Shown: one piece after another, positions 1 to 64,000 of the stretch
Numbering within the stretch: position 1 is the first letter of the stretch
Layout: each line of letters opens with the position of its first letter
The notes under the pieces: model-generated
Told to the model about the DNA's origin: nothing
Database searches by the model: none
Seen by the model: only the letters and a program-made list of their open reading frames with translations
Made by a program: the position numbers and the translations under genes
Source: Pseudomonas asiatica
GTDB taxonomy: Bacteria; Pseudomonadota; Gammaproteobacteria; Pseudomonadales; Pseudomonadaceae
Reading direction: 5' to 3'
DNA length: 64,000 nucleotides
Assembly: GCF_009932335.1 (NCBI RefSeq)
Contig: NZ_BLJF01000001.1
Coordinates: 1,736,001-1,800,000 of the forward strand

Positions 1-24
1 AGAGCATTCCCAAGGCTGAGAGAC

Positions 25-42
25 AAGGCCCGAAAGGGCCTT
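25..42. terminator. Short hairpin terminator at the end of the GNAT gene
   Basis: A perfect 7-bp stem (AAGGCCC/GGGCCTT) with a GAAA loop sits just past the stop codon of the minus-strand acetyltransferase gene. T/C-rich bases follow on both strands, so it may end transcription of that gene and of a plus-strand gene outside the window. The T-tract is weak. Confidence 0.5.
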
Positions 43-46
43 GCTT

Positions 47-595
47 TCAGGCGTGAAGATCGAGCTCGTGAAGGATTTCGCTGACATCGCCACCCAGGTA
101 GCGGGAGGTGAACCCCAGGGTCTTGGTCAGCCGGTGCATGGCGTAGTTGTTCGCCAGGTCCCTGGAGATCATGCAGTGGAAGCCATTGCGCTTCGCGGCC
201 GCGATCAGGTGCTGCATCAGCAGCCGGCCCAGCCCCTTGCGTTGCCATTCTTCATTTACGGCTACCGCGCATTCGCACTGGAGGCTGCCGGGAACACTGG
301 CATACCGGCTGACCCCGATCTGGCGCAACTGGCCATCTGCATGGACCAGGGCAACGTAGGCTTCGCACTGGTGATGATCCACCGGCATATGCTGCGCATC
401 CAGGCTCGGCACACCGCCACTGAGCCCGGCGATGAAGCGGAAACGCCGGGCCTCGAAGGCGATCGTGCTGAGAAAGCGGCGGTCCCTTTCGCGGTCTTCC
501 TCGCGCAGGGGGCGGATCAGTACGGCAGAGCCATCAGAAAGCTTGTCGATCCAATGCTCGCACGCGTCTGGCTTTTCAGTCTGCTGCCTGTTCAT
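47..595 (-). CDS. GNAT-family N-acetyltransferase
   Basis: 182-residue GNAT protein expected to transfer acetyl from acetyl-CoA to an unknown substrate in the cytoplasm. The acetyl-CoA loop (motif A) is visible as QRKGLGRLL near residue 123, after a CECAVAV beta strand. The N-terminus carries the pattern HWIDKLSDG...VLIRPL, resembling GNAT domains of the protein-lysine acetyltransferase (Pat) type. A clear paralogue lies at 3916-4485, and the two bracket the universal stress protein operon. It diverges from that operon, with a one-mismatch FNR/ANR box between them, so oxygen-dependent control is likely. Protein acetylation is inferred; a small-molecule substrate is equally possible. Confidence 0.85.
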   Translation of the reverse strand: MNRQQTEKPDACEHWIDKLSDGSAVLIRPLREEDRERDRRFLSTIAFEARRFRFIAGLSGGVPSLDAQHMPVDHHQCEAYVALVHADGQLRQIGVSRYASVPGSLQCECAVAVNEEWQRKGLGRLLMQHLIAAAKRNGFHCMISRDLANNYAMHRLTKTLGFTSRYLGGDVSEILHELDLHA

Positions 596-697
596 GTCGC
601 CTCCCGGTCACCTGGTCGATGCTTGCCAGAGCTGTTGTACCGTGCTGGGCGGCGCCGGTTCTGACAATCGTCAAGTTCCGGCTCGGATGGTGGTTTT

Positions 698-711
698 CTG
701 ATCTGCATCAA
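698..711. promoter_or_regulatory. Candidate FNR/ANR box, one mismatch
   Basis: CTGATCTGCATCAA matches the TTGAT-N4-ATCAA consensus at 9 of 10 defined positions. It lies about 70 bp before the universal stress protein start and about 100 bp before the divergent GNAT start, so it could serve either gene. Two perfect boxes occur in the same island (5119 and 6734). Confidence 0.6.
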
Positions 712-781
712 GCGCGAACAGGCCTGCTTTCGGACAATCGCCTACATCATCACGCCAGCCGCGCAAGCCCGGAGGTTCGCC

Positions 782-1696
782 ATGGGTCAATATCGTCAAC
801 TGCTGGTGCTGCTCACCGAGCTCGATCCGCATTCGGCCGCGCTGCGCCGGGCCCTGGCCCTGGCGCATGTCAGTGGTGCCAGTGTGCATGTACTGGGCTT
901 GTTCGAACCGACGCAGGAGCACCTGCTGCGCGAAGAGCGATTGAACGAGGCCGATATCCAGCGTCAGTTCGACCACTACGGTTTGCGGCTGGCGGGGTTG
1001 GTCGAGCGTCACCGTGGCAGCGGCCCCGCTTTGACGGTCGACACCTTGCAGGCAGATGACATCCGCAGCCAGGCCATCGACTACATCAGCGAACTGCACC
1101 CCGATATGGTCATCAAGGACAGCGAAGTGACGCCAACCATGATGCGCCTGTTCAGCACGCCCCTGGATTGCGCGTTGATGCGGGGCTTGAAGGGCATCAC
1201 GCACTTCGTACCGGAGGCGGCGGTGTCGCTGCCCCGGCGCGTGCTGGTCGCCGTGGACACCTCCTTCAGCGAAACCCCCGAGGACCAGGCGTCCTTCAAC
1301 CGCAGGCTGATTCGTGCAGCGCAGGCGCTGGCACTGCAATGCGATGCACAGCTGCACCTGCTCTCGGCCTACAACCTGGCGGGCGTGTTCGCCTCGGACA
1401 TGAACGTTACCCAGGCGTGGATCGATGAGATGCGCAATGCCTTGAAGGAGCCGTTCGACACCTTGGCGGACGCCGAGGGGGTCCCGGCCGATTGCCGCCA
1501 CTTCCTGGAAGGTGGCCCGGTTCAGGTGATTCGCGAGCAAGTCGCTGTGCTGGATATCGACGCGGTGGTCATGGGCGTCGTGCAGCCAAAGGGCCTGGAC
1601 AAACTGCTCGGCGACACCACAGAACGCATCGTCAGCCGCCCGCCGTGCAGCGTCCTTGCGGTTCACCCTCAAGCGGCCGAAACCTTGGAGCCCTAG
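782..1696 (+). CDS. Tandem-domain universal stress protein
   Basis: 304-residue cytoplasmic protein with two Usp domains (about 1-145 and 150-297), an UspE-like layout. The second domain ends with the nucleotide-binding pattern VVMGVVQPKGLDKLLGDT followed by CSVLAV, typical of ATP-binding Usp proteins. The first domain is more degenerate. The start codon follows GGAGG. The next gene begins 2 bp after the stop, so it is the first gene of an operon with the beta-CASP protein and a membrane protein. Usp proteins of this layout are commonly induced by ANR in low oxygen in Pseudomonas, and the upstream box agrees with that. Confidence 0.9.
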   Translation: MGQYRQLLVLLTELDPHSAALRRALALAHVSGASVHVLGLFEPTQEHLLREERLNEADIQRQFDHYGLRLAGLVERHRGSGPALTVDTLQADDIRSQAIDYISELHPDMVIKDSEVTPTMMRLFSTPLDCALMRGLKGITHFVPEAAVSLPRRVLVAVDTSFSETPEDQASFNRRLIRAAQALALQCDAQLHLLSAYNLAGVFASDMNVTQAWIDEMRNALKEPFDTLADAEGVPADCRHFLEGGPVQVIREQVAVLDIDAVVMGVVQPKGLDKLLGDTTERIVSRPPCSVLAVHPQAAETLEP

Positions 1697-1698
1697 CC

Positions 1699-3066
1699 AT
1701 GCAACTGACATTCCTCGGTGGTACCGGGACCGTGACGGGCAGCAAGTTCCTATTGACCCACGAGAGCAGCCGCGTGCTGATCGACTGCGGGCTGTTCCAA
1801 GGCTACAAGCAACTGCGCCTGCGCAACTGGGAACCGCTATCGGCGGCGCTGCGCGCGCTCGATGCCGTGGTGCTGACCCACGCCCACCTCGACCACAGCG
1901 GTTATCTTCCGGTGCTCGCGAAGGAAGGCTATACCGGGCCGATCTACGCAACACCGGCCACCTGTGCCTTGGCCGAAATCCTGTTGCTCGACAGTGCCCG
2001 GCTGCAAGAAGAGCAGGCAGAGCATGCCAACCGGCACGGCTACTCGAAGCATTCGCCGGCACGCCCGCTTTACACCGAACAGGATGCAAAGCGTGCCTTG
2101 GCATTGTTGCGCCCTGTGGAGTTGCATCACCCGACCATGATTGCGCCAGGGATGGAGCTGCTGTTGCGCACGGCTGGGCACATACTCGGCGCGGCGACGG
2201 TACAGATCAAGGTCGACGGCCAGACCTTGGTCTTCTCTGGCGACCTGGGTCGGCCACAAGACCCGATCATGCGCGCGCCGGAACTGATCAGGACGGCAGA
2301 CGTGCTGCTGGTGGAGTCCACCTATGGCGATCGCCAGCATCCAAGCGAATCGACCGAACAGTTTCTGACCCAGGTCATCAACCAGACCCTCCTGCGCCAC
2401 GGCATCACCTTGGTGCCCTCATTCGCGGTTGGCCGGGCCCAGTTGCTGATGTATTACCTGTACAAGCTCAAGCGCGATGGCCTGATACCCGACATTCCGG
2501 TCTACCTCAACAGCCCGATGGCCACAGACGCAACCACCCTTTACCAGCAGTTCCGGAGCGAGCATCGCCTGACGTTGGCGGAATGCGCCGACATGTGCAG
2601 GGACACGCATATCATCCGTACCGTCGATGAATCCCGGCATCTGGATCAGCTGCGTGAGCCCGCGGTCATTATCGCCGCCAGTGGCATGGCGACCGGTGGA
2701 CGAGTCTTGCACCATCTCAAGGCGCTGGCCCCCAACCCACGCAACAGCATTCTGTTCTCTGGTTTCCAGGCCGGCGGTACGCGCGGCGCCGACATCGTCG
2801 CCGGTGCGCGCAGTGTCCGCCTGCACGGTGAAGACGTGCCTATCCGGGCCCAGGTGCATGCGATGGATAATCTCTCTGCGCACGTCGATGCCGACGAGAT
2901 CATGGAGTGGTTGCGCGGTTTCGCCCGCCCGCCACGCCAGACCTATGTCATCCATGGTGAGCCGCACGCCGCCGACACGTTGCGGCGGCGGATCAGCATC
3001 GAGCTCGGTTGGCAGGTGTACGTACCCGAGTACCACGAAACGGTTGCTATTGACCCAGTGCGCTAG
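1699..3066 (+). CDS. Beta-CASP metallo-beta-lactamase-fold RNase-like protein
   Basis: 455 residues; the start at 1699 was chosen because the protein family begins with MQLTFLGGTGTVTGS and the upstream extension overlaps the usp gene. Metal ligands are visible in THAHLDHSG (motif II), SGDLG, and a C-terminal VIHGEPHA. The beta-CASP segment shows YLNSPMA, ASGMATGGRVLHH and SGFQAGGTRG. The family includes CPSF73-like and TTHA0252-type RNA endo/exonucleases, so an RNA-processing role is likely, but the substrate is unknown. Its place between a universal stress protein and a membrane protein under an FNR-type box suggests a low-oxygen stress function. Confidence 0.88.
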   Translation: MQLTFLGGTGTVTGSKFLLTHESSRVLIDCGLFQGYKQLRLRNWEPLSAALRALDAVVLTHAHLDHSGYLPVLAKEGYTGPIYATPATCALAEILLLDSARLQEEQAEHANRHGYSKHSPARPLYTEQDAKRALALLRPVELHHPTMIAPGMELLLRTAGHILGAATVQIKVDGQTLVFSGDLGRPQDPIMRAPELIRTADVLLVESTYGDRQHPSESTEQFLTQVINQTLLRHGITLVPSFAVGRAQLLMYYLYKLKRDGLIPDIPVYLNSPMATDATTLYQQFRSEHRLTLAECADMCRDTHIIRTVDESRHLDQLREPAVIIAASGMATGGRVLHHLKALAPNPRNSILFSGFQAGGTRGADIVAGARSVRLHGEDVPIRAQVHAMDNLSAHVDADEIMEWLRGFARPPRQTYVIHGEPHAADTLRRRISIELGWQVYVPEYHETVAIDPVR

Positions 3067-3085
3067 CCTGGGCCGGGAGGCTGTC

Positions 3086-3730
3086 ATGGATACACAAGCA
3101 AGGGCGAAACTCCGGGCCTGGATGCATCGGCCACGGGGTAGCCTGGGGTTTATCGTGGCAATCTTCGCACTGCTCGTCGTGGTCGCTGCCTACCGGTCGT
3201 TGAACCCGAACTGGCGCCTGCCGATGCAACATCCACTTATGCTGCTGGCGTTGCTCGCCTTGTGCGTGGCGTTGGGGTGGGTGGTGCAGCGTGGCGTGAA
3301 ACGCACGGTAGGCAAGACCATATTCAACGGCCAGGCCACGGGCTGGCAGGCTCGGCTTGCCTTCCTGCGCTCGGTCACCCAGGAGTCGAACGTGCTCTTG
3401 GGCATGTTGCTGTTCCTGGCGTTGCTCGCTGGCGGCACGGTTTGGCTGGCGGGGCGCTCGGTGGACCGAATCGTGGAAAATTGCACAGACAGCCTGCAGG
3501 CCCGGGTGAACACCCCTGAGGATGAAAAGCTCACGGCATTGGTCGGCAAGCCGGTGTGTACCTGCCTGGCGCAGACGTTTCTCGACCGTAATGGGGTGAT
3601 ACGCCTGGCCTTGTTCGAAACGCCGATGCGGGAAGTGAGCGCATACAAGGCGTTGACGGCAGACGATGAACAGCGCTGCCTCGAGCAGTTCGACCTGCTG
3701 CCTGAAGAGGCCCGGGCGACGCTGCCTTGA
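3086..3730 (+). CDS. Unrecognised inner-membrane protein with three predicted TM segments
   Basis: 214 residues from the ATG at 3086, preceded by GGGAGG and 19 bp after the beta-CASP gene. Hydrophobic segments are visible at about 20-36, 50-66 and 104-122. A soluble C-terminal part follows, with a CTC motif (GKPVCTCLAQ) and a third cysteine further on, which might bind metal or form a disulfide. No family was recognised. As the third gene of the usp operon it probably shares its regulation. A longer reading frame exists upstream but overlaps the previous gene almost completely and is not favoured. Confidence 0.6.
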   Translation: MDTQARAKLRAWMHRPRGSLGFIVAIFALLVVVAAYRSLNPNWRLPMQHPLMLLALLALCVALGWVVQRGVKRTVGKTIFNGQATGWQARLAFLRSVTQESNVLLGMLLFLALLAGGTVWLAGRSVDRIVENCTDSLQARVNTPEDEKLTALVGKPVCTCLAQTFLDRNGVIRLALFETPMREVSAYKALTADDEQRCLEQFDLLPEEARATLP

Positions 3731-3915
3731 ATGTTATGTAGTGCTTGCCAGTAGCTGAAACGACAGGCGCCCGTCGCGGCGCGGGAGGTTTCCATGTCGC
3801 ATGATCTTGCTCTTTGTTCACGGATACCTCCTCGTGCGGATAGGGCCGGAGGTCGCGGGGCTTGCAGCGGGCGGGGCAGCACGGTGGCTGCCCCAGGCGC
3901 TGGCGCAGCGGCGCT

Positions 3916-4485
3916 TCAGGTCAGGTTGAGGCGATGGATGACCTGGGCCGGATCATCCGGATCGGTAGTGGTGGTGAATCCTGCCGCCTTGGCCAGGTCG
4001 CGCATCGCCAGGTTGGCGGCTGAGTCGATCGAGTACATCTGCCGCAGGCCCTTTGCCCGGGCATGATCGGTCAGGTGCTTGAGCAGCAGGCGGCCCAGGC
4101 CATGGTGCTGCCAGCTGTCGAGTACTGTCACGGCGCATTCGCATTCATCCTTGCCGGCAATGGCGGCATAACGCGATATGCCCACCTCCTGCAGCTCGCC
4201 GTCCACATGGGCGAGGGCGACATAAGCCGCTTGTCGGTCCTGGTCGACCGCCATCAACTGGTCGAGCATCGCCTCACCGGGCTCTTTGATCTGGCACAGG
4301 AAGCGAAAATGCCGCGACTGCGGTGACAGCCGTTCGATGAAGGCCCTCTCGCGCTCCCGGTCCTTGGCTTGCAGCGGCCTGATCAGTACATGGGTGCCAT
4401 TGTCGAGGGCTTCGATCCAATGTTCGCCCGCAGGCTTGGGAAACGAGGGCGCGGTATGTTGACGGGAAGTATCAGCAGAAGCCAT
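3916..4485 (-). CDS. GNAT-family N-acetyltransferase, paralogue of the 47-595 protein
   Basis: 189 residues. It shares the pattern EHWIEALDNG...VLIRPL...DRERER and CECAVTVLDSWQHHGLGRLLL with the protein at 47-595, so the two arose by duplication. Motif A is QHHGLG near residue 128, one residue off the usual Q/R-x-x-G-x-G/A spacing but functional in form. It lies 57 bp downstream of the hemerythrin gene on the same strand and is probably co-transcribed with it. Substrate unknown. Confidence 0.85.
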   Translation of the reverse strand: MASADTSRQHTAPSFPKPAGEHWIEALDNGTHVLIRPLQAKDRERERAFIERLSPQSRHFRFLCQIKEPGEAMLDQLMAVDQDRQAAYVALAHVDGELQEVGISRYAAIAGKDECECAVTVLDSWQHHGLGRLLLKHLTDHARAKGLRQMYSIDSAANLAMRDLAKAAGFTTTTDPDDPAQVIHRLNLT

Positions 4486-4542
4486 GGCAGTATCCTCGTG
4501 TGATTGAGATGGGGCGGTTGGGCGCTTGAATTTGCACTCCAG

Positions 4543-5001
4543 TTAATGCCATTGATGTTTTATTTCCAGCCATTGACTGTTTGAAAGCCATTTGTCTGCA
4601 GCTGGAAAGAATATGTTTTCCTCCGACTCCATGTGGTCGTAATATTTTTCGATATAGTCATCGACAGTGTCAGCGATTACTTTCGTGTCTTTTGTCGTAG
4701 CCGCTAATGTTTTCAATTGCCCAGCAATGCGCGCAAATGCCTGGTGATCTCGCTCGATATCCAGGATCCGCGGGTGGATCGGCGCCTCCGTGGCCAGCAA
4801 GGCTCGCCGAATGATTTCTTCATTCTCATGGTGGTGCCGCTCTGCATTGCTGTGCAAGGCCTCCAACATTTCGAACAAAAGCTTACAGTCATCAGTGGCA
4901 TCGGGTTCATGCTTTAGCTTTTTCAGCAACTTCCTGATCTGGCTTATCTTATTGGCCATGTCATGGTGATAGGCGTGAAGTTCGTTCAGTAAGGTATTCA
5001 T
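4543..5001 (-). CDS. Hemerythrin-domain protein
   Basis: 152-residue four-helix protein with the expected di-iron ligands: an HHD pair near residue 12, HHHENEE near 56, a central HQAF, and HMESEENIFFP near 125. Hemerythrin-like proteins bind O2 or NO at a di-iron site and act as sensors or protectants. It is divergent from the FNR-family regulator, and a perfect FNR box centred about 125 bp upstream sits in the shared region. The gene uses many AT-ending codons (for example TTTATT, AATATT) and looks lower in GC than its neighbours, a possible sign of later acquisition. Confidence 0.88.
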   Translation of the reverse strand: MNTLLNELHAYHHDMANKISQIRKLLKKLKHEPDATDDCKLLFEMLEALHSNAERHHHENEEIIRRALLATEAPIHPRILDIERDHQAFARIAGQLKTLAATTKDTKVIADTVDDYIEKYYDHMESEENIFFPAADKWLSNSQWLEIKHQWH

Positions 5002-5118
5002 GACACATCCTCTACACGTTACCAGACAATGCAGATTTATAAGGCCCAGGGGCCTTCAGACAGGAACACGGGTTGAAGGCTGTCTAAGTCGAGCATGAGG
5101 GCAGCGCACTGGCCTGAC

Positions 5119-5132
5119 TTGATCTTGATCAA
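5119..5132. promoter_or_regulatory. Perfect FNR/ANR box between hemerythrin and fnr-type gene
   Basis: TTGATCTTGATCAA is an exact TTGAT-N4-ATCAA match. If it acts at -41.5 for the regulator gene, transcription would start near 5167. That is downstream of the alternative start at 5152 and supports the ATG at 5236. It may also serve the divergent hemerythrin gene. Confidence 0.8.
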
Positions 5133-5235
5133 GCTTTAGTGGGGCACAGCCATGACCCTTGGTCAGTTGCCTCAGAAACTTCGGGCGAAGCGGCTAGCGT
5201 TTATAGAGCCCGCAAGAAAAAGCGGAGACATCGTC

Positions 5236-5967
5236 ATGTCAGGCCCTGAAGATATGGGTATAAAGCCCCAGGTAAAGTGCCTTGCGTGCTCTTTGAGCCG
5301 ACTTTGCCTGCCCGCCAGCCTAAGCGTCGATGAAGTGGAAAAGCTGGAGCGTATCATTCGCCGTAACCGCCCTTTGAAGAGGGGCGAGTATCTGTTCAAG
5401 GCCGATGAGCCCATGGAGCATGTGTTTGCCCTGCGCTCAGGAGTCATCAAGAATTTTCTGATTGATACCGAGGGCAACGAGCGGGTCACCGGCTTCGTTC
5501 TGCCGGGCGAAATCTTGGGGCTGGACGCTATCGGGGCAAGTCATTATCGGAGCTATGCGTTGGCGCTGGACGTTTCGCTGGTCTGCTCGATCCGGCTGGA
5601 CCAGTTGGTTGATCTGTCGGGGCAGATACCCGGATTGCGCTATCAACTGTTGCACATGCTCAGCCTGGGTATTCAAGGCAAGGACGAACACCTGCGCTGT
5701 TGCCACGGACGAGCCGAGCAGCGCCTTTCGCTTTTCCTGTTGGGCATGGCGGCGCGTTATCAAGAAAGAGGTTTGCGTGCAGACGTCCTTAATCTGCCCA
5801 TGTCGCGAGGAGATATCGCAAACTACCTGGACCTTACCCTGGAAACTGTCTCCCGGCTTTTCAGCCGGTTCAATCAGGCTGGGCTCCTGCAATGCGTTGG
5901 CCGGGAAGTCCGACTCATCGATCAACAGGGCCTGCTCAAGCTCAGTCGGATGGAGGAGCCGAATTGA
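5236..5967 (+). CDS. FNR/ANR-type Crp-family oxygen-responsive regulator
   Basis: 243 residues from the ATG at 5236 (preceded by GCGGAGA). An in-frame ATG at 5152 would add 28 residues without family similarity. The N-terminus has the FNR cysteine pattern C-x2-C-x5-C (KCLACSLSRLC), and a fourth cysteine lies in the sensor domain near residue 119, as needed for an O2-sensing [4Fe-4S] cluster. A cNMP-type beta roll precedes a C-terminal HTH with the FNR recognition helix ETVSRLFSRF. P. putida carries several FNR paralogues; this looks like the one linked to a universal-stress/Hsp20 island. It is probably both regulator and autoregulated target of the boxes here. Its stop overlaps the convergent flavoprotein gene by 26 bp. 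Confidence 0.92.
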   Translation: MSGPEDMGIKPQVKCLACSLSRLCLPASLSVDEVEKLERIIRRNRPLKRGEYLFKADEPMEHVFALRSGVIKNFLIDTEGNERVTGFVLPGEILGLDAIGASHYRSYALALDVSLVCSIRLDQLVDLSGQIPGLRYQLLHMLSLGIQGKDEHLRCCHGRAEQRLSLFLLGMAARYQERGLRADVLNLPMSRGDIANYLDLTLETVSRLFSRFNQAGLLQCVGREVRLIDQQGLLKLSRMEEPN

Positions 5968-6667
5968 GGGCCTCGAGAATCCTGTCATAACGTTGCACAG
6001 GCCCATTCAGAGGAAATTGACAATTCCAGGATGGACGCGACACATGGTCTGCCCGCAACCAGATACGCTGTATCGGGACCCCTTTTTGCCAACAGATGCG
6101 CGCGGCATGCCTTGCCACCAAGGATGGCGCGCAGCAGTAGACAGTGTCCGGCTTGAAATCCTCCAGCTGTTCAGTCAGTTGACTCCAAACGCTTCTGCTG
6201 TTGCGCGGCACCGAGGTAAACGCTGAGATCCATGGCTTACATTCAGCGGGCAGTTGCTCCTGCTCAAAGCTTTCGTGCAACAGCCTCACCTCTACCCAAG
6301 GTAGCCAACAGCGAACCTCATCCAGTGTGCAAAGTAGCGCCAAAACCCCCTCGCCGTGAGTGATAGCCAGCAGTCGCACACTCTGCAAGGGCACCGGCCA
6401 GGCGCTGCCCAGAGGGCCTGAGTACTCCAGCAGATCTCCGACCTTCAATGCCAGGACGCTGCGGGTGGCGACCATGAACCGACCTGCTGCGCCAGGCATG
6501 CTGATGTAGTTGCAGGTCCAGCGCTGGGTTTGATTCGCCAGTTGGCAATACTGGCCTGGCATCGCCTCGCTGCGTTGCGGGTTGCACAGCATCAGGCGAA
6601 GGTACTGTATGCCGGGCCCCGGCAATGTTTCCAGCAAACGGACACACTCACTGTCATCCTGGTCCAT
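5942..6667 (-). CDS. Ferredoxin-NADP reductase-like flavoprotein with degenerate Fe-S motif
   Basis: 241 residues from the ATG at 6667 (preceded by GAGG). A GTG at 6697 could add ten residues but would sit near the predicted transcription start. The N-terminal FAD-binding beta barrel resembles hydrogenase/sulfite-reductase gamma subunits and PyrK (PGQYCQL, YSGPLG), and an NAD-binding half follows (TVYCCAP). These relatives end with four cysteines binding a [2Fe-2S] cluster. Here only one remains (RPSWNC), so the cluster is probably lost. Electron transfer from NAD(P)H to an unknown partner is inferred. It is divergent from hsp20 with a perfect FNR box between. Confidence 0.75.
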   Translation of the reverse strand: MDQDDSECVRLLETLPGPGIQYLRLMLCNPQRSEAMPGQYCQLANQTQRWTCNYISMPGAAGRFMVATRSVLALKVGDLLEYSGPLGSAWPVPLQSVRLLAITHGEGVLALLCTLDEVRCWLPWVEVRLLHESFEQEQLPAECKPWISAFTSVPRNSRSVWSQLTEQLEDFKPDTVYCCAPSLVARHAARICWQKGVPIQRIWLRADHVSRPSWNCQFPLNGPVQRYDRILEALNSAPPSD

Positions 6668-6733
6668 ATGCGCCTCGAACAGGTTTGGGCGGGCCACGTT
6701 CCATATAAGCTAAGCCCCTGCGATGGCAACACT

Positions 6734-6747
6734 TTGATCAGGATCAA
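6734..6747. promoter_or_regulatory. Perfect FNR/ANR box between flavoprotein and hsp20 genes
   Basis: TTGATCAGGATCAA is an exact match to TTGAT-N4-ATCAA. It is centred about 73 bp before the flavoprotein ATG (minus strand) and about 121 bp before the hsp20 ATG, so either or both genes may be controlled by it. Confidence 0.8.
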
Positions 6748-6861
6748 ACCGACAGAGGATGGTGGCCGCATCCTGATTGATAAAGGTCAAACGGGGGCTT
6801 GCCTGCCAGCGCAATATCGAGGCGTCTCCCAGGGAGGCATTACTCATTAGAGGAGGTCGCC

Positions 6862-7416
6862 ATGTCCGAAACAGCGAAGAAAGTACCTGTCACTTCCGCA
6901 ACCACCCAACCTGCCAAGGCTACGCCGCCAAGTACCGAGCCATCGGACCTGTGGCACCCATTCCAGCAGTTGCGGCGTCAGATCGACAGCCTGTTCGACG
7001 ATTTCGGTCGCCGGCCATTGCGCATGCCGTTCAGCCATACCCCGTTCGATGTCGAGCCATTCTGGCGCCGTGAACTGTTCAGCCATGGCATGCCGGCGAT
7101 GGATATCAGCGAACTGGCCGATGAGTTTCGCATCAGCGCCGAACTGCCTGGAGTGGACGACAAGGACATCGAGATCAAGCTGGTCAATGGCAACGTTGTG
7201 ATCCGCGGCGAGAAGCAGGAAGAGGTTGACGAAAAACGCAAGGAGTACCACTTGTCAGAGCGTCACTACGGCAGCTTCGAGCGGGTCTTCCAGTTGCCCC
7301 GTGAAGTCGACGCTGAAAAGATCACTGCCCAGTTTGCCAAGGGTGTGCTGCTGGTGCACTTGCCCAAGCGCGCCGAAGCGATTCACCCTGAAAAAGTGAT
7401 TCCCATCACCAAATGA
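6862..7416 (+). CDS. Hsp20/alpha-crystallin small heat-shock protein
   Basis: 184 residues; the start at 6862 follows AGGAGG, and the earlier in-frame start at 6799 is rejected. The alpha-crystallin domain covers about 75-175, with ELPGVDDKDI, VIRGEKQEE, SFERVFQLP and the late GVLLVHLPK. The C-terminal I-x-I-type anchor appears as VIPITK. It is an ATP-independent holdase expected to form oligomers and keep unfolded proteins soluble. It belongs to the longer-N-terminus Hsp20 class and is not the short IbpA type. The FNR box upstream and stress-protein neighbours suggest induction in low oxygen. Confidence 0.93.
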   Translation: MSETAKKVPVTSATTQPAKATPPSTEPSDLWHPFQQLRRQIDSLFDDFGRRPLRMPFSHTPFDVEPFWRRELFSHGMPAMDISELADEFRISAELPGVDDKDIEIKLVNGNVVIRGEKQEEVDEKRKEYHLSERHYGSFERVFQLPREVDAEKITAQFAKGVLLVHLPKRAEAIHPEKVIPITK

Positions 7417-7542
7417 GCGACCCGGCCGCGTTCAGGAGCATGGACGCTCCCTTTTCGTGTTACAGCGCAACGGTGCTCCAACCAACTGCCCCAGGTGACC
7501 TTCGCAAGCCGTCTACTTGTGGCACTGGACGCCACACCCAGA

Positions 7543-7556
7543 CGCCTGAACAGGCG
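7543..7556. terminator. Weak hairpin between hsp20 and K+ channel genes
   Basis: A 5-bp GC-rich stem (CGCCT/AGGCG, loop GAAC) followed by CTATTT lies between two convergent genes. It could terminate hsp20, but the T-tract is short. Confidence 0.35.
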
Positions 7557-7982
7557 CTATTTGGCTTTCCAGTATTTCTGCATTTCGAGGAACAGGAACG
7601 ACGCGGTCCAGGTGATCAGCACCAGGCCTGTCAACGCTTGCAGGCCGGTGAGGTACTTCAGATGGCCGTTAGGCGCTATGTCGCCAAAGCCTATCGTGGT
7701 GTAGGTGGTGAAGGAAAAGTACACGCAATCCAGGAAGCTGCCGTCGAAGTTGCCACTGAGCGTGCCCCAGCCTTCGGCGTGAATCATCAGGTAATACACC
7801 AGGGCGAAACACCAGACCTCCAGCGCATGAGCCAGCAGCGCGCCGAATACGCCTGCGACGATCCGGAATCGGTTCCACAGTTTCAACCGCGGTAGCCAGT
7901 CGTTCAGGCGCAGCAGGCATTCGTAGTGGATGATCACCACCAGGATCACCACCAGCATGTTGATCAATGTGACGGTGAGCAT
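7557..7982 (-). CDS. Small two-TM potassium channel-family protein
   Basis: 141 residues with hydrophobic segments at about 3-20, 43-65 and 110-130, and the canonical selectivity filter TTIGFGD near residue 97. No ligand-binding RCK or cyclic-nucleotide domain follows, so it is a bare pore subunit that probably forms a homotetramer in the inner membrane. It lies 27 bp downstream of the FtsH remnant on the same strand and may be transcribed with the small membrane-protein gene further upstream. Confidence 0.85.
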   Translation of the reverse strand: MLTVTLINMLVVILVVIIHYECLLRLNDWLPRLKLWNRFRIVAGVFGALLAHALEVWCFALVYYLMIHAEGWGTLSGNFDGSFLDCVYFSFTTYTTIGFGDIAPNGHLKYLTGLQALTGLVLITWTASFLFLEMQKYWKAK

Positions 7983-8009
7983 GGTCGGTACTCGGACTGG
8001 ATCGGAGTG

Positions 8010-8240
8010 TCATTTGGCCGCATCGACCAGATTATAGGTGGCAGGCTCCTTGGCCACCGGCAGCAGCGCCGGGAATTCTTCCGGGGTGATGGTTTCCCTG
8101 GCCAACAACAGGCGTGCCCCAGTGTCCAGGTCGGCGCGTCGTTGCTCGAGCAAGGTCCGGGCACGGGCGTAAGCGTCTTTCAGCAGGCCTCGAATACCCA
8201 GGTCGATTTCGCGCGCGGTCTGCTCTGTACAGGTAGTCCC
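8010..8240 (-). pseudogene. Remnant of the FtsH C-terminal protease domain
   Basis: In this frame about 77 residues read as the end of an FtsH-type M41 protease: CTEQTAREIDLGIRGLL, then AYARARTLLEQRRADLD and ARETITPEEFPALL, which match the helical C-terminus of FtsH (E. coli has ETARIIDQEV...RARQLLTDN...ETID). The AAA+ ATPase and the HExxH zinc site are absent. Upstream of position 8240 the frame is nonsense, because a membrane-protein gene is encoded there in another frame. It looks like a deletion that removed most of an ftsH-like gene and joined its tail to the neighbour. Confidence 0.7.
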
Positions 8241-8494
8241 CAATGCGCGCTGGCCCTGGCTATCAACTCTTGCCGCGCTTTGCGGTATTTCATGCTGGCG
8301 AACAAAGTGGCGAATACGCCTACGAAGAAAATGTACCAGCCGATCGGGCCGAAGAACAGTTCCAACGCCTTGCCCGGGTCGCCGAGCGTTTTCACCTCGA
8401 TGCCGTTGGGCTGCAGGATTTCCGCGCCGACGATCCAGATCGCCAGGTTGATGACGATAGCGACGAATACCGCAAACAGCAGGTCGTTGCGCAT
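8180..8494 (-). CDS. Small membrane protein with a tail read out of frame from the FtsH remnant
   Basis: 104 residues from the ATG at 8494 (MRNDLLFAVFVAIVINLAIW). Two hydrophobic segments at about 5-24 and 48-66 surround a short loop (GAEILQPNG...LGDPG). The first ~86 residues look like a genuine membrane protein of unknown family. The last ~18 come from reading the FtsH fragment in the wrong frame, starting at the deletion point near 8240. The protein may be a truncated version of a longer original. Confidence is moderate that it is still translated. Confidence 0.5.
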   Translation of the reverse strand: MRNDLLFAVFVAIVINLAIWIVGAEILQPNGIEVKTLGDPGKALELFFGPIGWYIFFVGVFATLFASMKYRKARQELIARASAHWGLPVQSRPRAKSTWVFEAC

Positions 8495-8663
8495 GATGCC
8501 TCTGGTGCTTGCGGGCACGGTTATATCCCACTTTTGGAACTATCGTGCTGTTTCAAGCAATCGATTTTGTCATTTTACGATCCCTCTCCAAGCACCATTG
8601 AACTGCATAAATCAAAGGTTCCAGGGCGCGTCGGGATTTCTCGCAAAAAGCGATGATGGCACG

Positions 8664-8695
8664 TTGACTCTCCCCTTAGGGGGAGACTTTAGACT
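8664..8695 (+). promoter_or_regulatory. MerR-type promoter of the ketosynthase cluster
   Basis: A -35 TTGACT and a -10-like TTAGAC or TAGACT are 19-20 bp apart, the overlong spacing typical of MerR-activated promoters. The spacer holds a strong dyad, TCTCCCC/GGGGAGA around TTAG. The same arrangement, with about 27 of 32 identical bases, occurs on the minus strand at 24588-24619. It lies 90 bp before the ACP gene. The rest of the gap 8495-8784 shows no other feature. Confidence 0.75.
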
Positions 8696-8784
8696 CCCGG
8701 CCCTCGATATATCTGGCCTGAAAACAGCATTTTTTGGCCCGATGAATTTATTCATTCAATGCGGCTTTTGTAGGGAAACAATCA

Positions 8785-9354
8785 ATGAACAATCCCTTGG
8801 AATTGGACAGCGTTATCAGCAGTACACAGGAGATTCTTGCGCAGTTGCTGGTGTTGGACCGGGCCGACGTGGCAGAGCACAGCAGTATCGTTGACGACCT
8901 CGGCGCCGACTCGCTGGATATCGTCGACCTGAGCTTCCAGCTGGGCCGTCAGTACGGTTGCACCTTGCCGAAAACCAGCGTGCTGGATCACGCGGTAGCG
9001 GTGTTCGGCGACGCCACCCGGTTTGTCGAAAAAGGCCGAATCACGCAGGACGGCGTGGCCTTGCTGGAACAGAGCCTCAGCGCTTATGCGCCGGGCCAGT
9101 TGCACGCGGGCATGCAGCCGGGCGAAGTCTTCTCGGCCACCACCGTGCGTAACTGGGCGCAGCAATGCCATAACGTTTTCAACTACCTCCCCGAGACCTG
9201 CCCTGAGTGTGGGGCGGTGCATGCCCAACTCAATGAACGCAAACAAGTGGTGTGTGGCGGTTGCAGTGCTCGTCTGACCCCTCTGGACGGTGACTCGATC
9301 TCGCGTCTGTTGGTTGAGCAGTACGCGGCCAACCAGTTGAAGGCTTCGGTGTAG
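8785..9354 (+). CDS. Acyl carrier protein with C-terminal zinc-ribbon extension
   Basis: 189 residues, about twice the size of a plain ACP. Residues 1-85 form the ACP domain with the phosphopantetheine attachment motif DDLGADSLDIVDL (Ser43). The C-terminal part carries CPEC (139-142) and CGGC (157-160), a likely zinc ribbon, which is unusual on a carrier protein. As first gene of the cluster it should hold the growing acyl chain for the ketosynthases that follow. The start has a GGGA ribosome site. No phosphopantetheinyl transferase gene is present locally, so a housekeeping enzyme must activate it. Confidence 0.88.
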   Translation: MNNPLELDSVISSTQEILAQLLVLDRADVAEHSSIVDDLGADSLDIVDLSFQLGRQYGCTLPKTSVLDHAVAVFGDATRFVEKGRITQDGVALLEQSLSAYAPGQLHAGMQPGEVFSATTVRNWAQQCHNVFNYLPETCPECGAVHAQLNERKQVVCGGCSARLTPLDGDSISRLLVEQYAANQLKASV

Positions 9355-9365
9355 GGGTTGCCTTG

Positions 9366-10640
9366 ATGCAGGCCCGAGAGGTTCTGGTCACCGGCTATGG
9401 CCTGGTGGCTCCCACGGCACTGGATGCAGCCTCGCTGTTCACGACGATCAGCGAAAACCGTTCCTGCATTCGCCAGCACCCGGCGTTCGTCGACCTGGGG
9501 TTTGCGAACCCGGCGGCCGGATTTATCGATGAGCAACAATGGCAGGTGATCGCTGCGGCCTTTCCGGGCGATCTGCAGACCACCTCCCGCCAGGAATGGC
9601 TGGCGCATTACGTGGCCCGTCAGGCGTTGGCCCATGCCGGGTTGGTCGACGGCGCATTTGCCCGAGTCGCGAGCGGTATTTTCGTCGGGGCCAATAAATA
9701 CTGCATGAGCGGTGATTTGCGGGACGCCAGCCGTTACATGGACGATCAGGGGCGGGTCGATCTTGACCAGTACCTGGATAACCACACCCTCAGCGGTGGG
9801 GCGTTCGCCCGGCGGGTTGATCAGCAAACCCGCCATCTCGCCGAATGGCTGGGTGTACGTGACCATATCTCCACACATTCCGATGCCTGTGCCGCTGGCA
9901 CCATGGCCATCGGCAGCGCCTATCGAGCGATCGCCCGTGGCGAGATCGACCTGGCATTGTGTGGCGCGGTGGAGTTGATGGCCCATGAATTGTCTTACTA
10001 CAGCTTTGATGGGCTGGGCGCACTCTGCCAGCGAGTGGACTTTTCCCCACAAGAACAGAGCCGACCGTTCATGCCAGACCGCTGCGGTTTTGTGCTGAGT
10101 GAGGGGGCGGCGCTGTTGGTGCTGGAATCCCGCGAGCATGCCGAGCGTCGTCAGGCCCGCTCGCTGGGCCGGGTGCTGGGTTACGCGAATCTGTGCGAGG
10201 CAGAGAAAATCACTTCCAGCAGCCGCGATGGCAGCAAGTACGCCGCCTGCATGACCGCGGCACTGGCCGATGCCGAACTGCCCAGTGCGGCTGTGGACCA
10301 TGTGAATGTTCACGGTACGTCGACACAGGCCAATGACCGTTGCGAGGCCCTGGGCCTGGCGCAGGTGTTCGGCGAAACCCTGGAGCAGATGACGTTCACC
10401 GCCAACAAATCTGCCGTTGGGCACTCGTTGGCCGGCAGTGGTGCCATTGAGGCGGTGCTGTCGTTGATGAGCATTCAGTCGGGCGTGGCCTTGCCGACCC
10501 TCAATTTTCAGCCGGAAAAATCCGAATTTCCGGAGTTGAAATTCCTTTGCGAACCGTTGCAGCAACCGATCAATGTCGTGCTCTCAAACTCCTTCGGGTT
10601 TGGTGGCGTGAACAGTTCGTTGGTGCTGGGCAGGGCATGA
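9366..10640 (+). CDS. Beta-ketoacyl-ACP synthase, full catalytic triad (KS1)
   Basis: 424 residues from the ATG at 9366; a TTG one codon earlier is less likely. It is a FabF/KS-II fold condensing enzyme. The active-site cysteine is in SDACAAGT (about 175), with histidines in VNVHGTSTQAND (about 316) and NKSAVGHSLAGSG (about 353). It should carry out decarboxylative Claisen condensation of malonyl-ACP with an acyl primer. The gene starts 11 bp after the ACP gene and is followed 1 bp later by a degenerate ketosynthase, so a KS/chain-length-factor pair is plausible. The protein diverges from housekeeping FabF near its start. Confidence 0.9.
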   Translation: MQAREVLVTGYGLVAPTALDAASLFTTISENRSCIRQHPAFVDLGFANPAAGFIDEQQWQVIAAAFPGDLQTTSRQEWLAHYVARQALAHAGLVDGAFARVASGIFVGANKYCMSGDLRDASRYMDDQGRVDLDQYLDNHTLSGGAFARRVDQQTRHLAEWLGVRDHISTHSDACAAGTMAIGSAYRAIARGEIDLALCGAVELMAHELSYYSFDGLGALCQRVDFSPQEQSRPFMPDRCGFVLSEGAALLVLESREHAERRQARSLGRVLGYANLCEAEKITSSSRDGSKYAACMTAALADAELPSAAVDHVNVHGTSTQANDRCEALGLAQVFGETLEQMTFTANKSAVGHSLAGSGAIEAVLSLMSIQSGVALPTLNFQPEKSEFPELKFLCEPLQQPINVVLSNSFGFGGVNSSLVLGRA

Positions 10641-10641
10641 C

Positions 10642-11724
10642 ATGACCAGATCCAATTCAACTGCTGTTTATATCACTGCAGCGTCGGTACTCAACGCCGC
10701 CGGTACTGAATGTGCGCCTCGTGACAGTCAACCTCAGGCCGCGCAACCGCTGGATTTCGACCCGGCACGCCTGGCCCGTTGCGTCGCAGCGCCCGCCTTG
10801 CCGGCTGGTGTGTATGACCGCAAATTGTCCCGCAGCCTCGAGCCTCAGGGCGCGCGCCTGCTGTATTGCGCCGGCCGCCTCGCCGAGGCCTTGCGTGAGC
10901 TGGAACTGCCCGATGAGCGGATCGCATTGACCGCTGCCATTCCGGAAGTGGATGGCCCCAGCTCGTGCTGGGATGCCGTGCAGGCCATTGGCGCACAACC
11001 GGCGGATCTGTTGGCGCAATTCTTTGCCCACACACCGCCGCTGCATGCGCTGATGATGCTCAACAGCAGCGTTATGGCCCACGCGGCTGAGGCCTTGCAT
11101 TGCAAGGGCCCCATGGGCGGTTTTTGCTCCCAGGGCAATGCAGGACTGGATGCTTTGATGGAGGCCGCCGCCCATCTGAGCGAAGGCCGTGCCGATGCTG
11201 CCGTCGTCGTCAGTAGCAGCCCGAACATCACCCCGGCGTTGTACCTGCGTGACGCTACACACCCACCTGTGAACCCCGGCCCGTGGGTTTTCGGCGAAGG
11301 TGCTGCGGCACTGTTGCTGACGACCAAGCCGGGTCGTGGTGCTCAATCTGCGTTGCGCATTGCCGGGTTTGCCCGTGGTTACAGCGCGCAACCCGAGCGT
11401 GGGCTGGCGGTTGGTCGCGACGTCATCGAGCGTGCTTTGAGCAACGAAAAACTATGCCTCAGCGATGTCGGGCAGGTCGTCGCCGATGCACAGGACCCGC
11501 AGATTGCCGCATTGTTCACCCTATCGGGGCACACCCTCGAACACTCCAAGGCGTTGGTAGGTGACTTGGGCGCCAGCGCCTTGCTCAGCGAAATCGCTGT
11601 GACCTGGGCACTGGATTGCAGCCGTTACACGCTGTTGCTCGAACATAGCCGAGGTGGGCATTGGGGCGCGGTGCTGCTGGCCAGAACGTCGTCGGACACA
11701 GAGACAATGGAGAGTTACCCATGA
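10642..11724 (+). CDS. Degenerate ketosynthase, chain-length-factor-like
   Basis: 360 residues, shorter than a typical ketosynthase (about 410). The nucleophile region aligns as GGFCSQGNAGLDAL, with a cysteine kept near 162. Both catalytic histidines are gone: the VHGTST motif is replaced by VADAQDP, and the GH of NKS-x2-GH is replaced by VGDLGAS. It therefore cannot condense like KS1 and resembles the KS-beta/chain-length-factor partners of type II PKS and aryl-polyene systems. It starts 1 bp after KS1 and overlaps the next KS gene by 4 bp (ATGA). Confidence 0.8.
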   Translation: MTRSNSTAVYITAASVLNAAGTECAPRDSQPQAAQPLDFDPARLARCVAAPALPAGVYDRKLSRSLEPQGARLLYCAGRLAEALRELELPDERIALTAAIPEVDGPSSCWDAVQAIGAQPADLLAQFFAHTPPLHALMMLNSSVMAHAAEALHCKGPMGGFCSQGNAGLDALMEAAAHLSEGRADAAVVVSSSPNITPALYLRDATHPPVNPGPWVFGEGAAALLLTTKPGRGAQSALRIAGFARGYSAQPERGLAVGRDVIERALSNEKLCLSDVGQVVADAQDPQIAALFTLSGHTLEHSKALVGDLGASALLSEIAVTWALDCSRYTLLLEHSRGGHWGAVLLARTSSDTETMESYP

Positions 11725-13019
11725 GCCCCAGACGGATCGTGATCACGGGCATGGGCGCCGTCACCGGCTTCGGTTTCGAGTGGCAGTCCATGTGGCAAAG
11801 AATGTTGGCCGGCGAGCATTGCATTCGGCCATGGCAACCGGAAGGCGTCGAGGCGGGTGCGTTCCCTGTGCGTTACGCAGCGCCCGTGGATATGGGCTTG
11901 ATGCCGGCACACTTGAAAGACCATCCGGCCTGGGGGTTGTCGCTGGAAAAACGCACCCGCTTTGGTTGGGTCGCGGCCACCCAAGCCATTTCCGACGGTG
12001 GCCTGAGCCCCGAACAGTTGCGTGGCGCGGCGGTATTGTCAGCGTCCGGCGCACCTGCTCATCGTTTGCAGGACATGCTGCTCAGCCTGGCGGATAACCC
12101 GGCGCAGGCACCGTCCTGGGCTCAGTTGATGGCGCGACAGGCGCAGGTCGATCCTGACAGTTCACTGTGTCAGAGCAACGACCGCCTTGCGCGGGTGATT
12201 GCCGATGGCATCGGCAGTGAAGGCCCGGTGATCAATATCAGCAGCGCTTGCGCGGGAGCATCCCAGGCCATCGGCAATGCATTCCAGATGATCCGTCGCG
12301 GCGAGGTCGAGCTGGCCATTGCCGGGGGCGCCGATTCGGTGCTGAGCCTGGACACCATGACCGCGCTGTATCTGCTCGGCGCCGCCAGCAGCGAGCAGCG
12401 TTGGGGCACCGAACTGTGTCGGCCGTTCGACCGCCATCGCAGTGGCTTGATTGCGGGTGAGGGCGGTGGTTTTGTCGTGCTCGAAACCCTCGAACGGGCG
12501 CTCGCCCGAGGGGCAACGCCGTACGCCGAAGTGCTGGGTTTCGGCAGCAGCCTGGATGCCTACAAAATCACCGCACCCGACCCGCAGGGCCGGGGAGCGG
12601 TGCTGGCGATGCAGGCGGCCCTGACAGATGCCGGGCTGGAGCCGCAACAGGTCGATCTGATCAATGCCCACGGTACGTCGACACCCCTCAACGATGCCGC
12701 CGAAACCCTGGCGATCAAGACCCTGTTCGCCGAGCGCGAACATTATCGGCGGTTGCTGGTGACGGCCAACAAATCCCAGTTCGGCCACCTGATTGCGGCC
12801 GCCGGAGCACCAGAGTTCATGCTCACGGCCCTGGCCTGCCGGGATGATCGGGTCACGCCGACCCTGAACCTGCATGATGCCGATGAACAATGCGACCTCG
12901 ACTACTGCGCCCATCAAGCGGTCAAGCGCAAGGTCGACGTTGCCCTGAGCAACTCCTTCGGTTTCGGCGGCCTCAACACTTCACTGGCGCTGGGCAAGTA
13001 CCGGGAGGCGCCGCGATGA
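11721..13019 (+). CDS. Beta-ketoacyl-ACP synthase, full catalytic triad (KS3)
   Basis: 432 residues from the ATG at 11721, which overlaps the preceding stop (ATGA). The longer in-frame start at 11661 lies inside the previous gene and is rejected. The FabF-type core has Cys177 in SSACAGAS, His317 in INAHGTSTPLND and His356 in NKSQFGHLIAAAG. The protein ends with the family signature SNSFGFGGLN. Together with the frameshifted partner downstream it mirrors the KS1/degenerate-KS pair, suggesting two heterodimeric condensing enzymes in the pathway. Confidence 0.9.
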   Translation: MSPRRIVITGMGAVTGFGFEWQSMWQRMLAGEHCIRPWQPEGVEAGAFPVRYAAPVDMGLMPAHLKDHPAWGLSLEKRTRFGWVAATQAISDGGLSPEQLRGAAVLSASGAPAHRLQDMLLSLADNPAQAPSWAQLMARQAQVDPDSSLCQSNDRLARVIADGIGSEGPVINISSACAGASQAIGNAFQMIRRGEVELAIAGGADSVLSLDTMTALYLLGAASSEQRWGTELCRPFDRHRSGLIAGEGGGFVVLETLERALARGATPYAEVLGFGSSLDAYKITAPDPQGRGAVLAMQAALTDAGLEPQQVDLINAHGTSTPLNDAAETLAIKTLFAEREHYRRLLVTANKSQFGHLIAAAGAPEFMLTALACRDDRVTPTLNLHDADEQCDLDYCAHQAVKRKVDVALSNSFGFGGLNTSLALGKYREAPR

Positions 13020-14126
13020 AACAGGCGGTCGCGATTGCCGGTGCGGGCTGCGTGTTGCCCAGCGGCTGGGGTGTCGAGTCTTTCTGGGCGGCTGCGACCG
13101 AAGGGCGCAGTGCAATTACGGCGCTGAACGCCCGAAGGTTCAGCAGCGAAGATCTGGGGCGTCAGCGCGGTACGTCAGGCGTTGGCAGAAGCAGGCCTGG
13201 CCGATGAGCAGCCGGATGTCCGTTTCGGTTTGTATTGCTGTCAGGGCGGCTACACCCACCCGTCTCTGGAATCCTATGCCGAGTTGTTGCTCGGCTGTCG
13301 GCAGGACGGCGTCGCCGACATGGCGGCGTTCGCCAAACGGATCCTGCAAGACCGTGCCCAGGATCCTTTTCTGGTGCTCAAAGGCTTGAGCAACTGCTTG
13401 CTGGGTGTCACCAGCCTGGCGCTGAAACTGGTGGGTGAGTGCAACGCCTATATGCAAGGTGTCGCCGGCAACCTGGCAGCCTTGCGTGAGGCTACGGCCG
13501 CTTTGCAGGATGGCCGAATCGACGCGGCAATCGTTGTCGGTGCGGGCAGCGAACTGGACGCCCTGGCGCTGTCCGGGTTGGTCCAGGCGGGGGTCATCAG
13601 CGCCAACGGCTCGAACACTCTGCTGCCGTTTGACCTTCGGGGCACCGGCGGCATTGCCGGGGAGGGCGCGGCAGCATTGGTGCTGCGCCGGCGCGAAGAC
13701 CTGCCGGCCGGCCCTCAGGCGTGCCTCGCCGACATGACGGCCCATGCCACCCTCGGTCGCTTGAGCCTGCCCGACAGCCCAACCGATCTATTGGTGTGCA
13801 GCGGCACCGGCGATGCGCACAAAGACCGCGTGTTGTGCCAGACGCTGGCCCTTGCGCGCGCCTCGCACATCACCAGCGGGTTGGCGATAAACGGCATTCT
13901 CAGCGCAGCGCCGAGCCTGGTGGATCTGATGCTTGCGCGTTGCGCATTGCAGGCCCAAAGCGTGCCGCCGATTGCCGGTTTGCAGCAGCCAGTGGCAAAC
14001 CTGCCGTTTATTCAGGGCGCGCCCCACGCCGCGAGCCTTGAGCATTGCCTGGTGCTGAACCGCGACGACAACGGATTCAGCGCCGCCTATCAAGTGCTCT
14101 ACAGCGCAAAGGTCACTCAAGACTGA
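13016..14126 (+). pseudogene. Degenerate ketosynthase interrupted by an internal deletion/frameshift
   Basis: The gene begins with ATGA overlap to KS3 and reads MKQAVAIAGAGCVLPSGWGV up to FSSEDL, near 13155. The frame then becomes nonsense and stops at 13207. The rest of the protein resumes in another frame (AVRQALAEAGL...) and runs to 14126. Compared with KS3, about 30-40 residues are missing at the junction, so this is a real deletion with frameshift and not a single-base error. A TTG start at 13182 could still give a 314-residue product. The catalytic Cys and both His are not conserved (CNAYMQG, CSGTGDAH, LAINGIL), so the intact ancestor was also a chain-length-factor-like protein. Confidence 0.7.
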
Positions 14127-14160
14127 CGCTGACTACCGCCTATTTTTTACTTTCAGGGAT

Positions 14161-17040
14161 ATGACAGTCATGGATTATCGCGATTTCGTTCGGCCCAAAT
14201 TCGTCGGCCTGCTCCAGGCACTGGGCCTGGAGTGTGAGTTTCAGCGCGCCCTCGGTAGCCAGTTGTTCTACCGCAACCCCAAGGGCGACATGGTCACGGT
14301 CACCGACTTTCTCGGCGGTTACGGTGCGGCACTGTTCGGCCACAACGACCCACAGTTTGTCGATCAGCTCTGTGCGCTGCTGCGCAGCGACGTGCCGTTC
14401 AACGCACAAATGTCGATCCGCGGTGCGGCCGGGCAATTGGGGCGAGAGCTCAGTGACGCCTTCAATCGCGAACTGAAGAACACCGAACGTTACATTTCGA
14501 CATTCTCCAACAGTGGGGCGGAGGCGGTGGAAATCGCCGTCAAGCACGCGGAGTTCCGTCGCCAGAAGAGCCTGCAAAAGCAGTTCGACGACATCGATTT
14601 CACCCTGGCCAGCCTGACCGCCAGCGAACGCGCTTATCGCGAGCTGGATGTGGCCGACCTCGACCTGCCTGCAGGTGTCCTGCCAGCCACTCTGAACAGC
14701 GTGACCTTGCGTCAGGTGGTTGAAGCCGTTCGCCAACACAACCTGGCGCAGTTGCACATCGAACCGGTATTCATCGCCCTGCGCGGCAGCTTCCACGGCA
14801 AATTGGTCAATACCGTGCAACTGACCTATGGCCGTCAGTACCGCGCGCCGTTTGCCCGTTTTGGTCTGAACGTCGAGTTCATCGACCCCCAGCAGCCCCA
14901 TCAGTTGCAGGAATTGCCGGCCCGGCACACGCACCATTGGCTGAGCCTGCAATGGGACGGCGAACACCTGAACGTGCTGAAACTGCCGTTCAGCGCGATT
15001 ACCGCCGTGTTGATGGAGCCGATTCAGGGCGAAGGCGGTATCAACGAGTTCGCGGCCGAGTTCTACCTGGGGCTGCGCAAGCTGTGTAACGAGCAACAGT
15101 GCCCGCTGGTGATCGATGAAGTGCAGTCAGGTTTTGGTCGCGCCGGGACGTTTCTTGCCAGCAGCCAGTTCAACCTGCAAGGCGACTATTACTGCCTGTC
15201 CAAGGCCCTCGGCGGCGGCTTGATGAAAATCGCCGCGACGGTGATCCGCAGCAGCCACTACGAAGGCGAGTTCAGCTACATCCATAGCTCGACCTTCGCC
15301 GAGGACGATCCGTCCTGCCATATCGCGCTGTCGGCATTGCGCCGGTTGTTCGCCAATGACGACGCGATGCTCAAAGACATACGCACCAAGGGCGCCTACC
15401 TCAAAGCCTCGCTCAATGAACTGAAGATGGCCTATCCGGATGTGATCGCCGATGTGCGCGGGCGCGGCTTGCTGGTGGGTTTGGAATTGCACGACCTGAG
15501 TGTCAGCAGCTCGCTGGTACAGGCGTCGGCCCAGTACAACGATGCCTTGGGTTACTTGATCGCCGGCTACCTGTTGCAATTCGAAGCGTTGCGGGTAGCA
15601 CCGTCGGGCAGCAACTCCAACGTGATTCGCCTGGAGCCTCCAGCCTGTATCACCCTGGGCGAAATCGACGGGCTGATCGGTGCCTTGCAACGGGTCTGTG
15701 ACATGCTGCGCCGTGGCGATGCGTTGCCGTTGGCGGCGGGTATCTGCGCGGACTCGATTCCCGCTGTGCCAGCCCGTCAGGACGATTTTCGGATGGCCGA
15801 GCCCGTTGAAAACATCGATGCCAAGGTCGAAGTCGTCGCTCGGGTAGCGTTCATCAACCACCTGATCGATGCCGATATCCTCGGTGACGTCGATCCCTCG
15901 CTGGCAGCCCTGAGCCCGGAACAGAAACGCACGTTCATCAACCGCACCAAGCCTGAACGCCGCGCTGCGCCAGTCGGCCCGGTGATCATTCGGTCGCGCC
16001 TCGGCATGGCGGTGGAGTTCACGTTGTACCCGCTGTGCATGGATTCGGATGCCATGGCCGAGTACATCCTCAGCGGTGACCTGGACAGCATTCGCGAAGA
16101 AGTCGGCAGGCGTGTCACCGATGCCCGCGCCGACGGCTGCAGCATCGCCGGTCTCGGGATGTACACCTCGATCGTCACCAACAATTGTCAGGCGCTGAAG
16201 ATTGCCGACATGGCGCTGACGTCCGGCAATGCCCTGACCATCGGCATGGGGCTCGAAGCCATCGAGCAAGGCTGTGTTCAGCAAGGCCTGGCACTGCGCG
16301 AGCAAACCGCTGCCGTTGTTGGTGCCGCCGGTAACGTTGCCTCGACCTATGCCTCGGTGCTGTCCGCCACCGTCGATCACCTGATTCTGATTGGCAGCGG
16401 TCGTGACGGCTCGGTTCGGCGCCTGGAGAAAACTGCCCAACTGATTTACGCCGACGCGGCCCGTTCGATCCTCAAGGGCACAGCCGAAAACGACCGGTTG
16501 GCGCAGCGACTGCTGAGCCTTGATGGTTTTTGTGACTTGTTGCGCTCACATGGACAAAAAGCCGACCTCGGTTTGCACATCGCCCGTCTGGTGGATGAGC
16601 GCCTTGGCGCGAACGCTTTCATCACGGTCACCAACGATCTCGACGCCCTCAAGGGCGCACGGGTTGTCCTGTGCGCGGCCAATGCGCCTCAGCCATTCCT
16701 CGGCGCCGAACATTTCGCCGAGCGCAGCGTGATTTGCGATATCGCCGTGCCGCTGAACGTTCATCAAGACATGCCGAGCCAACGCGAGGACGTGCTCTAC
16801 ATGCACGGCGGCATCGTCCAGACGCCGTTCGACGACGGCCTGGCGCCCAACGTGCGGGCCTACCTGAAAAAAGGTCAGCTGTATGCGTGCATGGCCGAGT
16901 CGGTGTTGATGGGCTTGTCTGGCATGAGCCAGCACGGCTCCTACGGCGATATCAGCCGTGAGCAAGTTCAGCAGGTCCGCGCACTGGCCGCGACCCACGG
17001 CTTCACCCTCGCGCAATTCAAAACTCAAAACTCGCTTTAA
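14161..17040 (+). CDS. Class III aminotransferase fused to a long-chain acyl-ACP reductase-like domain
   Basis: 959 residues (an ATG at 14170 is an alternative start with better ribosome-site spacing). Residues ~1-515 are a fold-type I class III aminotransferase: SGAEAVEIAVKHA, VIDEVQSGFGRAGT (Asp319) and the PLP lysine in CLSKALGGG (Lys348). Residues ~555-959 resemble the cyanobacterial acyl-ACP reductase AAR: LGMYTSIVTNN, TSGNALTIG, the dinucleotide loop VVGAAGNVAS (721 region), MHGGIVQTPFD and the catalytic-cysteine block YACMAES (Cys910, aligning with Cys294 of S. elongatus AAR). Predicted reaction: ACP-bound acyl to aldehyde, then transamination to an amine within one protein. Substrate and product are inferred. 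Confidence 0.85.
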   Translation: MTVMDYRDFVRPKFVGLLQALGLECEFQRALGSQLFYRNPKGDMVTVTDFLGGYGAALFGHNDPQFVDQLCALLRSDVPFNAQMSIRGAAGQLGRELSDAFNRELKNTERYISTFSNSGAEAVEIAVKHAEFRRQKSLQKQFDDIDFTLASLTASERAYRELDVADLDLPAGVLPATLNSVTLRQVVEAVRQHNLAQLHIEPVFIALRGSFHGKLVNTVQLTYGRQYRAPFARFGLNVEFIDPQQPHQLQELPARHTHHWLSLQWDGEHLNVLKLPFSAITAVLMEPIQGEGGINEFAAEFYLGLRKLCNEQQCPLVIDEVQSGFGRAGTFLASSQFNLQGDYYCLSKALGGGLMKIAATVIRSSHYEGEFSYIHSSTFAEDDPSCHIALSALRRLFANDDAMLKDIRTKGAYLKASLNELKMAYPDVIADVRGRGLLVGLELHDLSVSSSLVQASAQYNDALGYLIAGYLLQFEALRVAPSGSNSNVIRLEPPACITLGEIDGLIGALQRVCDMLRRGDALPLAAGICADSIPAVPARQDDFRMAEPVENIDAKVEVVARVAFINHLIDADILGDVDPSLAALSPEQKRTFINRTKPERRAAPVGPVIIRSRLGMAVEFTLYPLCMDSDAMAEYILSGDLDSIREEVGRRVTDARADGCSIAGLGMYTSIVTNNCQALKIADMALTSGNALTIGMGLEAIEQGCVQQGLALREQTAAVVGAAGNVASTYASVLSATVDHLILIGSGRDGSVRRLEKTAQLIYADAARSILKGTAENDRLAQRLLSLDGFCDLLRSHGQKADLGLHIARLVDERLGANAFITVTNDLDALKGARVVLCAANAPQPFLGAEHFAERSVICDIAVPLNVHQDMPSQREDVLYMHGGIVQTPFDDGLAPNVRAYLKKGQLYACMAESVLMGLSGMSQHGSYGDISREQVQQVRALAATHGFTLAQFKTQNSL

Positions 17041-17049
17041 GGAGCGGTC

Positions 17050-17787
17050 ATGACTCAGAAAATAGCTGTCGTGACCGGCGGCAGTCGCGGCATTGGCAAG
17101 TCCGTCGTGCTGGCCCTGGCCGGCGCGGGTTATCAGGTTGCCTTCAGTTATGTCCGTGACGAGGCGTCAGCTGCTGCCTTGCAGGCACAGGTCGAAGGGC
17201 TCGGCCGGGAGTGCCTGGCTGTGCAGTGTGATGTCAAGGATGCGCAGAGCATTCAGGCGTTTTTTGAACGGGTCGAGCAGCGTTTCGAGCGTATCGACTT
17301 GTTGGTCAACAACGCCGGTATTACCCGTGACGGTTTGCTCGCCACGCAGTCGTTGAGCGACATCACCGAGGTCATCCAGACCAACCTGATCGGCACGTTG
17401 TTGTGCTGTCAGCAGGTGCTGCCCTGCATGATGCGCCAACGCAGCGGGTGCATCGTCAACCTCAGTTCGGTAGCCGCGCAAAAGCCCGGCAAGGGCCAGA
17501 GCAACTACGCCGCGGCCAAAGGCGGTGTAGAAGCATTGACGCGCGCACTGGCGGTGGAGTTGGCGCCGCGCAACATCCGGGTCAACGCGGTGGCGCCCGG
17601 CATCGTCAGCACCGACATGAGCGAAGCCCTGGTCGGCGCCCATGAGCAGGAAATCCAGTCGCGGCTGTTGATCAAACGGTTCGCCCGGCCTGAAGAAATT
17701 GCCGACGCGGTACTGTATCTGGCCGAGCGCGGCCTGTACGTCACGGGCGAAGTCTTGCCCGTCAACGGCGGATTGAAAATGCTATGA
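17050..17787 (+). CDS. FabG-like 3-oxoacyl-ACP reductase (SDR)
   Basis: 245-residue classical short-chain dehydrogenase. It has TGGSRGIGK for NADP(H) binding, LVNNAGITRDG, the catalytic Ser in NLSSVAAQ, YAAAK (Tyr/Lys), and the FabG-type C-terminus VTGEVLPVNGGLKM. It should reduce the beta-keto group made by the ketosynthases of the cluster. It starts 9 bp after the aminotransferase-reductase gene behind AAGGAG, and its end overlaps the next SDR by 4 bp. Confidence 0.9.
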   Translation: MTQKIAVVTGGSRGIGKSVVLALAGAGYQVAFSYVRDEASAAALQAQVEGLGRECLAVQCDVKDAQSIQAFFERVEQRFERIDLLVNNAGITRDGLLATQSLSDITEVIQTNLIGTLLCCQQVLPCMMRQRSGCIVNLSSVAAQKPGKGQSNYAAAKGGVEALTRALAVELAPRNIRVNAVAPGIVSTDMSEALVGAHEQEIQSRLLIKRFARPEEIADAVLYLAERGLYVTGEVLPVNGGLKML

Positions 17788-18548
17788 GCCAGGCACGCAC
17801 GATTGTGATTACCGGCGCGGCCAATGGTATTGGCCGCGCCGTCGCGGAAAGTTTTGCAACCCAGGCCGAGCACCTTTTGATCTTGCTTGATCGGGATCTG
17901 GCAACCTTGCAGCGGTGGGTCACCGAGGGCGAATTTGCCGCTCGCATCGAAACCCATCAAGCGGACATCGCCGATCTGGCCAGCCTGCAACTTCTGTTCA
18001 AGGGCCTGGCCAACCGGGTCGGCTTTGTCGATGTGCTGGTCAACAGCGCCGGTGTCTGCGACGAGAACGAGCCCGAAGACCTGGACAACTGGCACAAGGT
18101 GATTTCGATCAACCTCAACGGCACTTTTTACGTCACCTCGTTGTGCCTGCCACTGATGGCGGATGGTGGGCGGATCGTCAACATGTCGTCGATCCTCGGC
18201 CGAGCGGGCAAGGTCCGCAACACCGCTTACTGCGCCTCCAAGCACGGCATCATCGGCATGACCAAGGCCTTGGCGCTGGACCTGGCGCCACGGCGAATCA
18301 CCGTCAATGCCATCCTGCCCGCCTGGATCGATACCCCGATGCTGCAAGGCGAATTGGCGGCTCAGGCGCGCATCGCCGGAATCACCCATGAGCAAATCCT
18401 GCGCAATGCCAAGAAGAAGTTGCCCCTGCGGCGCTTCATTCAGGGCGACGAAGTGGCGGCCATGGTCCGTTATCTGGCGAGCCCGCAGGCGAGTGGTGTC
18501 ACAGCGCAAAGCCTGATGATCGACGGCGGTGCCGGGTTGGGAATGTAG
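17784..18548 (+). CDS. Short-chain dehydrogenase/reductase
   Basis: 254 residues, ATGA-overlapping the preceding SDR gene. The motifs are TGAANGIGR for the cofactor, LVNSAGVCDENE (a serine in place of the second Asn of NNAG), NMSSILGRAG (Ser) and YCASKHG (Tyr/Lys). The acidic residue after strand 2 (LLDRDLATL) favours NAD(H). It may reduce or oxidise another carbonyl/hydroxyl of the cluster product, or act on the aldehyde released by the acyl-ACP reductase domain. The exact step cannot be assigned. Confidence 0.87.
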   Translation: MSQARTIVITGAANGIGRAVAESFATQAEHLLILLDRDLATLQRWVTEGEFAARIETHQADIADLASLQLLFKGLANRVGFVDVLVNSAGVCDENEPEDLDNWHKVISINLNGTFYVTSLCLPLMADGGRIVNMSSILGRAGKVRNTAYCASKHGIIGMTKALALDLAPRRITVNAILPAWIDTPMLQGELAAQARIAGITHEQILRNAKKKLPLRRFIQGDEVAAMVRYLASPQASGVTAQSLMIDGGAGLGM

Positions 18549-18550
18549 CC

Positions 18551-19834
18551 ATGGCTCGACTGGGATTGAACCGCGGCCTTTTGGCCGCGCTGGTCAGCCT
18601 CGGCTCGCCGGTGGCGATCGCCGAGTGGTTGCCGGAGCATCATGAAGCGGAGATCGGCGTAGCCACGGCCGTGCGTCTGCACGGTGACGACCAGGTCACG
18701 CAAAAGGCCGTGTACCTCAAGTTCAGCCTGGAGGATGCCTGGGACAGCGGCTACTACAAGGCCAAGGGCCGAGCCCGTTATGACTTCCGTTACGACGGCA
18801 ACAATCCCTACAGTGCGCAAGCCCGGGACGATTACCGGGCGACCGCCGATTGGCGGCACCTTTACTGGGGGCTCTACGTTGGCGACGGCGAGCTGACGGT
18901 GGGCTGGCAGCAGGTGGTGTGGGGGCGTGCAGATGAATTACGAGTGCTCGACCAGATCAATCCGCTGGACTATCGCGAGGGTGTGATCGGTCTGTTGGAA
19001 GACAGCCGCATCGCGGTGCCGATGATTCGCCTGGTGCAGCCGGTCGCCGAGTGGGAGCTCGAAGCGCTGGTGATCACTGATTTCGTGAAAAACCAGGCGC
19101 CGGCCGTCGGCAGCGAGTTCGATGCACCGATCTTTGCCACACCCGATCCGCAGATGTTTGTGGTCGATTCGCGGCCCGGTTATGACGGTCACAGTGGCTT
19201 CGGTTATGGCGCCAGTGCCAACGGCCGGGTCGGCACGGTGGATGTCAGCTTCGTTGCCCTCAACGCCCGCCAGCAGGACCCGGTTTACGCCGTCGAAGGC
19301 CAGACCGAAGAGGGCCTGATTCGCCTCGAACGGCAATTCCCGCGCTATTCCATGGGCGGCGCCAGTGTGGCCATCGATGCCGGCCACAGCATCGTGGTAC
19401 GCAGTGAAGTCGCTTACTTCGACAATTGGCGCGTCACCAATCCTTACCGCGCTTACGGCAGCGACCAGACGGCGATGACCAAGTCGCTGCTGGGCGTCGA
19501 TTACCTGTTGCGGGACTGGCTGATCTCGACGCAGTGGCAACATCAGCGGCTGCTCGACTGGCAGCCCGGCATGGTCCAGGACAAACGCGACGACCTGTTC
19601 ACCGTGTCTGCCGAGGGCTCGCAGTTCCAGGATCGCCTCAAGACTCGTCTGGTTTTCGGCATGTCGCCGCCAGCGCAGGACGATAGCTTCGTTCAGGGGA
19701 TCTTCACCTACAAACCGGTGGACTGGCTCAAGTTGGGGCTCGAAGTCGATGTGTTCTTCGGCAAGCCCGACCGCCAGTTCGGTGCTTACGCCAACCGCGA
19801 TCAGGTGCGCTTGTCCGCGGGTTATCTGTTCTGA
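18551..19834 (+). CDS. DUF1302-like outer-membrane beta-barrel protein
   Basis: 427 residues with a signal peptide (cleavage after about SPVAIA, residue 24). Many amphipathic beta strands follow, and the terminal strand VRLSAGYLF ends in phenylalanine as outer-membrane proteins do. The pattern QVVWGRADELRVLDQINPLDYRE is characteristic of DUF1302 proteins. DUF1302, a LolA-like periplasmic protein and an MMPL/RND pump, in this order, form a recurring export set. It begins 3 bp after the SDR stop, so it is translated with the biosynthetic genes. Confidence 0.85.
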   Translation: MARLGLNRGLLAALVSLGSPVAIAEWLPEHHEAEIGVATAVRLHGDDQVTQKAVYLKFSLEDAWDSGYYKAKGRARYDFRYDGNNPYSAQARDDYRATADWRHLYWGLYVGDGELTVGWQQVVWGRADELRVLDQINPLDYREGVIGLLEDSRIAVPMIRLVQPVAEWELEALVITDFVKNQAPAVGSEFDAPIFATPDPQMFVVDSRPGYDGHSGFGYGASANGRVGTVDVSFVALNARQQDPVYAVEGQTEEGLIRLERQFPRYSMGGASVAIDAGHSIVVRSEVAYFDNWRVTNPYRAYGSDQTAMTKSLLGVDYLLRDWLISTQWQHQRLLDWQPGMVQDKRDDLFTVSAEGSQFQDRLKTRLVFGMSPPAQDDSFVQGIFTYKPVDWLKLGLEVDVFFGKPDRQFGAYANRDQVRLSAGYLF

Positions 19835-19835
19835 C

Positions 19836-19853
19836 CACACCGGTGCCGGTGTG
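19836..19853. other. Intercistronic hairpin between DUF1302-like and LolA-like genes
   Basis: CACACCGG/CCGGTGTG is a perfect inverted repeat with a 2-base centre, placed in the 51-bp gap. No T-run follows, so it is more likely an mRNA-processing or stabilising hairpin than a terminator. Confidence 0.4.
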
Positions 19854-19885
19854 CGAACCACTCAAACAATGAAAAGGAAATCGCA

Positions 19886-20722
19886 ATGATGCCCATCTTC
19901 AAGACCCTGACTGTAAGCGCACTGTTGCTGAGCACCGCTGCCGCCATGGCAGCTGAAACACGCACGGCCGACGACATCATTCGCCAGGCCCGGGACCGCG
20001 ATGACGGCAAGAGCTTCATGTCCCAGGTGTCCCTGATTCTGATCGACAAGCAAGGTAACAGCCGCATCCGCGAGTTCAGCTACCTGCAAAAGGATTACCC
20101 GGACAGCGACAAATTCACCATGTATTTCTCCGCGCCGAGTGATGTGCGTGACGTCGCCTTCCACATCGAAAACCCGCGCGAGGCCCTGGGCCTCGAAGAC
20201 AGCCAATGGATGTATTTGCCGGTCAGCCGACAGACCCGAAGGATTTCCACCACCGACAAACGCGGGGCGTTCATGGGTAGCGACTACTCCTATGCCGACC
20301 TCGACAAGATTCGCGCCGAAGACTATCGCCAAACGCTGGTTGGCGAAGAGCAGTTGCAGGGCCGCGATTGCTACGTGATCGAGCGTGAGCCGGCGACGCC
20401 TGCCGTGCTGGCCAAGACCGGCTACAACAAGCTCAAGGTCTGGGTTGACAAGAAAAACTCACTGGTGCTGCGCCAGGACTTCTTCGATGTAAAAGGAGTG
20501 ATGTTCAAGCAGATGCGCACTCTGAAGACTGAAACCATCGACCAGATCGACAGCATTACCTTCAGCGAAACCGAAGACTTCATCGCCGGTACGCGCTCTC
20601 AGCTGCGCTTCAACCAGTTGCAGTACAACGTCGCGCTGGACGACCGCCTGTTCACGCAGACCGCGATCAAGCGTGGGCTGAAAGCCGGCGACTTGCCCGA
20701 ATACACCGTGTCTGCCCGCTAA
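19886..20722 (+). CDS. LolA-like outer-membrane lipoprotein-sorting domain protein
   Basis: 278 residues with a signal peptide (KTLTVSALLLSTAAAMA, cut near 22). The remainder is a single mature domain of the LolA-like/outer-membrane lipoprotein-sorting fold, recognised by MYFSAPSDVRDVAF, QWMYLPVSRQTRRI, FMGSDYSYADL and a late LKVWVDKKNSLVLRQ. Such proteins bind a lipid in the periplasm and often accompany MMPL pumps. Here it probably ferries the cluster product between the inner-membrane pump and the DUF1302-like barrel. A second ATG one codon downstream is possible. Confidence 0.85.
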   Translation: MMPIFKTLTVSALLLSTAAAMAAETRTADDIIRQARDRDDGKSFMSQVSLILIDKQGNSRIREFSYLQKDYPDSDKFTMYFSAPSDVRDVAFHIENPREALGLEDSQWMYLPVSRQTRRISTTDKRGAFMGSDYSYADLDKIRAEDYRQTLVGEEQLQGRDCYVIEREPATPAVLAKTGYNKLKVWVDKKNSLVLRQDFFDVKGVMFKQMRTLKTETIDQIDSITFSETEDFIAGTRSQLRFNQLQYNVALDDRLFTQTAIKRGLKAGDLPEYTVSAR

Positions 20723-20755
20723 GCGCCGCGCTCGATTCATCTGGAACCCTCATTC

Positions 20756-23365
20756 ATGGAAAGATACCTGAACTTCGTCGAGCGCTATGCGCGGGCAATT
20801 GTGTTCGTGCTGGTGGCGATCACCGCCTACTTCACCTACACCCTCGGCGCGCTGATGTCGGACACCAATCCGTATCTGCTCAAGGACACTCACCCGGCGC
20901 GCAAGACGATCATTGATTTGCAGCGCGAGTTCACCGGCACATATGACTCGGTCATGGTGGCGCTGAGCAACCCCGAGAGTGTCTTCAACACCACGTCGCT
21001 GAACGCGCAGTTCGAGTTGTCCCAGGCCATACGCCGGCTGATGCTGGCGAACGATGAGGACCGTGTAGAACTGCAGCGCATCGTTGGCCTCCACAGTGGC
21101 GATCCCGATGCCCAGGCCTTGCTGGTGCAGATCCTCGCCGAAGGTTTTTCGCAGAACGATTACGCTGCCGCCAAAGCGCTGCGCGACCATGGGATTGCCC
21201 GGCACTGGGACAGCCACGACCTGCAGTTCCTGAGCTTTCTTGCCGAGCGGCTCAACCCGATCCAGGAAATGGCCTCGATGGCTGACCTGGAAAACATCAG
21301 CTTGAGTGCCGATGGCGAGTTGTGGATCCACAAGACCCTGCACGCCCTGGATATGGACCCGAGCAAGGTCGAAGCGCAGATCATGGGCAACGAGCAGATG
21401 GTTGGTGGCGTCGTCTCGGCGGACAAGAAAGTCGCCATGGTCGTCGCCGAACTGGGTACCAAACAGGACGACGCTCAGGCCCAGTTGCGTGCCTATCACC
21501 AGGTCCGCGAGATCATCGCGAAGTACCAGGCCGCTCACCCGGAGTTCACCGATGAGGTATTCATCGCCGGCATGCCGATATTCATTGCGGCCCAGCAGGA
21601 GATCATCGATCACGACCTGGCGATGCTGTTCCCGATCGTGTTCCTGTTGGTGACTTCTCTGCTGGTTTTCTTCTTTCGCAAACCACTTGGCGTGGTGCTG
21701 CCGCTGTTCAATATCCTGTTCTGCACCATCTGGACCCTTGGCCTGATGGCGTTGCTGCGTGTACCGATGGACTTGCTCACCAGTGTGTTGCCGGTGTTCC
21801 TGTTCACCATCTGTTGTGCCGACGCGATCCACGTCATGGCCGAGTATTACGAACAGCTCAATTCGGGCAAGTCTTTCCGCGAAGCCAACCGAGAAACCCA
21901 GCGCCTGATGGTCACGCCCGTCGTTCTGACAACGGTCACGACTATTGCGACGTTCTTGATTTCCACCACCAACAACATTGTCAGCATCCGCAACTTTGGC
22001 GTGTTCATGTCCATCGGCCTGACGGCGGCGCTGATCATTTCGTTGCTACTGATCCCGGCGTGGATTTCGATCTGGGGCAAAGATGCCGTCCCGCGCAAAG
22101 TGCAACTCAAAGAGTCGCTGATCTCCCACTATCTGGTAGTGTTCTGTGCCTGGCTGATTCGCTGGCGCAAGCCGGTATTGCTGGTGACCCTGCCGTTGTT
22201 GGCGATGATGACGGTGTTCACGTTCAAGGTGGATATCGAAGACTCGGGTATTGCCTACTTCAAGAAGGACAGCCCGGTGCGGATGTCCGACGAGTTCATC
22301 AACCGGGCCGGAGTCGCGGGTACGTCGCCGGGCTGGATCGCTTTCGACACCAAGACTCCGCGTGGCGCGCTGACCACTGAAACCGTGCAGTTCCTGGAAC
22401 GTCTGGACCAGTTCATCAGGGCCCAGCCGAACGTGAGTTACACCTATTCGGTGGCGACCTACATCAAGCGCATGAACCTCGTGCTCAATGACATGAACCC
22501 TGCTTTCCTGCGGGTGCCGCAGGCGGTGGAGCAGGTGACGGTGGTCGATGATGACGGGAAACCGGAGACCTTCGAAGTCGATGGCAACTCGCTCATCGAA
22601 CAACACATCATGATGTTCGAGAACGGTGGCGGCACCGACTTGCAGAACGTGCTCAATGCCGATTACTCGAAGGCGGTGACGCTGTTCACCATGACCTCCT
22701 CTGTGGCGGGCGATTACCAGGCGATGCTCGATAAACTGGACGCCTGGCTGGCGATCAGCAAACCGGCCAACCTGCAAGTCACCCATGCCGGTACGCCGTA
22801 CATATGGACCGGGGTGTTGCAGGAAATCACCCAGGGTCAGGTGCTGAGCTTCTCGCTGGCGTTGCTGGCCGTGACCTTGATGATGATGTTCTGGCTCAAG
22901 TCAGTACGCCTGGGCATCCTCGGCATGCTGACGTTGCTGACCACGTCGGTGACGGTGTACGGCAGCATGTACCTGTTGGATATCGAGTTGAACATCGGTA
23001 CCACACTGGTGACGTTCCTGGTGGTGGGCGTCGTGGATTACGCCGTTCACCTGCTGTCACGGATCAAGATGCTGGTGCAGAAGGGCGCCGAGATCGACGA
23101 GGCCATCCTGGCGGCCATGCAGGGCGTCGGGCGTTCGACGGTGGTCAATGTCGTGATCTTCTCGATGGGCTTTGTCGCGCTGCTGTTCTCCGCCTACAAA
23201 CCCGTCATTGACCTGGGTGTACTGGTGATACTGGCGCTGTCATCCAGTGGCTTCATGACCATTTTGTTGGTCACGCTGATTTCGCCGTGGTTCTTTGCCT
23301 CGATTGTGCCGCAGCCAGCAGTGCAAGAGGGCGAGCAGCCGCGGGGTGAGGCTGTGCCAGGCTAA
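20756..23365 (+). CDS. MMPL/RND-superfamily lipid exporter
   Basis: 869 residues, the size of a hydrophobe-exporting MMPL-type RND pump. There is one TM segment near 12-30, a large periplasmic domain, five TM segments at about 285-440, a sixth near 470, a second periplasmic domain, and a final set of about five at 690-850. The repeat-2 motif GVVDYAVHLLSRIK matches the conserved TM4 region, with the acidic residue used for proton coupling. No membrane-fusion partner or TolC gene is present. With the LolA-like and DUF1302-like proteins it forms the export module of the operon, which ends here. Confidence 0.9.
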   Translation: MERYLNFVERYARAIVFVLVAITAYFTYTLGALMSDTNPYLLKDTHPARKTIIDLQREFTGTYDSVMVALSNPESVFNTTSLNAQFELSQAIRRLMLANDEDRVELQRIVGLHSGDPDAQALLVQILAEGFSQNDYAAAKALRDHGIARHWDSHDLQFLSFLAERLNPIQEMASMADLENISLSADGELWIHKTLHALDMDPSKVEAQIMGNEQMVGGVVSADKKVAMVVAELGTKQDDAQAQLRAYHQVREIIAKYQAAHPEFTDEVFIAGMPIFIAAQQEIIDHDLAMLFPIVFLLVTSLLVFFFRKPLGVVLPLFNILFCTIWTLGLMALLRVPMDLLTSVLPVFLFTICCADAIHVMAEYYEQLNSGKSFREANRETQRLMVTPVVLTTVTTIATFLISTTNNIVSIRNFGVFMSIGLTAALIISLLLIPAWISIWGKDAVPRKVQLKESLISHYLVVFCAWLIRWRKPVLLVTLPLLAMMTVFTFKVDIEDSGIAYFKKDSPVRMSDEFINRAGVAGTSPGWIAFDTKTPRGALTTETVQFLERLDQFIRAQPNVSYTYSVATYIKRMNLVLNDMNPAFLRVPQAVEQVTVVDDDGKPETFEVDGNSLIEQHIMMFENGGGTDLQNVLNADYSKAVTLFTMTSSVAGDYQAMLDKLDAWLAISKPANLQVTHAGTPYIWTGVLQEITQGQVLSFSLALLAVTLMMMFWLKSVRLGILGMLTLLTTSVTVYGSMYLLDIELNIGTTLVTFLVVGVVDYAVHLLSRIKMLVQKGAEIDEAILAAMQGVGRSTVVNVVIFSMGFVALLFSAYKPVIDLGVLVILALSSSGFMTILLVTLISPWFFASIVPQPAVQEGEQPRGEAVPG

Positions 23366-23434
23366 ATCGCCGGGGCGCCTGCGTGTTGAAAACGGCACGG
23401 GGCGCCATGGCCGTTCAGCGGCGGCGGTGCGGAT

Positions 23435-23818
23435 TCAGCGGGCTTTTTCCAGGTGTTCGAACTGGCATTGCATCTGAGCATCTTTGAGGCTCAGCTCAAA
23501 CTCGACCAAGCCGTCATGCACTTTCTGCAACGCCTGGATCTGCCCCATCAATTCCTGCTTTTTGTTATCGATGGCCTGCATGGCCAGATCCCAGGGCAGC
23601 TCCTGGCCGCGATGATCCTGCAGAATGGCCTGCATTTCCTTGAGCTTGAAACCGAGTTGTTGAGCACATTTGATGAAGGTCAGCAGCTCTACGCTTTGCT
23701 GGCTGTAGATGCGGTACTTGCCTTCGCGTTGCGGGGGGGGCAACAGGCCGATTTCTTCGTAATGTCGAATGCTTTTGACGGTGGTGCCCGACAGCTGGGC
23801 GGCTTTGCCGATGTACAT
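23435..23818 (-). CDS. MerR-family transcriptional regulator
   Basis: 127 residues from the ATG at 23818; the upstream extension in the same frame is unrelated to the family. The N-terminus MYIGKAAQLSGTTVKSIRHY is a classic MerR helix-turn-helix, followed by EEIGLLPPPQREGKYRIYS and the wing. A coiled-coil dimer helix and a C-terminal end with a single cysteine (QMQCQFEHLE) follow. No metal-binding cysteine set is visible, so it probably senses an organic or redox signal. It lies downstream of the quinone-reductase gene. The twin MerR-type promoters at 8664 and 24588 are its likely targets. Confidence 0.9.
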   Translation of the reverse strand: MYIGKAAQLSGTTVKSIRHYEEIGLLPPPQREGKYRIYSQQSVELLTFIKCAQQLGFKLKEMQAILQDHRGQELPWDLAMQAIDNKKQELMGQIQALQKVHDGLVEFELSLKDAQMQCQFEHLEKAR

Positions 23819-23850
23819 GAAAATCCCTTTTTGACGCATCAGAAGCGAAA

Positions 23851-23884
23851 AGATGTCGCGCGCTCGCACAGGCGCGCGACATCT
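23851..23884 (-). terminator. Strong hairpin between quinone-reductase and merR genes
   Basis: A 13-bp perfect stem (AGATGTCGCGCGC and its complement, 8-base loop) is followed on the minus strand by TTTTC. It should end or attenuate transcription coming from the quinone-reductase gene, leaving merR with lower read-through expression or its own promoter. Confidence 0.65.
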
Positions 23885-23982
23885 TTGCACAAGCGTCAGG
23901 GGGTTGGAAGCCAGTTTGGACAAGGTGTCGCAGCAGGTAGGCTCGGCTGGGCAGTGCAGGGGCACGGCACGACCGGGGCCGA

Positions 23983-24561
23983 TCAGCGGCTGGCGACTGC
24001 CTGGACTTGTTTGAGCCAGGCTTCACGCTGTTCCGGCTTGGAGCCCAATACCGGACCGAAGGTCAGGGTTTTCAGGGGCTTTATGCCGCAGAATTCCAGG
24101 GTGGTCTTGCGCATTTGGTGCAGGCCCGGCATGCGATACACCCATCGGTAGTACCACGGCGGCGTGTCCATGGTCACCAAAAGGTGAGCCGTGCGACCCT
24201 TGAGCAGCTTATCCGGGAAGGGCGAGCCCTTGCGGTACTTGAAGGCAAAACCGGGCAGAAACACGCGGTCGAAGAACCCCTTGAGCAACGCCGGAATGCC
24301 GCCCCACCAGATCGGGTACACAAATGTCAGGTGTTCGGCCCAGGTAATGTCGTTCTGTGCGGCGATCAAATCGGGCTCAAGCAACTGGACCTGGTTATAG
24401 CCATCGTGCAGGACCGGATCGAAATCCAGGGTGTCCAGGCGCAGCAGACGCACCTCATGGCCTGCTTGCGTGGCCGCCTCGACATAACGGTCGGTCACGG
24501 CGCCGCAAAAGCTGGCGTTCGAAGGGTGGCCGAGGATTACGAGCATGCGTTTGCTCTTCAT
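23983..24561 (-). CDS. Flavodoxin-fold NAD(P)H:quinone oxidoreductase
   Basis: 192 residues from the ATG at 24561 (preceded by CTGGAG); a TTG nine codons upstream is not favoured, as it lies in the promoter. It belongs to the NQO1/MdaB/KefF-type family: LVILGHPSNASF for the flavin phosphate loop, YPIWWGGIPALLKGFFDRV for the isoalloxazine region, and a C-terminal FCGIKPL. It should reduce quinones or other electrophiles by two electrons using FAD/FMN. It is preceded by a MerR-type promoter matching the one before the ACP cluster and is followed by the merR gene. Confidence 0.88.
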   Translation of the reverse strand: MKSKRMLVILGHPSNASFCGAVTDRYVEAATQAGHEVRLLRLDTLDFDPVLHDGYNQVQLLEPDLIAAQNDITWAEHLTFVYPIWWGGIPALLKGFFDRVFLPGFAFKYRKGSPFPDKLLKGRTAHLLVTMDTPPWYYRWVYRMPGLHQMRKTTLEFCGIKPLKTLTFGPVLGSKPEQREAWLKQVQAVASR

Positions 24562-24587
24562 GACGAACTCCAGATAATGAAGTGCCA

Positions 24588-24619
24588 AGGGTAAAGTCTG
24601 CCCCTAACGGTAGAGTCAA
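24588..24619 (-). promoter_or_regulatory. MerR-type promoter of the quinone-reductase gene
   Basis: On the minus strand a -35 TTGACT is followed by CTACCGTTAGGGGCAGAC and a weak -10 (TTACCC/TACCCT) at 19-20 bp. It matches the promoter at 8664-8695 at about 27 of 32 positions. It sits 27 bp before the ATG. The gap between here and mexT (24620-24925) contains a terminator and a minus-strand reading frame (24616-24861) that was not recognised as a gene. Confidence 0.75.
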
Positions 24620-24817
24620 GCCTTGCCGGTTACCGGTGGAGACAAACAGTCCAGCAGCGCTCGGGTGTAACCCGGCAAACCGTCGAATGAGCGGGCGCAG
24701 ATCCGCAATATGCGTTGCGCCCAGGGGGCCGGCAGATCGCGCCAGATCAAGCCCGGATCATGGAGGGTGCGCCGGCATTTACTGGCTGCTGCCGGAGAGG
24801 TGCGCCTGTAAGGCCAG

Positions 24818-24842
24818 AAAACCAAGGGGCTGCCCTGGTTTT
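24818..24842. terminator. Bidirectional terminator downstream of mexT
   Basis: AAAACCA/TGGTTTT with an inner GGG/CCC and one bulged A forms a hairpin with A/T tracts on both sides. It lies about 85 bp after the mexT stop on the minus strand. The surrounding gap 24620-24925 holds no convincing gene. Confidence 0.6.
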
Positions 24843-24925
24843 CAATAATCCGCGCCTGCAAATCGAGCTTTTCTGAGCCCGGAAGTCAGCCATTGTCGGG
24901 TGTCGGGTGACTTGTTCGGATTTCC

Positions 24926-25840
24926 CTAAAGACTATCAGGGTCGCCGAAGAACATCTGAATCCGCGACCGCAACCACCGCTCTGCCGGGTCATTGTCCTG
25001 CGCCCCGCGCCAGGCCATGTGCAGTTCGAAACTGCGCACATCCAGCGGCAGATCCTCGGCCCGCAACCCACCCGCCGCGGTCAACGCATCCGCCGTGTAG
25101 TCCGGCACCGTAGCGACAATATCGGTGCCCGCCAGCAAGCTCCCCAGCCCGTTGAACTGCGGCACCGCCAGCACCACATGGCGCTTGCGGCCAATCTCTT
25201 CCAGCGCCTCGTCGATGAACCCCGACAGGTCCCCGGCAAACGACACCAGCGCATGCGGCCGCGCGCAGAAGTCGTCCAGGGTGATGGCGCCGGGCACGCT
25301 GTCGGCGCGCAGCAGTTTCGGCATGCTGCGGCGCAGCACCTTGCGCTTGGCGTTGGCTGGCAGCTCGCTGGTGTAGCTGACCCCCACCGAGATCTCGCCC
25401 GAAGCCAGCAGCGTCGGCATCAGCAGGTAATTGACCCGGCGCACCACCAGCACGATACCCGGCGCTTCGGCGCGTATGCGCTTGAGCAGCTGCGGCAGCA
25501 GGGCGAATTCGGCGTCGTCCGACAGGCCGATGCGGAACACCGCATTGCTGGTGGCCGGGTCGAATTCGGCGGCGCGGCTGACGGCGGTGGAAATCGAGTC
25601 CAGCGCCGGGGACAGCAGGGCGAAGATCTCGTGGGCCCGGGCCGAGGGCTCCATGCTGCGGCCGGTACGCACGAACAGCGGGTCGTCGAACAGGTTGCGC
25701 AGGCGCGACAGCGCCGCGCTGATGGCGGGCTGGCCGAGGAACAGTTTTTCCGCGGCACGGGTCACGCTGCGTTCGTGCATCAGCGTTTCGAACACGATCA
25801 GCAGGTTGAGGTCTACGCGACGCAGGTCGTTTCGATTCAT
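24926..25840 (-). CDS. mexT: LysR-type regulator MexT
   Basis: 304 residues, the length of P. aeruginosa MexT, with closely matching ends and core (MNRNDLRRVDLNLLIVFETL; VVRRVNYLLMP; AWRGAQDNDPAERWLRSRI). The N-terminal winged HTH spans 1-65 and the effector domain 95-300. MexT is a redox/nitrosative-stress-responsive activator of the MexEF-OprN efflux pump and of mexS. Here it is divergent from mexS as in P. aeruginosa, but no mexEF-oprN genes follow. The downstream region ends in a terminator and then the quinone-reductase/MerR module. Confidence 0.85.
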   Translation of the reverse strand: MNRNDLRRVDLNLLIVFETLMHERSVTRAAEKLFLGQPAISAALSRLRNLFDDPLFVRTGRSMEPSARAHEIFALLSPALDSISTAVSRAAEFDPATSNAVFRIGLSDDAEFALLPQLLKRIRAEAPGIVLVVRRVNYLLMPTLLASGEISVGVSYTSELPANAKRKVLRRSMPKLLRADSVPGAITLDDFCARPHALVSFAGDLSGFIDEALEEIGRKRHVVLAVPQFNGLGSLLAGTDIVATVPDYTADALTAAGGLRAEDLPLDVRSFELHMAWRGAQDNDPAERWLRSRIQMFFGDPDSL

Positions 25841-25949
25841 CGGTGAGCTTCGCCTGAAGTGGGGCAGAGGTGAATCTTAAGGCCAAAGGCTGGTACCCTG
25901 CACGGGTTTAGGGGAACCAATCGCAGGGAAAGTCAGGTGCCCAATCGAT

Positions 25950-25973
25950 GACAGGCATGTCGACTATTAATGA
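25950..25973. promoter_or_regulatory. Possible MexT-binding site
   Basis: In the mexT-mexS gap, GACA-N5-GTCGAC-N4-AATGA partly follows the reported MexT pattern ATCA-N5-GTCGAT-N4-ACYAT. The central block matches 5 of 6 bases; the outer blocks are poor. Position and spacing fit, sequence support is weak. Confidence 0.3.
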
Positions 25974-26046
25974 CCACTGATGGTCTAACCGGCAAAGCCC
26001 GGATAAAGTCCGTGGTAATTAGAGGTTCACAAAGGCGAGGTATGCG

Positions 26047-27069
26047 ATGTCCCGCATGATCCGTTTCCACAAGTTCGGCGCTGCCGATGTGCTCCGTTGC
26101 GAGGAGCAGGCCGAACCGTCACCTGCTGCCGACGAGGTGCAAATCCGCGTCGAGGCGGTTGGCGTCAGCTGGTATGACGTGCTCTGGCGCCAGAACCTGG
26201 CACCGTCCCAGGCGCGCCTGCCGGCGGGGATCGGCCACGAGATGGCCGGGGTGGTGACCGCGGTCGGTGAAGGGGTCGAGGATATTGCGGTGGGTGACCG
26301 GGTTGCCAGCTTCCCGGCCACCAGTGCCAACGACCACCCAGTGTATGGCGATGTCATCGTGCTGCCGCGTTCGGCCATTACCCGTTATCCGGATGTGCTT
26401 ACCCCGATCGAGGCCAGCGTGCACTACACGCCGCTGCTGATCGCCTATTTCGCCTACGTCGACCTGGCCCGGGCGAAAGCCGGGCAGACGGCGCTGGTCA
26501 CCGATGCCAGCCATTGCGCGGGCCCTGCCTTCGTGCAACTGGGCAAGGCCCTGGGGCTGAAGGTGTTCGCCGCCACCAAGGAGCCGGAACAGCGTGAGTA
26601 CCTGCTGGGCCTGGGCGCCGACAAGGTTATTGTCACCGAAGAGCAGGACCTGCTGCTGCAGGTTGGCAAGTACACCGATGGCCGTGGTGTGGACATGGTC
26701 CTGGATGGCATGGGTGGGCCGCAGATGTCGCTGCTCGGCGATGTGCTGGCACCGCGCGGCAGCCTGGTGCTGTATGGCCTGCAAGGCGGCAATCAGACGC
26801 CATTCCCGGCTTGCGCGGCGTTCCAGAAGAACATCCAGTTCTATGTGCACTGCATCGGCAACTTCACCGGCAAGCCGGAGCTGGGTATCAGCCAGGACCA
26901 GGTGGCGCTGCAGCGCGCCTTGCGCGATATCAACCAGTTCACTGCCGACCAGTTGCTGACACCGCAGATCATCAAGGTTTACCCGTTCGAGCAGGTGGTC
27001 GAGGCGCATCGCTACATGGACCAATGCCCATGCGGCGGGCGCGTGGTGCTGGACATGGCGCAACACTGA
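26047..27069 (+). CDS. mexS: MexS-type zinc-free quinone oxidoreductase/alcohol dehydrogenase family protein
   Basis: 340-residue medium-chain dehydrogenase/reductase. The N-terminal GroES-like domain contains GIGHEMAGVV. The Rossmann half has the alternate loop TDASHCAGPAFVQLGKALG in place of GAAGGVG, and VDMVLDGMGG follows. The catalytic-zinc ligands of classical alcohol dehydrogenases are not conserved, so it fits the quinone-oxidoreductase class. Divergent placement next to mexT identifies it as MexS, whose loss in P. aeruginosa activates MexT, probably through build-up of a toxic metabolite. An AGGCGAGGT sequence precedes the start, and a terminator follows the stop. Confidence 0.82.
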   Translation: MSRMIRFHKFGAADVLRCEEQAEPSPAADEVQIRVEAVGVSWYDVLWRQNLAPSQARLPAGIGHEMAGVVTAVGEGVEDIAVGDRVASFPATSANDHPVYGDVIVLPRSAITRYPDVLTPIEASVHYTPLLIAYFAYVDLARAKAGQTALVTDASHCAGPAFVQLGKALGLKVFAATKEPEQREYLLGLGADKVIVTEEQDLLLQVGKYTDGRGVDMVLDGMGGPQMSLLGDVLAPRGSLVLYGLQGGNQTPFPACAAFQKNIQFYVHCIGNFTGKPELGISQDQVALQRALRDINQFTADQLLTPQIIKVYPFEQVVEAHRYMDQCPCGGRVVLDMAQH

Positions 27070-27092
27070 CAGCGGTCTGCGTCATCAGGAAG

Positions 27093-27116
27093 CCCGGGCA
27101 GAGTCCCGGGTTTTTT
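27093..27116 (+). terminator. Rho-independent terminator of mexS
   Basis: CCCGGG stem, loop CAGAGT, then CCCGGG and six T residues (27111-27116). Placement 24 bp after the stop codon and the T-run make this a convincing intrinsic terminator. Confidence 0.85.
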
Positions 27117-27369
27117 GTGCCCGGTACAGAATGATTGATGTTTAAAAAAGAATTTTCCTACAATAAAAGGAGACTCGGATTATATTTAAACGATCACTCA
27201 GAGGTTCGTCGAAATATTCCGCCAAGCTTTTTGCCTTGAATTGTTATTCCCTCGAGGTCAATGTGTTTTCTCACTTCTTCTGAATGGTTTTTTTACCCTG
27301 ATCTGTATCTTCTATTCGCCTTGCATCCCTCGATAATGGCTCAATGATAGTTTGCGCAAGGAGCGTGGA
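27117..27369. other. AT-rich intergenic stretch without a recognised gene
   Basis: This stretch is clearly AT-richer than its surroundings, with runs such as TTTAAAAAAGAA and TTATATTTAAACG. No coding frame was recognised. It may hold the promoter of the 27370/27582 unit and could be a site for MvaT/TurA-type silencers, which bind AT-rich DNA; that is inference. Confidence 0.4.
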
Positions 27370-27459
27370 ATGAGCATGGCTATGCCCAGGCCAGGGCGGT
27401 GTATGGCAGCGGCGGGGCGTCGCTACGATGCGTTTTTCTCGATGTCTTGGCGACAGTGA
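27370..27459 (+). CDS. Possible 29-residue small protein or leader peptide
   Basis: ATG at 27370 follows AAGGAG at an ideal 6-base spacing. The frame encodes 29 residues rich in Met, Arg and Ala (begins MSMAMPRPGR, ends FSMSWRQ) and stops at 27459, 122 bp before the 461-residue gene. The strong ribosome site in an otherwise empty region is the only support; no family is recognised and there is no clear TM segment. It could be a regulatory leader. Confidence 0.3.
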   Translation: MSMAMPRPGRCMAAAGRRYDAFFSMSWRQ

Positions 27460-27581
27460 CTGGTTACGTCATTACTTCCAATTAGTTGTAGGAAATTTCT
27501 TCTGGAAAAGTTCAGGGCATGTTGATGTTCAGGTTCTCTGATCAACCTGCGCTGGCTGCATGAAGTTGATGAGGTGATTTC

Positions 27582-28967
27582 GTGACTGCTATTCACGACC
27601 AGGCAATGCACTATATCTACCAGCAAGTACTCGAGCGCTTGCTCAGTCATATGTCACAGGCGCAGCGTGCTTCCTTGCAGTTGTTGATACAACGGCTGCT
27701 GGTTGCTGCAGGCGGGCCAGAATACATCGGCACCTACCGCTTGCTGGTGCTGCAAGGCAACGATCACCGCAGCGCCCGGCTGCTGGCGATGCTGCGTGCC
27801 GCACAACTGAGTATCGCCCTGCGTGCGCCGGTAACCTTCCAGCTGCGGGTGCTGGTAGTGAGCCTGCCCGTGGCTGACAGTGCCACGCTCGAATGCCATG
27901 AGCGCGGCTTCAATGCGCTGTTCTTGCAGGATGACCCGCGGGTGCAACTGCAGATGATCAAGGGGCGTGAAGTAGTGCCGTTCAGCCGGCATGCCCCTGC
28001 CGCGCCCGAGAGCTGGCTGTTGGCGAGGGACGCCATGCTGATGTTCGGTCACCTGGTCGACGCCAGCCCCGAAGCGCTGCTAGGGAGTCGCCTGCACCTG
28101 GAGTTGGCGGCCGCGGTGGGCTTTGCGCTGCAGGCCCATACCCCTGCGGATGTATTGATCACCGCCATCCCGGCGTGCCAGCGCCGCCGGTACCTTGCCT
28201 GGGCACGGCGCAGCTTGCGCCTGGCAGGGGAGCGGGGTTCGCATGCGGTGCACCAGTGCCTGGCGACGCTGGCACAGGGGCTCAGTAGCCTGCACGGCAG
28301 CATCGGGGGCCCATCGAGCGCCCTGGCGGAACCGGCCGTGGGGGCGGTGCCGCAGAATACGCCGGTGCGGTTGATTGCCATTGACGACCTGCTGCCGCCG
28401 TTGCTCGAAGAACAGCAGCTTGACCTCATGCTCGGTTGCCGCTTTGAGGGGGGGCAGGACGCCTGGCCATTGGCCGCGTTCGTCGAGCCGTTGGCCCCGG
28501 CGCAGTTGCAGGAACTGCACGCGCGCAGTCTCGAACCGCAGGCAAGTCGCCCGGCATTGCGGCTGGCTGGCCAGCCGGGCGCCAACAAGCGGCGCGATGT
28601 GCATCAACTGCAGTTCGGCAGGGCATACGGCATCAACCAGATCCAACAGGTGTGCCTGCTGTTCAGCCCGTTTGCCAGGCAGGGGAAGAACCTGGAGCGT
28701 TTTCTGCAGTGCTGGCATGCCGACATGCTGGTGGCGCTGCCATACCTGCATCGGGCCTTGCAGGGTAAACCCTGCCCTGAAGCGGTGAAAAACTGGCTGG
28801 TGAACACCAGCGGCCTGCCGCTGGGGCAACTCAGGTTGATCTATGGCGGGGGCCTGCCGCTGGCCTCCTGGCGCCTGATGAGCCATCTGGCCCGTCGCGA
28901 TGTACAGCTGAGGTTGCTGCCGCGGCGGGCAGCGGGGCGGCGGCGTGGTCATGCGGGGCCGCCTTGA
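27582..28967 (+). CDS. Unrecognised 461-residue protein, operon partner of the MocR-like regulator
   Basis: 461 residues from a GTG preceded by GAGG. No family was recognised and no signal peptide or clear TM segment is seen. Composition is Leu/Ala/Arg/Gln-rich and mostly alpha-helical in appearance. An arginine-rich tail (RRAAGRRRGH) ends the protein. A short segment, GRAYGINQIQQVCLLFSPFARQ, looks conserved-like but cannot be assigned. The stop overlaps the next ATG by one base (TGATG), so it is translationally coupled to a GntR/MocR-like regulator and probably works with it. Confidence 0.7.
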   Translation: MTAIHDQAMHYIYQQVLERLLSHMSQAQRASLQLLIQRLLVAAGGPEYIGTYRLLVLQGNDHRSARLLAMLRAAQLSIALRAPVTFQLRVLVVSLPVADSATLECHERGFNALFLQDDPRVQLQMIKGREVVPFSRHAPAAPESWLLARDAMLMFGHLVDASPEALLGSRLHLELAAAVGFALQAHTPADVLITAIPACQRRRYLAWARRSLRLAGERGSHAVHQCLATLAQGLSSLHGSIGGPSSALAEPAVGAVPQNTPVRLIAIDDLLPPLLEEQQLDLMLGCRFEGGQDAWPLAAFVEPLAPAQLQELHARSLEPQASRPALRLAGQPGANKRRDVHQLQFGRAYGINQIQQVCLLFSPFARQGKNLERFLQCWHADMLVALPYLHRALQGKPCPEAVKNWLVNTSGLPLGQLRLIYGGGLPLASWRLMSHLARRDVQLRLLPRRAAGRRRGHAGPP

Positions 28968-30322
28968 TGGAGCAATCGGGCGCCGGAGAGTTCGCCTATC
29001 GCAAGGTCTATCGCTACCTGGAAGCCTTGATCGACCAGGCTCCACAAGTTGGCCCCTGCCGTTTGCCGTCGTTGCGCGAGTTGGCCCGGCGGTTGCGGGT
29101 GTCATTGGCCACCGTACAGAGTGCCTACAGCCTGCTGGAAGAGGAGGGCCGCGTGCAATGCCTGCCCAGGTCGGGCTATTACGTACAGGGCGCTGTCAAG
29201 GATGCTGCCGCGGCCATGCCTCTGCAGGCACCCCTGCCGGCACAGCCGATGCTGGAGCGAATCCTGCTCAGCCACGAACGGCGCCTGGCACGTCAGCGCA
29301 CGCACAATGGTGCCCCTTGGGACGCGCCCGGCAGCGCCCGCCTGCGCAATGCCGTCGCAGAACGCTATACCCGTTCCTCCAACCGGTACTGGCGTGCCGA
29401 GGACGTTCAGTTGGCTCCGGATGTGCAGGCGTTGCTGGAGACCTTGCTGGCGGCGTTGGCCGTGCAAGGAGGAACCGTGGTGGTGCACTCGCCCTGTTGC
29501 TGGCAGGTACTGCGCGCGTTGGCCCGCGCCGGCATGCGAGTGTTGGAGGTACCACTGGATACCTGCGGCAACCCGGACCTGCGCGCCCTGGCCTGGCTAC
29601 TGGATAACGAGCCGGTGTGCATGCTCGTGATGCCGTCGTGCCTTGGCATGCCGCAGGGGCGGCTGGTATCACCGCACTATCAGCAGCAGCTTGGCCAGAT
29701 GCTTGGGCAGCACTCTGTATGGGTGCTGGAAAACGACCTGGACAGTGAGCACTGTTACAGCGGGCCGCCGAATATGCGCCTGCGCGATTGGGTCGACCCC
29801 CGCTGGTTATTGGTGATGGGGGCGTTCGATGCCGCAGTGGGGAGCGAGGCGCCCTATGCCTACTTGCTGGGCCATGATGCCGGGCTGGCCAAGGCTTTCG
29901 CGGAGCGTGCGTTTCGGCTTGCACCGCTTCGCCTGCAAGCGCTGGCGCACATGTTGGGCAAAGGCGAGATCGAGACGCAACTGGTGCGGCTACGTACGGA
30001 CCTGCAAAAGCGTATGCAATGCCTGGCGCGTGAGCTGCAGCTGCAGTTCGGCCAGCGGGTGGCATTGGAAACGCCGGAGGGCGGTCGGACCCTGTGGGTG
30101 CGCTTTCGCCAGCCACTGCCATGGGCGGATATTGCCGCGTCGTTGGCGGGTTCAGCGCTGCATGCATTGCCGGGCGAGCAGTTCAGCTTGCAGGGGCGCT
30201 ACCAGCAGTGCCTGGCGATGGCGTGGCTGGGTGATCACCCGGGGGAGCTGCAACAGGCGGTAGAGCGCCTGGCCCAGGTGCTGGAACTACGCTGTGGCCG
30301 GCCCGCCGGGGTTACACCTTGA
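28967..30322 (+). CDS. MocR-like GntR regulator lacking the PLP lysine
   Basis: 451 residues from the ATG at 28967, coupled to the preceding gene. The N-terminal GntR winged HTH (about 10-80) contains LPSLRELARRLRVSLATVQS and ends SGYYV. The rest has the aminotransferase fold of MocR/PdxR regulators, with ENDLDSEHCYSG matching their E-D-D-Y-D-S-E-F-R-Y motif. The PLP-binding lysine normally found in a G-T-F-S-K sequence is absent: the equivalent stretch reads MGAFDAAVGSEAP. It may bind a different ligand or none. Likely target: its own operon. Confidence 0.82.
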   Translation: MEQSGAGEFAYRKVYRYLEALIDQAPQVGPCRLPSLRELARRLRVSLATVQSAYSLLEEEGRVQCLPRSGYYVQGAVKDAAAAMPLQAPLPAQPMLERILLSHERRLARQRTHNGAPWDAPGSARLRNAVAERYTRSSNRYWRAEDVQLAPDVQALLETLLAALAVQGGTVVVHSPCCWQVLRALARAGMRVLEVPLDTCGNPDLRALAWLLDNEPVCMLVMPSCLGMPQGRLVSPHYQQQLGQMLGQHSVWVLENDLDSEHCYSGPPNMRLRDWVDPRWLLVMGAFDAAVGSEAPYAYLLGHDAGLAKAFAERAFRLAPLRLQALAHMLGKGEIETQLVRLRTDLQKRMQCLARELQLQFGQRVALETPEGGRTLWVRFRQPLPWADIAASLAGSALHALPGEQFSLQGRYQQCLAMAWLGDHPGELQQAVERLAQVLELRCGRPAGVTP

Positions 30323-30385
30323 GCCGTCGGGGGATGTCGGGCGGTGCTGTGCGCAAAGAACAGATATCGCTCGCCTGACGCATCC

Positions 30386-30560
30386 TTTGTAGGAGAAGCC
30401 TTGTGCTGTGATGAGGCCGACACCGCGATGTAGTCGAACAGGGCAATGTTCTGCACGTATTCGCACAGGCCGACACCGCCGCCGTGCGGGCCAGTTCGCC
30501 GGGGCTGCTGCGCAGCCCATCGCGACACAAGGCCGCTCCACAGACAGCGCCACCGAACTG
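30386..30560. repeat. Degenerate REP-like sequences
   Basis: The 311-bp gap before the FAN1-type gene (30323-30633) contains worn copies of the window's REP unit, for example TGTAGGAGAAGCCTTGTG at 30388 and CGACACAAGGCCGCTCC near 30524. No gene was recognised in the gap; the FAN1 promoter should lie at its end. Confidence 0.5.
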
Positions 30561-30633
30561 ACCCACGGCACTTGCCAGGCTTACTGGTCTGTATGTATAA
30601 CCAGTATCCATTCCAGCCGCCTGACCCCAGCCC

Positions 30634-32283
30634 GTGATCGCCCATTCCGTCGACGACCCGTTCTACTACCTGCACAATTTCCGCCAGGTGCTGCTGTGGG
30701 TAGAACAGCGCTACGAAGACCTGCTCGACGATCAGGAACTCGCTTTCATTCACACCTTCAGCCAACTGGACGCCCCGGCGCAGGCCCTGATGGTGCGCAT
30801 GGTCATGCGCAAGGGCGAGCTGTTTCGCAGCGACCGCCTCGACTATGCCGAAATCGGCGATACCGGGCAGGCCCTGCAACCGTTGCTGGCCCTCGGCTGG
30901 GTACGGGAGCCCGCGCAACTGGAACTGGAGCAACTGTTCGCCCTGTTGCGCAAGGACGAACTTGCCCGTTGTTTTGCCCCGCAGCTGAGCCGCCCTCGCG
31001 CCGCCAAGCATGACCTGCTTGCACAACTACAACCCTTGGGCCTGCAAGGCCGGTCACTGGCCGAGTGGTTCCCGGACAGTGGCATGCGCATCCTCCATTG
31101 GTGCCTGCAACCCTTGTGCGACCGCATGCGCCTGCTGTTCTTCGGCAACCTGTACCAGGACTGGTCGGACTTCGTTCTCGCCGACCTTGGCTTGTTGCGC
31201 TACGAACAGGTGCCGTTCAGCCCCGATTCGCGTGCCCTTCAACAACGTGCCGAAGTCGACCTGGCCATGGCATTGCACCGTTGCGCCGAGCGCCTTGAGC
31301 AAGGCGACGACCCGCTGTCGATCCTGGCAGCCATGCAGGACCTGCACAGCGACAACCCATGGCTGGCCCGGCGCCATGCGCGCCTGCAATTCGCCTTGGG
31401 CCAGCAATGCGAGCGTCTGGGCGACTGGGCGCAGGCCATGGCTGTGTACACGCAGTGCAGCCACGCCCAGGCGCGCATCCGCCAGGTGCGGGTGCTGGAG
31501 CGCAGCGAGCAGTGGCACCAAGCCCATGCGCTGGCGCTGCAACTGGCCGCGGCACCGGCCAACGCCCTGGAAGTGCAGGCGCTGGAACGCATGTTGCCAC
31601 GCCTGGCACGCAAGCTCGGTGGCCCGCCACAGCGGCGCCAGCGTGTCGCGCCGCTGGAACTGATCGAGCTGGAGCTGCCCCGGGAACAGGCAGCGCTGGG
31701 CGTGGAGGAGGCGGTACGCCAGTACCTGGCCGAAGCCGGTGGGCCGGTGCATTACGTGGAGAACACGCTGTTCAACAGCCTGTTCGGCCTGCTGTGCTGG
31801 GAGGCGATCTTCGCCCCGGTGCCTGGCGCCTTCTTCAACCCATTCCAGGCCGCCCCGCAGGACCTGCACGACGGTGATTTCCAGCAACGCCGCAGTGCTC
31901 TGTTCGACCGTTGCCTGGGGCGACTCGACGATGGCAGCCATCACAGCGCGATTCTCGACTGCTACACCGCCAAGCAAGGCCTGCAGTCGCCGTTCGTGTT
32001 CTGGTCCGTGCTCAGCGAAGAGTTGCTTGAGCAAGCCCTGGCCTGCCTGCCGGCGGTCCATTTGAAACAGTGCTTCCTGCGCCTGCTGCAGGACATCCGC
32101 AACAACCGCGCCGGCATGCCCGACCTGATCCAGTTCTGGCCCGAGCAAGGCCGCTACCGCATGGTCGAGGTCAAGGGCCCTGGCGACCGCCTGCAGGACA
32201 ACCAGTTGCGCTGGCTGGAGTTCTGCCGGGCGCACGGTTTGCCTGTCGCGGTGTGCCATGTACGCTGGAGCGAAACGCCTTGA
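30634..32283 (+). CDS. FAN1-type VRR-NUC structure-specific nuclease
   Basis: 549 residues from a GTG start. The C-terminal VRR-NUC domain has the PD-(D/E)xK site GMPDLIQFW (Asp near 507) and EVKGPGDRLQDNQ (Glu/Lys), followed by QLRWLEFC. An N-terminal winged-helix/SAP-like region and a helical TPR-like middle (about 200-340) precede it, the domain order of bacterial FAN1 such as the P. aeruginosa protein. FAN1 enzymes cut 5' flaps and help remove interstrand crosslinks. The stop overlaps a helicase gene start by 4 bp. Confidence 0.88.
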   Translation: MIAHSVDDPFYYLHNFRQVLLWVEQRYEDLLDDQELAFIHTFSQLDAPAQALMVRMVMRKGELFRSDRLDYAEIGDTGQALQPLLALGWVREPAQLELEQLFALLRKDELARCFAPQLSRPRAAKHDLLAQLQPLGLQGRSLAEWFPDSGMRILHWCLQPLCDRMRLLFFGNLYQDWSDFVLADLGLLRYEQVPFSPDSRALQQRAEVDLAMALHRCAERLEQGDDPLSILAAMQDLHSDNPWLARRHARLQFALGQQCERLGDWAQAMAVYTQCSHAQARIRQVRVLERSEQWHQAHALALQLAAAPANALEVQALERMLPRLARKLGGPPQRRQRVAPLELIELELPREQAALGVEEAVRQYLAEAGGPVHYVENTLFNSLFGLLCWEAIFAPVPGAFFNPFQAAPQDLHDGDFQQRRSALFDRCLGRLDDGSHHSAILDCYTAKQGLQSPFVFWSVLSEELLEQALACLPAVHLKQCFLRLLQDIRNNRAGMPDLIQFWPEQGRYRMVEVKGPGDRLQDNQLRWLEFCRAHGLPVAVCHVRWSETP

Positions 32284-34541
32284 GCTATAGCGTGGCGGTA
32301 CGGGCCTTGTGCGAGTTCAGCGCCAAGGTCGGCGACCTGGACCTGCGCTTCACCCCATCACCCACCGCTCAGGAGGGGATCGAGGGGCACCGTCGGGTGG
32401 TGGCGCGACGCGCTGCGGGCTATGAGTCGGAAATTACCCTCGAAGGCCAGTTCGAAACCCTGAAAGTGCGTGGCCGCGCCGACGGTTACGACCCCACCTG
32501 CAACCGCCTGGAAGAGATCAAGACCCACCGTGGCGACCTGTCGCGCCAGCCGGCCAACCATCGCCAGTTGCACTGGGCGCAGGCCAAGGTCTATGGCTGG
32601 TTGATGTGCCAGGCACGGCAACTGCCGGACATCGAGGTGGCGCTGGTGTACCTGGACGTGGACAGCGATGGCCAGACGCTGATCAGTGAACACTGCACGG
32701 CAGCCGAACTGCAGGCCTTCTTCGAAACCCAGTGCCAACGCTTTCTGGCTTGGGCACAAGGGCAGGAGCAGCGCCTGGCCGAGCGTAACCAGGGCCTGCA
32801 AGCGCTGGGCTTTCCCTATCCGGCGTTCCGCCAGGGCCAGCGACAACTGGCAGAAACCCTGTACAAGGCGGTCAGTACCGGCCGTTGCCTGATGGCCCAG
32901 GCCAGTACCGGAATTGGCAAGACCCTCGGTACCTTGTTCCCCCTGCTCAAGGCCATGGTGCCGCAGCAACTGGACAAGCTGTTCTTTCTCACGGCCAAGA
33001 CCCCGGGCCGGGCCCTGGCCCTGGATGCCATGCGCCAGATCACCGATGCCACGCCGCAGCCGGCCTTGCGCACGCTGGAGCTGATCGCCCGCGACAAAGC
33101 CTGCGAGCACCCCGACAAGGCCTGCCATGGCGAATCCTGCCCCTTGGCCGCAGGCTTCTACGACCGCCTGCCGGCCGCGCGCGCTGCGGCGGCAGCGTTG
33201 CCCATGCTTGACCGCGCCCAGCTGCGCGAAGTGGCCTTGGCGCACCAGGTGTGCCCGTATTACCTGGGCCAGGAGATGGCGCGCTGGGTAGACGTGCTGG
33301 TAGCGGATTACAACTACTACTTCGATGCCCATGCCTTGTTGTTTGGCCTGACCCAGGCCAACCAGTGGCGGGTCGCGGTGTTGGTGGACGAGGCGCACAA
33401 CCTGGTCGAGCGCGGCCGCGGCATGTACAGCGCCAGCCTCGACCAGGGGCAGTTGCAGGCCCTGCGCCAGAGCAAACCGCCCGGGCTGGTCAGTGCGCTG
33501 GACCGGCTGAATCGGCAGTGGAACGCCCTCTACAAGGAGCAGCGCGCGCCGTACCAGGCCAGCGAGTCGCTGCCGGACGCTTTGCTGCGCGCCCTGCAGC
33601 AATGCATCGGGCTGATCCAGGAACAAATGAACCAGACGCCTGCGCAAATGGACCCGCAGGTGCTGCAGTTCTTCTACCAGGCGTTGCAGTTCAGCCGGGT
33701 TGCCGAGCTGTTCGACGAGCACTTCCTGTTCGACATCAGCCAGCGCCAGGGGCCACGCAAGCGGCGGCTGGCCACCCTGTGCCTGCGCAATGTCACCCCG
33801 GCGCGCCTGTTGGGCCCACGCATGCAGGCGGCGCGCTGCGTGACGCTGTTCTCCGCAACCCTGAGCCCACGGCATTTCTACAGCGACCTGCTGGGTATGC
33901 CGGCCGATACCGCCTGGCTGGAAGTGGCCGCGCCGTTTCGCGCCGAACAGCTGGAAGTGCGCATCGCCAGCCAGGTATCCACCCGCTACCAGCAACGCCA
34001 GGCTTCGCTGGCGCCGATCGTCGAGCTGATTGCCCGGCAGTACGAGCGCATGCCGGGCAACTACCTGGCGTTCTTCAGCAGTTTCGAGTACCTGCAACAG
34101 GTGGCCGGGCTGCTGGCCGAGCGACATGCCCAGATACCCATGTGGGCCCAGGAACCAGGCATGGACGAGGCGGCCCGGCAGGGCTTTCTCGAGCGTTTTG
34201 TGGCGGATGGCCGCGGGGTGGGCTTTGCGGTGCTGGGCGGTGCATTCGGGGAAGGGGTGGATTTGCCGGGTACCCGGCTGATCGGCGCGTTTGTCGCCAC
34301 CCTCGGGCTACCCCAGGTCAACCCGGTCAACGAGCAGTTCAAGCAGCGCCTGGGGCGGCAGTTTGGTGCGGGGTTCGATTACGCCTATCTCTACCCGGGC
34401 GTGCGCAAGGTTATCCAGGCGGCAGGCCGGGTCATCCGGGGCGACCAGGACCGTGGCGTTCTGGTCTTGATCGACGAGCGCTTCGCCGAACCCCGGGTGC
34501 AGCAGATGTTCCCGGGGTGGTGGCCGGCGCCGGGAGGTTAA
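32280..34541 (+). CDS. XPD/DinG-type Fe-S helicase with N-terminal PD-(D/E)xK-like domain
   Basis: 753 residues from a TTG at 32280 that overlaps the FAN1 stop (TTGA); a GTG at 32292 is an alternative. The N-terminal ~100 residues show VRGRADGYD...LEEIKTH, a RecB/Cas4-like nuclease core. Next come Walker A (ASTGIGKTLGT), four cysteines within ACEH...KACHGESC...HQVC for a [4Fe-4S] cluster, VDEAHNLVERG (DEAH box), and the C-terminal motifs FGEGVDLPG and QAAGRVIRGDQD. It should be a 5'-3' DNA helicase working with the FAN1 nuclease in repair. Confidence 0.88.
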   Translation: MSYSVAVRALCEFSAKVGDLDLRFTPSPTAQEGIEGHRRVVARRAAGYESEITLEGQFETLKVRGRADGYDPTCNRLEEIKTHRGDLSRQPANHRQLHWAQAKVYGWLMCQARQLPDIEVALVYLDVDSDGQTLISEHCTAAELQAFFETQCQRFLAWAQGQEQRLAERNQGLQALGFPYPAFRQGQRQLAETLYKAVSTGRCLMAQASTGIGKTLGTLFPLLKAMVPQQLDKLFFLTAKTPGRALALDAMRQITDATPQPALRTLELIARDKACEHPDKACHGESCPLAAGFYDRLPAARAAAAALPMLDRAQLREVALAHQVCPYYLGQEMARWVDVLVADYNYYFDAHALLFGLTQANQWRVAVLVDEAHNLVERGRGMYSASLDQGQLQALRQSKPPGLVSALDRLNRQWNALYKEQRAPYQASESLPDALLRALQQCIGLIQEQMNQTPAQMDPQVLQFFYQALQFSRVAELFDEHFLFDISQRQGPRKRRLATLCLRNVTPARLLGPRMQAARCVTLFSATLSPRHFYSDLLGMPADTAWLEVAAPFRAEQLEVRIASQVSTRYQQRQASLAPIVELIARQYERMPGNYLAFFSSFEYLQQVAGLLAERHAQIPMWAQEPGMDEAARQGFLERFVADGRGVGFAVLGGAFGEGVDLPGTRLIGAFVATLGLPQVNPVNEQFKQRLGRQFGAGFDYAYLYPGVRKVIQAAGRVIRGDQDRGVLVLIDERFAEPRVQQMFPGWWPAPGG

Positions 34542-34579
34542 CGCGGCCCCGGCAATTTGTGCATCTGTGCTGAAACCTT

Positions 34580-34697
34580 GGGGCTGCTTCGCAGCCCATC
34601 GCCGGCAAGCCAGCTCCCACAGGTACAGCGCAGGCCTTGAGGTCGGCGCGGTCGGTGTGGGAGTTGGCTTGCCGGCGATGGGCCGCAAAGCGGCCCC
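34580..34697. repeat. Inverted REP pair (BIME)
   Basis: Two REP-type units in opposite orientation (cores GCCGGCAAGCCAGCTCCCAC and its near-complement) form a long hairpin between the convergent helicase and nnrS genes. It probably also serves as a terminator. Confidence 0.7.
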
Positions 34698-34713
34698 AAT
34701 CTAGGCATCAAGG

Positions 34714-35895
34714 CTAGCCCGGCATACCGTCAGCCCGTGGCTGCAGCAGGATGGGCAGGTAGTGGCGCAGGAACAGCAGCAGCGCCAGGCTCCAGCACAT
34801 TACTGAAAGGCTCACCCCCAGCGGCGTTAAAAGCGGCAGCACCACCCGCGCCAGCGTCGCCAGTTGGATCAAGGCAAAGGCCCAGGCAATGCTGGTCGGC
34901 ACCTGCAGCGGCCTGCCGGTGTGGCCCAGGCTGACCCGTGCCATCATCGCCAGGATCAGGCCGCTCATGGCTCCCACGGTCAGGGCGTGAGTCACCAGGC
35001 TCGGGCTCAGCGCCACCCCGGCATGCCACAGCGCCATGCCCAGGCAGGCAATGGCGATCCAGGCATAGGCCAGATGCAGCGACCACAGCAGGGGCACACG
35101 CCACAGGCCGCGGTCATGCCACAAGGCCAGGCGGGCCGTATGCAGAGCGAACAAGGCGCCGAACAGCACGGCCAGGTCGATACGCGGCGTATCGGCCAAA
35201 CCCGCGGCAAAGGCCAGCGGTACCGCCACGCTCAGTAGCAGGCAGGCGCGGTCCAGCCAAGGGCGGGCAGGGGCCGGTGCCATGTTGCCCAGGCCGCGCC
35301 GGGTGAAGAACGGGATCACCCGCCCGCCAAGCACGGTCATCATCGTGGCCACCAACCACAACCCGGCAAACAGCCCGCGGCGCTGCCACAGTTCGTCCTG
35401 GCGCAGCCAGCCGACCAGGGTCAGCCACTGGCAGGCGGCGATCAACAGCACCAGGCCGACGATCGGGTAGTTGTTACGCAAGCGCCGTTGCACGATCGGC
35501 CGTGCCAGGGCTAGTGCCACCAGCGGCAGGAAGCTGCCCTCGATCACTACCAGCAAGCTGTCCGGTAGTGGCAGGAACCAGCTCACCCGGCCCAGCAGCC
35601 AAAGCAGGAACAAACCCTGTAGCGCGCGCCCGTTCAAGCCTGGGATGCCGCTCCAGTTCTGCACGGCGGTCAGCAGGAAACCCGCGATGATGGCAGCAGC
35701 AAAGCCATAGAGCATTTCGTGGCGGTGCCAGGCGAGCATGCCGCCGGGGGGCGTGGGCTCCAGCGCACCGGCCAGTACGCCGCCCCACAACAGCAAGGCG
35801 AGCAGCGCAAACAAACTGCCACCCAGGAAGAATGGGCGGAAACCCAGGCCCCAGACGGCCTGGCGTGGGCGTGAATCGATCGGCTGCACAAGCAT
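34714..35895 (-). CDS. nnrS: NnrS-family heme/copper membrane protein
   Basis: 393 residues with about 12 hydrophobic segments. NnrS features are present: the N-terminal GFRPFFLGGS, WHRHEMLYGF near 56, the SWFLPLP loop, and GGRVIPFFTRRGLG near 190. NnrS proteins contribute to nitric-oxide resistance and are normally controlled by NO- or O2-responsive regulators. No clear FNR/DNR box was found directly upstream. A short palindrome CCTTG-N5-CAAGG at 35963-35977 lies 70 bp away. The gene is divergent from the tyrosine recombinase. Confidence 0.88.
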   Translation of the reverse strand: MLVQPIDSRPRQAVWGLGFRPFFLGGSLFALLALLLWGGVLAGALEPTPPGGMLAWHRHEMLYGFAAAIIAGFLLTAVQNWSGIPGLNGRALQGLFLLWLLGRVSWFLPLPDSLLVVIEGSFLPLVALALARPIVQRRLRNNYPIVGLVLLIAACQWLTLVGWLRQDELWQRRGLFAGLWLVATMMTVLGGRVIPFFTRRGLGNMAPAPARPWLDRACLLLSVAVPLAFAAGLADTPRIDLAVLFGALFALHTARLALWHDRGLWRVPLLWSLHLAYAWIAIACLGMALWHAGVALSPSLVTHALTVGAMSGLILAMMARVSLGHTGRPLQVPTSIAWAFALIQLATLARVVLPLLTPLGVSLSVMCWSLALLLFLRHYLPILLQPRADGMPG

Positions 35896-36109
35896 GGGCT
35901 GACCTTCGTTCGTTCAGTGGGCTCAATTGGGGTAAGATCACGATCCGTGCCAGCTCCGAACCCCTTGTATATCAAGGTGATGGCACTTCTCCGGGTCCGA
36001 ATGACATGTGTATTCCGCTGTTATTTGGACCTGCTTGTATGTCGTATTGACTTGCTTCAGGGTCTGGCCGGTTCGCCGCTGGCCAACGCTTCGCTACAGG
36101 ATTCACGTT

Positions 36110-37024
36110 TTGTCCGATCTCTCGAAAAATCCGCTGCTGCAGTACATGGCCCGCCTGGCCCCATCCAGCCAGCAAACCATGCGCTACATCCTTCAGGACG
36201 CCGCCGATCGGCTGGGTTTTGTCGACTGCAATATCGTCGATGTGCCCTGGCATCGGCTCGAGCCCGGCCATGTGATCGCCCTGGTGGCGGCGCTGCGTGC
36301 GGACGGTTACGCCCCCAACAGCTCGTCGCTGTACGTCAACGCCATTCGCGGTGTGATGAACGAAGCCTGGCGCCAGGGCCTGATCGATCACGAGCAGTTG
36401 CTGCGCATTCGCGAAGTCAAGCCGGCCACCGGCAGCCGCCTGCCGCCGGGGCGCAACCTGCGCCGCAGCCTGATTCGCGAGCTGATGGATGTGTGCGCGG
36501 CCGACCCACGGCCGCAGGGTGTGCGTGACGCGGCGATCATCGCCTTGCTGTACGGCACTGGCATGCGCAAGTCGGAATCGGTGGACATCGACCTGGACCA
36601 GGTCGACTTCGAGGCGCGCAGCCTGCAGGTGCTGGGCAAGGGCAACCGCCAGTTGATCAAGTACGCCCCGCCATGGGCGTTCGAGAAGTTGCAGGCGTGG
36701 CTGGACCTGCGCCGCCAGGACTTGCCCGCAGGGGCCGAAGACGACCCATTCCTGTTCAACCGCATCCGCCGTGGCAGCCATATAACCCGAGCGCGCATCA
36801 CCAAGCATGCCATTTACTACATCGCCCGCCAGCGTGGTGCGCAGGTGGGCGTGAAGATCATGCCGCACGACTTCCGTCGCGCGTTCATCACCCGGGTGAT
36901 CGAAGAGCACGACCTGTCCATTGCGCAGAAGCTGGCGCATCACGCCAATATCCAGACCACCGCCATCTATGACCGGCGTGACGACAACGAACGCCGGCGT
37001 GCGGTGGACCGCTTCGATTACTGA
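36110..37024 (+). CDS. Tyrosine recombinase (phage-type site-specific integrase)
   Basis: 304 residues from a TTG at 36110 (AGGA upstream, MSDLSKNPLLQY...); the earlier in-frame ATG at 36008 adds a sequence unlike the family. A SAM-like core-binding domain occupies about 1-105. The catalytic domain has Arg in YGTGMRKSE, HDFRR (His and Arg), LAHHANI (His) and the nucleophile in TTAIYDRR. All key residues appear present. No phage genes, tRNA or obvious att repeats flank it, so it may be a domesticated or orphan recombinase. It lies upstream of urease, separated by REP elements. Confidence 0.85.
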   Translation: MSDLSKNPLLQYMARLAPSSQQTMRYILQDAADRLGFVDCNIVDVPWHRLEPGHVIALVAALRADGYAPNSSSLYVNAIRGVMNEAWRQGLIDHEQLLRIREVKPATGSRLPPGRNLRRSLIRELMDVCAADPRPQGVRDAAIIALLYGTGMRKSESVDIDLDQVDFEARSLQVLGKGNRQLIKYAPPWAFEKLQAWLDLRRQDLPAGAEDDPFLFNRIRRGSHITRARITKHAIYYIARQRGAQVGVKIMPHDFRRAFITRVIEEHDLSIAQKLAHHANIQTTAIYDRRDDNERRRAVDRFDY

Positions 37025-37097
37025 GTTTTGATAGTTGGGGCCGCTTTGCACCTTGCTCTCATAGAACGGCACATGACTCATTGGTTCGGCGAGGTAC

Positions 37098-37191
37098 TGT
37101 AGGAGCAGCCTTGTGCTGCGAAGAGGCCGGTACTGACAAAGCCTGTCTATTGTCTGTACCGGCCTCTTCGCAGCACAAGGCTGCTCCTACA
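37098..37191. repeat. Inverted REP pair
   Basis: TGTAGGAGCAGCCTTGTGCT... and its near-perfect complement form a hairpin with ~34-bp arms after the recombinase gene. A further single REP copy follows at 37291-37334. The gap 37025-37579 otherwise shows no gene; the urease promoter should lie in its last 200 bp. Confidence 0.8.
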
Positions 37192-37290
37192 AAGGACGCT
37201 TCAAACGAGCGAAATTTGTTCTCTGCGCGACTGCGCAGCCCAAAAGGGCTGGGCAATCTCCCACAGGTACCAGCAAAGTCCTCCAGGTAC

Positions 37291-37334
37291 CTGTGGGAGC
37301 GGGCGCGCCCGCGAAGGGCTGCAACGCAGCCCCA
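37291..37334. repeat. Single REP element
   Basis: CTGTGGGAGCGGGCGCGCCC followed by GCGAAGGGCTGCAACGCAGC is the other REP variant of this genome, unpaired here. It lies between the recombinase and ureD genes. Confidence 0.65.
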
Positions 37335-37579
37335 TTTTCACCTTGCTTCGGCACCGAAACAGGGCCGAAGCACGCCCCTGCCTTGTGCGCCATCTCCCTC
37401 TATGCCCGATGCCAGAGCGGCCATGGCAAAAACTTCATCTTCGTTCACCTGCGGAGTTGGCCCGCAACCTGCTATATCCAGCCTGCGAATTTGATCGAGT
37501 GGTCAGGGCGCGCACGCCATAGCCGTGCGTGCCTGCCACTCTAAACGGCCAGCAGGCCACGGATTTCAGGGGCCGCAGG

Positions 37580-38413
37580 ATGTCGCTCGCGGAGCAGATC
37601 GAACAACAACACGACGATGCCGGCTGGAGCGCTCACCTGCAGTTGCGCTTCGTCAGACGCGACAAGGTGACCCGCCTTGGTGCGTGGCGGCATTTCGGAC
37701 CTCTTTTGGTGCAGCGGCCATTCTATCCCGAAGGTGCACCGTGCCATGTCTACGTGCTGCACCCTCCTGGTGGGATCGTCGCTGGCGACCGTCTGGAGCT
37801 GGATATCCAGGTGGAGCCGGGCAGCCACGCGCTGCTGACCATGCCGGGCGCCAGCAAGTTCTACCGCAGCATCGGCCCGACCGCGCGGCTGGTCCAGCGT
37901 TTTCACCTGGCCGCCGACAGCACCCTGGAGTGGCTGCCGCAGGACAGCATCTTCTTCTCCGGTGCCCGCGCCAGCCTCGACAGCCGTTTCACCCTCGAAC
38001 CGGGCGCGCGCCTGCTGGCCTGGGAAACCCTGTGCCTGGGGCGCCCGGTGATGAACGAGCGTTTCGAGCAGGGTGCCCTCGACAGCCGCCTGCACATCGA
38101 ACTGCCCGACGAAGTGGGCCTGCACGAGCGCCTGCGCGTCGAAGGCGGGCGCCTGAGCAAGCTTGGCGGGCATCCGCTGCTGGCCACCTTCTGCGCCGCA
38201 CCCGCCGACCAGGCTGTGCTGGATCTGGTGCGCCCGCTGCTCGACGAGATGGCCAACCCGGCCGGCGCGACCCTGCTCGGGTCGTTGCTGGTGATCCGCG
38301 TGCTCGACCATGACAACCAACACCTGCAACGCACCCTGCAACGCCTGTGGCATGTGCTGCGCCCGGCCGTCCTCGGCCTGCCGGCCTGCCCACCGCGTAT
38401 CTGGGCCACCTGA
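37580..38413 (+). CDS. ureD: Urease accessory protein UreD
   Basis: 277 residues from the ATG at 37580 (MSLAEQIEQQHDDAGW); a GTG 17 codons upstream is possible. UreD motifs visible: LVQRPFYPEG, HVYVLHPPGGIVAGD, LLTMPGASKFYRS and WLPQDSIFF. UreD binds apo-urease and, with UreF and UreG, forms the complex that delivers nickel and CO2 to the active site; it contains the tunnel for nickel passage. First gene of a compact ureDABCEJFG operon (ureA starts 9 bp later). Confidence 0.95.
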   Translation: MSLAEQIEQQHDDAGWSAHLQLRFVRRDKVTRLGAWRHFGPLLVQRPFYPEGAPCHVYVLHPPGGIVAGDRLELDIQVEPGSHALLTMPGASKFYRSIGPTARLVQRFHLAADSTLEWLPQDSIFFSGARASLDSRFTLEPGARLLAWETLCLGRPVMNERFEQGALDSRLHIELPDEVGLHERLRVEGGRLSKLGGHPLLATFCAAPADQAVLDLVRPLLDEMANPAGATLLGSLLVIRVLDHDNQHLQRTLQRLWHVLRPAVLGLPACPPRIWAT

Positions 38414-38422
38414 GAGAGCGCC

Positions 38423-38725
38423 ATGGAGCTGACCCCGAGAGAGAAAGACAAACTGCTGCTGTTCACCGCCGCGCTGCTGGCGGAGCGGCGCCTGGCCCGT
38501 GGCCTGAAACTCAACTACCCGGAAGCGGTGGCGTTGATCACTGCCGCCGTGCTCGAAGGCGCCCGTGATGGCCGCACCGTCGCCGAGCTGATGAGCCTGG
38601 GGCGTGAAGTATTGAGCCGCGAGCAGGTAATGCCTGGCATTGCCGAAATGCTCCACGACGTGCAGGTCGAAGCGACCTTCCCGGATGGCACCAAGCTGGT
38701 GACCGTGCATGACCCTATCGTCTGA
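38423..38725 (+). CDS. ureA: Urease gamma subunit
   Basis: 100 residues, the standard gamma-subunit length, beginning [20 protein letters not shown] and containing [10 protein letters not shown], the conserved EGARDG turn and LVTVHDPI at the end. It packs with UreB and UreC to form the (alpha-beta-gamma)3 hydrolase that splits urea to ammonia and carbamate in the cytoplasm. It is separated from ureB by 19 bp. Confidence 0.97.
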
Positions 38726-38744
38726 AATTGCCCAGGAGCCCCGC

Positions 38745-39062
38745 ATGATCCCAGGTGAAATCCAGGTCGCCGCCGGCGACATCGAGCTGAACAGCGGCCG
38801 CGCGACAGTCAGCGTCAGCGTGGCCAACCATGGCGACCGGCCGGTGCAGGTCGGCTCGCACTACCACTTTTACGAAGTCAACGAGGCGCTGGTGTTCGAG
38901 CGCGCGCCTACGCTGGGCTTTCGGCTGGACATCCCCGCGGGTACCGCCGTGCGCTTCGAGCCTGGCCAGGCGCGTACCGTGCAACTGGTGGCATACGCCG
39001 GCAAGCGCGAGGTCTACGGCTTCCAGGGCAAGGTGATGGGCGCGCTGGAGGGCAGGGCATGA
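38745..39062 (+). CDS. ureB: Urease beta subunit
   Basis: 105 residues from the ATG at 38745 ([16 protein letters not shown]). Family features include [21 protein letters not shown] and RFEPGQ-R-VQLV near the end. A longer in-frame start at 38709 overlaps ureA and is rejected. The stop overlaps the ureC ATG by 4 bp (ATGA), so translation is coupled. Confidence 0.97.
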
Positions 39063-40762
39063 GCCGCATTTCCCGCCAGGCCTATGCCGACATGTTCGGC
39101 CCCACCGTGGGCGACCGCGTGCGCCTGGCCGACACCGCGCTGTGGGTCGAGGTGGAGCACGACTTCACCATCTATGGCGAAGAGGTGAAGTTCGGTGGCG
39201 GCAAGGTCATCCGCGATGGCATGGGGCAGGGCCAGATGCTGGCTGCCGAAGCCATGGACCTGGTACTGACCAATGCCCTGATCATCGACCACTGGGGCAT
39301 CGTCAAGGCCGATATCGGTATCAAGCACGGGCGTATCGCGGTGATCGGCAAGGCTGGCAACCCCGATGTGCAGCCGGGCGTGAACGTGCCAGTGGGCCCC
39401 GGCACCGAGGTGATCGCGGCCGAGGGCAAGATCGTCACCGCCGGTGGTGTCGACTCGCACATCCATTTCATCTGCCCGCAACAGGTGGACGAGGCGCTGA
39501 ACAGCGGTGTCACCACCTTCATCGGCGGCGGTACCGGGCCAGCCACCGGCACCAACGCCACCACCTGCACGCCCGGCCCCTGGTACCTGGCACGCATGCT
39601 CCAGGCTGCCGACAGCCTGCCGATCAACATCGGCTTGCTGGGCAAGGGCAACGCCTCGCGGCCGGAAGCGCTGCGCGAGCAGATCGCAGCCGGCGCCGTG
39701 GGCCTCAAGCTGCACGAAGACTGGGGTTCGACACCAGCAGCCATCGACTGCTGCCTGGGCGTGGCCGAGGAAATGGACATCCAGGTGGCGATCCACACCG
39801 ACACCCTCAACGAGTCCGGCTGCATCGAAGACACCCTGTCGGCGATCGGCGACCGCACCATCCACACCTTCCACACCGAGGGTGCTGGTGGCGGTCACGC
39901 CCCGGACATCATCCGCGCGGCAGGCCAGGCCAACGTGTTGCCGTCCTCGACCAACCCGACCCTGCCGTACACGGTCAACACCGTGGACGAGCACCTGGAC
40001 ATGCTCATGGTCTGCCACCACCTGGACCCGAGCATCGCCGAAGACGTGGCCTTTGCCGAGTCGCGCATCCGCCGCGAAACCATCGCCGCCGAGGACATTC
40101 TCCACGACATGGGCGCCTTTGCCATGACTTCGTCCGACTCCCAGGCCATGGGCCGGGTTGGCGAGGTGGTGCTGCGCACCTGGCAGGTGGCCCACCAGAT
40201 GAAACTGCGCCGCGGGCCACTGGCGCCGGACACCAGCTACAGCGACAACTTCCGGGTCAAGCGCTACATCGCCAAGTACACCATCAACCCGGCCCTGACC
40301 CACGGCATCGGCCACGAAGTGGGCTCGGTGGAAGTCGGCAAACTGGCCGACCTGGTGCTGTGGGCGCCGGCGTTCTTTGCGGTCAAGCCGGCCCTGGTCA
40401 TCAAGGGCGGGATGATCGTCACCGCGCCCATGGGTGACATCAACGGTTCCATCCCCACGCCGCAACCGGTGCATTACCGCCCGATGTTCGGCGCCCTGGG
40501 CGCGGCGCGGCATGCCACGCGCATGACCTTCCTGCCCCAGGCGGCGATGGACCGTGGCCTGGCCGAGGAGTTGAACCTGCGCAGCCTGATCGGCGTGGCC
40601 CACGGCTGCCGCCGGGTGCGCAAGCCCGACATGGTCCACAACACCTTGCAGCCGCTGATCGAGGTCGATGCGCAGACCTACCAGGTGCGTGCCGACGGTG
40701 AACTGCTGGTCTGCGAACCGGCCCGCGAACTGCCGCTGGCCCAGCGTTACTTCCTGTTCTGA
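39059..40762 (+). CDS. ureC: Urease alpha (catalytic) subunit
   Basis: 567 residues, standard length. Active-site elements are all present: [11 protein letters not shown] (nickel histidines), GLKLHEDWG with the lysine that is carbamylated to bridge the two Ni ions, [20 protein letters not shown], the flap with MVCHHLDPS, and the late Asp in [11 protein letters not shown]. Hydrolyses urea; the enzyme needs UreDEFG for nickel loading. Translation is coupled to ureB. Confidence 0.98.
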
Positions 40763-40772
40763 AGGAGCACCG

Positions 40773-41276
40773 ATGATTGTCTTGACCCGCCGTATCACCG
40801 AGCCCGGCCAGCTGGGCGAAACCGGCACCGTTACCCTGGACGTGGACAGCCGCATAAAGAGCCGCCTGCGGGTGACCCTGGATGATGGTCGCGAGGCCGG
40901 GCTGATGCTCGAACGCGGCCACCTGCTGCGCGGAGGCGAACTGCTGGCCGATGCCGAGGGCACCCAGCTGATCCGTGTGCTGGCGGCGCCCGAGGCGGTG
41001 TCCACGGTGCGCTGCGCCGACCCGCACCTGCTGGCCCGCGCGGCCTATCACCTTGGCAACCGCCATGTACCGCTGCAGATCGAACCCGGCCTGCTGCGCT
41101 TCCAGCACGACCACGTGCTGGACGACATGTTGCGTGGCCTGGGCCTGACGGTAGAGGCCGAACAGGCGCCGTTCGAGCCTGAAGCGGGCGCCTACCAGAG
41201 CGCACCGCACAGCCACAGCCATAGCCATGCCCACGGCCACGATCACCCGTTCGTGCGCCTGCCTGCCCATTCCTGA
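40773..41276 (+). CDS. ureE: Urease nickel metallochaperone UreE
   Basis: 167 residues from the ATG at 40773 after GAAGGAG. The N-terminal domain carries LDVDSRIKSRLRVTLDDGREAG and LMLERG; the metal-binding domain has HLGNRHVPLQ and FQHDHVLDDML. The C-terminus has the histidine-rich tail HSHSHSHAHGHDH that binds extra nickel. It hands nickel to the UreDFG complex. The next gene, ureJ, is a likely nickel permease. Confidence 0.96.
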   Translation: MIVLTRRITEPGQLGETGTVTLDVDSRIKSRLRVTLDDGREAGLMLERGHLLRGGELLADAEGTQLIRVLAAPEAVSTVRCADPHLLARAAYHLGNRHVPLQIEPGLLRFQHDHVLDDMLRGLGLTVEAEQAPFEPEAGAYQSAPHSHSHSHAHGHDHPFVRLPAHS

Positions 41277-41293
41277 ACTGCCTGGAGCAACCA

Positions 41294-41839
41294 ATGAAAA
41301 AGACTTTCGCCCTGTTTCTGCTGATGCTGGCTCTGCCTGCCTTCGCCCACCCCGGGCACGACGCCAACCCGCTGCAGGACGGCCTGCTGCACCCGCTGAC
41401 CGGTCTTGACCACCTGCTGATGCTGCTGGGCACCGGTGTGCTCGCCGCGCTGACCCGGCGCAGCCTGACGCTACCCCTGGCAACCCTGGCGGCGATGTTC
41501 GGCGGCGCGGTATGCGGCCACCTGTTCGGCGATGTGCTGGGCATGGAAACCCTGATCGCCCTGTCGCTGCTGGTGGCTGCCGGTGCCGTGCTGCTGCCCA
41601 GCCGCCAGCTGCTGCTGGCAATGGCCATGCCGGTGTTCGCCCTGTTCCATGGCTGGGCCCATGGCGTGGAAGCCACGCCAAGCGCGTTCTGGCAGTTCAG
41701 CGCCGGCTTCGTCACGGTCAGCGGCCTGTTGCTGGCGGCCGGCTTTGCGGTCGGTTGCCTGTTGCGCAGGCATAGCGGCCTGCAGAAGGCCTTTGGCGGC
41801 GGCCTGCTGGCCGGCGCCGCGCTGGTACTGGCTGGTTGA
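41294..41839 (+). CDS. ureJ: HupE/UreJ-family nickel transporter
   Basis: 181 residues with a cleavable or uncleaved signal-like start (KKTFALFLLMLALPAFA), then HPGHD...HPLTGLDHLLMLLG, the conserved histidine/aspartate motif of HupE/UreJ proteins, and five further hydrophobic segments. The FHGWAHG motif follows near 118. It probably brings nickel into the cell for urease. Its stop overlaps the ureF ATG (TGATG). Confidence 0.93.
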   Translation: MKKTFALFLLMLALPAFAHPGHDANPLQDGLLHPLTGLDHLLMLLGTGVLAALTRRSLTLPLATLAAMFGGAVCGHLFGDVLGMETLIALSLLVAAGAVLLPSRQLLLAMAMPVFALFHGWAHGVEATPSAFWQFSAGFVTVSGLLLAAGFAVGCLLRRHSGLQKAFGGGLLAGAALVLAG

Positions 41840-42513
41840 TGGGCAGCGACCTGGCGCTGTTGCGCCTGCTGCAGCTGGCCAGCCCTGGCTTGCCGGTGGG
41901 TGGCTTCACCTACTCGCAAGGCCTGGAGTGGGCGGTCGAGGCGGGCTGGGTACGGGACGTGGACGGTTTCGCTGCCTGGCAGCGCGAGCAGATCGACGAC
42001 ACCCTGGCCTGCCTCGACTGGCCGGTGCTGGCGCGCTTGTACCACGCCTGCCAGGCCGAGGACGCCGAAGCCTTCGGCCACTGGAGCCGCTTTCTGCTGG
42101 CCAACCGTGAAACCGCCGAGCTGCGTCTGGAAGAACAGCAGCGCGGCGCGGCGCTGGCACGGCTGCTGGACGGCTGGCAACTGGGCCAGGCGCCAGCCTG
42201 GCGGGCCAGCCTAGAACTCACCCAGCTGGGCGGTATGGCCTGGCTGGCTGCGCACTGGGCGATCCCACTGCGCCAGTTGGCCCTGGGCCATGGTTTTGCC
42301 TGGCTGGAGGGCGCGGTAATGGCCGGGGTCAAGCTGGTGCCGTTCGGCCAGCAGGCCGCCCAGACCTTGCTGCGCGACCTGGGGGCAGGGCTGCCCGCGG
42401 CCCTCGACCAGGCACTGGGCCTGGGCGATGACCAGCTTGGCGGCGGCCTGCCGTTGCTGGCCATTGCCTCATCGCGACACGAAACCCAATACACCCGTTT
42501 GTTCCGTTCCTGA
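41839..42513 (+). CDS. ureF: Urease accessory protein UreF
   Basis: 224 residues from the ATG at 41839; a TTG one codon earlier is less likely. It begins with the family pattern [20 protein letters not shown] and [10 protein letters not shown], followed by the all-helical UreF fold with [11 protein letters not shown]. UreF bridges UreD and UreG and checks the GTPase step of nickel insertion. It is tightly coupled to ureJ and lies 11 bp before ureG. Confidence 0.95.
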
Positions 42514-42524
42514 GGACTGCCTGC

Positions 42525-43148
42525 ATGCAAAGCTATCAACAACCACTGCGCGTCGGTGTCGGCGGCCCGGTCGGCTCCGGCAAGACGGCGCTGCTCGAAG
42601 CCCTGTGCAAGGCCATGCGCGACCATTACCAGATCGCAGTGGTCACCAACGACATTTACACCAAGGAGGACCAGCGTATCCTCACCGAAGCCGGGGCCCT
42701 CGAGCCGGAGCGCATCGTCGGTGTGGAAACCGGCGGCTGCCCGCACACGGCGATACGTGAAGATGCCTCGATGAACCTGGCGGCGGTCGAAGCCCTGGCG
42801 CGCAAGTTTGGCAACCTCGAGGTGATCTTCGTCGAAAGCGGCGGTGACAACCTGAGTGCCACTTTCAGTCCGGAGCTGGCCGACCTGACCATCTACGTGA
42901 TCGACGTGGCCGAAGGCGAGAAGATCCCGCGCAAGGGTGGGCCGGGGATTACCAAGTCGGATTTCCTGGTGATCAACAAGACCGACCTGGCGCCCTATGT
43001 GGGGGCTTCGCTGGAAGTGATGGAGCGCGATACCCAGCGCATGCGCCCGCAGCGGCCATGGACCTTCAGCAACCTGAAGAAGGGCGAGGGGCTGCAGGCG
43101 GTGATCGACTTCATCGTCGAGCGCGGGATGTTGGGTGTGCGCGGCTGA
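42525..43148 (+). CDS. ureG: Urease accessory GTPase UreG
   Basis: 207-residue SIMIBI-class GTPase. The P-loop is [13 protein letters not shown]; the nickel-binding Cys-Pro-His motif is in [34 protein letters not shown] and the guanine motif [10 protein letters not shown] (NKxD) are present. GTP hydrolysis by UreG drives nickel transfer into UreC. It is the last gene of the operon, followed by a REP pair. Confidence 0.97.
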
Positions 43149-43194
43149 AGACTATGTGCTGCACTTGAGGATGCTTGGCCGCTGCGCGGCCCCT

Positions 43195-43289
43195 TGTAGG
43201 AGCAGCCTTGTGCTGCGAAGAGGCCCGTACTGGCTATGCAGATCTGTTGCCTGTACCGGCCTCTTCGCAGCACAAGGCTGCTCCTACAA
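43195..43289. repeat. Inverted REP pair downstream of urease
   Basis: TTGTAGGAGCAGCCTTGTGC... and its complement form a hairpin nearly identical to the one at 37098-37191, so the urease operon is flanked by matching REP pairs. It may end or stabilise the urease transcript. Confidence 0.8.
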
Positions 43290-43332
43290 AGGACGTGCCA
43301 AGCGAGTGATAAGCGATATGTATTGCCTCTCG

Positions 43333-44061
43333 TTATTTGTGGCAGCAGTTGGGCTTGTCCGGCTGCCCTTCATAACGGTCGTGGTGCCGCACCCAGTCCA
43401 TGGTCCCGGCCTCGTTGCGCCCCAGTGGCGCGATGTCGAGGAAGTTGTAGGTGTTGACCAGGATGTCCAGCCCGCGGGCATAGGTCGAGTAGGTGTGGTA
43501 CACGCTGCCGTCCGGCTCGCGGTAGAACGCACTCAGCCCGGGAAGCTCGCTTTCATCGCCCTCATATGGCTCATAGTTGTACTGCCGCTGGCCCTCGCTG
43601 CCGACGCTGACGCCAAAGTCCTCGTTGAAGCCGCTGCCATGTGACGAATACCAGGGAAACTGCCAGCCCATGCGCCGGCGGAATGCCTGGAACTCGGCAT
43701 ACGGCGCACGCGACACCGCCACCAGCGACACGTCGTGATGGGCCAGGTGCAGGTTGGCGCCGTCAAAGTGGTCGGCCAGGAATGAGCAGCCGTGGCAACC
43801 TTCGCTCCAGCCTTCGGCGAACATGAAGTGGTAAACCAGCAGTTGGCTGCGGCCTGCGAACAGGTCGGCCAGGCTCAGTTCGCCGTCCGGCCCCTGGAAG
43901 CGATACTCGTGCTCCACCTTGACCCAGGGCAGGGCGCGACGGGCTGCGGACAGCGCGTCGCGGTGGCGGGTGAAGGCCTTTTCGTGCAGCCACAGCTGCC
44001 GGCGGGCCGCCAGCCACTGGCTGCGGGAAACCACCGGGTGCCTGCTTTCGCTCGTGCTCAT
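43333..44061 (-). CDS. DUF899-family thioredoxin-like protein
   Basis: 242 residues. DUF899 features: LLVYHFMFAEGWSEGCHGCSF with a CxxC-like CHGC redox site near 90, HDVSLVAVSRAP, and the C-terminal PRE-type sequence EPDGSVYHTYSTYARGLD followed by GTMDWVRHH. These proteins have an AhpC/thioredoxin-like fold and unknown substrate. It stands alone, convergent with ureG and codirectional with the sulfatase gene upstream. Confidence 0.88.
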   Translation of the reverse strand: MSTSESRHPVVSRSQWLAARRQLWLHEKAFTRHRDALSAARRALPWVKVEHEYRFQGPDGELSLADLFAGRSQLLVYHFMFAEGWSEGCHGCSFLADHFDGANLHLAHHDVSLVAVSRAPYAEFQAFRRRMGWQFPWYSSHGSGFNEDFGVSVGSEGQRQYNYEPYEGDESELPGLSAFYREPDGSVYHTYSTYARGLDILVNTYNFLDIAPLGRNEAGTMDWVRHHDRYEGQPDKPNCCHK

Positions 44062-44154
44062 GGTGTTATCTCCACATTGGGTGATTCACACACTAGTCGA
44101 GCACGGGCGGGTTAAATCGACAGGTCGCGGCGGCCCAGCGATGAGTGGTACCGT

Positions 44155-46356
44155 TCAGCCCGAATGGGCGATATGCCCTTCGGTCAGCTCATCCGCTGCT
44201 TCATCTTCCCCTGGCAGCGCGGTTATCACACTGAAGTCGCTGATTTCCACCTGACCACCACCATAGCCCAGCAAATGGAAGGAAAACGCTTTGCGCGCGG
44301 TCGGGTTGTCGAAGCTGAACTCCATTTCCAGCGGCTCTTCGGCGGTCACTTTCACTTCGTAAGGCAAGCCCAGCGGTACGTCCTGCTCCAGCTGTTTGGC
44401 CTTGAGCTGGATATAGGCTGCGCGCTTGGGGTCCAGCGAACGTACCTTGACCCGTACGCGGGTATGCGAACCCTCGGGCATTTCCAGGTACTGGGCGCCG
44501 ATCAGGTTGTCGGCCCAGTCATCTTTGATGCGCTTGCGCAGCTGGATCGGCGATGGGCCGCCGAACTGGTAACGCAGGTTGAGCGGTGTCTGCAGCAGGG
44601 ACTGGTCGAGCACCCCGGCGAGGGCACCGATCTGCTGGCCCAGCAGGCTGTCGCCCAGGCCAAGGTAACGTGCCTGGTCGGCGATGAAGCCCTCGCTGGC
44701 GTAACGCCGGCAGCGCTGCTGGAAGTCGCATTCGGTGAACACACCCCGGCCGTCGTGATAGCGCAGCATGCCGTTGGTGTAGGAGATCATTTCACGACCG
44801 CTGTCGTAATCGCGGTACAGCGAGCGACCGCCGAGCGCCATGGGGATGGGCAGCGCAAAGTAGTCGAGCAGCGAGGTGGCCAGGTCGATATGGCCGTAGG
44901 TGCCCCGCTTGATCCGTGGCAACTGCGCCTGCTCCGGCGCCAGGGTGAGGTTGAAGCCCCAGGACGAGGCCAGGCGCACACCGTCGATGCCGTGGGACTC
45001 GTCGGAAGTCACCACCACCAGGGTGTCCTTGAGTACGCCCTGGCGTTCGAGGTTGTCGAGGAATGCACCGAGCGCATCGTCCAGGTAGGCGACTGCCGCC
45101 TGTTTCGGCGTGTCGTAGCGCTCCATGTACTCGAACGGCGCCGAGTAGGGCTGGTGGGTGCCCACGGTGAGCAGGGTCAACATCCATGGCTTGTCCTGCT
45201 TTTGCAGCTGGCCGACGTAGTTCAGCGCCCCCTCGAAGAAGGAGCGATCATCCTTGCCCCAGGGGAAGTCCAGGTAGTTCTTGTTGCGGAACCACTCCTG
45301 GCCGTGCACCGAGTCAAAGCCGATGTGCGGCATGATGCGGTCCTTGGCCATGAAGCGCAGGCCGGCACCCTGCAGGTAGTGGGTAGTGAAACCGGCCTGG
45401 CGCAACTGCGCTGGCAGGCAGGCCTGGTTGCGATCGTTCTGGGTCAGCAGCTCCATGCCCTTGGGCGTGCCGTTGGCCAGCTTGTCATAGTCACCGCAGA
45501 GCATCGCGTACAGGCCACGGATGGTCTGGTGGGTATGCAGCACGTAGTCCGGGGTGTTCATGCCGCGCTCGGCCCACTGGCTGAGCTTTGGCATCAGCTC
45601 TTCGTCGAAGCGGCTGTGCAGGGCCTGGCGGTTGGGCCGCAGGTAGGCCCCGGGGATGCCTTCCACGGTGATGATCAGCAGGTTGCGGGCGTTGCCTGGC
45701 CCGGCGAGCAGCCGCTGGCCATGCAGGTCGGACTGGGTCAGGCCGGTACTGGCCAGAGGGGTGAAGGTATGTGTGCGGCCCATCCAGCCTTCGACCTGGC
45801 GCTGCAGGTTGCCGGCCCCGGCCGACAGCAACTGGTGGGTGAGGTTGTATTGCCGCCATTGGTCGGCGTCGGAAGGTACCAGTTGCTGGCTGCCCCAATG
45901 GGCGCCAAACAGCAGCAGCGGAATGGCCCAGGCCTTGCGTGGCACCGGCTGGCTGCGTTGGCTACGGCTGCGCCAGGCGATGGCCAGCCAGCCCAGCAGG
46001 CCGGTGCCCATGATCAAGGGCAGCCAGGCATGGGCCAGGCCACCACCGGTCGAGTTTTCCATGAACTGCGGGTCGAGCAGGTATGTCAGGTCAGCGCTGG
46101 TGGGCAAACGGCCAACCGCGCTGACCAGTTCGGCCGAAGCCACCCAGAGGGCCGCCCAGGCCAGCAATACGGGGAGCGCCAACCACCACGGCCGACGGTG
46201 CAGCAGCAAGACCAGCAGGCTGCCGAGTGCGAGGTCGGACAGGTAACCGAGCGGGTTGGACCAACCCAGCATGGCGCGCGTACCCAGTGGGATCACCAGT
46301 ACCAGGGTCGCCAGGGCGACAAGCCGGGTACGTGGGTGGTCTGACAGGTTCTTCAC
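44155..46356 (-). CDS. LTA-synthase-family membrane sulfatase/phosphoglycerol transferase
   Basis: 733 residues. About five TM segments lie at 10-27, 38-53, 57-76, 109-128 and 143-158, followed by a periplasmic sulfatase-fold domain: NLLIITVEG (metal ligand region), LHTHQTIRGLYAML with the nucleophilic Thr, VVVTSDESHG (Asp/His metal ligands) and a beta-rich C-terminal extension. Related enzymes move phosphoglycerol or phosphoethanolamine groups onto glycans or lipids; Pseudomonas members may modify periplasmic glucans or envelope polymers. Substrate not assignable. Upstream lies the convergent end region of the fap operon. Confidence 0.88.
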   Translation of the reverse strand: MKNLSDHPRTRLVALATLVLVIPLGTRAMLGWSNPLGYLSDLALGSLLVLLLHRRPWWLALPVLLAWAALWVASAELVSAVGRLPTSADLTYLLDPQFMENSTGGGLAHAWLPLIMGTGLLGWLAIAWRSRSQRSQPVPRKAWAIPLLLFGAHWGSQQLVPSDADQWRQYNLTHQLLSAGAGNLQRQVEGWMGRTHTFTPLASTGLTQSDLHGQRLLAGPGNARNLLIITVEGIPGAYLRPNRQALHSRFDEELMPKLSQWAERGMNTPDYVLHTHQTIRGLYAMLCGDYDKLANGTPKGMELLTQNDRNQACLPAQLRQAGFTTHYLQGAGLRFMAKDRIMPHIGFDSVHGQEWFRNKNYLDFPWGKDDRSFFEGALNYVGQLQKQDKPWMLTLLTVGTHQPYSAPFEYMERYDTPKQAAVAYLDDALGAFLDNLERQGVLKDTLVVVTSDESHGIDGVRLASSWGFNLTLAPEQAQLPRIKRGTYGHIDLATSLLDYFALPIPMALGGRSLYRDYDSGREMISYTNGMLRYHDGRGVFTECDFQQRCRRYASEGFIADQARYLGLGDSLLGQQIGALAGVLDQSLLQTPLNLRYQFGGPSPIQLRKRIKDDWADNLIGAQYLEMPEGSHTRVRVKVRSLDPKRAAYIQLKAKQLEQDVPLGLPYEVKVTAEEPLEMEFSFDNPTARKAFSFHLLGYGGGQVEISDFSVITALPGEDEAADELTEGHIAHSG

Positions 46357-46450
46357 GAAAACATCCCTTTTGCCATTAAATCGTCATGCAACTGTGCTTG
46401 ATGATAACAGGCCGTGACATGGAAGGCGGTCCGGGACAAGGCTGGTAACC

Positions 46451-46478
46451 AAAACCGGGCCCTTTAGCGCGGGCCCGG
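46451..46478 (-). terminator. Terminator of the fap operon
   Basis: On the minus strand an 8-bp perfect stem (CCGGGCCC/GGGCCCGG) with an 8-base loop is followed by TTTTGG. It lies 14 bp after the fapF stop. Confidence 0.8.
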
Positions 46479-46491
46479 CCGATGGCAAGTA

Positions 46492-47772
46492 TCAGAAGTA
46501 GTAGGGGAATTTCAGGCTGAAGGAAAAGTCCGGTGCGTCATCGGTCAGACCAATGGACAGGTTGGGCACGATGGTCAGGTTGTCGGTGGCGGCGAAGGTC
46601 ATGCCGATGTTGAAGTTGGCTGCGTTGTAGTCGCTGTTGGAGATCGACTGCCAGTCACCACCATCCGGCTTTATCTTGCTCTTGCGGGCGAACTGGTCGG
46701 ACACCGAGAACGACATGCTCATCTTCTCGTTCAGGGCAAAGGCGATACCGCCGCCGATCTGCCAGGAGTCGCCCAGCTTCACGTCGCCGGGTACCTTGCT
46801 GTTGACCTGTGGGCTGATGTCGCTGAACGAGTCTTCCATGTTGTAGGTATAGGACAGGCTGCCGAAGAGCACGGCCGGGTCGAACGTCTTGACCAGCGAG
46901 ATGCCCGGCGTGATCGACCAGACGCCGTTGCCGGTCGGCAGGCTTTCCGGTACCGACAGGTTGTCGTTGCCCTCGACCTGGCGCAATTTGATGCCATAGG
47001 GGTCTTTGCCGGTCGGTGCCTTTATGCGCAAGGTAGCGACGGCGTCAGGCCAGGTCTCGTCTTCGTCGAGGAACTTGTAGGCGACGCCGACGTTGACGTC
47101 GCCAATTTCCGGGTCGCGGGTTACGGTTTCGTCCGAGGTGCTCGCCCCGGCTCCCCCCGCACCGCCGGAAGAGTAGGTGGATTCGCGGTACACCACCGGG
47201 ACGTTGATGTCGAACTGCCAACGCTGGGCGAGGTTGTAGCGGGCAGTCATGTCCAGGGTCCAGTTATCTGCCTTCACCCGGTCAAGGTTGATACTGCCGA
47301 GGAAGATCGAGTCCAGTGCCAGGAAGCCGTTGAGCACCAGCGCCCGAGTATCGTAGTGGGTATAGGTGACACCGGTCTCGAAGCTGAACTTGCCGCCGCC
47401 GAAGAAGCCGCTGGCCTCGTCATACAGGTTGGACACGCTCTGTGCCGGTTCGGCGTCGGCGGTCAGCGCCTGACCATAGGAGCTGCCGGTGGTGCCCGGT
47501 GCACCCGATGCCACCGTCTGTGCGCCCTTGACCCCTTCGGCCGGGGACCTGACCAGGCGTTTGGGCGGTGGTGCTGCCGGGGTTTCCTCGACCTGGCGTA
47601 CGCGCTGCTCCAGCACCATCAGCGCTTGCTGCTGGGCTTCGTAGCGACGTTTCAGCTCCATCAGTTCCTGCTTGAGAGCCTCAACCTGCGGGTCGGAGGC
47701 GGCGTAGAGCAATGTGGCCGGGGCCAAGGTGGTCAAACACACAAAAACTTTGAGCGATAAAGATCGGTGCAT
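46492..47772 (-). CDS. fapF: Functional amyloid outer-membrane channel FapF
   Basis: 426 residues from the ATG at 47772; the longer frame upstream is not family-like. A signal peptide ([17 protein letters not shown]) is followed by an N-terminal coiled-coil plug segment ([20 protein letters not shown]), a Pro/Ala-rich linker, and a beta-barrel from about 120 ending in KFPYYF with a terminal Phe. FapF forms the trimeric pore that secretes FapB/FapC and FapE. Last gene of fapABCDEF; a good terminator follows. Confidence 0.93.
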
Positions 47773-47818
47773 GGAATTGCCGTCCCTGCCGACTTCTTTT
47801 GATGAGACTGAGCGTAGA

Positions 47819-48571
47819 TCAGTATCCGAATGTGCGAAGTCCTTTGAGCTGATCAAGGCTACCGTTCAGCGAAGCGGCTGTTGGCACGCTTTCACGCATC
47901 ACCACATTGAGCGTGGTGACGTTGTTCACCCTGTTGCCATTGCCCAGCAGCGTCGAGTTCTGCATCAAGCCACCCTGCGCCAGACGCTGCACGCTGCTGC
48001 CCTGGTTGTTACTGGCATTGATATTGAACTGCACCCCTACGCCGCTGGCAGACACACTCAGCGCACCCGCGCCGTTTTCGCCCGTCAGCGTCTGGCCGTT
48101 GGCCAGTGCTTGGCCCTGCGGCTGCATGGCGGGCGCCTGGTTGGCCTTGGAGACATTGACGGCGACATCGTTGTAGGCGGTGTTGTTGTCGCCAGCGGCG
48201 CGTACCACCTGGGTAACACCCTCTGTGGTGTTGAGGCCGGCACCGCCCGTGACGGTACCGGTACCTGGTGCGGTGGATCCAGCTGACGTTGTGCCGGTGC
48301 CGCTTTCGTCGATCAACGACACATAGAATTGCGGTTTGATGGTTGACTGCTGAATCTGCATCGTGCTCGTGGCACCGATCACGTCCCCTTTGGCATTCTG
48401 CCAGGTGCTGGACATGACAATACCGAAACTCACGATCCGCCCCGGCATCACGTAGCGGCCACGCAGGGTCGCCAACTCATGGTCCTTCAGCTCGATGGGC
48501 TTGAACGTTTCGGCATGGGTGGGAAGGCTGACGGCCAGGCATGCGATCGCGAGCCAGAATGGGTTCTTCAT
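47819..48571 (-). CDS. fapE: Functional amyloid accessory/minor component FapE
   Basis: 250 residues from the ATG at 48571 after GGAGCACCCC; earlier in-frame starts overlap fapD. Signal peptide [19 protein letters not shown]. The mature part begins [25 protein letters not shown], typical of FapE, and is Asn/Gln/Ser/Thr-rich later with [12 protein letters not shown] and a C-terminal GLRTFGY. FapE is secreted through FapF and found at low level in amyloid preparations. Order and spacing match other Pseudomonas fap operons. Confidence 0.9.
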
Positions 48572-48617
48572 TGGGGTGCTCCCCGGAGCCTCGTGCTCCT
48601 TGTCGTTGCAAGAGTCG

Positions 48618-49298
48618 TTAGAAGAAGTCGCTTTTGATGAAACCGAAGTCCAGCAGCTCTGCATCCTGCACCGGGGTGAAGTTGTTCACCCGGCCCTTGG
48701 CGGTCAGCGGCAGGGGCGGGTCGAGCAGGATGTTGTGCTTGTCGTAGCCTTGGCCGATGACGGCGAAGATGATGCCGTTCCAGCCCTTGAGAAAATCATC
48801 GACCTTGTAACGCTTGTGGCCCAGTACCGGGTCACCGATATACACCCAACCCTTGTCGACCTTCTGCATGACCACGAAGTGCTTGTAGCCGCGCACGTCC
48901 ATCAGCACCACGACCGGGATGCGCACGCTGTGCAGGGTCTCGGGTGCCACCCGGTAGCCGCGGGCACGCATCCCCAGGCTTTCCACGTAGCGTTTCATGT
49001 CGAGCATCGAGAAGCCTTGCGTGCGCACCAGGTCCTGGTCGGCGTGGGCCAGCATACCTTCGATGATCTGTTGCTCGTCCACATCCAGCCAGTAGGCCTG
49101 GCGCAGGATGGTGGCCAGCGCGGCGGCGCCGCAGCTGAAGTCGGTTTTCTGTTGCACCAGGTCAGCGAACTTGCGCTCGCGTACGCTCTGGATGGGCTTG
49201 AACACCACGGCGCCGCCCGGCAGGACGGACAGCGGCATTTGTGCAGCTTCGCTCATGCTGGCCAGGCACAGCAAAAACGCCAGGGCAATGATGCGCAT
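48618..49298 (-). CDS. fapD: Functional amyloid C39-like peptidase FapD
   Basis: 226 residues from the ATG at 49298. Signal peptide RIIALAFLLCLASMSEA. Peptidase C39-like core with Cys in TDFSCGAAALATIL (near 66), His in YKHFVVM and Asp in IGDPVLGHKRY, the Cys-His-Asp triad. FapD is a periplasmic protease needed for fibril assembly, possibly processing FapF or other Fap proteins. It lies after a strong hairpin downstream of fapC. Confidence 0.92.
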   Translation of the reverse strand: MRIIALAFLLCLASMSEAAQMPLSVLPGGAVVFKPIQSVRERKFADLVQQKTDFSCGAAALATILRQAYWLDVDEQQIIEGMLAHADQDLVRTQGFSMLDMKRYVESLGMRARGYRVAPETLHSVRIPVVVLMDVRGYKHFVVMQKVDKGWVYIGDPVLGHKRYKVDDFLKGWNGIIFAVIGQGYDKHNILLDPPLPLTAKGRVNNFTPVQDAELLDFGFIKSDFF

Positions 49299-49328
49299 GA
49301 TCGGATGCCTTCCGGTTCTGTTGAAGAA

Positions 49329-49348
49329 AGGCCCCCCGAAGGGGGCCT
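49329..49348 (-). terminator. UUCG-capped hairpin between fapC and fapD (attenuator candidate)
   Basis: On the minus strand AGGCCCCC-TTCG-GGGGGCCT forms an 8-bp GC-rich stem with the extra-stable UUCG tetraloop, followed by TTCTTC. It lies 12 bp after the fapC stop and 30 bp before the fapD start. It could partly end transcription or protect the fapABC mRNA, raising subunit over accessory protein levels. Confidence 0.7.
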
Positions 49349-49360
49349 CAAGCACAGCGA

Positions 49361-50812
49361 TCAGAACGAGGTGTTGGAGATGGCCAGCGAGTTGCTCTGC
49401 TGGTTGCCCACACCGGCTGCCACGTTCACGCCCAGGTTGCCACTGCCGCCATTCACCGAACCACTAAGGGTTGCAGTGTTGGTAACAGGGTTTGCCCATC
49501 CGGTCGGGGTCAGCACTTGGAAGGACACGGTATTGCTCAAGTCGTAGGCACTGCTTTCGCTGTAGCTCTTCGACACGTCGTTCGACGATTGAGACGATTT
49601 CTCGCCAGACTTTTCAAACGCCGATTCCGATGCATTGGCATAGGACGACTCGTGAGCCTTCTCATACGAGGAGTCGCGAGACTTCTCGTAGCTCGATTGG
49701 CGAGCCTTGTCATACGACGAGTCGAATGCCTTCTCGAACGACTTGTCGTAAGAGCTTTCCCGCGAGTGGTCGACATCCACATTGAGCGATGCATTGAGCG
49801 AGGCATCGAAGCTGTCGGTGCGAGTGCGCTCGTGACGGCCGTAATCGGTGCTCGTGGTGCGGGTCGCATCGGCTGCCGCAGCCAGGGAGGCGCTCAGGCT
49901 GGCACTGCTGGACGAACTGGCGTTGCCGGACATCGAACCACTGGCATTCCAGCTGTTGGAGCCGCTGGCAGTGGAACTGTGCGAACCACTGGCGTTCATG
50001 CTGCTCGAACCGCTGGAGTTCCAGCCACTGGAGCCACTGGAGCTGGCACTTCGCGAGCCGGCCACGCTGAAGCTCGATGACGAGCTGCGGTCGTCGGTCG
50101 AATTGAACGTGCCCTCACGCGAGCTGGAACCGCTCTTGGTGGTGGTGATGGTCAGCGTATCCACCCGGTAGGTGCGGTCGGCGCCGTTGTTCACCGTCAG
50201 GCCTGGGCCGTTCTGGTCGGCAGAGGCGGTGGCAGTGGCATTGCCCAGCGGGGCACCGGTGTTGGCGATGGCCATGGTGTTCTTCTGCTGGTTCAGGTCG
50301 CCGCCAGCGATGTTGATGCCGACGTTACCCTCGGCACCATCGGCCGAGCCGGTCATGACTGCCGAGTTCTGGGTGGACCAGTTGTCGACACGGTTGTTGT
50401 TGCTGAACTGGCGAACGTCAGCGGTGGCTTCGGCGGTGCCGAACACGAAGCTGTTGTCCAGGCTGGACTCGGACGATGCATTGGCAATAGCCGCAGCATT
50501 GTCCTGCTGGTTGCCGTTACCGGCTGCCACGTTGACACCCACGTTGCCGCTTGCACCCGTGGCCGAGCTGCTCATTTCGGCTTCGTTGATGGTGCCTTGG
50601 TTGGTGATGGTGTTACCCGTGCTGCGTTGGCTGTCCATGGCGTTGGCTGTGGCATACACAGGGATCCGGGTGGGAGGAGGGGTGTGATGCCCGTTATTGT
50701 GGTGACCATTGTGGTGCCCGCCACGCCGGTCGTTCTGATCAGCTTGTACAGCAACAGCCATGACCGCAGCAATTGCGAAAACCAGAGGCTTGATTGCCAT
50801 CGAGGGTTTCAT
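49361..50812 (-). CDS. fapC: Major functional amyloid subunit FapC with enlarged linkers
   Basis: 483 residues, about twice the size of the ~250-residue FapC of P. fluorescens UK4. Signal peptide VFAIAAVMAVAVQA, then a His/Asn-rich start (HHNGHHNNGHH). Three amyloid repeats are visible: GNVGVNVAAGNGNQQ (about 90), GNVGINIAGGDLNQQ (about 163) and GNLGVNVAAGVGNQQ (near the end). The second linker is hugely expanded: a Ser/Gly/Asn-rich block, then several 8-residue units of the type SSYEKARD. It lies between fapB (48 bp) and fapD. Forms extracellular amyloid fibres in biofilm. Confidence 0.93.
   Translation of the reverse strand: MKPSMAIKPLVFAIAAVMAVAVQADQNDRRGGHHNGHHNNGHHTPPPTRIPVYATANAMDSQRSTGNTITNQGTINEAEMSSSATGASGNVGVNVAAGNGNQQDNAAAIANASSESSLDNSFVFGTAEATADVRQFSNNNRVDNWSTQNSAVMTGSADGAEGNVGINIAGGDLNQQKNTMAIANTGAPLGNATATASADQNGPGLTVNNGADRTYRVDTLTITTTKSGSSSREGTFNSTDDRSSSSSFSVAGSRSASSSGSSGWNSSGSSSMNASGSHSSTASGSNSWNASGSMSGNASSSSSASLSASLAAAADATRTTSTDYGRHERTRTDSFDASLNASLNVDVDHSRESSYDKSFEKAFDSSYDKARQSSYEKSRDSSYEKAHESSYANASESAFEKSGEKSSQSSNDVSKSYSESSAYDLSNTVSFQVLTPTGWANPVTNTATLSGSVNGGSGNLGVNVAAGVGNQQSNSLAISNTSF
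49605..49765 (-). repeat. 24-bp coding repeats in the FapC linker
   Basis: About six tandem units encode the octapeptide SSY(D/E)K-x-x-(E/D/Q), for example SSYDKARQ, SSYEKSRD, SSYEKAHE and SSYANASE. The repeats are imperfect, so they are older than a recent slippage event. Confidence 0.7.
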
Positions 50813-50860
50813 GGTGATTCTCCGTACTTTTAGGTTAAGTGTTGTTCTTAACTGGATGGG

Positions 50861-51439
50861 TCAATCCGCGACCCGGATGCTCAAGGTGTTGGCCATTCGG
50901 TTTCCCACCCCGGCACTCTGGTTCAACTGAATCACTCCACGGCTACCGGTGAAGGCCTGGTCACTGGTGGTGACCAGGCGATGGCCAGTTGAAGTGTCAA
51001 TCGGACCGGAGTTGTTGAGCAGCGCCACGTTCTGTTGCATGAGGACGCTGTCGTCGATGCTTTGCGGCTGTGCACCGAGACTGATGCTCAGTGCGTTCGC
51101 TTGCTGGGTGTTGGCGCCGGCGCTCTGGTTGACCCCCAGGGCGCCGCTACCGTTGCTGAAGGCGTCGCCCTGTATGGTCGCGCGCGCGTCCATCGCGGAA
51201 GTTGCGGGGGCGTTCAGCCGTTGGCGGATTTGCGTGGTGGCGCCAGCCTCGGGCCCTGCGGCGAAGGCGCGCGCGTTGGCCTGTTGCTGTTGGTCGCCGG
51301 CTGCCTGGTTGACCGACAGGTTGCCCTGGTAACGGCTGCCCGAGCTGTCGATGTCGGCATTGTTGATCACGGGGACCGGGGATTGCGCGAAGGCCGATGT
51401 ACTGCACAGCGTGACCAGGATCAGCAGCGTGTGCTTCAT
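50861..51439 (-). CDS. fapB: Minor functional amyloid subunit/nucleator FapB
   Basis: 192 residues with signal peptide KHTLLILVTLCSTSAFA. Three FapB/C-type amyloid repeats: GNLSVNQAAGDQQQQANA, GALGVNQSAGANTQQANA and GVIQLNQSAGVGNRMANT at the C-terminus, separated by short linkers. FapB is thought to nucleate FapC fibre growth. It starts 1 bp after the fapA stop, so it is tightly coupled to fapA. Confidence 0.93.
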   Translation of the reverse strand: MKHTLLILVTLCSTSAFAQSPVPVINNADIDSSGSRYQGNLSVNQAAGDQQQQANARAFAAGPEAGATTQIRQRLNAPATSAMDARATIQGDAFSNGSGALGVNQSAGANTQQANALSISLGAQPQSIDDSVLMQQNVALLNNSGPIDTSTGHRLVTTSDQAFTGSRGVIQLNQSAGVGNRMANTLSIRVAD

Positions 51440-51440
51440 C

Positions 51441-51875
51441 TCACTTGCCTCCGGTCAGGATCTGCAGCGGCGCCAGGCCGCGCTGCACACTCGAGTTGAC
51501 CATGTTCGAGATGCCATTTCCCGAGCCTGTACCGCGGCCACCGGCCAGGTTGGGCAGTTGGGATTGGTTATTGAGGTTGCCGCCCAGGTTGTTGGTCTGC
51601 TGGGTAATCAGGGTGCTGATGCCCGCACCGCTGCTGATGTTGGCGAAGTCGCCATCACTCAGTTCGTTGGTTTGCTTGAGGATGTGAGCGGAAGGATTGG
51701 CATTGACGGTGGTGGGGTTGGGGTCGGGTCTTAACGGCGGGACCACAGCGTTGCGTGTCTGCACATCACGGGTTATCACGATGATGCCGTTGTCGGCCTG
51801 GGCCGTCAGGCTCAACGAACCCAGCACATAGCCCATCAGCAGCAGGTGATAAAGGCGTTTGTCAGTTTTCCTCAC
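51441..51875 (-). CDS. fapA: Functional amyloid chaperone FapA
   Basis: 144 residues with a signal sequence (YHLLLMGYVLGSLSLTAQA). The mature protein is Asn/Gln-rich (LITQQTNNLGGNLNNQSQ) with ISNMVNSSVQRGLAPLQIL near the end. FapA affects FapB/FapC distribution and probably keeps the subunits from aggregating in the periplasm. First gene of the operon; the promoter must lie in 51876-52173. Confidence 0.9.
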   Translation of the reverse strand: MRKTDKRLYHLLLMGYVLGSLSLTAQADNGIIVITRDVQTRNAVVPPLRPDPNPTTVNANPSAHILKQTNELSDGDFANISSGAGISTLITQQTNNLGGNLNNQSQLPNLAGGRGTGSGNGISNMVNSSVQRGLAPLQILTGGK

Positions 51876-52173
51876 GACGGCAACTCCTTCAATGAGCGCT
51901 GGCCCTGTTCAGCGATGTGAACGAGGGAGCAGAAGGTGTGCCGCTTTCGAGAAGCGGTTTCAGATCAAAAGGTTAAGGTAGGCACCATGACAAGCTGCGG
52001 CATATTCTGTCTCAGGGCTGAAACAGGCAGCCGCGAGTGGTGCAGGCAGAGCCAGTGTTGGCCTTGATTGGAAGGGTTTTTGCAGGAGTGTTTCAGCGCC
52101 TTGACATTACTTTCGATGCCCCGCAAGACCTCATGTTTTCAGGGGCTTCGCCCCACAAGGGTGTGTCAGTGGG
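51876..52173. other. Upstream region of the fap operon
   Basis: 298 bp between fapA and the convergent-side kinase gene contain no recognised gene. A 6-bp stem CCGCTT/AAGCGG (51941-51957) lies in the presumptive fap leader. No clear sigma-54 -24/-12 element was found on the minus strand. The fap promoter is expected here. Confidence 0.4.
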
Positions 52174-52743
52174 TTAACACTCGGTGGGGTAGGATGGCGT
52201 ATTGCTATCAATGAGCTTAGCTACTGTTTGCAGTGCCAGCAACTGGCGTTGTGGCCAATTGCCCTCAATTATTTTGTACGCCTGCTCATGCCGTTGCAGC
52301 CAGTGCAGGCTGTCGTCGAAAAAGCGCTGGCGGTCGCGCAGTTCGGGCTGGCTGCGCTGGCCATCGGCAACCCAATCCACACCTTGCGGGCTCAGCAGCA
52401 GGTGCAGGTGGTAATGCCGCGCCAGCAACGCCTGTTCCAGCCAGGCCGGGCAGTCGCCGAACAGGGCGTGGCTCCAGAGCATGTTGCTGAGCAGGTGAGT
52501 GTCGAGAATCAGTAGCGACGGTGCCTGCTCACGGGCCTGGTCTTCCCAGGCCAGCTGACCACGAGCGATGGCAGGGATATCGGCATAGCAGGTGTCGCGG
52601 CGTTCCTGATCGATGAAGTGGCGCACGTATTCGGCCACCACCACGCCGCCGAAATGCGCCTGGATCACACCGCTGAGCCAGCTCTTGCCACTGGATTCCG
52701 GGCCGCACAGCACCAGTACTTTCATGGATTGTGCCTCGCTCAT
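52174..52743 (-). CDS. NadR-type ribosylnicotinamide kinase (AAA ATPase)
   Basis: 189 residues; a start at the second Met (codon 7) is possible. P-loop CGPESSGKSWLS near 13, EYVRHFID, and LLILDTHLLSNMLW (Walker B-like), matching the C-terminal kinase domain of NadR. It should phosphorylate nicotinamide riboside to NMN. It overlaps the pnuC stop by 4 bp, so transport and phosphorylation are coupled as in other PnuC systems. The nucleotidyltransferase and HTH domains of enterobacterial NadR are absent. Confidence 0.87.
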   Translation of the reverse strand: MSEAQSMKVLVLCGPESSGKSWLSGVIQAHFGGVVVAEYVRHFIDQERRDTCYADIPAIARGQLAWEDQAREQAPSLLILDTHLLSNMLWSHALFGDCPAWLEQALLARHYHLHLLLSPQGVDWVADGQRSQPELRDRQRFFDDSLHWLQRHEQAYKIIEGNWPQRQLLALQTVAKLIDSNTPSYPTEC

Positions 52744-53306
52744 GGCTGCACCAACGCCGGGTCACGGCGCCATTCCAGCCAGCCGCGCACGGCAATCAGG
52801 GTGAGCACGGCGAAGAAACCGGCGGTGAAGTACAACTGCTGGTGCAGGTACTGGCCCACGTAGACGATATCTACCACTACCCACAGCGGCCAGCACTGCA
52901 GGCGCTTCTGCGCCATCCACAGTTGTGCCACCAGGCTGAAGCCGGTCAGGGTAGCGTCCAGCCAGGGCAGGACGGCGTCGGTCCAGGTGGCCATCGCCGC
53001 GCCCAAGGTGGCGCTCAACAGCACCCCGCCGGCCAAACCGACGAGCAATGCCGGGCGCTGCAGGCGGGTGACCTGGCGGGCGTCTTCAGCATGGCCCGGG
53101 CGCTTCCATTGCCACCAGCCGTAGACCTGCAGGATGGCATAGGCCAGTTGCAGCAACATGCCGGAGTACAGCTTCACCTCGTAGAACAGCCAGCCATAGA
53201 TCAGCACCATGACCAGACCGATGGGCCAGCACCAGGCATTCTGCTTGACCGTGAGCCAGACAGCGGTGACGCCGAGGACGGCGGCGATGAGTTCAAGGCC
53301 GGACAT
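52740..53306 (-). CDS. pnuC: Nicotinamide riboside transporter PnuC
   Basis: 188 residues from the ATG at 53306; longer in-frame starts enter the REP region. About seven TM segments. Family motifs: WLTVKQNAWCWPIGL near 18, LQLAYAILQVYGWWQW near 55, and the C-terminal PLWVVVDIVYVGQYLHQQLYFTA. PnuC facilitates uptake of nicotinamide riboside, trapped by the downstream kinase. A related thiamine role (PnuT) is less likely given the NadR-type partner. Confidence 0.92.
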   Translation of the reverse strand: MSGLELIAAVLGVTAVWLTVKQNAWCWPIGLVMVLIYGWLFYEVKLYSGMLLQLAYAILQVYGWWQWKRPGHAEDARQVTRLQRPALLVGLAGGVLLSATLGAAMATWTDAVLPWLDATLTGFSLVAQLWMAQKRLQCWPLWVVVDIVYVGQYLHQQLYFTAGFFAVLTLIAVRGWLEWRRDPALVQP

Positions 53307-53385
53307 CGGCGATCCTTGGAGACTGCGGGGGAAGGGCGCGATTGTAGCGGGTCGGCCGGGGAAGGTGTAGGGCGTTGGGGTCTTT

Positions 53386-53487
53386 GGGGCTGCTTTGCAG
53401 CCCATCGCGACACAAGGCCGCTCCTACAGGGGGACGCGATCGTCTGTAGGAGCGGCCTTGTGTCGCGAAAGGGCGCAAAGCGCCCCC
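53386..53487. repeat. Inverted REP pair
   Basis: GCGACACAAGGCCGCTCCTA and its complement with flanking GGGGC/GCCCC form a long hairpin between the chemoreceptor and pnuC genes (both minus strand). Confidence 0.8.
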
Positions 53488-53491
53488 GGCA

Positions 53492-55126
53492 TTATACGCG
53501 GAACTGCCGCAACAGCTGCTCCAGCTCTTCGCTCAGCTGCCCCAGCGCCATCCCGGCATCGCTGGATTGGCGCGCTGCATCGGCGGTCTGCTGAGACAAC
53601 CCGGCAGTATCCAGCACGTTGCGGTTGATCTCTTCTACCACGTGCGACTGCTGCAAGGTGGCGCTGGCGATCGAGGCATTCAACGCCGTGAGGTTGTTCA
53701 GTGATTGGTTGATGGCATCCAGGCTGGCACCGGCCTCGCGGGCCTGCTCGACCGTCTGGCGCGAGGCCTCGCTGCTGGTGTCGATGGCTTTGACCGCAGC
53801 GTCCGACTGGCTTTGCAGGTGCTCGATCATGGTATGGATCTCGGCCGTCGACTGCGCCGTGCGCTGGGCCAGCAGGCGCACCTCGTCGGCGACCACGGCA
53901 AAGCCACGGCCCTGCTCGCCGGCCCGCGCCGCCTCGATGGCCGCATTCAGCGCCAGCAGGTTGGTCTGTTCGGCGATGGAGCGGATCACATCCAGTACAC
54001 CACCGATGCGCGTGCTGTGCCCGGCCAGTTCACGGATCACCTGCACGGCCTGGTCGATGGTCAGCGACAGCCGGTCGATCTGCGCCAGGCTGCCGTGAAT
54101 GGCCTCCTGGCCGTGTGCCACCTGCTGTTGCGCGGTGCGCATTTCACCGGCGGCCTGCTCGGCGGTCTTGGCCACGTCTTGCACGGCGTAAGTCACTTCG
54201 TTGACCGCGGTGGCCACCTGGTCCATCTGCAGCGATTGCTGGGCGCTGTGCTGCTGCGCGGCACCGGCGTTGTCGCCGACATGCCCGGCGGATCGGGCCA
54301 GGGCATGGGCCGCGCCTTGCAACTGGCCGACCACGCCTTGCAGCTTGCCATTGAAGCGGTTGAAGTGCTCGCCCAGGTGGGTGATTTCGTCCCGGCCGTG
54401 AGTGTCCAGGCGCCGGGTCAGGTCGCTTTCGCCGCTGGCGATGTTGCCCATGGCCTGCACTGCTTCCTGCAACGGGCGGGCGATGCTGCGCGCAATCAGC
54501 ATGACCACCAGCGCCATCAGCAGGGCGATGGCCACGCCCACCAGCGAGGCGTCGCGCAACTGGCGGGTGAATTCGGCCTGCACGTCATCGACGTACACGC
54601 CTGAGCCGATGATCCAGCCCCAGGGCTTGAACAGCTGGATGTAGGACGTCTTGGCCACCGGCTCGCTGGCACCGGGCTTGGGCCAGCGGTAGTTGACCGG
54701 CCCGGCGTCCTGCTGCCGAGCCAGGGCGACCATCTCGTTGAACACGGCAAAGCCGTCGGGGTCGCGGATGGCCGACAGGTCCTGGCCGTCGAGCTTGGGG
54801 TTGGCCGGATGCATGATCATCTTCGGCCCCAGGTCGTTGATCCAGAAGTAGTCATCGTGGTCGTAGCGCAGCGCCCGCACCACTTGCAGCGCCTGTTGCT
54901 GGGCCGCTTCACGGCTGAGCGTGCCGGCTGCCTCCAGCTCTTGGTAATAGGCCAGCACACCGGCTGCGGTCTGCACCACGTGGCGGGTTTTCTCCGCTTT
55001 GGCCTGGTACAGGTCACCGTGGATCTGGCGCAGCATCAGCAGGCCCAATACCACCAGCATGGCCACCGCCACCAAAAGGATCAGCCACAGACGGCGGCTG
55101 ATAGACATCGATCTCAGGGTTTTCAT
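53492..55126 (-). CDS. mcpP: Methyl-accepting chemotaxis protein, McpP-like (sCache sensor)
   Basis: 544 residues. A TM segment at 12-32 and another at about 190-212 enclose a ~155-residue periplasmic sCache domain with [20 protein letters not shown] and [19 protein letters not shown] domain follows, then the signalling domain with the hairpin tip [35 protein letters not shown] and no C-terminal CheR pentapeptide. In P. putida KT2440 the sCache receptor next to uppP is McpP, which senses acetate, pyruvate, propionate and L-lactate; the same neighbour here supports that name. Confidence 0.85.
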
Positions 55127-55425
55127 ACCACAGCTCCCGCATTGTTCTTTTTATTCAGGCGCATCCAAGCATGCTTTGCGCGAGGCCCCCACACGACTAA
55201 TGGCTAAGTGCTATCCATTCAATAGTCTGCAGCAGTTTGTACAAGGTGATTGCGAAGGCGCTCTGCTAGGATTTCGGCCGCGCAAGATGAAACCTTTAGG
55301 CGGCGTGAACTTTTCTACTGGCATTACGCCCAACAGTCGCTGTAAAACAGCCGGGCCGCGCGCGGCAATTTCAAGCAAATCAAGAACAAGGGGCCTGCAA
55401 CGAGCAGTGCTCCATCGGGGGAACG
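55127..55425. other. Divergent promoter region of chemoreceptor and uppP genes
   Basis: 299 bp with no recognised gene. A GGGGGA ribosome site precedes uppP directly. The promoters of both genes should lie here, but no convincing -35/-10 pair or operator was identified. Confidence 0.35.
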
Positions 55426-56256
55426 ATGGATTTTTGGACTGCCTTCCAGGCAATCATCTTAGGCGTGGTCGAAGGGCTGACGGAGTTTCTGCCGATCTCC
55501 AGTACCGGCCACCAGATCATCGTCGCCGACCTGATCGGGTTTGGTGGCGAACGGGCCATGGCTTTCAACATCATCATTCAGCTGGCGGCGATCCTGGCGG
55601 TGGTGTGGGAGTTTCGCGGCAAGATCTTCGACGTGGTCTTCGGCCTGACCAGCCAGCCCATGGCGCGGCGTTTCACCGGTAACCTTTTGCTGGCTTTCCT
55701 GCCGGCAGTGGTGCTGGGCGTGCTGTTCGCCGACCTGATCCACGAATATCTGTTCAACCCGATCACCGTGGCGGCTGCGCTGGTGGTGGGCGGGGTGATC
55801 ATGCTCTGGGCCGAGCGCCGCGAGCACCGTGTGGAGGTAGACCACGTGGACGACATGCGCTGGAGCCACGCGCTGAAGATCGGCTTCATCCAGTGCCTGG
55901 CGATGATCCCGGGCACTTCGCGCTCCGGTTCGACCATCATCGGTGGCCTGCTGTTCGGCCTGTCGCGCAAGGCGGCGACCGAGTTCTCGTTCTTCCTGGC
56001 GATGCCGACCATGGTCGGTGCGGCAGTGTATTCGGGCTACAAGTACCGCGACCTGTTCCAGCCTGGTGACCTGCCGGTATTTGCCATTGGCTTCGTGACT
56101 TCGTTCATCTTTGCCATGATCGCCGTGCGTGGCCTGCTCAAGTTCATTGCCAACCACAGCTACGCGGCGTTCGCCTGGTATCGCATTGCCTTTGGCCTGC
56201 TGATTCTGGCGACCTGGCAGTTCGGCTGGGTTGACTGGGCGACGGCCCATGGCTGA
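55426..56256 (+). CDS. uppP: Undecaprenyl-diphosphatase UppP/BacA
   Basis: 276 residues, eight or so TM segments. Catalytic motifs: [17 protein letters not shown] (Glu-rich, near 12-28) and [15 protein letters not shown] (near 160-175). Removes one phosphate from undecaprenyl diphosphate at the outer face of the inner membrane to recycle the lipid carrier for peptidoglycan and O-antigen; also gives bacitracin tolerance. Overlaps the next gene by 8 bp. Confidence 0.96.
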
Positions 56257-56662
56257 GGCGTCACGGGGACAAAGGGTGGAGGGCGTACGTAATGTGCGCC
56301 TGAAGCTGCTGCTGTTGGGCCTGCTGTGCCTGCTGCCCGCCCTGGGCGCGGCGCGCATGGCCTGGGTCGACCAGGCCTGGTGGCCGCTGGCGTTGTACCC
56401 GGCAATGAGCCTGATCAGCCTGCTGCTGTATTGGCAGGATAAACAGCAGGCGCGTACCCAGGCCTGGCGTACGCCCGAGAAGGTGCTGCATGCCAGTGAG
56501 CTGCTGGGCGGCTGGCCGGGGGCACTGCTGGCGCAGCAGCTGTATCGACACAAGACTCGCAAGGTTTCGTACCAGCTGGTGTTCTGGGGGATTGTGCTGG
56601 TGCACCAGGTGTTCTGGGCGGACTGGCTGTTTCTTGGCGGGCGGTATCTGCCCTTCAGTTGA
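56249..56662 (+). CDS. DUF1294-family membrane protein
   Basis: 137 residues from the ATG at 56249, overlapping the uppP stop by 8 bp. Three to four TM segments. DUF1294 signature: [17 protein letters not shown]...[33 protein letters not shown], then YQLVFWG. The cold-shock domain found at the N-terminus of some members is absent. Function unknown; coupling to uppP suggests an envelope-related role. Confidence 0.87.
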
Positions 56663-56670
56663 TATGTGAT

Positions 56671-56776
56671 TGTGCCGGGCTCTTCGCGGGCTTGCCCGCT
56701 CCCACAGGATTTTCACTGCCCTCAAGGCCTGTGGAGTACCTGTAGGAGCGGGCAAGCCCGCGAAGAGGCCGGCACA
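56671..56776. repeat. Inverted REP pair
   Basis: TGTGCCGGGCTCTTCGCGGG... and its complement form a ~38-bp-arm hairpin between convergent genes. This is the 'GCGGGCTTGCCCGC' REP variant, different in core from the other pairs in the window. Confidence 0.8.
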
Positions 56777-56782
56777 GGCTAG

Positions 56783-57142
56783 CTAGATTACCAACCCCAC
56801 CTGCAACCGCTTCGGCAACCGCCGCACCACCAGCTGGTGCGAGCGCTGCAACAGATCACACAGCTCCTCACGCCCCATGGGGTAGGGCGATGCCATGCTG
56901 ATCCACCGCGCCCGTGCCAGATACGGCGCAGGCCGCACCCCCGGGCGATCGCAATAGCCGAGAAACAGTTCGTCGGCCACTTTGAACGACAACCCCGCAC
57001 CCGCCAGGTCGAGCACCGCGAACATCTTGTTGCCTGCTACGGAGAACACCCGGATGCCGCCCCATTTGTAGTCTTCCCGCGCACCCGGCAGGCTCAGGCA
57101 GAACGCTGCCACCTGGGCTTCGCTCATGTTCCGCTCAGACAT
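56783..57142 (-). CDS. MmcQ/YjbR-family protein
   Basis: 119 residues from the ATG at 57142 (a second Met at codon 6 is possible). YjbR/CyaY-like fold: FCLSLPGAREDYKWGGIRVFSV, the MFAVLD strand, LSFKVADELF, and the C-terminal WISM...REELCDLLQRSHQLVVRRLPKR. These proteins are small, double-wing DNA-binding candidates of unknown role. It overlaps the lysR stop by 8 bp, so the two are co-translated. Confidence 0.87.
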   Translation of the reverse strand: MSERNMSEAQVAAFCLSLPGAREDYKWGGIRVFSVAGNKMFAVLDLAGAGLSFKVADELFLGYCDRPGVRPAPYLARARWISMASPYPMGREELCDLLQRSHQLVVRRLPKRLQVGLVI

Positions 57143-58037
57143 ACTTTTCTCCACAGGCCTCGAACGACGCCGCCAGGTGGTCGATCCATACCCGTACCGC
57201 AGGCAGCAAGCCGCGCCGGTGCGGGTACACCGCCTGCAGGTAGCCACCCGGCAGCGACCAGTCCGGCAGCAGGCGCACCAGTTCGCCACGCTCCAGTTCT
57301 TCTTCACAGAACATGCTGGGCAGCGCGGTAAACCCGAGGCCTGCCCGTACAGCAGCATTACGTACTACGAAATCATCGATGGCAAGGCGCGGTTCCAGGG
57401 CGATTTCCTGCTGTTTGCCGTGGGGGCCGAACAGCCGGAAGTGTACCAGCCGGTCCGCCTCGGCAGCGCCCAGCACCGGCAATGATGCCAGTTGGCCCGG
57501 TTCGCGGATGTGGTCGGCGAAACCGGGCGCTGCAACCAGTTGCATCTGCGCCTGGCGCAGGCGGCGGGTGACCAGGGCCGGGTCTTCATCGCCCAGATCG
57601 CGCACGCGCAGGGCCACGTCGATACCTTCGGAAATGAGGTCTACCCGGCGGTTGAGCAGCACCATGTCCAGTTGCACCAGCGGGTACTGCGCAAGAAAGC
57701 GGCTGATCACATCCGGCAGAAAGGCGTGGGCCAATGCCACCGGGCACGACACCCGCAAGCGCCCGCGCGGTTCGCTGCTCATGCTGGCCACGGCCTCGTC
57801 GGCGGCTTCGGCTTCCAGCAGCATGGCCTGGCAGTGGTGCAGGTAGCGCTCGCCCACCGCGGTGAGCTTCAGTTGCCGTGTAGTGCGTTGCAGCAGGCGC
57901 GTGCCCAGGCGTTCTTCCAGCTCGGCGATACGCCGCGAAAGGCGCGATTTGGGGATGCCCAGCTGGCGGCCCGCTGCGGCGAAACCGCCGGCTTCGACCA
58001 CGCGGGCGAAGTAGAAAAGGTCGTTGAGGTCTTGCAT
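57135..58037 (-). CDS. LysR-family regulator divergent from azoR
   Basis: 300 residues. N-terminal HTH with FARVVEAGGFAAAGRQLGIPKSRLSRRI (positions 9-36), then an effector domain ending in VWIDHLA. The proteins of this subgroup (CrgA-like, with the RRIAELEERLGTRLLQRTTR signature) often regulate a divergent quinone- or azo-reductase. It lies 133 bp from azoR on the opposite strand and is translationally coupled to the MmcQ-like gene. Confidence 0.88.
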   Translation of the reverse strand: MQDLNDLFYFARVVEAGGFAAAGRQLGIPKSRLSRRIAELEERLGTRLLQRTTRQLKLTAVGERYLHHCQAMLLEAEAADEAVASMSSEPRGRLRVSCPVALAHAFLPDVISRFLAQYPLVQLDMVLLNRRVDLISEGIDVALRVRDLGDEDPALVTRRLRQAQMQLVAAPGFADHIREPGQLASLPVLGAAEADRLVHFRLFGPHGKQQEIALEPRLAIDDFVVRNAAVRAGLGFTALPSMFCEEELERGELVRLLPDWSLPGGYLQAVYPHRRGLLPAVRVWIDHLAASFEACGEKYV

Positions 58038-58170
58038 GGGAATGTCTCACTGTTCCACCAGTAGGACAAACTAACGCATTTTTGCTGCCTTATCAGCCAT
58101 TGTTGATGTCGGTAGGATTCTCCCCATCGTGATCGCCCAATGTCGCGGTCTTCATTCACAGGAGAATCCC

Positions 58171-58782
58171 ATGAAACTGTTGCACATCGATTCCAGCATC
58201 CTGGGCGACAATTCCGCCTCCCGCCAACTGAGCCGTGAAGTGGTCGAAGCCTGGAAAGCCGCCGACCCGAGCGTGGAAGTGGTGTACCGCGACCTGGCCG
58301 CTGACGCCATCGCCCACTTCTCCGCGGCAACCCTGGTAGCGGCTGGCACCCCGGAAGACATGCGTGACGCAGCCCAGGCCTTCGAAGCTAAGCTGAGCGC
58401 GGAAACCCTGGAAGAGTTCCTGGCTGCCGATGCCGTGGTGATTGGTGCGCCGATGTACAACTTCACCGTGCCGACCCAGCTCAAGGCCTGGATCGACCGC
58501 GTTGCCGTCGCCGGCAAGACTTTCCGTTACACCGAAGCCGGCCCGGAAGGCCTGTGCGGCAACAAGAAGGTAGTGCTGGTGTCCACCGCCGGTGGCCTGC
58601 ACGCTGGCCAGCCGACTGGCGCCGGGCATGAGGACTTCCTCAAGGTATTCCTGGGTTTCATCGGCATCACCGACCTGGAAATCGTCCGCGCCCATGGCCT
58701 GGCCTATGGCCCTGAGCACCGCAGCCAGGCGATCGATGCTGCCCAGGCGCAGATTGCCAACGAGCTGTTTGCTGCTGCCTGA
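58171..58782 (+). CDS. azoR: FMN-dependent NADH-azoreductase
   Basis: 203 residues from the ATG at 58171, preceded by AGGAGA. Flavodoxin-like fold: [19 protein letters not shown] near the N-terminus for FMN phosphate binding, [20 protein letters not shown] near 95, and STAGGLH. AzoR reduces azo dyes and quinones with NADH and protects against electrophile/thiol stress. It is probably regulated by the divergent LysR protein. Confidence 0.94.
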
Positions 58783-58801
58783 TCGAAGGTACGCGATCGA
58801 A

Positions 58802-58917
58802 TGTAGGAGCGGCCTTGTGTCGCGATGGGCCGCGAAGCGGCCCCAGGGTTTCAGCGTTGACGCCGAGAATTCTGGGGCCGCTTTGCGGCCCATCGCGACA
58901 CAAGGCCGCTCCTACAG
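58802..58917. repeat. Inverted REP pair
   Basis: TGTAGGAGCGGCCTTGTGTC... and its complement with the GGCCGC core form a hairpin between azoR and the convergent NDH-2-like gene; it probably terminates both. Confidence 0.8.
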
Positions 58918-58936
58918 TGATCGCGTCGGCCTGGTG

Positions 58937-60139
58937 TCAGGCCACTGGAATAGCCGGGTCAGCCGCTGCCAGCGCCGCAGCACGTTCGGCCGCCGGTGGA
59001 TAGATCCACACGGTATTGATCTGCGCCTTCAAAACCTTGGCTTCGGCCTTGTCCTCCGGTGGCGACACCGTGCGTTGCCACCCTTCGGTATACACCGCCC
59101 CCCAGGCCCCAAGGTCCAGGCAGGTCACGTACTTGGGCTGGCTGTAGGTCTTCGGTGCCACGCCAATCAGCTCGGCCGCCGCATTGTTGCCCGCATGACG
59201 CCCCAGCGGAATCGCATGCTGGCAGGACATCACCGCATGATTGCCAGCCTCGTCGCAGGCGGCGTAGGCCACATCACCCGCCGCGTACACGGCATCATTG
59301 CCTTTCACCTTGAGATTGCCATCGACATGCAAGCGGCCCTGGCGGTCGCGCTCGCCACTGATCTGTTCGGTGAGCGGGTTGGCCTTGAAGCCCACGGTCC
59401 AGATCACCGTGCTGGCGTCGATGCGCTGGCCGTTGTCCAGCACCACGCCGGCAGGGTCGACCGAGGCTACCGTGGCGCCACAGATCCACTCCACGCCCAG
59501 GGCCTCGGAGGCCTGCTCGATGGCGGGGCGGATGCCGTCACCCAGGGCCGCGCCAATCCTCGCCCCACGGTCGACCACCACCACGCGCAACGCTGCGTCC
59601 TCGCCGAGGATTTCGCGCAGGCGGGCCGGCAGTTCGGTGCCGGTCTCGATGCCGGTAAAACCTCCACCGGCCACCACCACGGTATTGCGCGCCGGTGTGT
59701 CGGGCAGGTTGGCCAGTGACTTCAGGTGGGTTTCCAGGCGCGCGGCGCTGTCGAGCTTGTCGACATCGAACACATGCTCGATGCCGACCATGTCGGGCCG
59801 GTTGAGCACGCTGCCGCAGGCCATGATCAGGCGGTCGTAGGGCAGGGTGCATTGGGTTCCGCTGCGGGTGCGATAGCCCACACGGCGGGCCGCTTCATCT
59901 ATATGAAAGGCCGTGCCCTGCACGAAGCGGACGTTGGCGGCATCGAACAGCTCCTGCAACGGCGCGGCCATGGTATGTACGTCGGGTTCGTAGAAGCGCG
60001 GGCGCACATGCAGCTCGGCCTGGGGTGCAAGCAAGGTGACCTCGACATCCTTGCGGCCATGGAGGTCAAGCTGGCGGGCGGCGCTGAGCGCGCTCCACAG
60101 GCCGGCAAAGCCCGCGCCTATGATCAGGATCTGCTTCAT
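58937..60139 (-). CDS. NDH-2-like NAD(P)/FAD-dependent oxidoreductase
   Basis: 400 residues. FAD-binding GAGFAGLWSALSAAR at the N-terminus, the NAD(P)-binding VVVAGGGFTGIETGTELPARL near 165, and the late FAD motif AVYAAGDVAYAACD. The sequence resembles type II NADH dehydrogenases but lacks an obvious C-terminal membrane anchor, so it may be a soluble or peripheral quinone reductase. It is monocistronic, convergent with azoR, and shares upstream space with the cupin regulator gene on the same strand. Confidence 0.85.
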   Translation of the reverse strand: MKQILIIGAGFAGLWSALSAARQLDLHGRKDVEVTLLAPQAELHVRPRFYEPDVHTMAAPLQELFDAANVRFVQGTAFHIDEAARRVGYRTRSGTQCTLPYDRLIMACGSVLNRPDMVGIEHVFDVDKLDSAARLETHLKSLANLPDTPARNTVVVAGGGFTGIETGTELPARLREILGEDAALRVVVVDRGARIGAALGDGIRPAIEQASEALGVEWICGATVASVDPAGVVLDNGQRIDASTVIWTVGFKANPLTEQISGERDRQGRLHVDGNLKVKGNDAVYAAGDVAYAACDEAGNHAVMSCQHAIPLGRHAGNNAAAELIGVAPKTYSQPKYVTCLDLGAWGAVYTEGWQRTVSPPEDKAEAKVLKAQINTVWIYPPAAERAAALAAADPAIPVA

Positions 60140-60208
60140 GGTTGTGCTCCTCTAAAGTTCGGTTAACAAGGTAGACCCTGTTGCTGGATATTGGGGAGCG
60201 AGCATGCT

Positions 60209-60808
60209 TCAGAATGTTGGCGGCGTGATCACCCAGATCACCACGGCATCGACTTCACCGGGGTTGCCGTAGCGGTGCGGTTCCTGGCTCGAGAAGCTGA
60301 AACTGTCTCCTTCACCCAGCTGGAAATGCCGCTCGCCCACCCACAGCTCGAAGCTGCCGCTAAGGATGTAGCCGGCCTCTTCACCGTCGTGGCTGTAGCT
60401 CTGTTGGCTGTAGCTGCCCGGAGGGAAGCGCGAATGCAGGATTTCCAGCTGACGGTTGGGCTGGGGCGTGAGCAGTTGATCGACGATACCGTCTTCGTAA
60501 TGCACGCTCAGGCGGCTGTTGCGTCGTACCACATAGCCCTGGTCTTCGGGCGCAGTGATGGCTTCGCTGGCGAAGAACCACTGGATGGTCACCCCCAGGC
60601 TGCGGGCGATGTTGAACAGCGCCGGAATCGATGGATAGGAGAGGTTGCGCTCCAGCTGGCTGATGTAGCCGGCGGTCAGCTCACTGTGCGCGGCCAGCTC
60701 CGCCAGGGTCATGCCACGGCGCTTGCGCAGGCCGCGAATGCGGCTGCCGAGAAACTGCGGCGCGGCGCCCCCGGCTTCGCTGGCGGGGGGCTGGGGGAGT
60801 TGGCTCAT
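60209..60808 (-). CDS. XRE-family regulator with cupin domain
   Basis: 199 residues. HTH (about 20-75): IRGLRKRRGMTLAELAAHSELTAGYISQLERN. C-terminal cupin_2 domain (about 115-195) with HSRFPPGSYSQQSYSHDGEEAGYILSG and SFSSQEPHRYGNPG. PuuR-like regulators of this layout respond to small amino compounds. It lies 39 bp downstream of the Fe-S flavoenzyme gene, same strand, and near a polyamine-type transporter gene, so it probably controls both. Confidence 0.88.
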   Translation of the reverse strand: MSQLPQPPASEAGGAAPQFLGSRIRGLRKRRGMTLAELAAHSELTAGYISQLERNLSYPSIPALFNIARSLGVTIQWFFASEAITAPEDQGYVVRRNSRLSVHYEDGIVDQLLTPQPNRQLEILHSRFPPGSYSQQSYSHDGEEAGYILSGSFELWVGERHFQLGEGDSFSFSSQEPHRYGNPGEVDAVVIWVITPPTF

Positions 60809-60847
60809 GCACGTCGGTCCATCGTAAAAGCCGCAGTATGTACAGCC

Positions 60848-62800
60848 TCAGAGCGCCCAGGCAACCGTCAGGCCATCGTGAATCGCTTCTTCGGCGGTAC
60901 GCGGCGCCAGGCAGTCGCCAATGCGGCGCACCTCGACCAGGCCAGCCAGCTCCGTTGCCAGGCGGTCTTCCGGTTGATGGCCCTGGCACAGTACCAGGGT
61001 GTCGATGCCTTCGAAGATCATCGGTTCGCCGCTGGCGGTGTGCTGCAGGTACACCGTGTTGTCGTCGCAGCCATACAGGCGGGCATACGGTGTGATGGGA
61101 ATACCCAGGCGATGCAGCTCGCCGGCCAGTTGGTCGCGCACGTACAGCGGCAGGCTTTCGCCGCAATGGGTGCCATTGACCGCCAGCTGCACCTGGTGGC
61201 CGTCGCGTACCAGGCGTTCGGCGATGCCGGGGCCGATCCAGTCGCAGCGCCAGTCGATCACCAGTACCGAGCGGCCCGGTTTTGCTTCACTGCGCAGTAT
61301 TTGCCAGGCATCCACCACCTGTAGATCACCGGTGCGCTCGAAGGCCGGCCAGTAGGGGGTGGCACCGGTGGCGGCGATCACCAGGTCGGGGCGTTCCCGT
61401 TCGACCAGTGCGCGGTCGACCCGGGTGTTGCGCACCACTTCCACGCCCGCCAGGGCCATTTCCCGTTGCAAGTTGGTGCTGGCGCCACCGAACTCGCTGC
61501 GCCGTGGCAGCAACTGGGCCAGCAGCACCTGGCCACCGAGCTGCGGGCCAGCCTCGTACAGCGTGACCTGATGCCCGCGCGCAGCGGCCACGGCGGCGGC
61601 TTTCATGCCGGCGGGCCCGCCACCGGCCACGAGGATGCGCTTGGGGCGGGTGGTGGGTGGCAGTTGCTCGTACTGCAACTCGCGGCCAGTCTCCGGTCGC
61701 TGGATGCAGGAAATGGGCAGGCCGCGGTGGAAATGGCCGATGCAGGCCTGGTTGCAGGCGATACAGGCACGTACGTCTTCGACCTGGCCATGCTCGGTCT
61801 TGTTGGGCATCTGCGGGTCGCATATAAGCGCGCGGGTCATGCCGCAGACGTCGGCCTGGCCACGGGCCAGGATCAGTTCGGCTTCCTGGGGCTGGTTGAT
61901 ACGCCCGGTGACGAACAGCGGGATGCCCAGGTGTTGTTTGAAGGTGCCGGCCTCACGGGCCAGGTAGGCCGGTTGAATAGCCATCGGCGGCACGATATGC
62001 ACGGCGCCGCCGAGGGACGCCGACGTCCCGGCAACGATGTGCAGGTAGTCGAGCTGGCCTTGCAAGGCAACCGCTGCGGCCTGCGATTCATCCTCGCTCA
62101 GCCCTTGGCTGTCGCGCTCGTCGGCACTGATGCGCAGGCCGATGATGAACTGTTCGTCGGTAGCCGCGCGTACGGCGGCCAGCACTTCGCGCAGGAACCG
62201 CAGGCGCTGCTCCAGCTCACCGTTGTAGCCATCCGAGCGCTGGTTTACCCGCGGGTTGAGGAACTGCGCAGGCAGGTAGCCATGGCTGGCCACCACTTCA
62301 ACGCCATCCAGCCCGGCCTGGTGCAGGCGGCGGGCAGCGCTGGCATAGCCCTGGACGATCTCGTCGATCATCGCTTGGTCCAGTGCGCGCGGCATCACCC
62401 GGAAGCGTTCATTGGGTACCGCGGACGCCGAGTAGGCCACCGCCAGCAAACCGTCCGCCGACTCCATGATCTCCCGCCCGGGGTGGAACAGTTGTGACAG
62501 CACCACGGTGCCATGCTCATGGCAGGCCTCGGCAAGCTGGCGGTAGCCGTCGATGCAGGCATCGTCGGTGGCCATCAGCACATGCGAGGTGTAGCGAGCG
62601 CTGTCATGCACCCCGGCCACCTGCAGCACGATCAGGCCCACGCCACCGGCGGCGCGGGCGCGCTGGTAGGCGATGAGCTTGTCGTTGACCAGGTTGTCGG
62701 TAGGCAGGCAGGTGTCGTGGCCGGTGGACATGATGCGGTTCTTCAAGCGTTTGCCGCGGATCTGCAAGGCTTCGAACAGATGAGGGAAGGCGGTCTGCAT
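60848..62800 (-). CDS. Old-yellow-enzyme/Fe-S oxidoreductase (2,4-dienoyl-CoA reductase/dimethylamine-dehydrogenase family)
   Basis: 650 residues from the ATG at 62800; a longer in-frame start at 62866 lies inside the promoter dyads. FMN TIM barrel 1-375 (LFEALQIRGKRLKNRI at the start, catalytic-type GVEVVASHGYLPAQFLNPRVN), a [4Fe-4S] motif C-x2-C-x3-C-x11-C (CIACNQACIGHF...SCIQ) near 345-362, then a nucleotide-binding half with VAGGGPAGMKAAAVAAARGH. Members oxidise secondary/tertiary amines or reduce enoyl thioesters. With an amine-type transporter next door, an amine substrate is plausible but unproven. Confidence 0.87.
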   Translation of the reverse strand: MQTAFPHLFEALQIRGKRLKNRIMSTGHDTCLPTDNLVNDKLIAYQRARAAGGVGLIVLQVAGVHDSARYTSHVLMATDDACIDGYRQLAEACHEHGTVVLSQLFHPGREIMESADGLLAVAYSASAVPNERFRVMPRALDQAMIDEIVQGYASAARRLHQAGLDGVEVVASHGYLPAQFLNPRVNQRSDGYNGELEQRLRFLREVLAAVRAATDEQFIIGLRISADERDSQGLSEDESQAAAVALQGQLDYLHIVAGTSASLGGAVHIVPPMAIQPAYLAREAGTFKQHLGIPLFVTGRINQPQEAELILARGQADVCGMTRALICDPQMPNKTEHGQVEDVRACIACNQACIGHFHRGLPISCIQRPETGRELQYEQLPPTTRPKRILVAGGGPAGMKAAAVAAARGHQVTLYEAGPQLGGQVLLAQLLPRRSEFGGASTNLQREMALAGVEVVRNTRVDRALVERERPDLVIAATGATPYWPAFERTGDLQVVDAWQILRSEAKPGRSVLVIDWRCDWIGPGIAERLVRDGHQVQLAVNGTHCGESLPLYVRDQLAGELHRLGIPITPYARLYGCDDNTVYLQHTASGEPMIFEGIDTLVLCQGHQPEDRLATELAGLVEVRRIGDCLAPRTAEEAIHDGLTVAWAL

Positions 62801-62832
62801 ACAGGCGGCTCCGGTGCGATGTTGTTCTTGTT

Positions 62833-62880
62833 CTTTTATAAAAGTGTAGCGACAGTAAAAAATCAACTTGTTTTTTTACT
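62833..62880. promoter_or_regulatory. AT-rich palindromes in the divergent promoter region
   Basis: CTTTTATAAAAG (62833-62844) is a perfect 12-bp palindrome. AGTAAAAAA (62854-62862) is matched by its complement at 62872-62880. A further GC-rich dyad CCCTCG/CGAGGG lies at 62904-62918. These are candidate operators for the cupin-XRE regulator between the flavoenzyme and transporter genes. Confidence 0.5.
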
Positions 62881-62976
62881 GGTCGGCGACTAGGTTTTCC
62901 TCACCCTCGTGGCGAGGGCGTGACCTCACAACAACAAGAAAACGGGCCCCTCGGGCACCGGCAGGAGGCAACTACG

Positions 62977-64000
62977 ATGCAGGTATTCCCACGTGTAAGC
63001 AGCCTTTGCGCAGCGTTGCTGGCCATGGGCCTGGGCAGTGCGCAAGCGGCACCGCAGATGGTCGTGGTCGGCTATGGTGGTGCCGGCCAGAAAGCTCAGG
63101 ACGAGTCGATCTTCAAACCGTTCAGTGCCCAGGATGGCAGCAAGCTGATCCAGAGTGAGTACAACGGCGAGATGGCACGGATCCAGGTAATGGCCGAGAC
63201 CGGCAATGTCGACTGGGACGTGGTGCAGATAGAAGGGCCTGACCTGATGCGCGGCTGCGACGAGGGCATCTACGAGCAGCTGGATTGGCAGCGCATGGGC
63301 CATGCGGGTGAACTGATTACCGACGCGGCACAAGCCTGTGGCTCGGCCGCGCTGGTATGGAGCGTGGCCATTGCCTATGACCGCAGCAAGCTGGCACAGG
63401 CGCCTGCGTCGTGGGCCGACTTCTGGGACGTGAGCAAGTACCCGGGCAAGCGCGGCCTGCGCAAGCGTGCGGTGTACAACCTGGAGTTCGCCCTGATGGC
63501 AGATGGGGTGAAGGTCGAGGATGTGTACCAGGTCCTGGCCACCCCGGCAGGGGTCGAGCGTGCCTTTGCCAAGCTCAGCGAGCTCAAGCCGTATATCCAG
63601 TGGTGGGACGCCGGCGCCCAACCTGCCCAGTGGCTGGCGGCGGGAGACGTGGTGATGACCTCGACCTATAGCGGGCGCATCGCCGTGGCGGCCCAGCAGG
63701 GCAGCCCGCTGGCGGTGGTCTGGCCTGGCAGCCTGTATGGCATGGATTACTGGGCGATCATCAAAGGCTCGCGGCATGTCGACCAGGCCAAGCGGCTGAT
63801 TGCCTACGCCAACCAGCCGGACACCCAGGTGCGTTATGTGCAGCAGATTCCCTATGGGCCAACCAACACCCAGGCGGCGGCGAAGCTAGACCCGTCCCTG
63901 GCCAGCTGGGTGCCTACTTCGCCGCAGAACCTGCAGGGGGCGTTGGCGATGAATGTGGAATTCTGGGTCGACCATGGCGAAGAGCTGGAACAGCGCTTCA
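62977..64000 (+). CDS. ABC transporter substrate-binding protein, spermidine/putrescine type (partial)
   Basis: The first 341 codons of a gene cut by the window end; the ATG at 62977 follows CAGGAGG. A signal peptide (SSLCAALLAMGLGSAQA, cut near 25) precedes a PotD/PotF-type periplasmic binding protein: VVVGYGGAGQKAQ at the N-terminus, NVDWDVVQIEG, ASWADFWDVSKYPGKRGL (the conserved W-A-D-F-W-D stretch) and a late VRYVQQIPYGPTN. It is expected to bind a polyamine-like solute for an ABC permease encoded beyond the window. Divergent from the flavoenzyme gene. Confidence 0.9.
   Translation, partial: MQVFPRVSSLCAALLAMGLGSAQAAPQMVVVGYGGAGQKAQDESIFKPFSAQDGSKLIQSEYNGEMARIQVMAETGNVDWDVVQIEGPDLMRGCDEGIYEQLDWQRMGHAGELITDAAQACGSAALVWSVAIAYDRSKLAQAPASWADFWDVSKYPGKRGLRKRAVYNLEFALMADGVKVEDVYQVLATPAGVERAFAKLSELKPYIQWWDAGAQPAQWLAAGDVVMTSTYSGRIAVAAQQGSPLAVVWPGSLYGMDYWAIIKGSRHVDQAKRLIAYANQPDTQVRYVQQIPYGPTNTQAAAKLDPSLASWVPTSPQNLQGALAMNVEFWVDHGEELEQRF

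Follow-up and report, generated by a model that had tools for sequence, protein, structure and literature searches.

The window, a stretch of 64,000 nucleotides, harbors at 8664..23365 a run of eleven genes whose order, families, and sequence are those of the koreenceine (kecA-kecK) cluster. All eleven are present in the published order on the + strand; kecE, however, is frame-broken by a 95-bp out-of-frame deletion, so the set is not intact throughout. The other ten genes are open and align over their full length with the relative G123. Profile searches recover a PP-binding ACP, two full ketosynthases, a class III aminotransferase, two SDRs, and DUF1302, LolA_like, and MMPL proteins. They confirm the gene run and families listed in an earlier note on this DNA, except that kecE, the latter gene of the second KS pair, is broken and that kecC matches no profile. 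No tRNA, and in an Rfam search no Rfam RNA, lies within the operon.

KecA (8785..9354, 189 aa; PP-binding, E=4e-8) is an acyl carrier protein in which serine 43 of the DSL motif is invariant across 17 aligned sequences, the window counted in. Its C-terminal extension carries a four-cysteine zinc-ribbon-like motif, and its AlphaFold model has a mean pLDDT of 94.8. Among the best 50 of 323 matches in a fold search, the top PDB entries are ACPs aligned over about 55-60 residues of the ACP part only, and none reaches E<=0.001. The sole non-ACP match among these 50 is a helical design scaffold at low TM-score.

The condensing enzymes are arranged as two pairs. KecB (KS1, 9366..10640) and KecD (KS2, 11721..13019) are ketosynthase alpha proteins with N- and C-terminal ketoacyl-synt domains. 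KecB has the cysteine of SDACAAG and the histidines of HGTST and GHS, and KecD has its cysteine in SSACAGA. The ATG at 9366 was adopted as the kecB start, while the ORF list begins at a TTG at 9363. KecC (10642..11724) matches no Pfam or NCBIfam profile, its PDB matches are weak (E 0.0045 at best), and the ketosynthase cysteine is absent from its alignment. Its position, the missing cysteine, and a single Streptomyces counterpart (locus L013) matched by both kecC and kecE suggest a chain-length factor-like partner of KecB. The cluster thus has two KS-alpha subunits with a catalytic Cys-His-His set and two KS-beta subunits without the cysteine, kecE being judged from the intact copies in G123, G005, and G185.

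KecF (14161..17040) is a 959-aa class III aminotransferase-acyl-ACP reductase fusion (Aminotran_3, E=7.2e-57). The solved structure closest to its aminotransferase half is CrmG of the caerulomycin pathway (E=3.6e-91), which, unlike KecF, is described as monofunctional and without a reductase domain. The reductase half has no Pfam match; it matches the cyanobacterial acyl-ACP reductase structures 6JZQ and 6JZU (E about 1e-8) as well as the N-terminal half of PigE. Across 25 aligned sequences, the window included, Lys348 is invariant and Cys910 occurs in at least 90%, such that the fusion has both the PLP lysine and the reductase cysteine of a KecF-type protein.

KecG (17050..17787), a β-ketoacyl-ACP reductase, shares 235 of 244 residues with PDB 9NG1, which is PpFabG4 (PP_2783) of P. 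putida KT2440 (PMC12490732), and is its orthologue. It is followed by a second SDR reductase, KecH (17784..18548; adh_short_C2, E=2.5e-54), and by three export-type genes: kecI for a DUF1302 outer-membrane-type protein (18551..19834, E=3.8e-18), kecJ for a LolA-like periplasmic protein (19886..20722; LolA_like, E=4e-50), and kecK for an MMPL/RND-type transporter (20756..23365; MMPL, E=6.4e-24) that also matches an HAE3-type profile below the profile's cut-off.

Flanking genes and distribution

The block that G123 shares by blastn begins on the left with the leader upstream of kecA (8535..8784, + strand); upstream of 8535 the two sequences diverge, with no further match in the 16-kb region fetched. 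A promoter scan finds no sigma-70-like site in the leader. Promoter and terminator scans of both operon ends give one weak - strand terminator-like site, which is at chance level.

Downstream, and convergent with kecK, lies a gene for a MerR-family regulator (23435..23824, - strand; MerR_1, E=4.3e-18; the longest ORF call reaches 23965), followed by one for a flavodoxin-fold NAD(P)H oxidoreductase (23983..24588, - strand; Flavodoxin_2, E=2.5e-41). The roles of both are putative. The former adjoins kecK convergently in all 15 kec-bearing relatives and the latter adjoins merR in 14 of them, making the linkage of the pair to kec firm. It goes beyond the published koreenceine accounts, as judged on part of that literature. 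An exclusive, co-mobile kec part is not supported, as both genes are common without the cluster: of 298 genomes in the genus, 114 have merR relatives (E <= 1e-30) and 181 have relatives of the reductase (E <= 1e-60), as opposed to 16 with kec, the divergent G028 not counted.

The search for the same gene order proposed in the earlier note recovered it in other genomes. All 15 fetched Pseudomonas relatives carry kecA-kecK collinear on one strand (split over two contigs in one), and this identity of genes, order, and strand rules out a chance origin. Decay is also seen: G251, one of the 15, has a stop inside kecC, and scraps of kecK persist at the MerR/flavodoxin-fold site in two (G237 and G092) of six cluster-less relatives examined. 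A scan of genome contigs gave at least 80 loci, most matching only part of the aminotransferase half, of which eight (L013-L017 and L019-L021) were checked for kec neighbors. In the Streptomyces locus L013, kecA-H are collinear and no kecI-K match lies within the 22.9 kb fetched, in agreement with the Streptomyces clade without kecI-K in PMC6498172.

Related systems and the predicted pathway

Both PigE and TamH belong to pyrrole pathways, which are not known to contain two KS/CLF pairs. PigE (prodigiosin) is matched by both halves of KecF in the opposite domain order. Like KecF, PigE and TamH (tambjamine) couple acyl thioester reduction to transamination (PMC10829540), and TamH is cited in the description given there as 28-32% identical to the fusions. 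Membership in either system is rejected because domain order or pathway differs.

Clusters for aryl polyenes, resorcinols, and flexirubins combine an aromatic starter and condensing enzymes with dehydratase or thioesterase and acyltransferase genes. No dehydratase, thioesterase, or acyltransferase profile matches the eleven genes (Pfam on all; NCBIfam on the ten other than kecJ), and the FlxB profile matches kecG and kecH below its cut-off. The comparison with these clusters, suggested in the earlier note, thus yielded no matching genes, and all three are rejected.

The match lies elsewhere. The operon is not an orphan, as had been thought: the kec cluster was reported together with its products, koreenceines A-D, in 2019 (PMC6498172), and enzymes of the KT2440 locus have been investigated (PMC10829540, PMC12490732). 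The system is therefore already described, and the window holds a Pseudomonas copy of the published gene set. The P. koreensis CI12 cluster, cited as MIBiG BGC0001987 in PMC11888242, has the same succession of ACP, KS, CLF, KS, CLF, aminotransferase-reductase, two reductases, and three membrane/export genes, whereas in the window kecE is broken. The order is also that of PP_2777-PP_2787 of KT2440, which has a near-identical kecG (9NG1) and, in PP_2782, a fusion likewise of 959 aa with Cys910 (PMC10829540). Four sequential ketosynthase-type genes are described in KT2440, the fourth of which is broken in the window. The one gene compared with a named characterized protein is kecG, and the link to the CI12 cluster runs through PP_2783, through gene order as published, and through the reported 80% identity of KecF to PP_2782 (PMC10829540). 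The source strain probably belongs to the P. putida group, and the window is placed with the P. putida-type clusters (clade B of PMC6498172) by organism rather than by tree. Although kecC matches no profile and clade-B clusters may make something different, koreenceine C being the form reported detected in SWI36 (PMC6498172), the locus is very probably a koreenceine-type cluster of Pseudomonas with a strain-specific kecE lesion.

The likely product of such a cluster, by analogy, is a C14 tetrahydropyridine alkaloid. In the mechanism proposed for P. koreensis (PMC6498172) and extended to this locus by homology, the starter would be a C10 group taken from fatty acid synthesis, either decanoyl, 3-hydroxydecanoyl, or trans-2-decenoyl. 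With KecA as carrier, the pairs KecB-KecC and KecD-KecE would lengthen it by two malonyl units. A housekeeping origin of the malonyl units, as foreseen in the earlier note, and of the starter agrees with this proposal. KecG and KecH would reduce the keto groups. The C-terminal half of KecF, probably by way of Cys910, would then reduce the thioester of the C14 acyl-ACP, giving an aldehyde that the N-terminal half of KecF would aminate. The amino-ketone is expected to cyclize spontaneously to a 2-substituted tetrahydropyridine, exported probably by KecI-KecJ-KecK. The enzyme logic first read from the genes, in which KS pairs build an acyl-ACP, one fused protein reduces and aminates it, and an export set follows, holds, as does the lack of a dehydratase, enoyl reductase, thioesterase, or acyltransferase in the cluster. 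As neither dehydratase nor enoyl reductase is encoded, full removal of the C3 oxygen would fall to an unproven activity or take place elsewhere. For the source strain, we infer all catalytic steps from homology. Reported m/z values of koreenceines A-C are 208.2067, 210.2224, and 226.2171.

The kecE lesion and its consequences

A three-frame reading finds kecE (13016..14126, + strand), the second chain-length factor, broken in the assembled sequence. The first 45 codons run from 13016, while the rest, from about 13140-13150, continues in a different frame to 14126, a change that had escaped the earlier note. The split results from 95 bp near 13150 that are missing relative to the close relative G035 (1111 bp in the window vs 1206 bp). 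Intact forms elsewhere have 401-403 aa. The deletion being out of frame and no second kecE copy existing elsewhere in the source genome, this kec copy, barring an assembly error, is probably impaired, and we infer that the lesion would block or alter the product. The deletion lies beyond the published koreenceine accounts, as judged on part of that literature, and a literature search on kec gene loss gave only unrelated work among the papers listed.

It is unlikely, yet deserving of some weight, that the deletion is an assembly or sequencing artifact and that the strain has a complete, working cluster. The ten remaining genes show no decay, kecE is in a single frame in all 15 fetched cluster-bearing relatives, and in a protein collection 289 member sequences are represented by a form of 403 aa that shares 99% identity with the longer piece in the window. 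However, a clean 95-bp gap is atypical of homopolymer error, the source genome is assembled in 3 contigs at 100% completeness, and relatives show decay of their own in kecC and kecK.

Still less probable is that KecB-KecC, acting alone after loss of KecE, performs one extension, yielding a C12 β-hydroxy or β-keto amine, or both, with koreenceines still made. Two KS/CLF pairs are present, modular versus iterative action was left open in PMC6498172, and all genes acting after the KS steps are intact. Against this, a transposon in a P. koreensis 3-oxoacyl-ACP synthase gene (kecD, judged by locus number) abolished activity, although polarity is possible, and kecE is present in every one of the 15 fetched relatives. 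It is very improbable that the output was changed rather than silenced, with a single KecB-KecC extension giving a C12 1-amino-3-ol or aminoketone and the MerR/flavodoxin-fold pair forming an unrecognized regulatory or self-protection part. Intact KecF, KecG, and export genes would then release a C12 amine unable to close a six-membered ring; if so, the output would have changed, through a minor deletion, from an alkaloid antibiotic to a linear amine resembling a lipid. The weakest reading, that of the earlier note, has a long-chain or β-functionalized amine lipid carried to the outer envelope. It draws on the reductase-aminotransferase fusion and the LolA-like/MMPL/DUF1302 set but is rejected as highly improbable, since the products of the homologous cluster are secreted antibiotics isolated from cultures, three of the four are tetrahydropyridines, and they are lost on kecA-kecK deletion (PMC6498172).

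Read as a koreenceine-type cluster with a damaged kecE, an operon that seemed to be an orphan joins a characterized family of competition alkaloids from rhizosphere Pseudomonas. Koreenceines, small alkaloids resembling those of hemlock, serve against other bacteria: γ-coniceine of poison hemlock likewise has a tetrahydropyridine core from an aminated polyketide chain, although it is made by a plant type III PKS and is convergent with koreenceines (PMC6498172). The conserved MerR/flavodoxin-fold neighbor is a lead on regulation or self-protection. Calls of kec presence can mislead, as seen from the broken kecE here, the kecC stop in one of 15 relatives, and the kecK scars in two of six cluster-less ones; scoring gene content without a reading-frame check would label the source strain a producer.

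Identity of the gene run

The eleven + strand genes between 8785 and 23365, called an orphan system in the earlier note, are present, one of them in broken form, and constitute an already known system. By ORF calling and profile searches, their products are, in order, an acyl carrier protein (ACP); a ketosynthase with a chain-length factor-like partner; a second ketosynthase followed by another, broken chain-length factor; a 959-residue aminotransferase-reductase fusion (KecF, 14161–17040); a pair of SDR reductases; and proteins of the DUF1302, LolA-like, and MMPL transporter types. For P. koreensis, the koreenceine cluster kecA–kecK is listed with eleven genes in the same order, and its deletion mutant is reported to lack koreenceines A–D (PMC6498172, in which a biosynthetic pathway is also proposed). 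The same run occurs in P. putida KT2440 as PP_2777–PP_2787, which has been tied to the koreenceine cluster; its fusion, PP_2782, is described with a last residue 959, a linker at 527–562, and a reductase cysteine at 910 (PMC10829540). In an antiSMASH analysis, the KT2440 cluster is reported to match the koreenceine cluster at 100%, and the structure of PP_2783 has been solved (9NG1; PMC12490732, 2025). The product of 17050–17787 shares 235 of 244 residues with 9NG1. Given this identity and the published gene runs, the operon is not an orphan: both the cluster and its products are in the literature (PMC6498172, PMC10829540). The earlier note had rightly sensed an aminating acyl pathway and had missed the koreenceine system.

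A preprint that cites MIBiG BGC0001987 counts 664 members in the koreenceine cluster family, nearly all from Pseudomonas (PMC11888242). Eight of the best 24 protein matches of the fusion carry organism names, seven being Pseudomonas and one an unclassified gammaproteobacterium. The window's own genome (5.97 Mb, three contigs) has a full-length fusion match at this locus only.

Proposed pathway, the KecA carrier and the broken kecE

In the proposed pathway, a C10 acyl unit and two malonyl units would be assembled into a C14 chain on KecA, followed by keto reduction; KecF would then convert the thioester to an aldehyde and aminate it, and the amine would close to a tetrahydropyridine without an enzyme (PMC6498172). 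The carbon count is consistent with the koreenceine B formula reported in the same paper. The medium-chain β-ketoacyl-ACP selectivity of the KecG-type PP_2783 has been measured, and the KT2440 carrier PP_2777 is reported as inactive in those assays (PMC12490732), so that the role of KecA-type proteins as carriers is putative only. Transaminase activity has been measured for PP_2782 (PMC10829540).

In alignments, the ketosynthase cysteine is retained in KecB and KecD and absent from KecC and KecE-type proteins. KecF of the window has an invariant lysine 348, which we take from the family motif to be the PLP lysine, and a conserved cysteine 910. Over its C-terminal 400 residues it gives matches to structures of acyl-ACP reductases and to PigE in the N-terminal half of the latter. 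This part of KecF is a predicted acyl-ACP reductase; the in vitro data on PP_2782 cover the transaminase activity.

KecA is longer than usual, and its C-terminal part is modelled with high confidence (mean pLDDT of 94.8). Four cysteines with zinc-ribbon-like spacing occur in 13 of the 17 aligned KecA sequences; the stretch is absent from the remaining four, three of which are named Photobacterium. Against the PDB, the best matches cover the ACP part, with none at E ≤ 0.001. The predicted structure of the KT2440 counterpart has already been termed unusual (PMC12490732).

The start codon of kecE (13016) overlaps the end of kecD. In a three-frame reading the first 45 codons read well and the remainder lies in another frame; relative to the gene of G035, a kec-bearing relative, 95 bases are missing (1111 vs 1206 bp including the stop). 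A search of the window's own genome for intact kecE finds the two pieces and no further copy. Because kecE is matched in one frame in all 15 other kec-bearing genomes, and a 403-residue form that is 99% identical to the longer piece represents 289 member sequences in the protein collection, the deletion is judged from these comparisons to be either specific to the strain or a narrow lineage, or else an assembly fault. A stop falls within the aligned stretch in eight of these 15 genomes, always at query position 398 of 401, near the natural end. Since the beginning of the condensing-enzyme fold is missing from the frame that stays open, a working KecE in this strain is unlikely.

Distribution and probable loss in Pseudomonas

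KecF is matched at 1e-100 in 17 of 298 Pseudomonas genomes, including the window's own and G028, whose fusion is divergent (36%). The earlier note had proposed a search for the same gene order; in the 15 relatives that remain, kecA–kecK is kept in order on one strand in every case, 14 times within one fetched region and once (in G035) divided between contigs C68 and C505. One relative, G251 (locus L114), has an in-frame stop in kecC (query position 119 of 360) in an otherwise complete cluster.

The last 159 residues of KecK are matched in 17 of 298 genomes, namely the 16 that bear kec and G237, which has no match in the KecF search of the same set. G237 harbors only a 160-residue kecK frame, 98% identical, beside the MerR regulator gene merR. 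Six cluster-less genomes with a close merR were inspected (G237, G092, G209, G302, G310, and G121). Ends of kecK lie beside merR in G237 (about 479 bp; locus L143, 8615–9091) and in G092 (about 71 bp; locus L144, near 8115–8185; contamination estimate of this genome, 7%), and no such remnant lies beside merR in the other four. These two scars suggest that kec has been lost repeatedly. In G237 a 29-bp kecI-like stretch abuts the remnant. G209 carries merR, the reductase, a LysR gene, and a dehydrogenase in the window's order, without kec.

Related fusions occur in other settings. The G028 fusion (locus L096, G028:C5:143000–160000; 3772–10745, − strand) lies next to genes for a fatty acid desaturase and an LPG_synthase_C (phosphatidylglycerol lysyltransferase-type) protein, and the fetched 17 kb contain no further match to kec; judged by gene content, it possibly belongs to a different pathway leading to an aminoacylated, unsaturated alkylamine. 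In Kangiella taiwanensis (locus L014, 8332–21584), a KecF-like fusion (29%) lies among genes for two AMP ligases, a desaturase, a KS III, an MMPL pump, and a LolA-like protein, an arrangement that looks like a separate alkylamine pathway with a similar export pair. In Undibacterium flavidum (locus L020, 2006–13302), such a fusion adjoins a gene whose match to fatty acid hydroxylase is borderline; an MMPL–LolA_like fusion protein and a desaturase are encoded nearby.

Flanks of the cluster

In each of the 15 relatives with kec, the merR gene (23435–23824, − strand) is convergent with kecK. In 14 of them it is adjoined by the flavodoxin-fold reductase gene (23983–24588, − strand); in G129 the best reductase match is on another contig. 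As the pair is also frequent in genus genomes without kec, it seems to be a resident locus next to which kec is located. The P. putida-type clusters (clade B) are described as having no conserved location (PMC6498172). In term searches of the text, "MerR" is absent from the main text of PMC6498172 and from the koreenceine paper PMC10682437, and occurs once, in a reference title, in the koreenceine paper PMC9239112.

On the left, the block shared with G123 starts at 8535, upstream of which the two sequences differ. Nramp-family and FtsH-type (peptidase M41) gene fragments (8010–8518, − strand) precede the block, so that this edge fits an insertion or deletion joint. An Hsp20 gene (6799–7416) and an ion channel gene (7557–7982) lie next to the fragments, which may be what is left of an island of the heat-resistance type.

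Elsewhere in the window, an Rfam 5′ureB sRNA match (101.6 bits; 39211–39492, − strand) lies antisense within the urease alpha gene (39059–40762) and probably reflects conservation of the coding sequence, not an sRNA.

New to us within this known system are strain-level facts, namely the kecE deletion and the loss scars in relatives, and the conserved neighbor of kec, which is a candidate for knockout.
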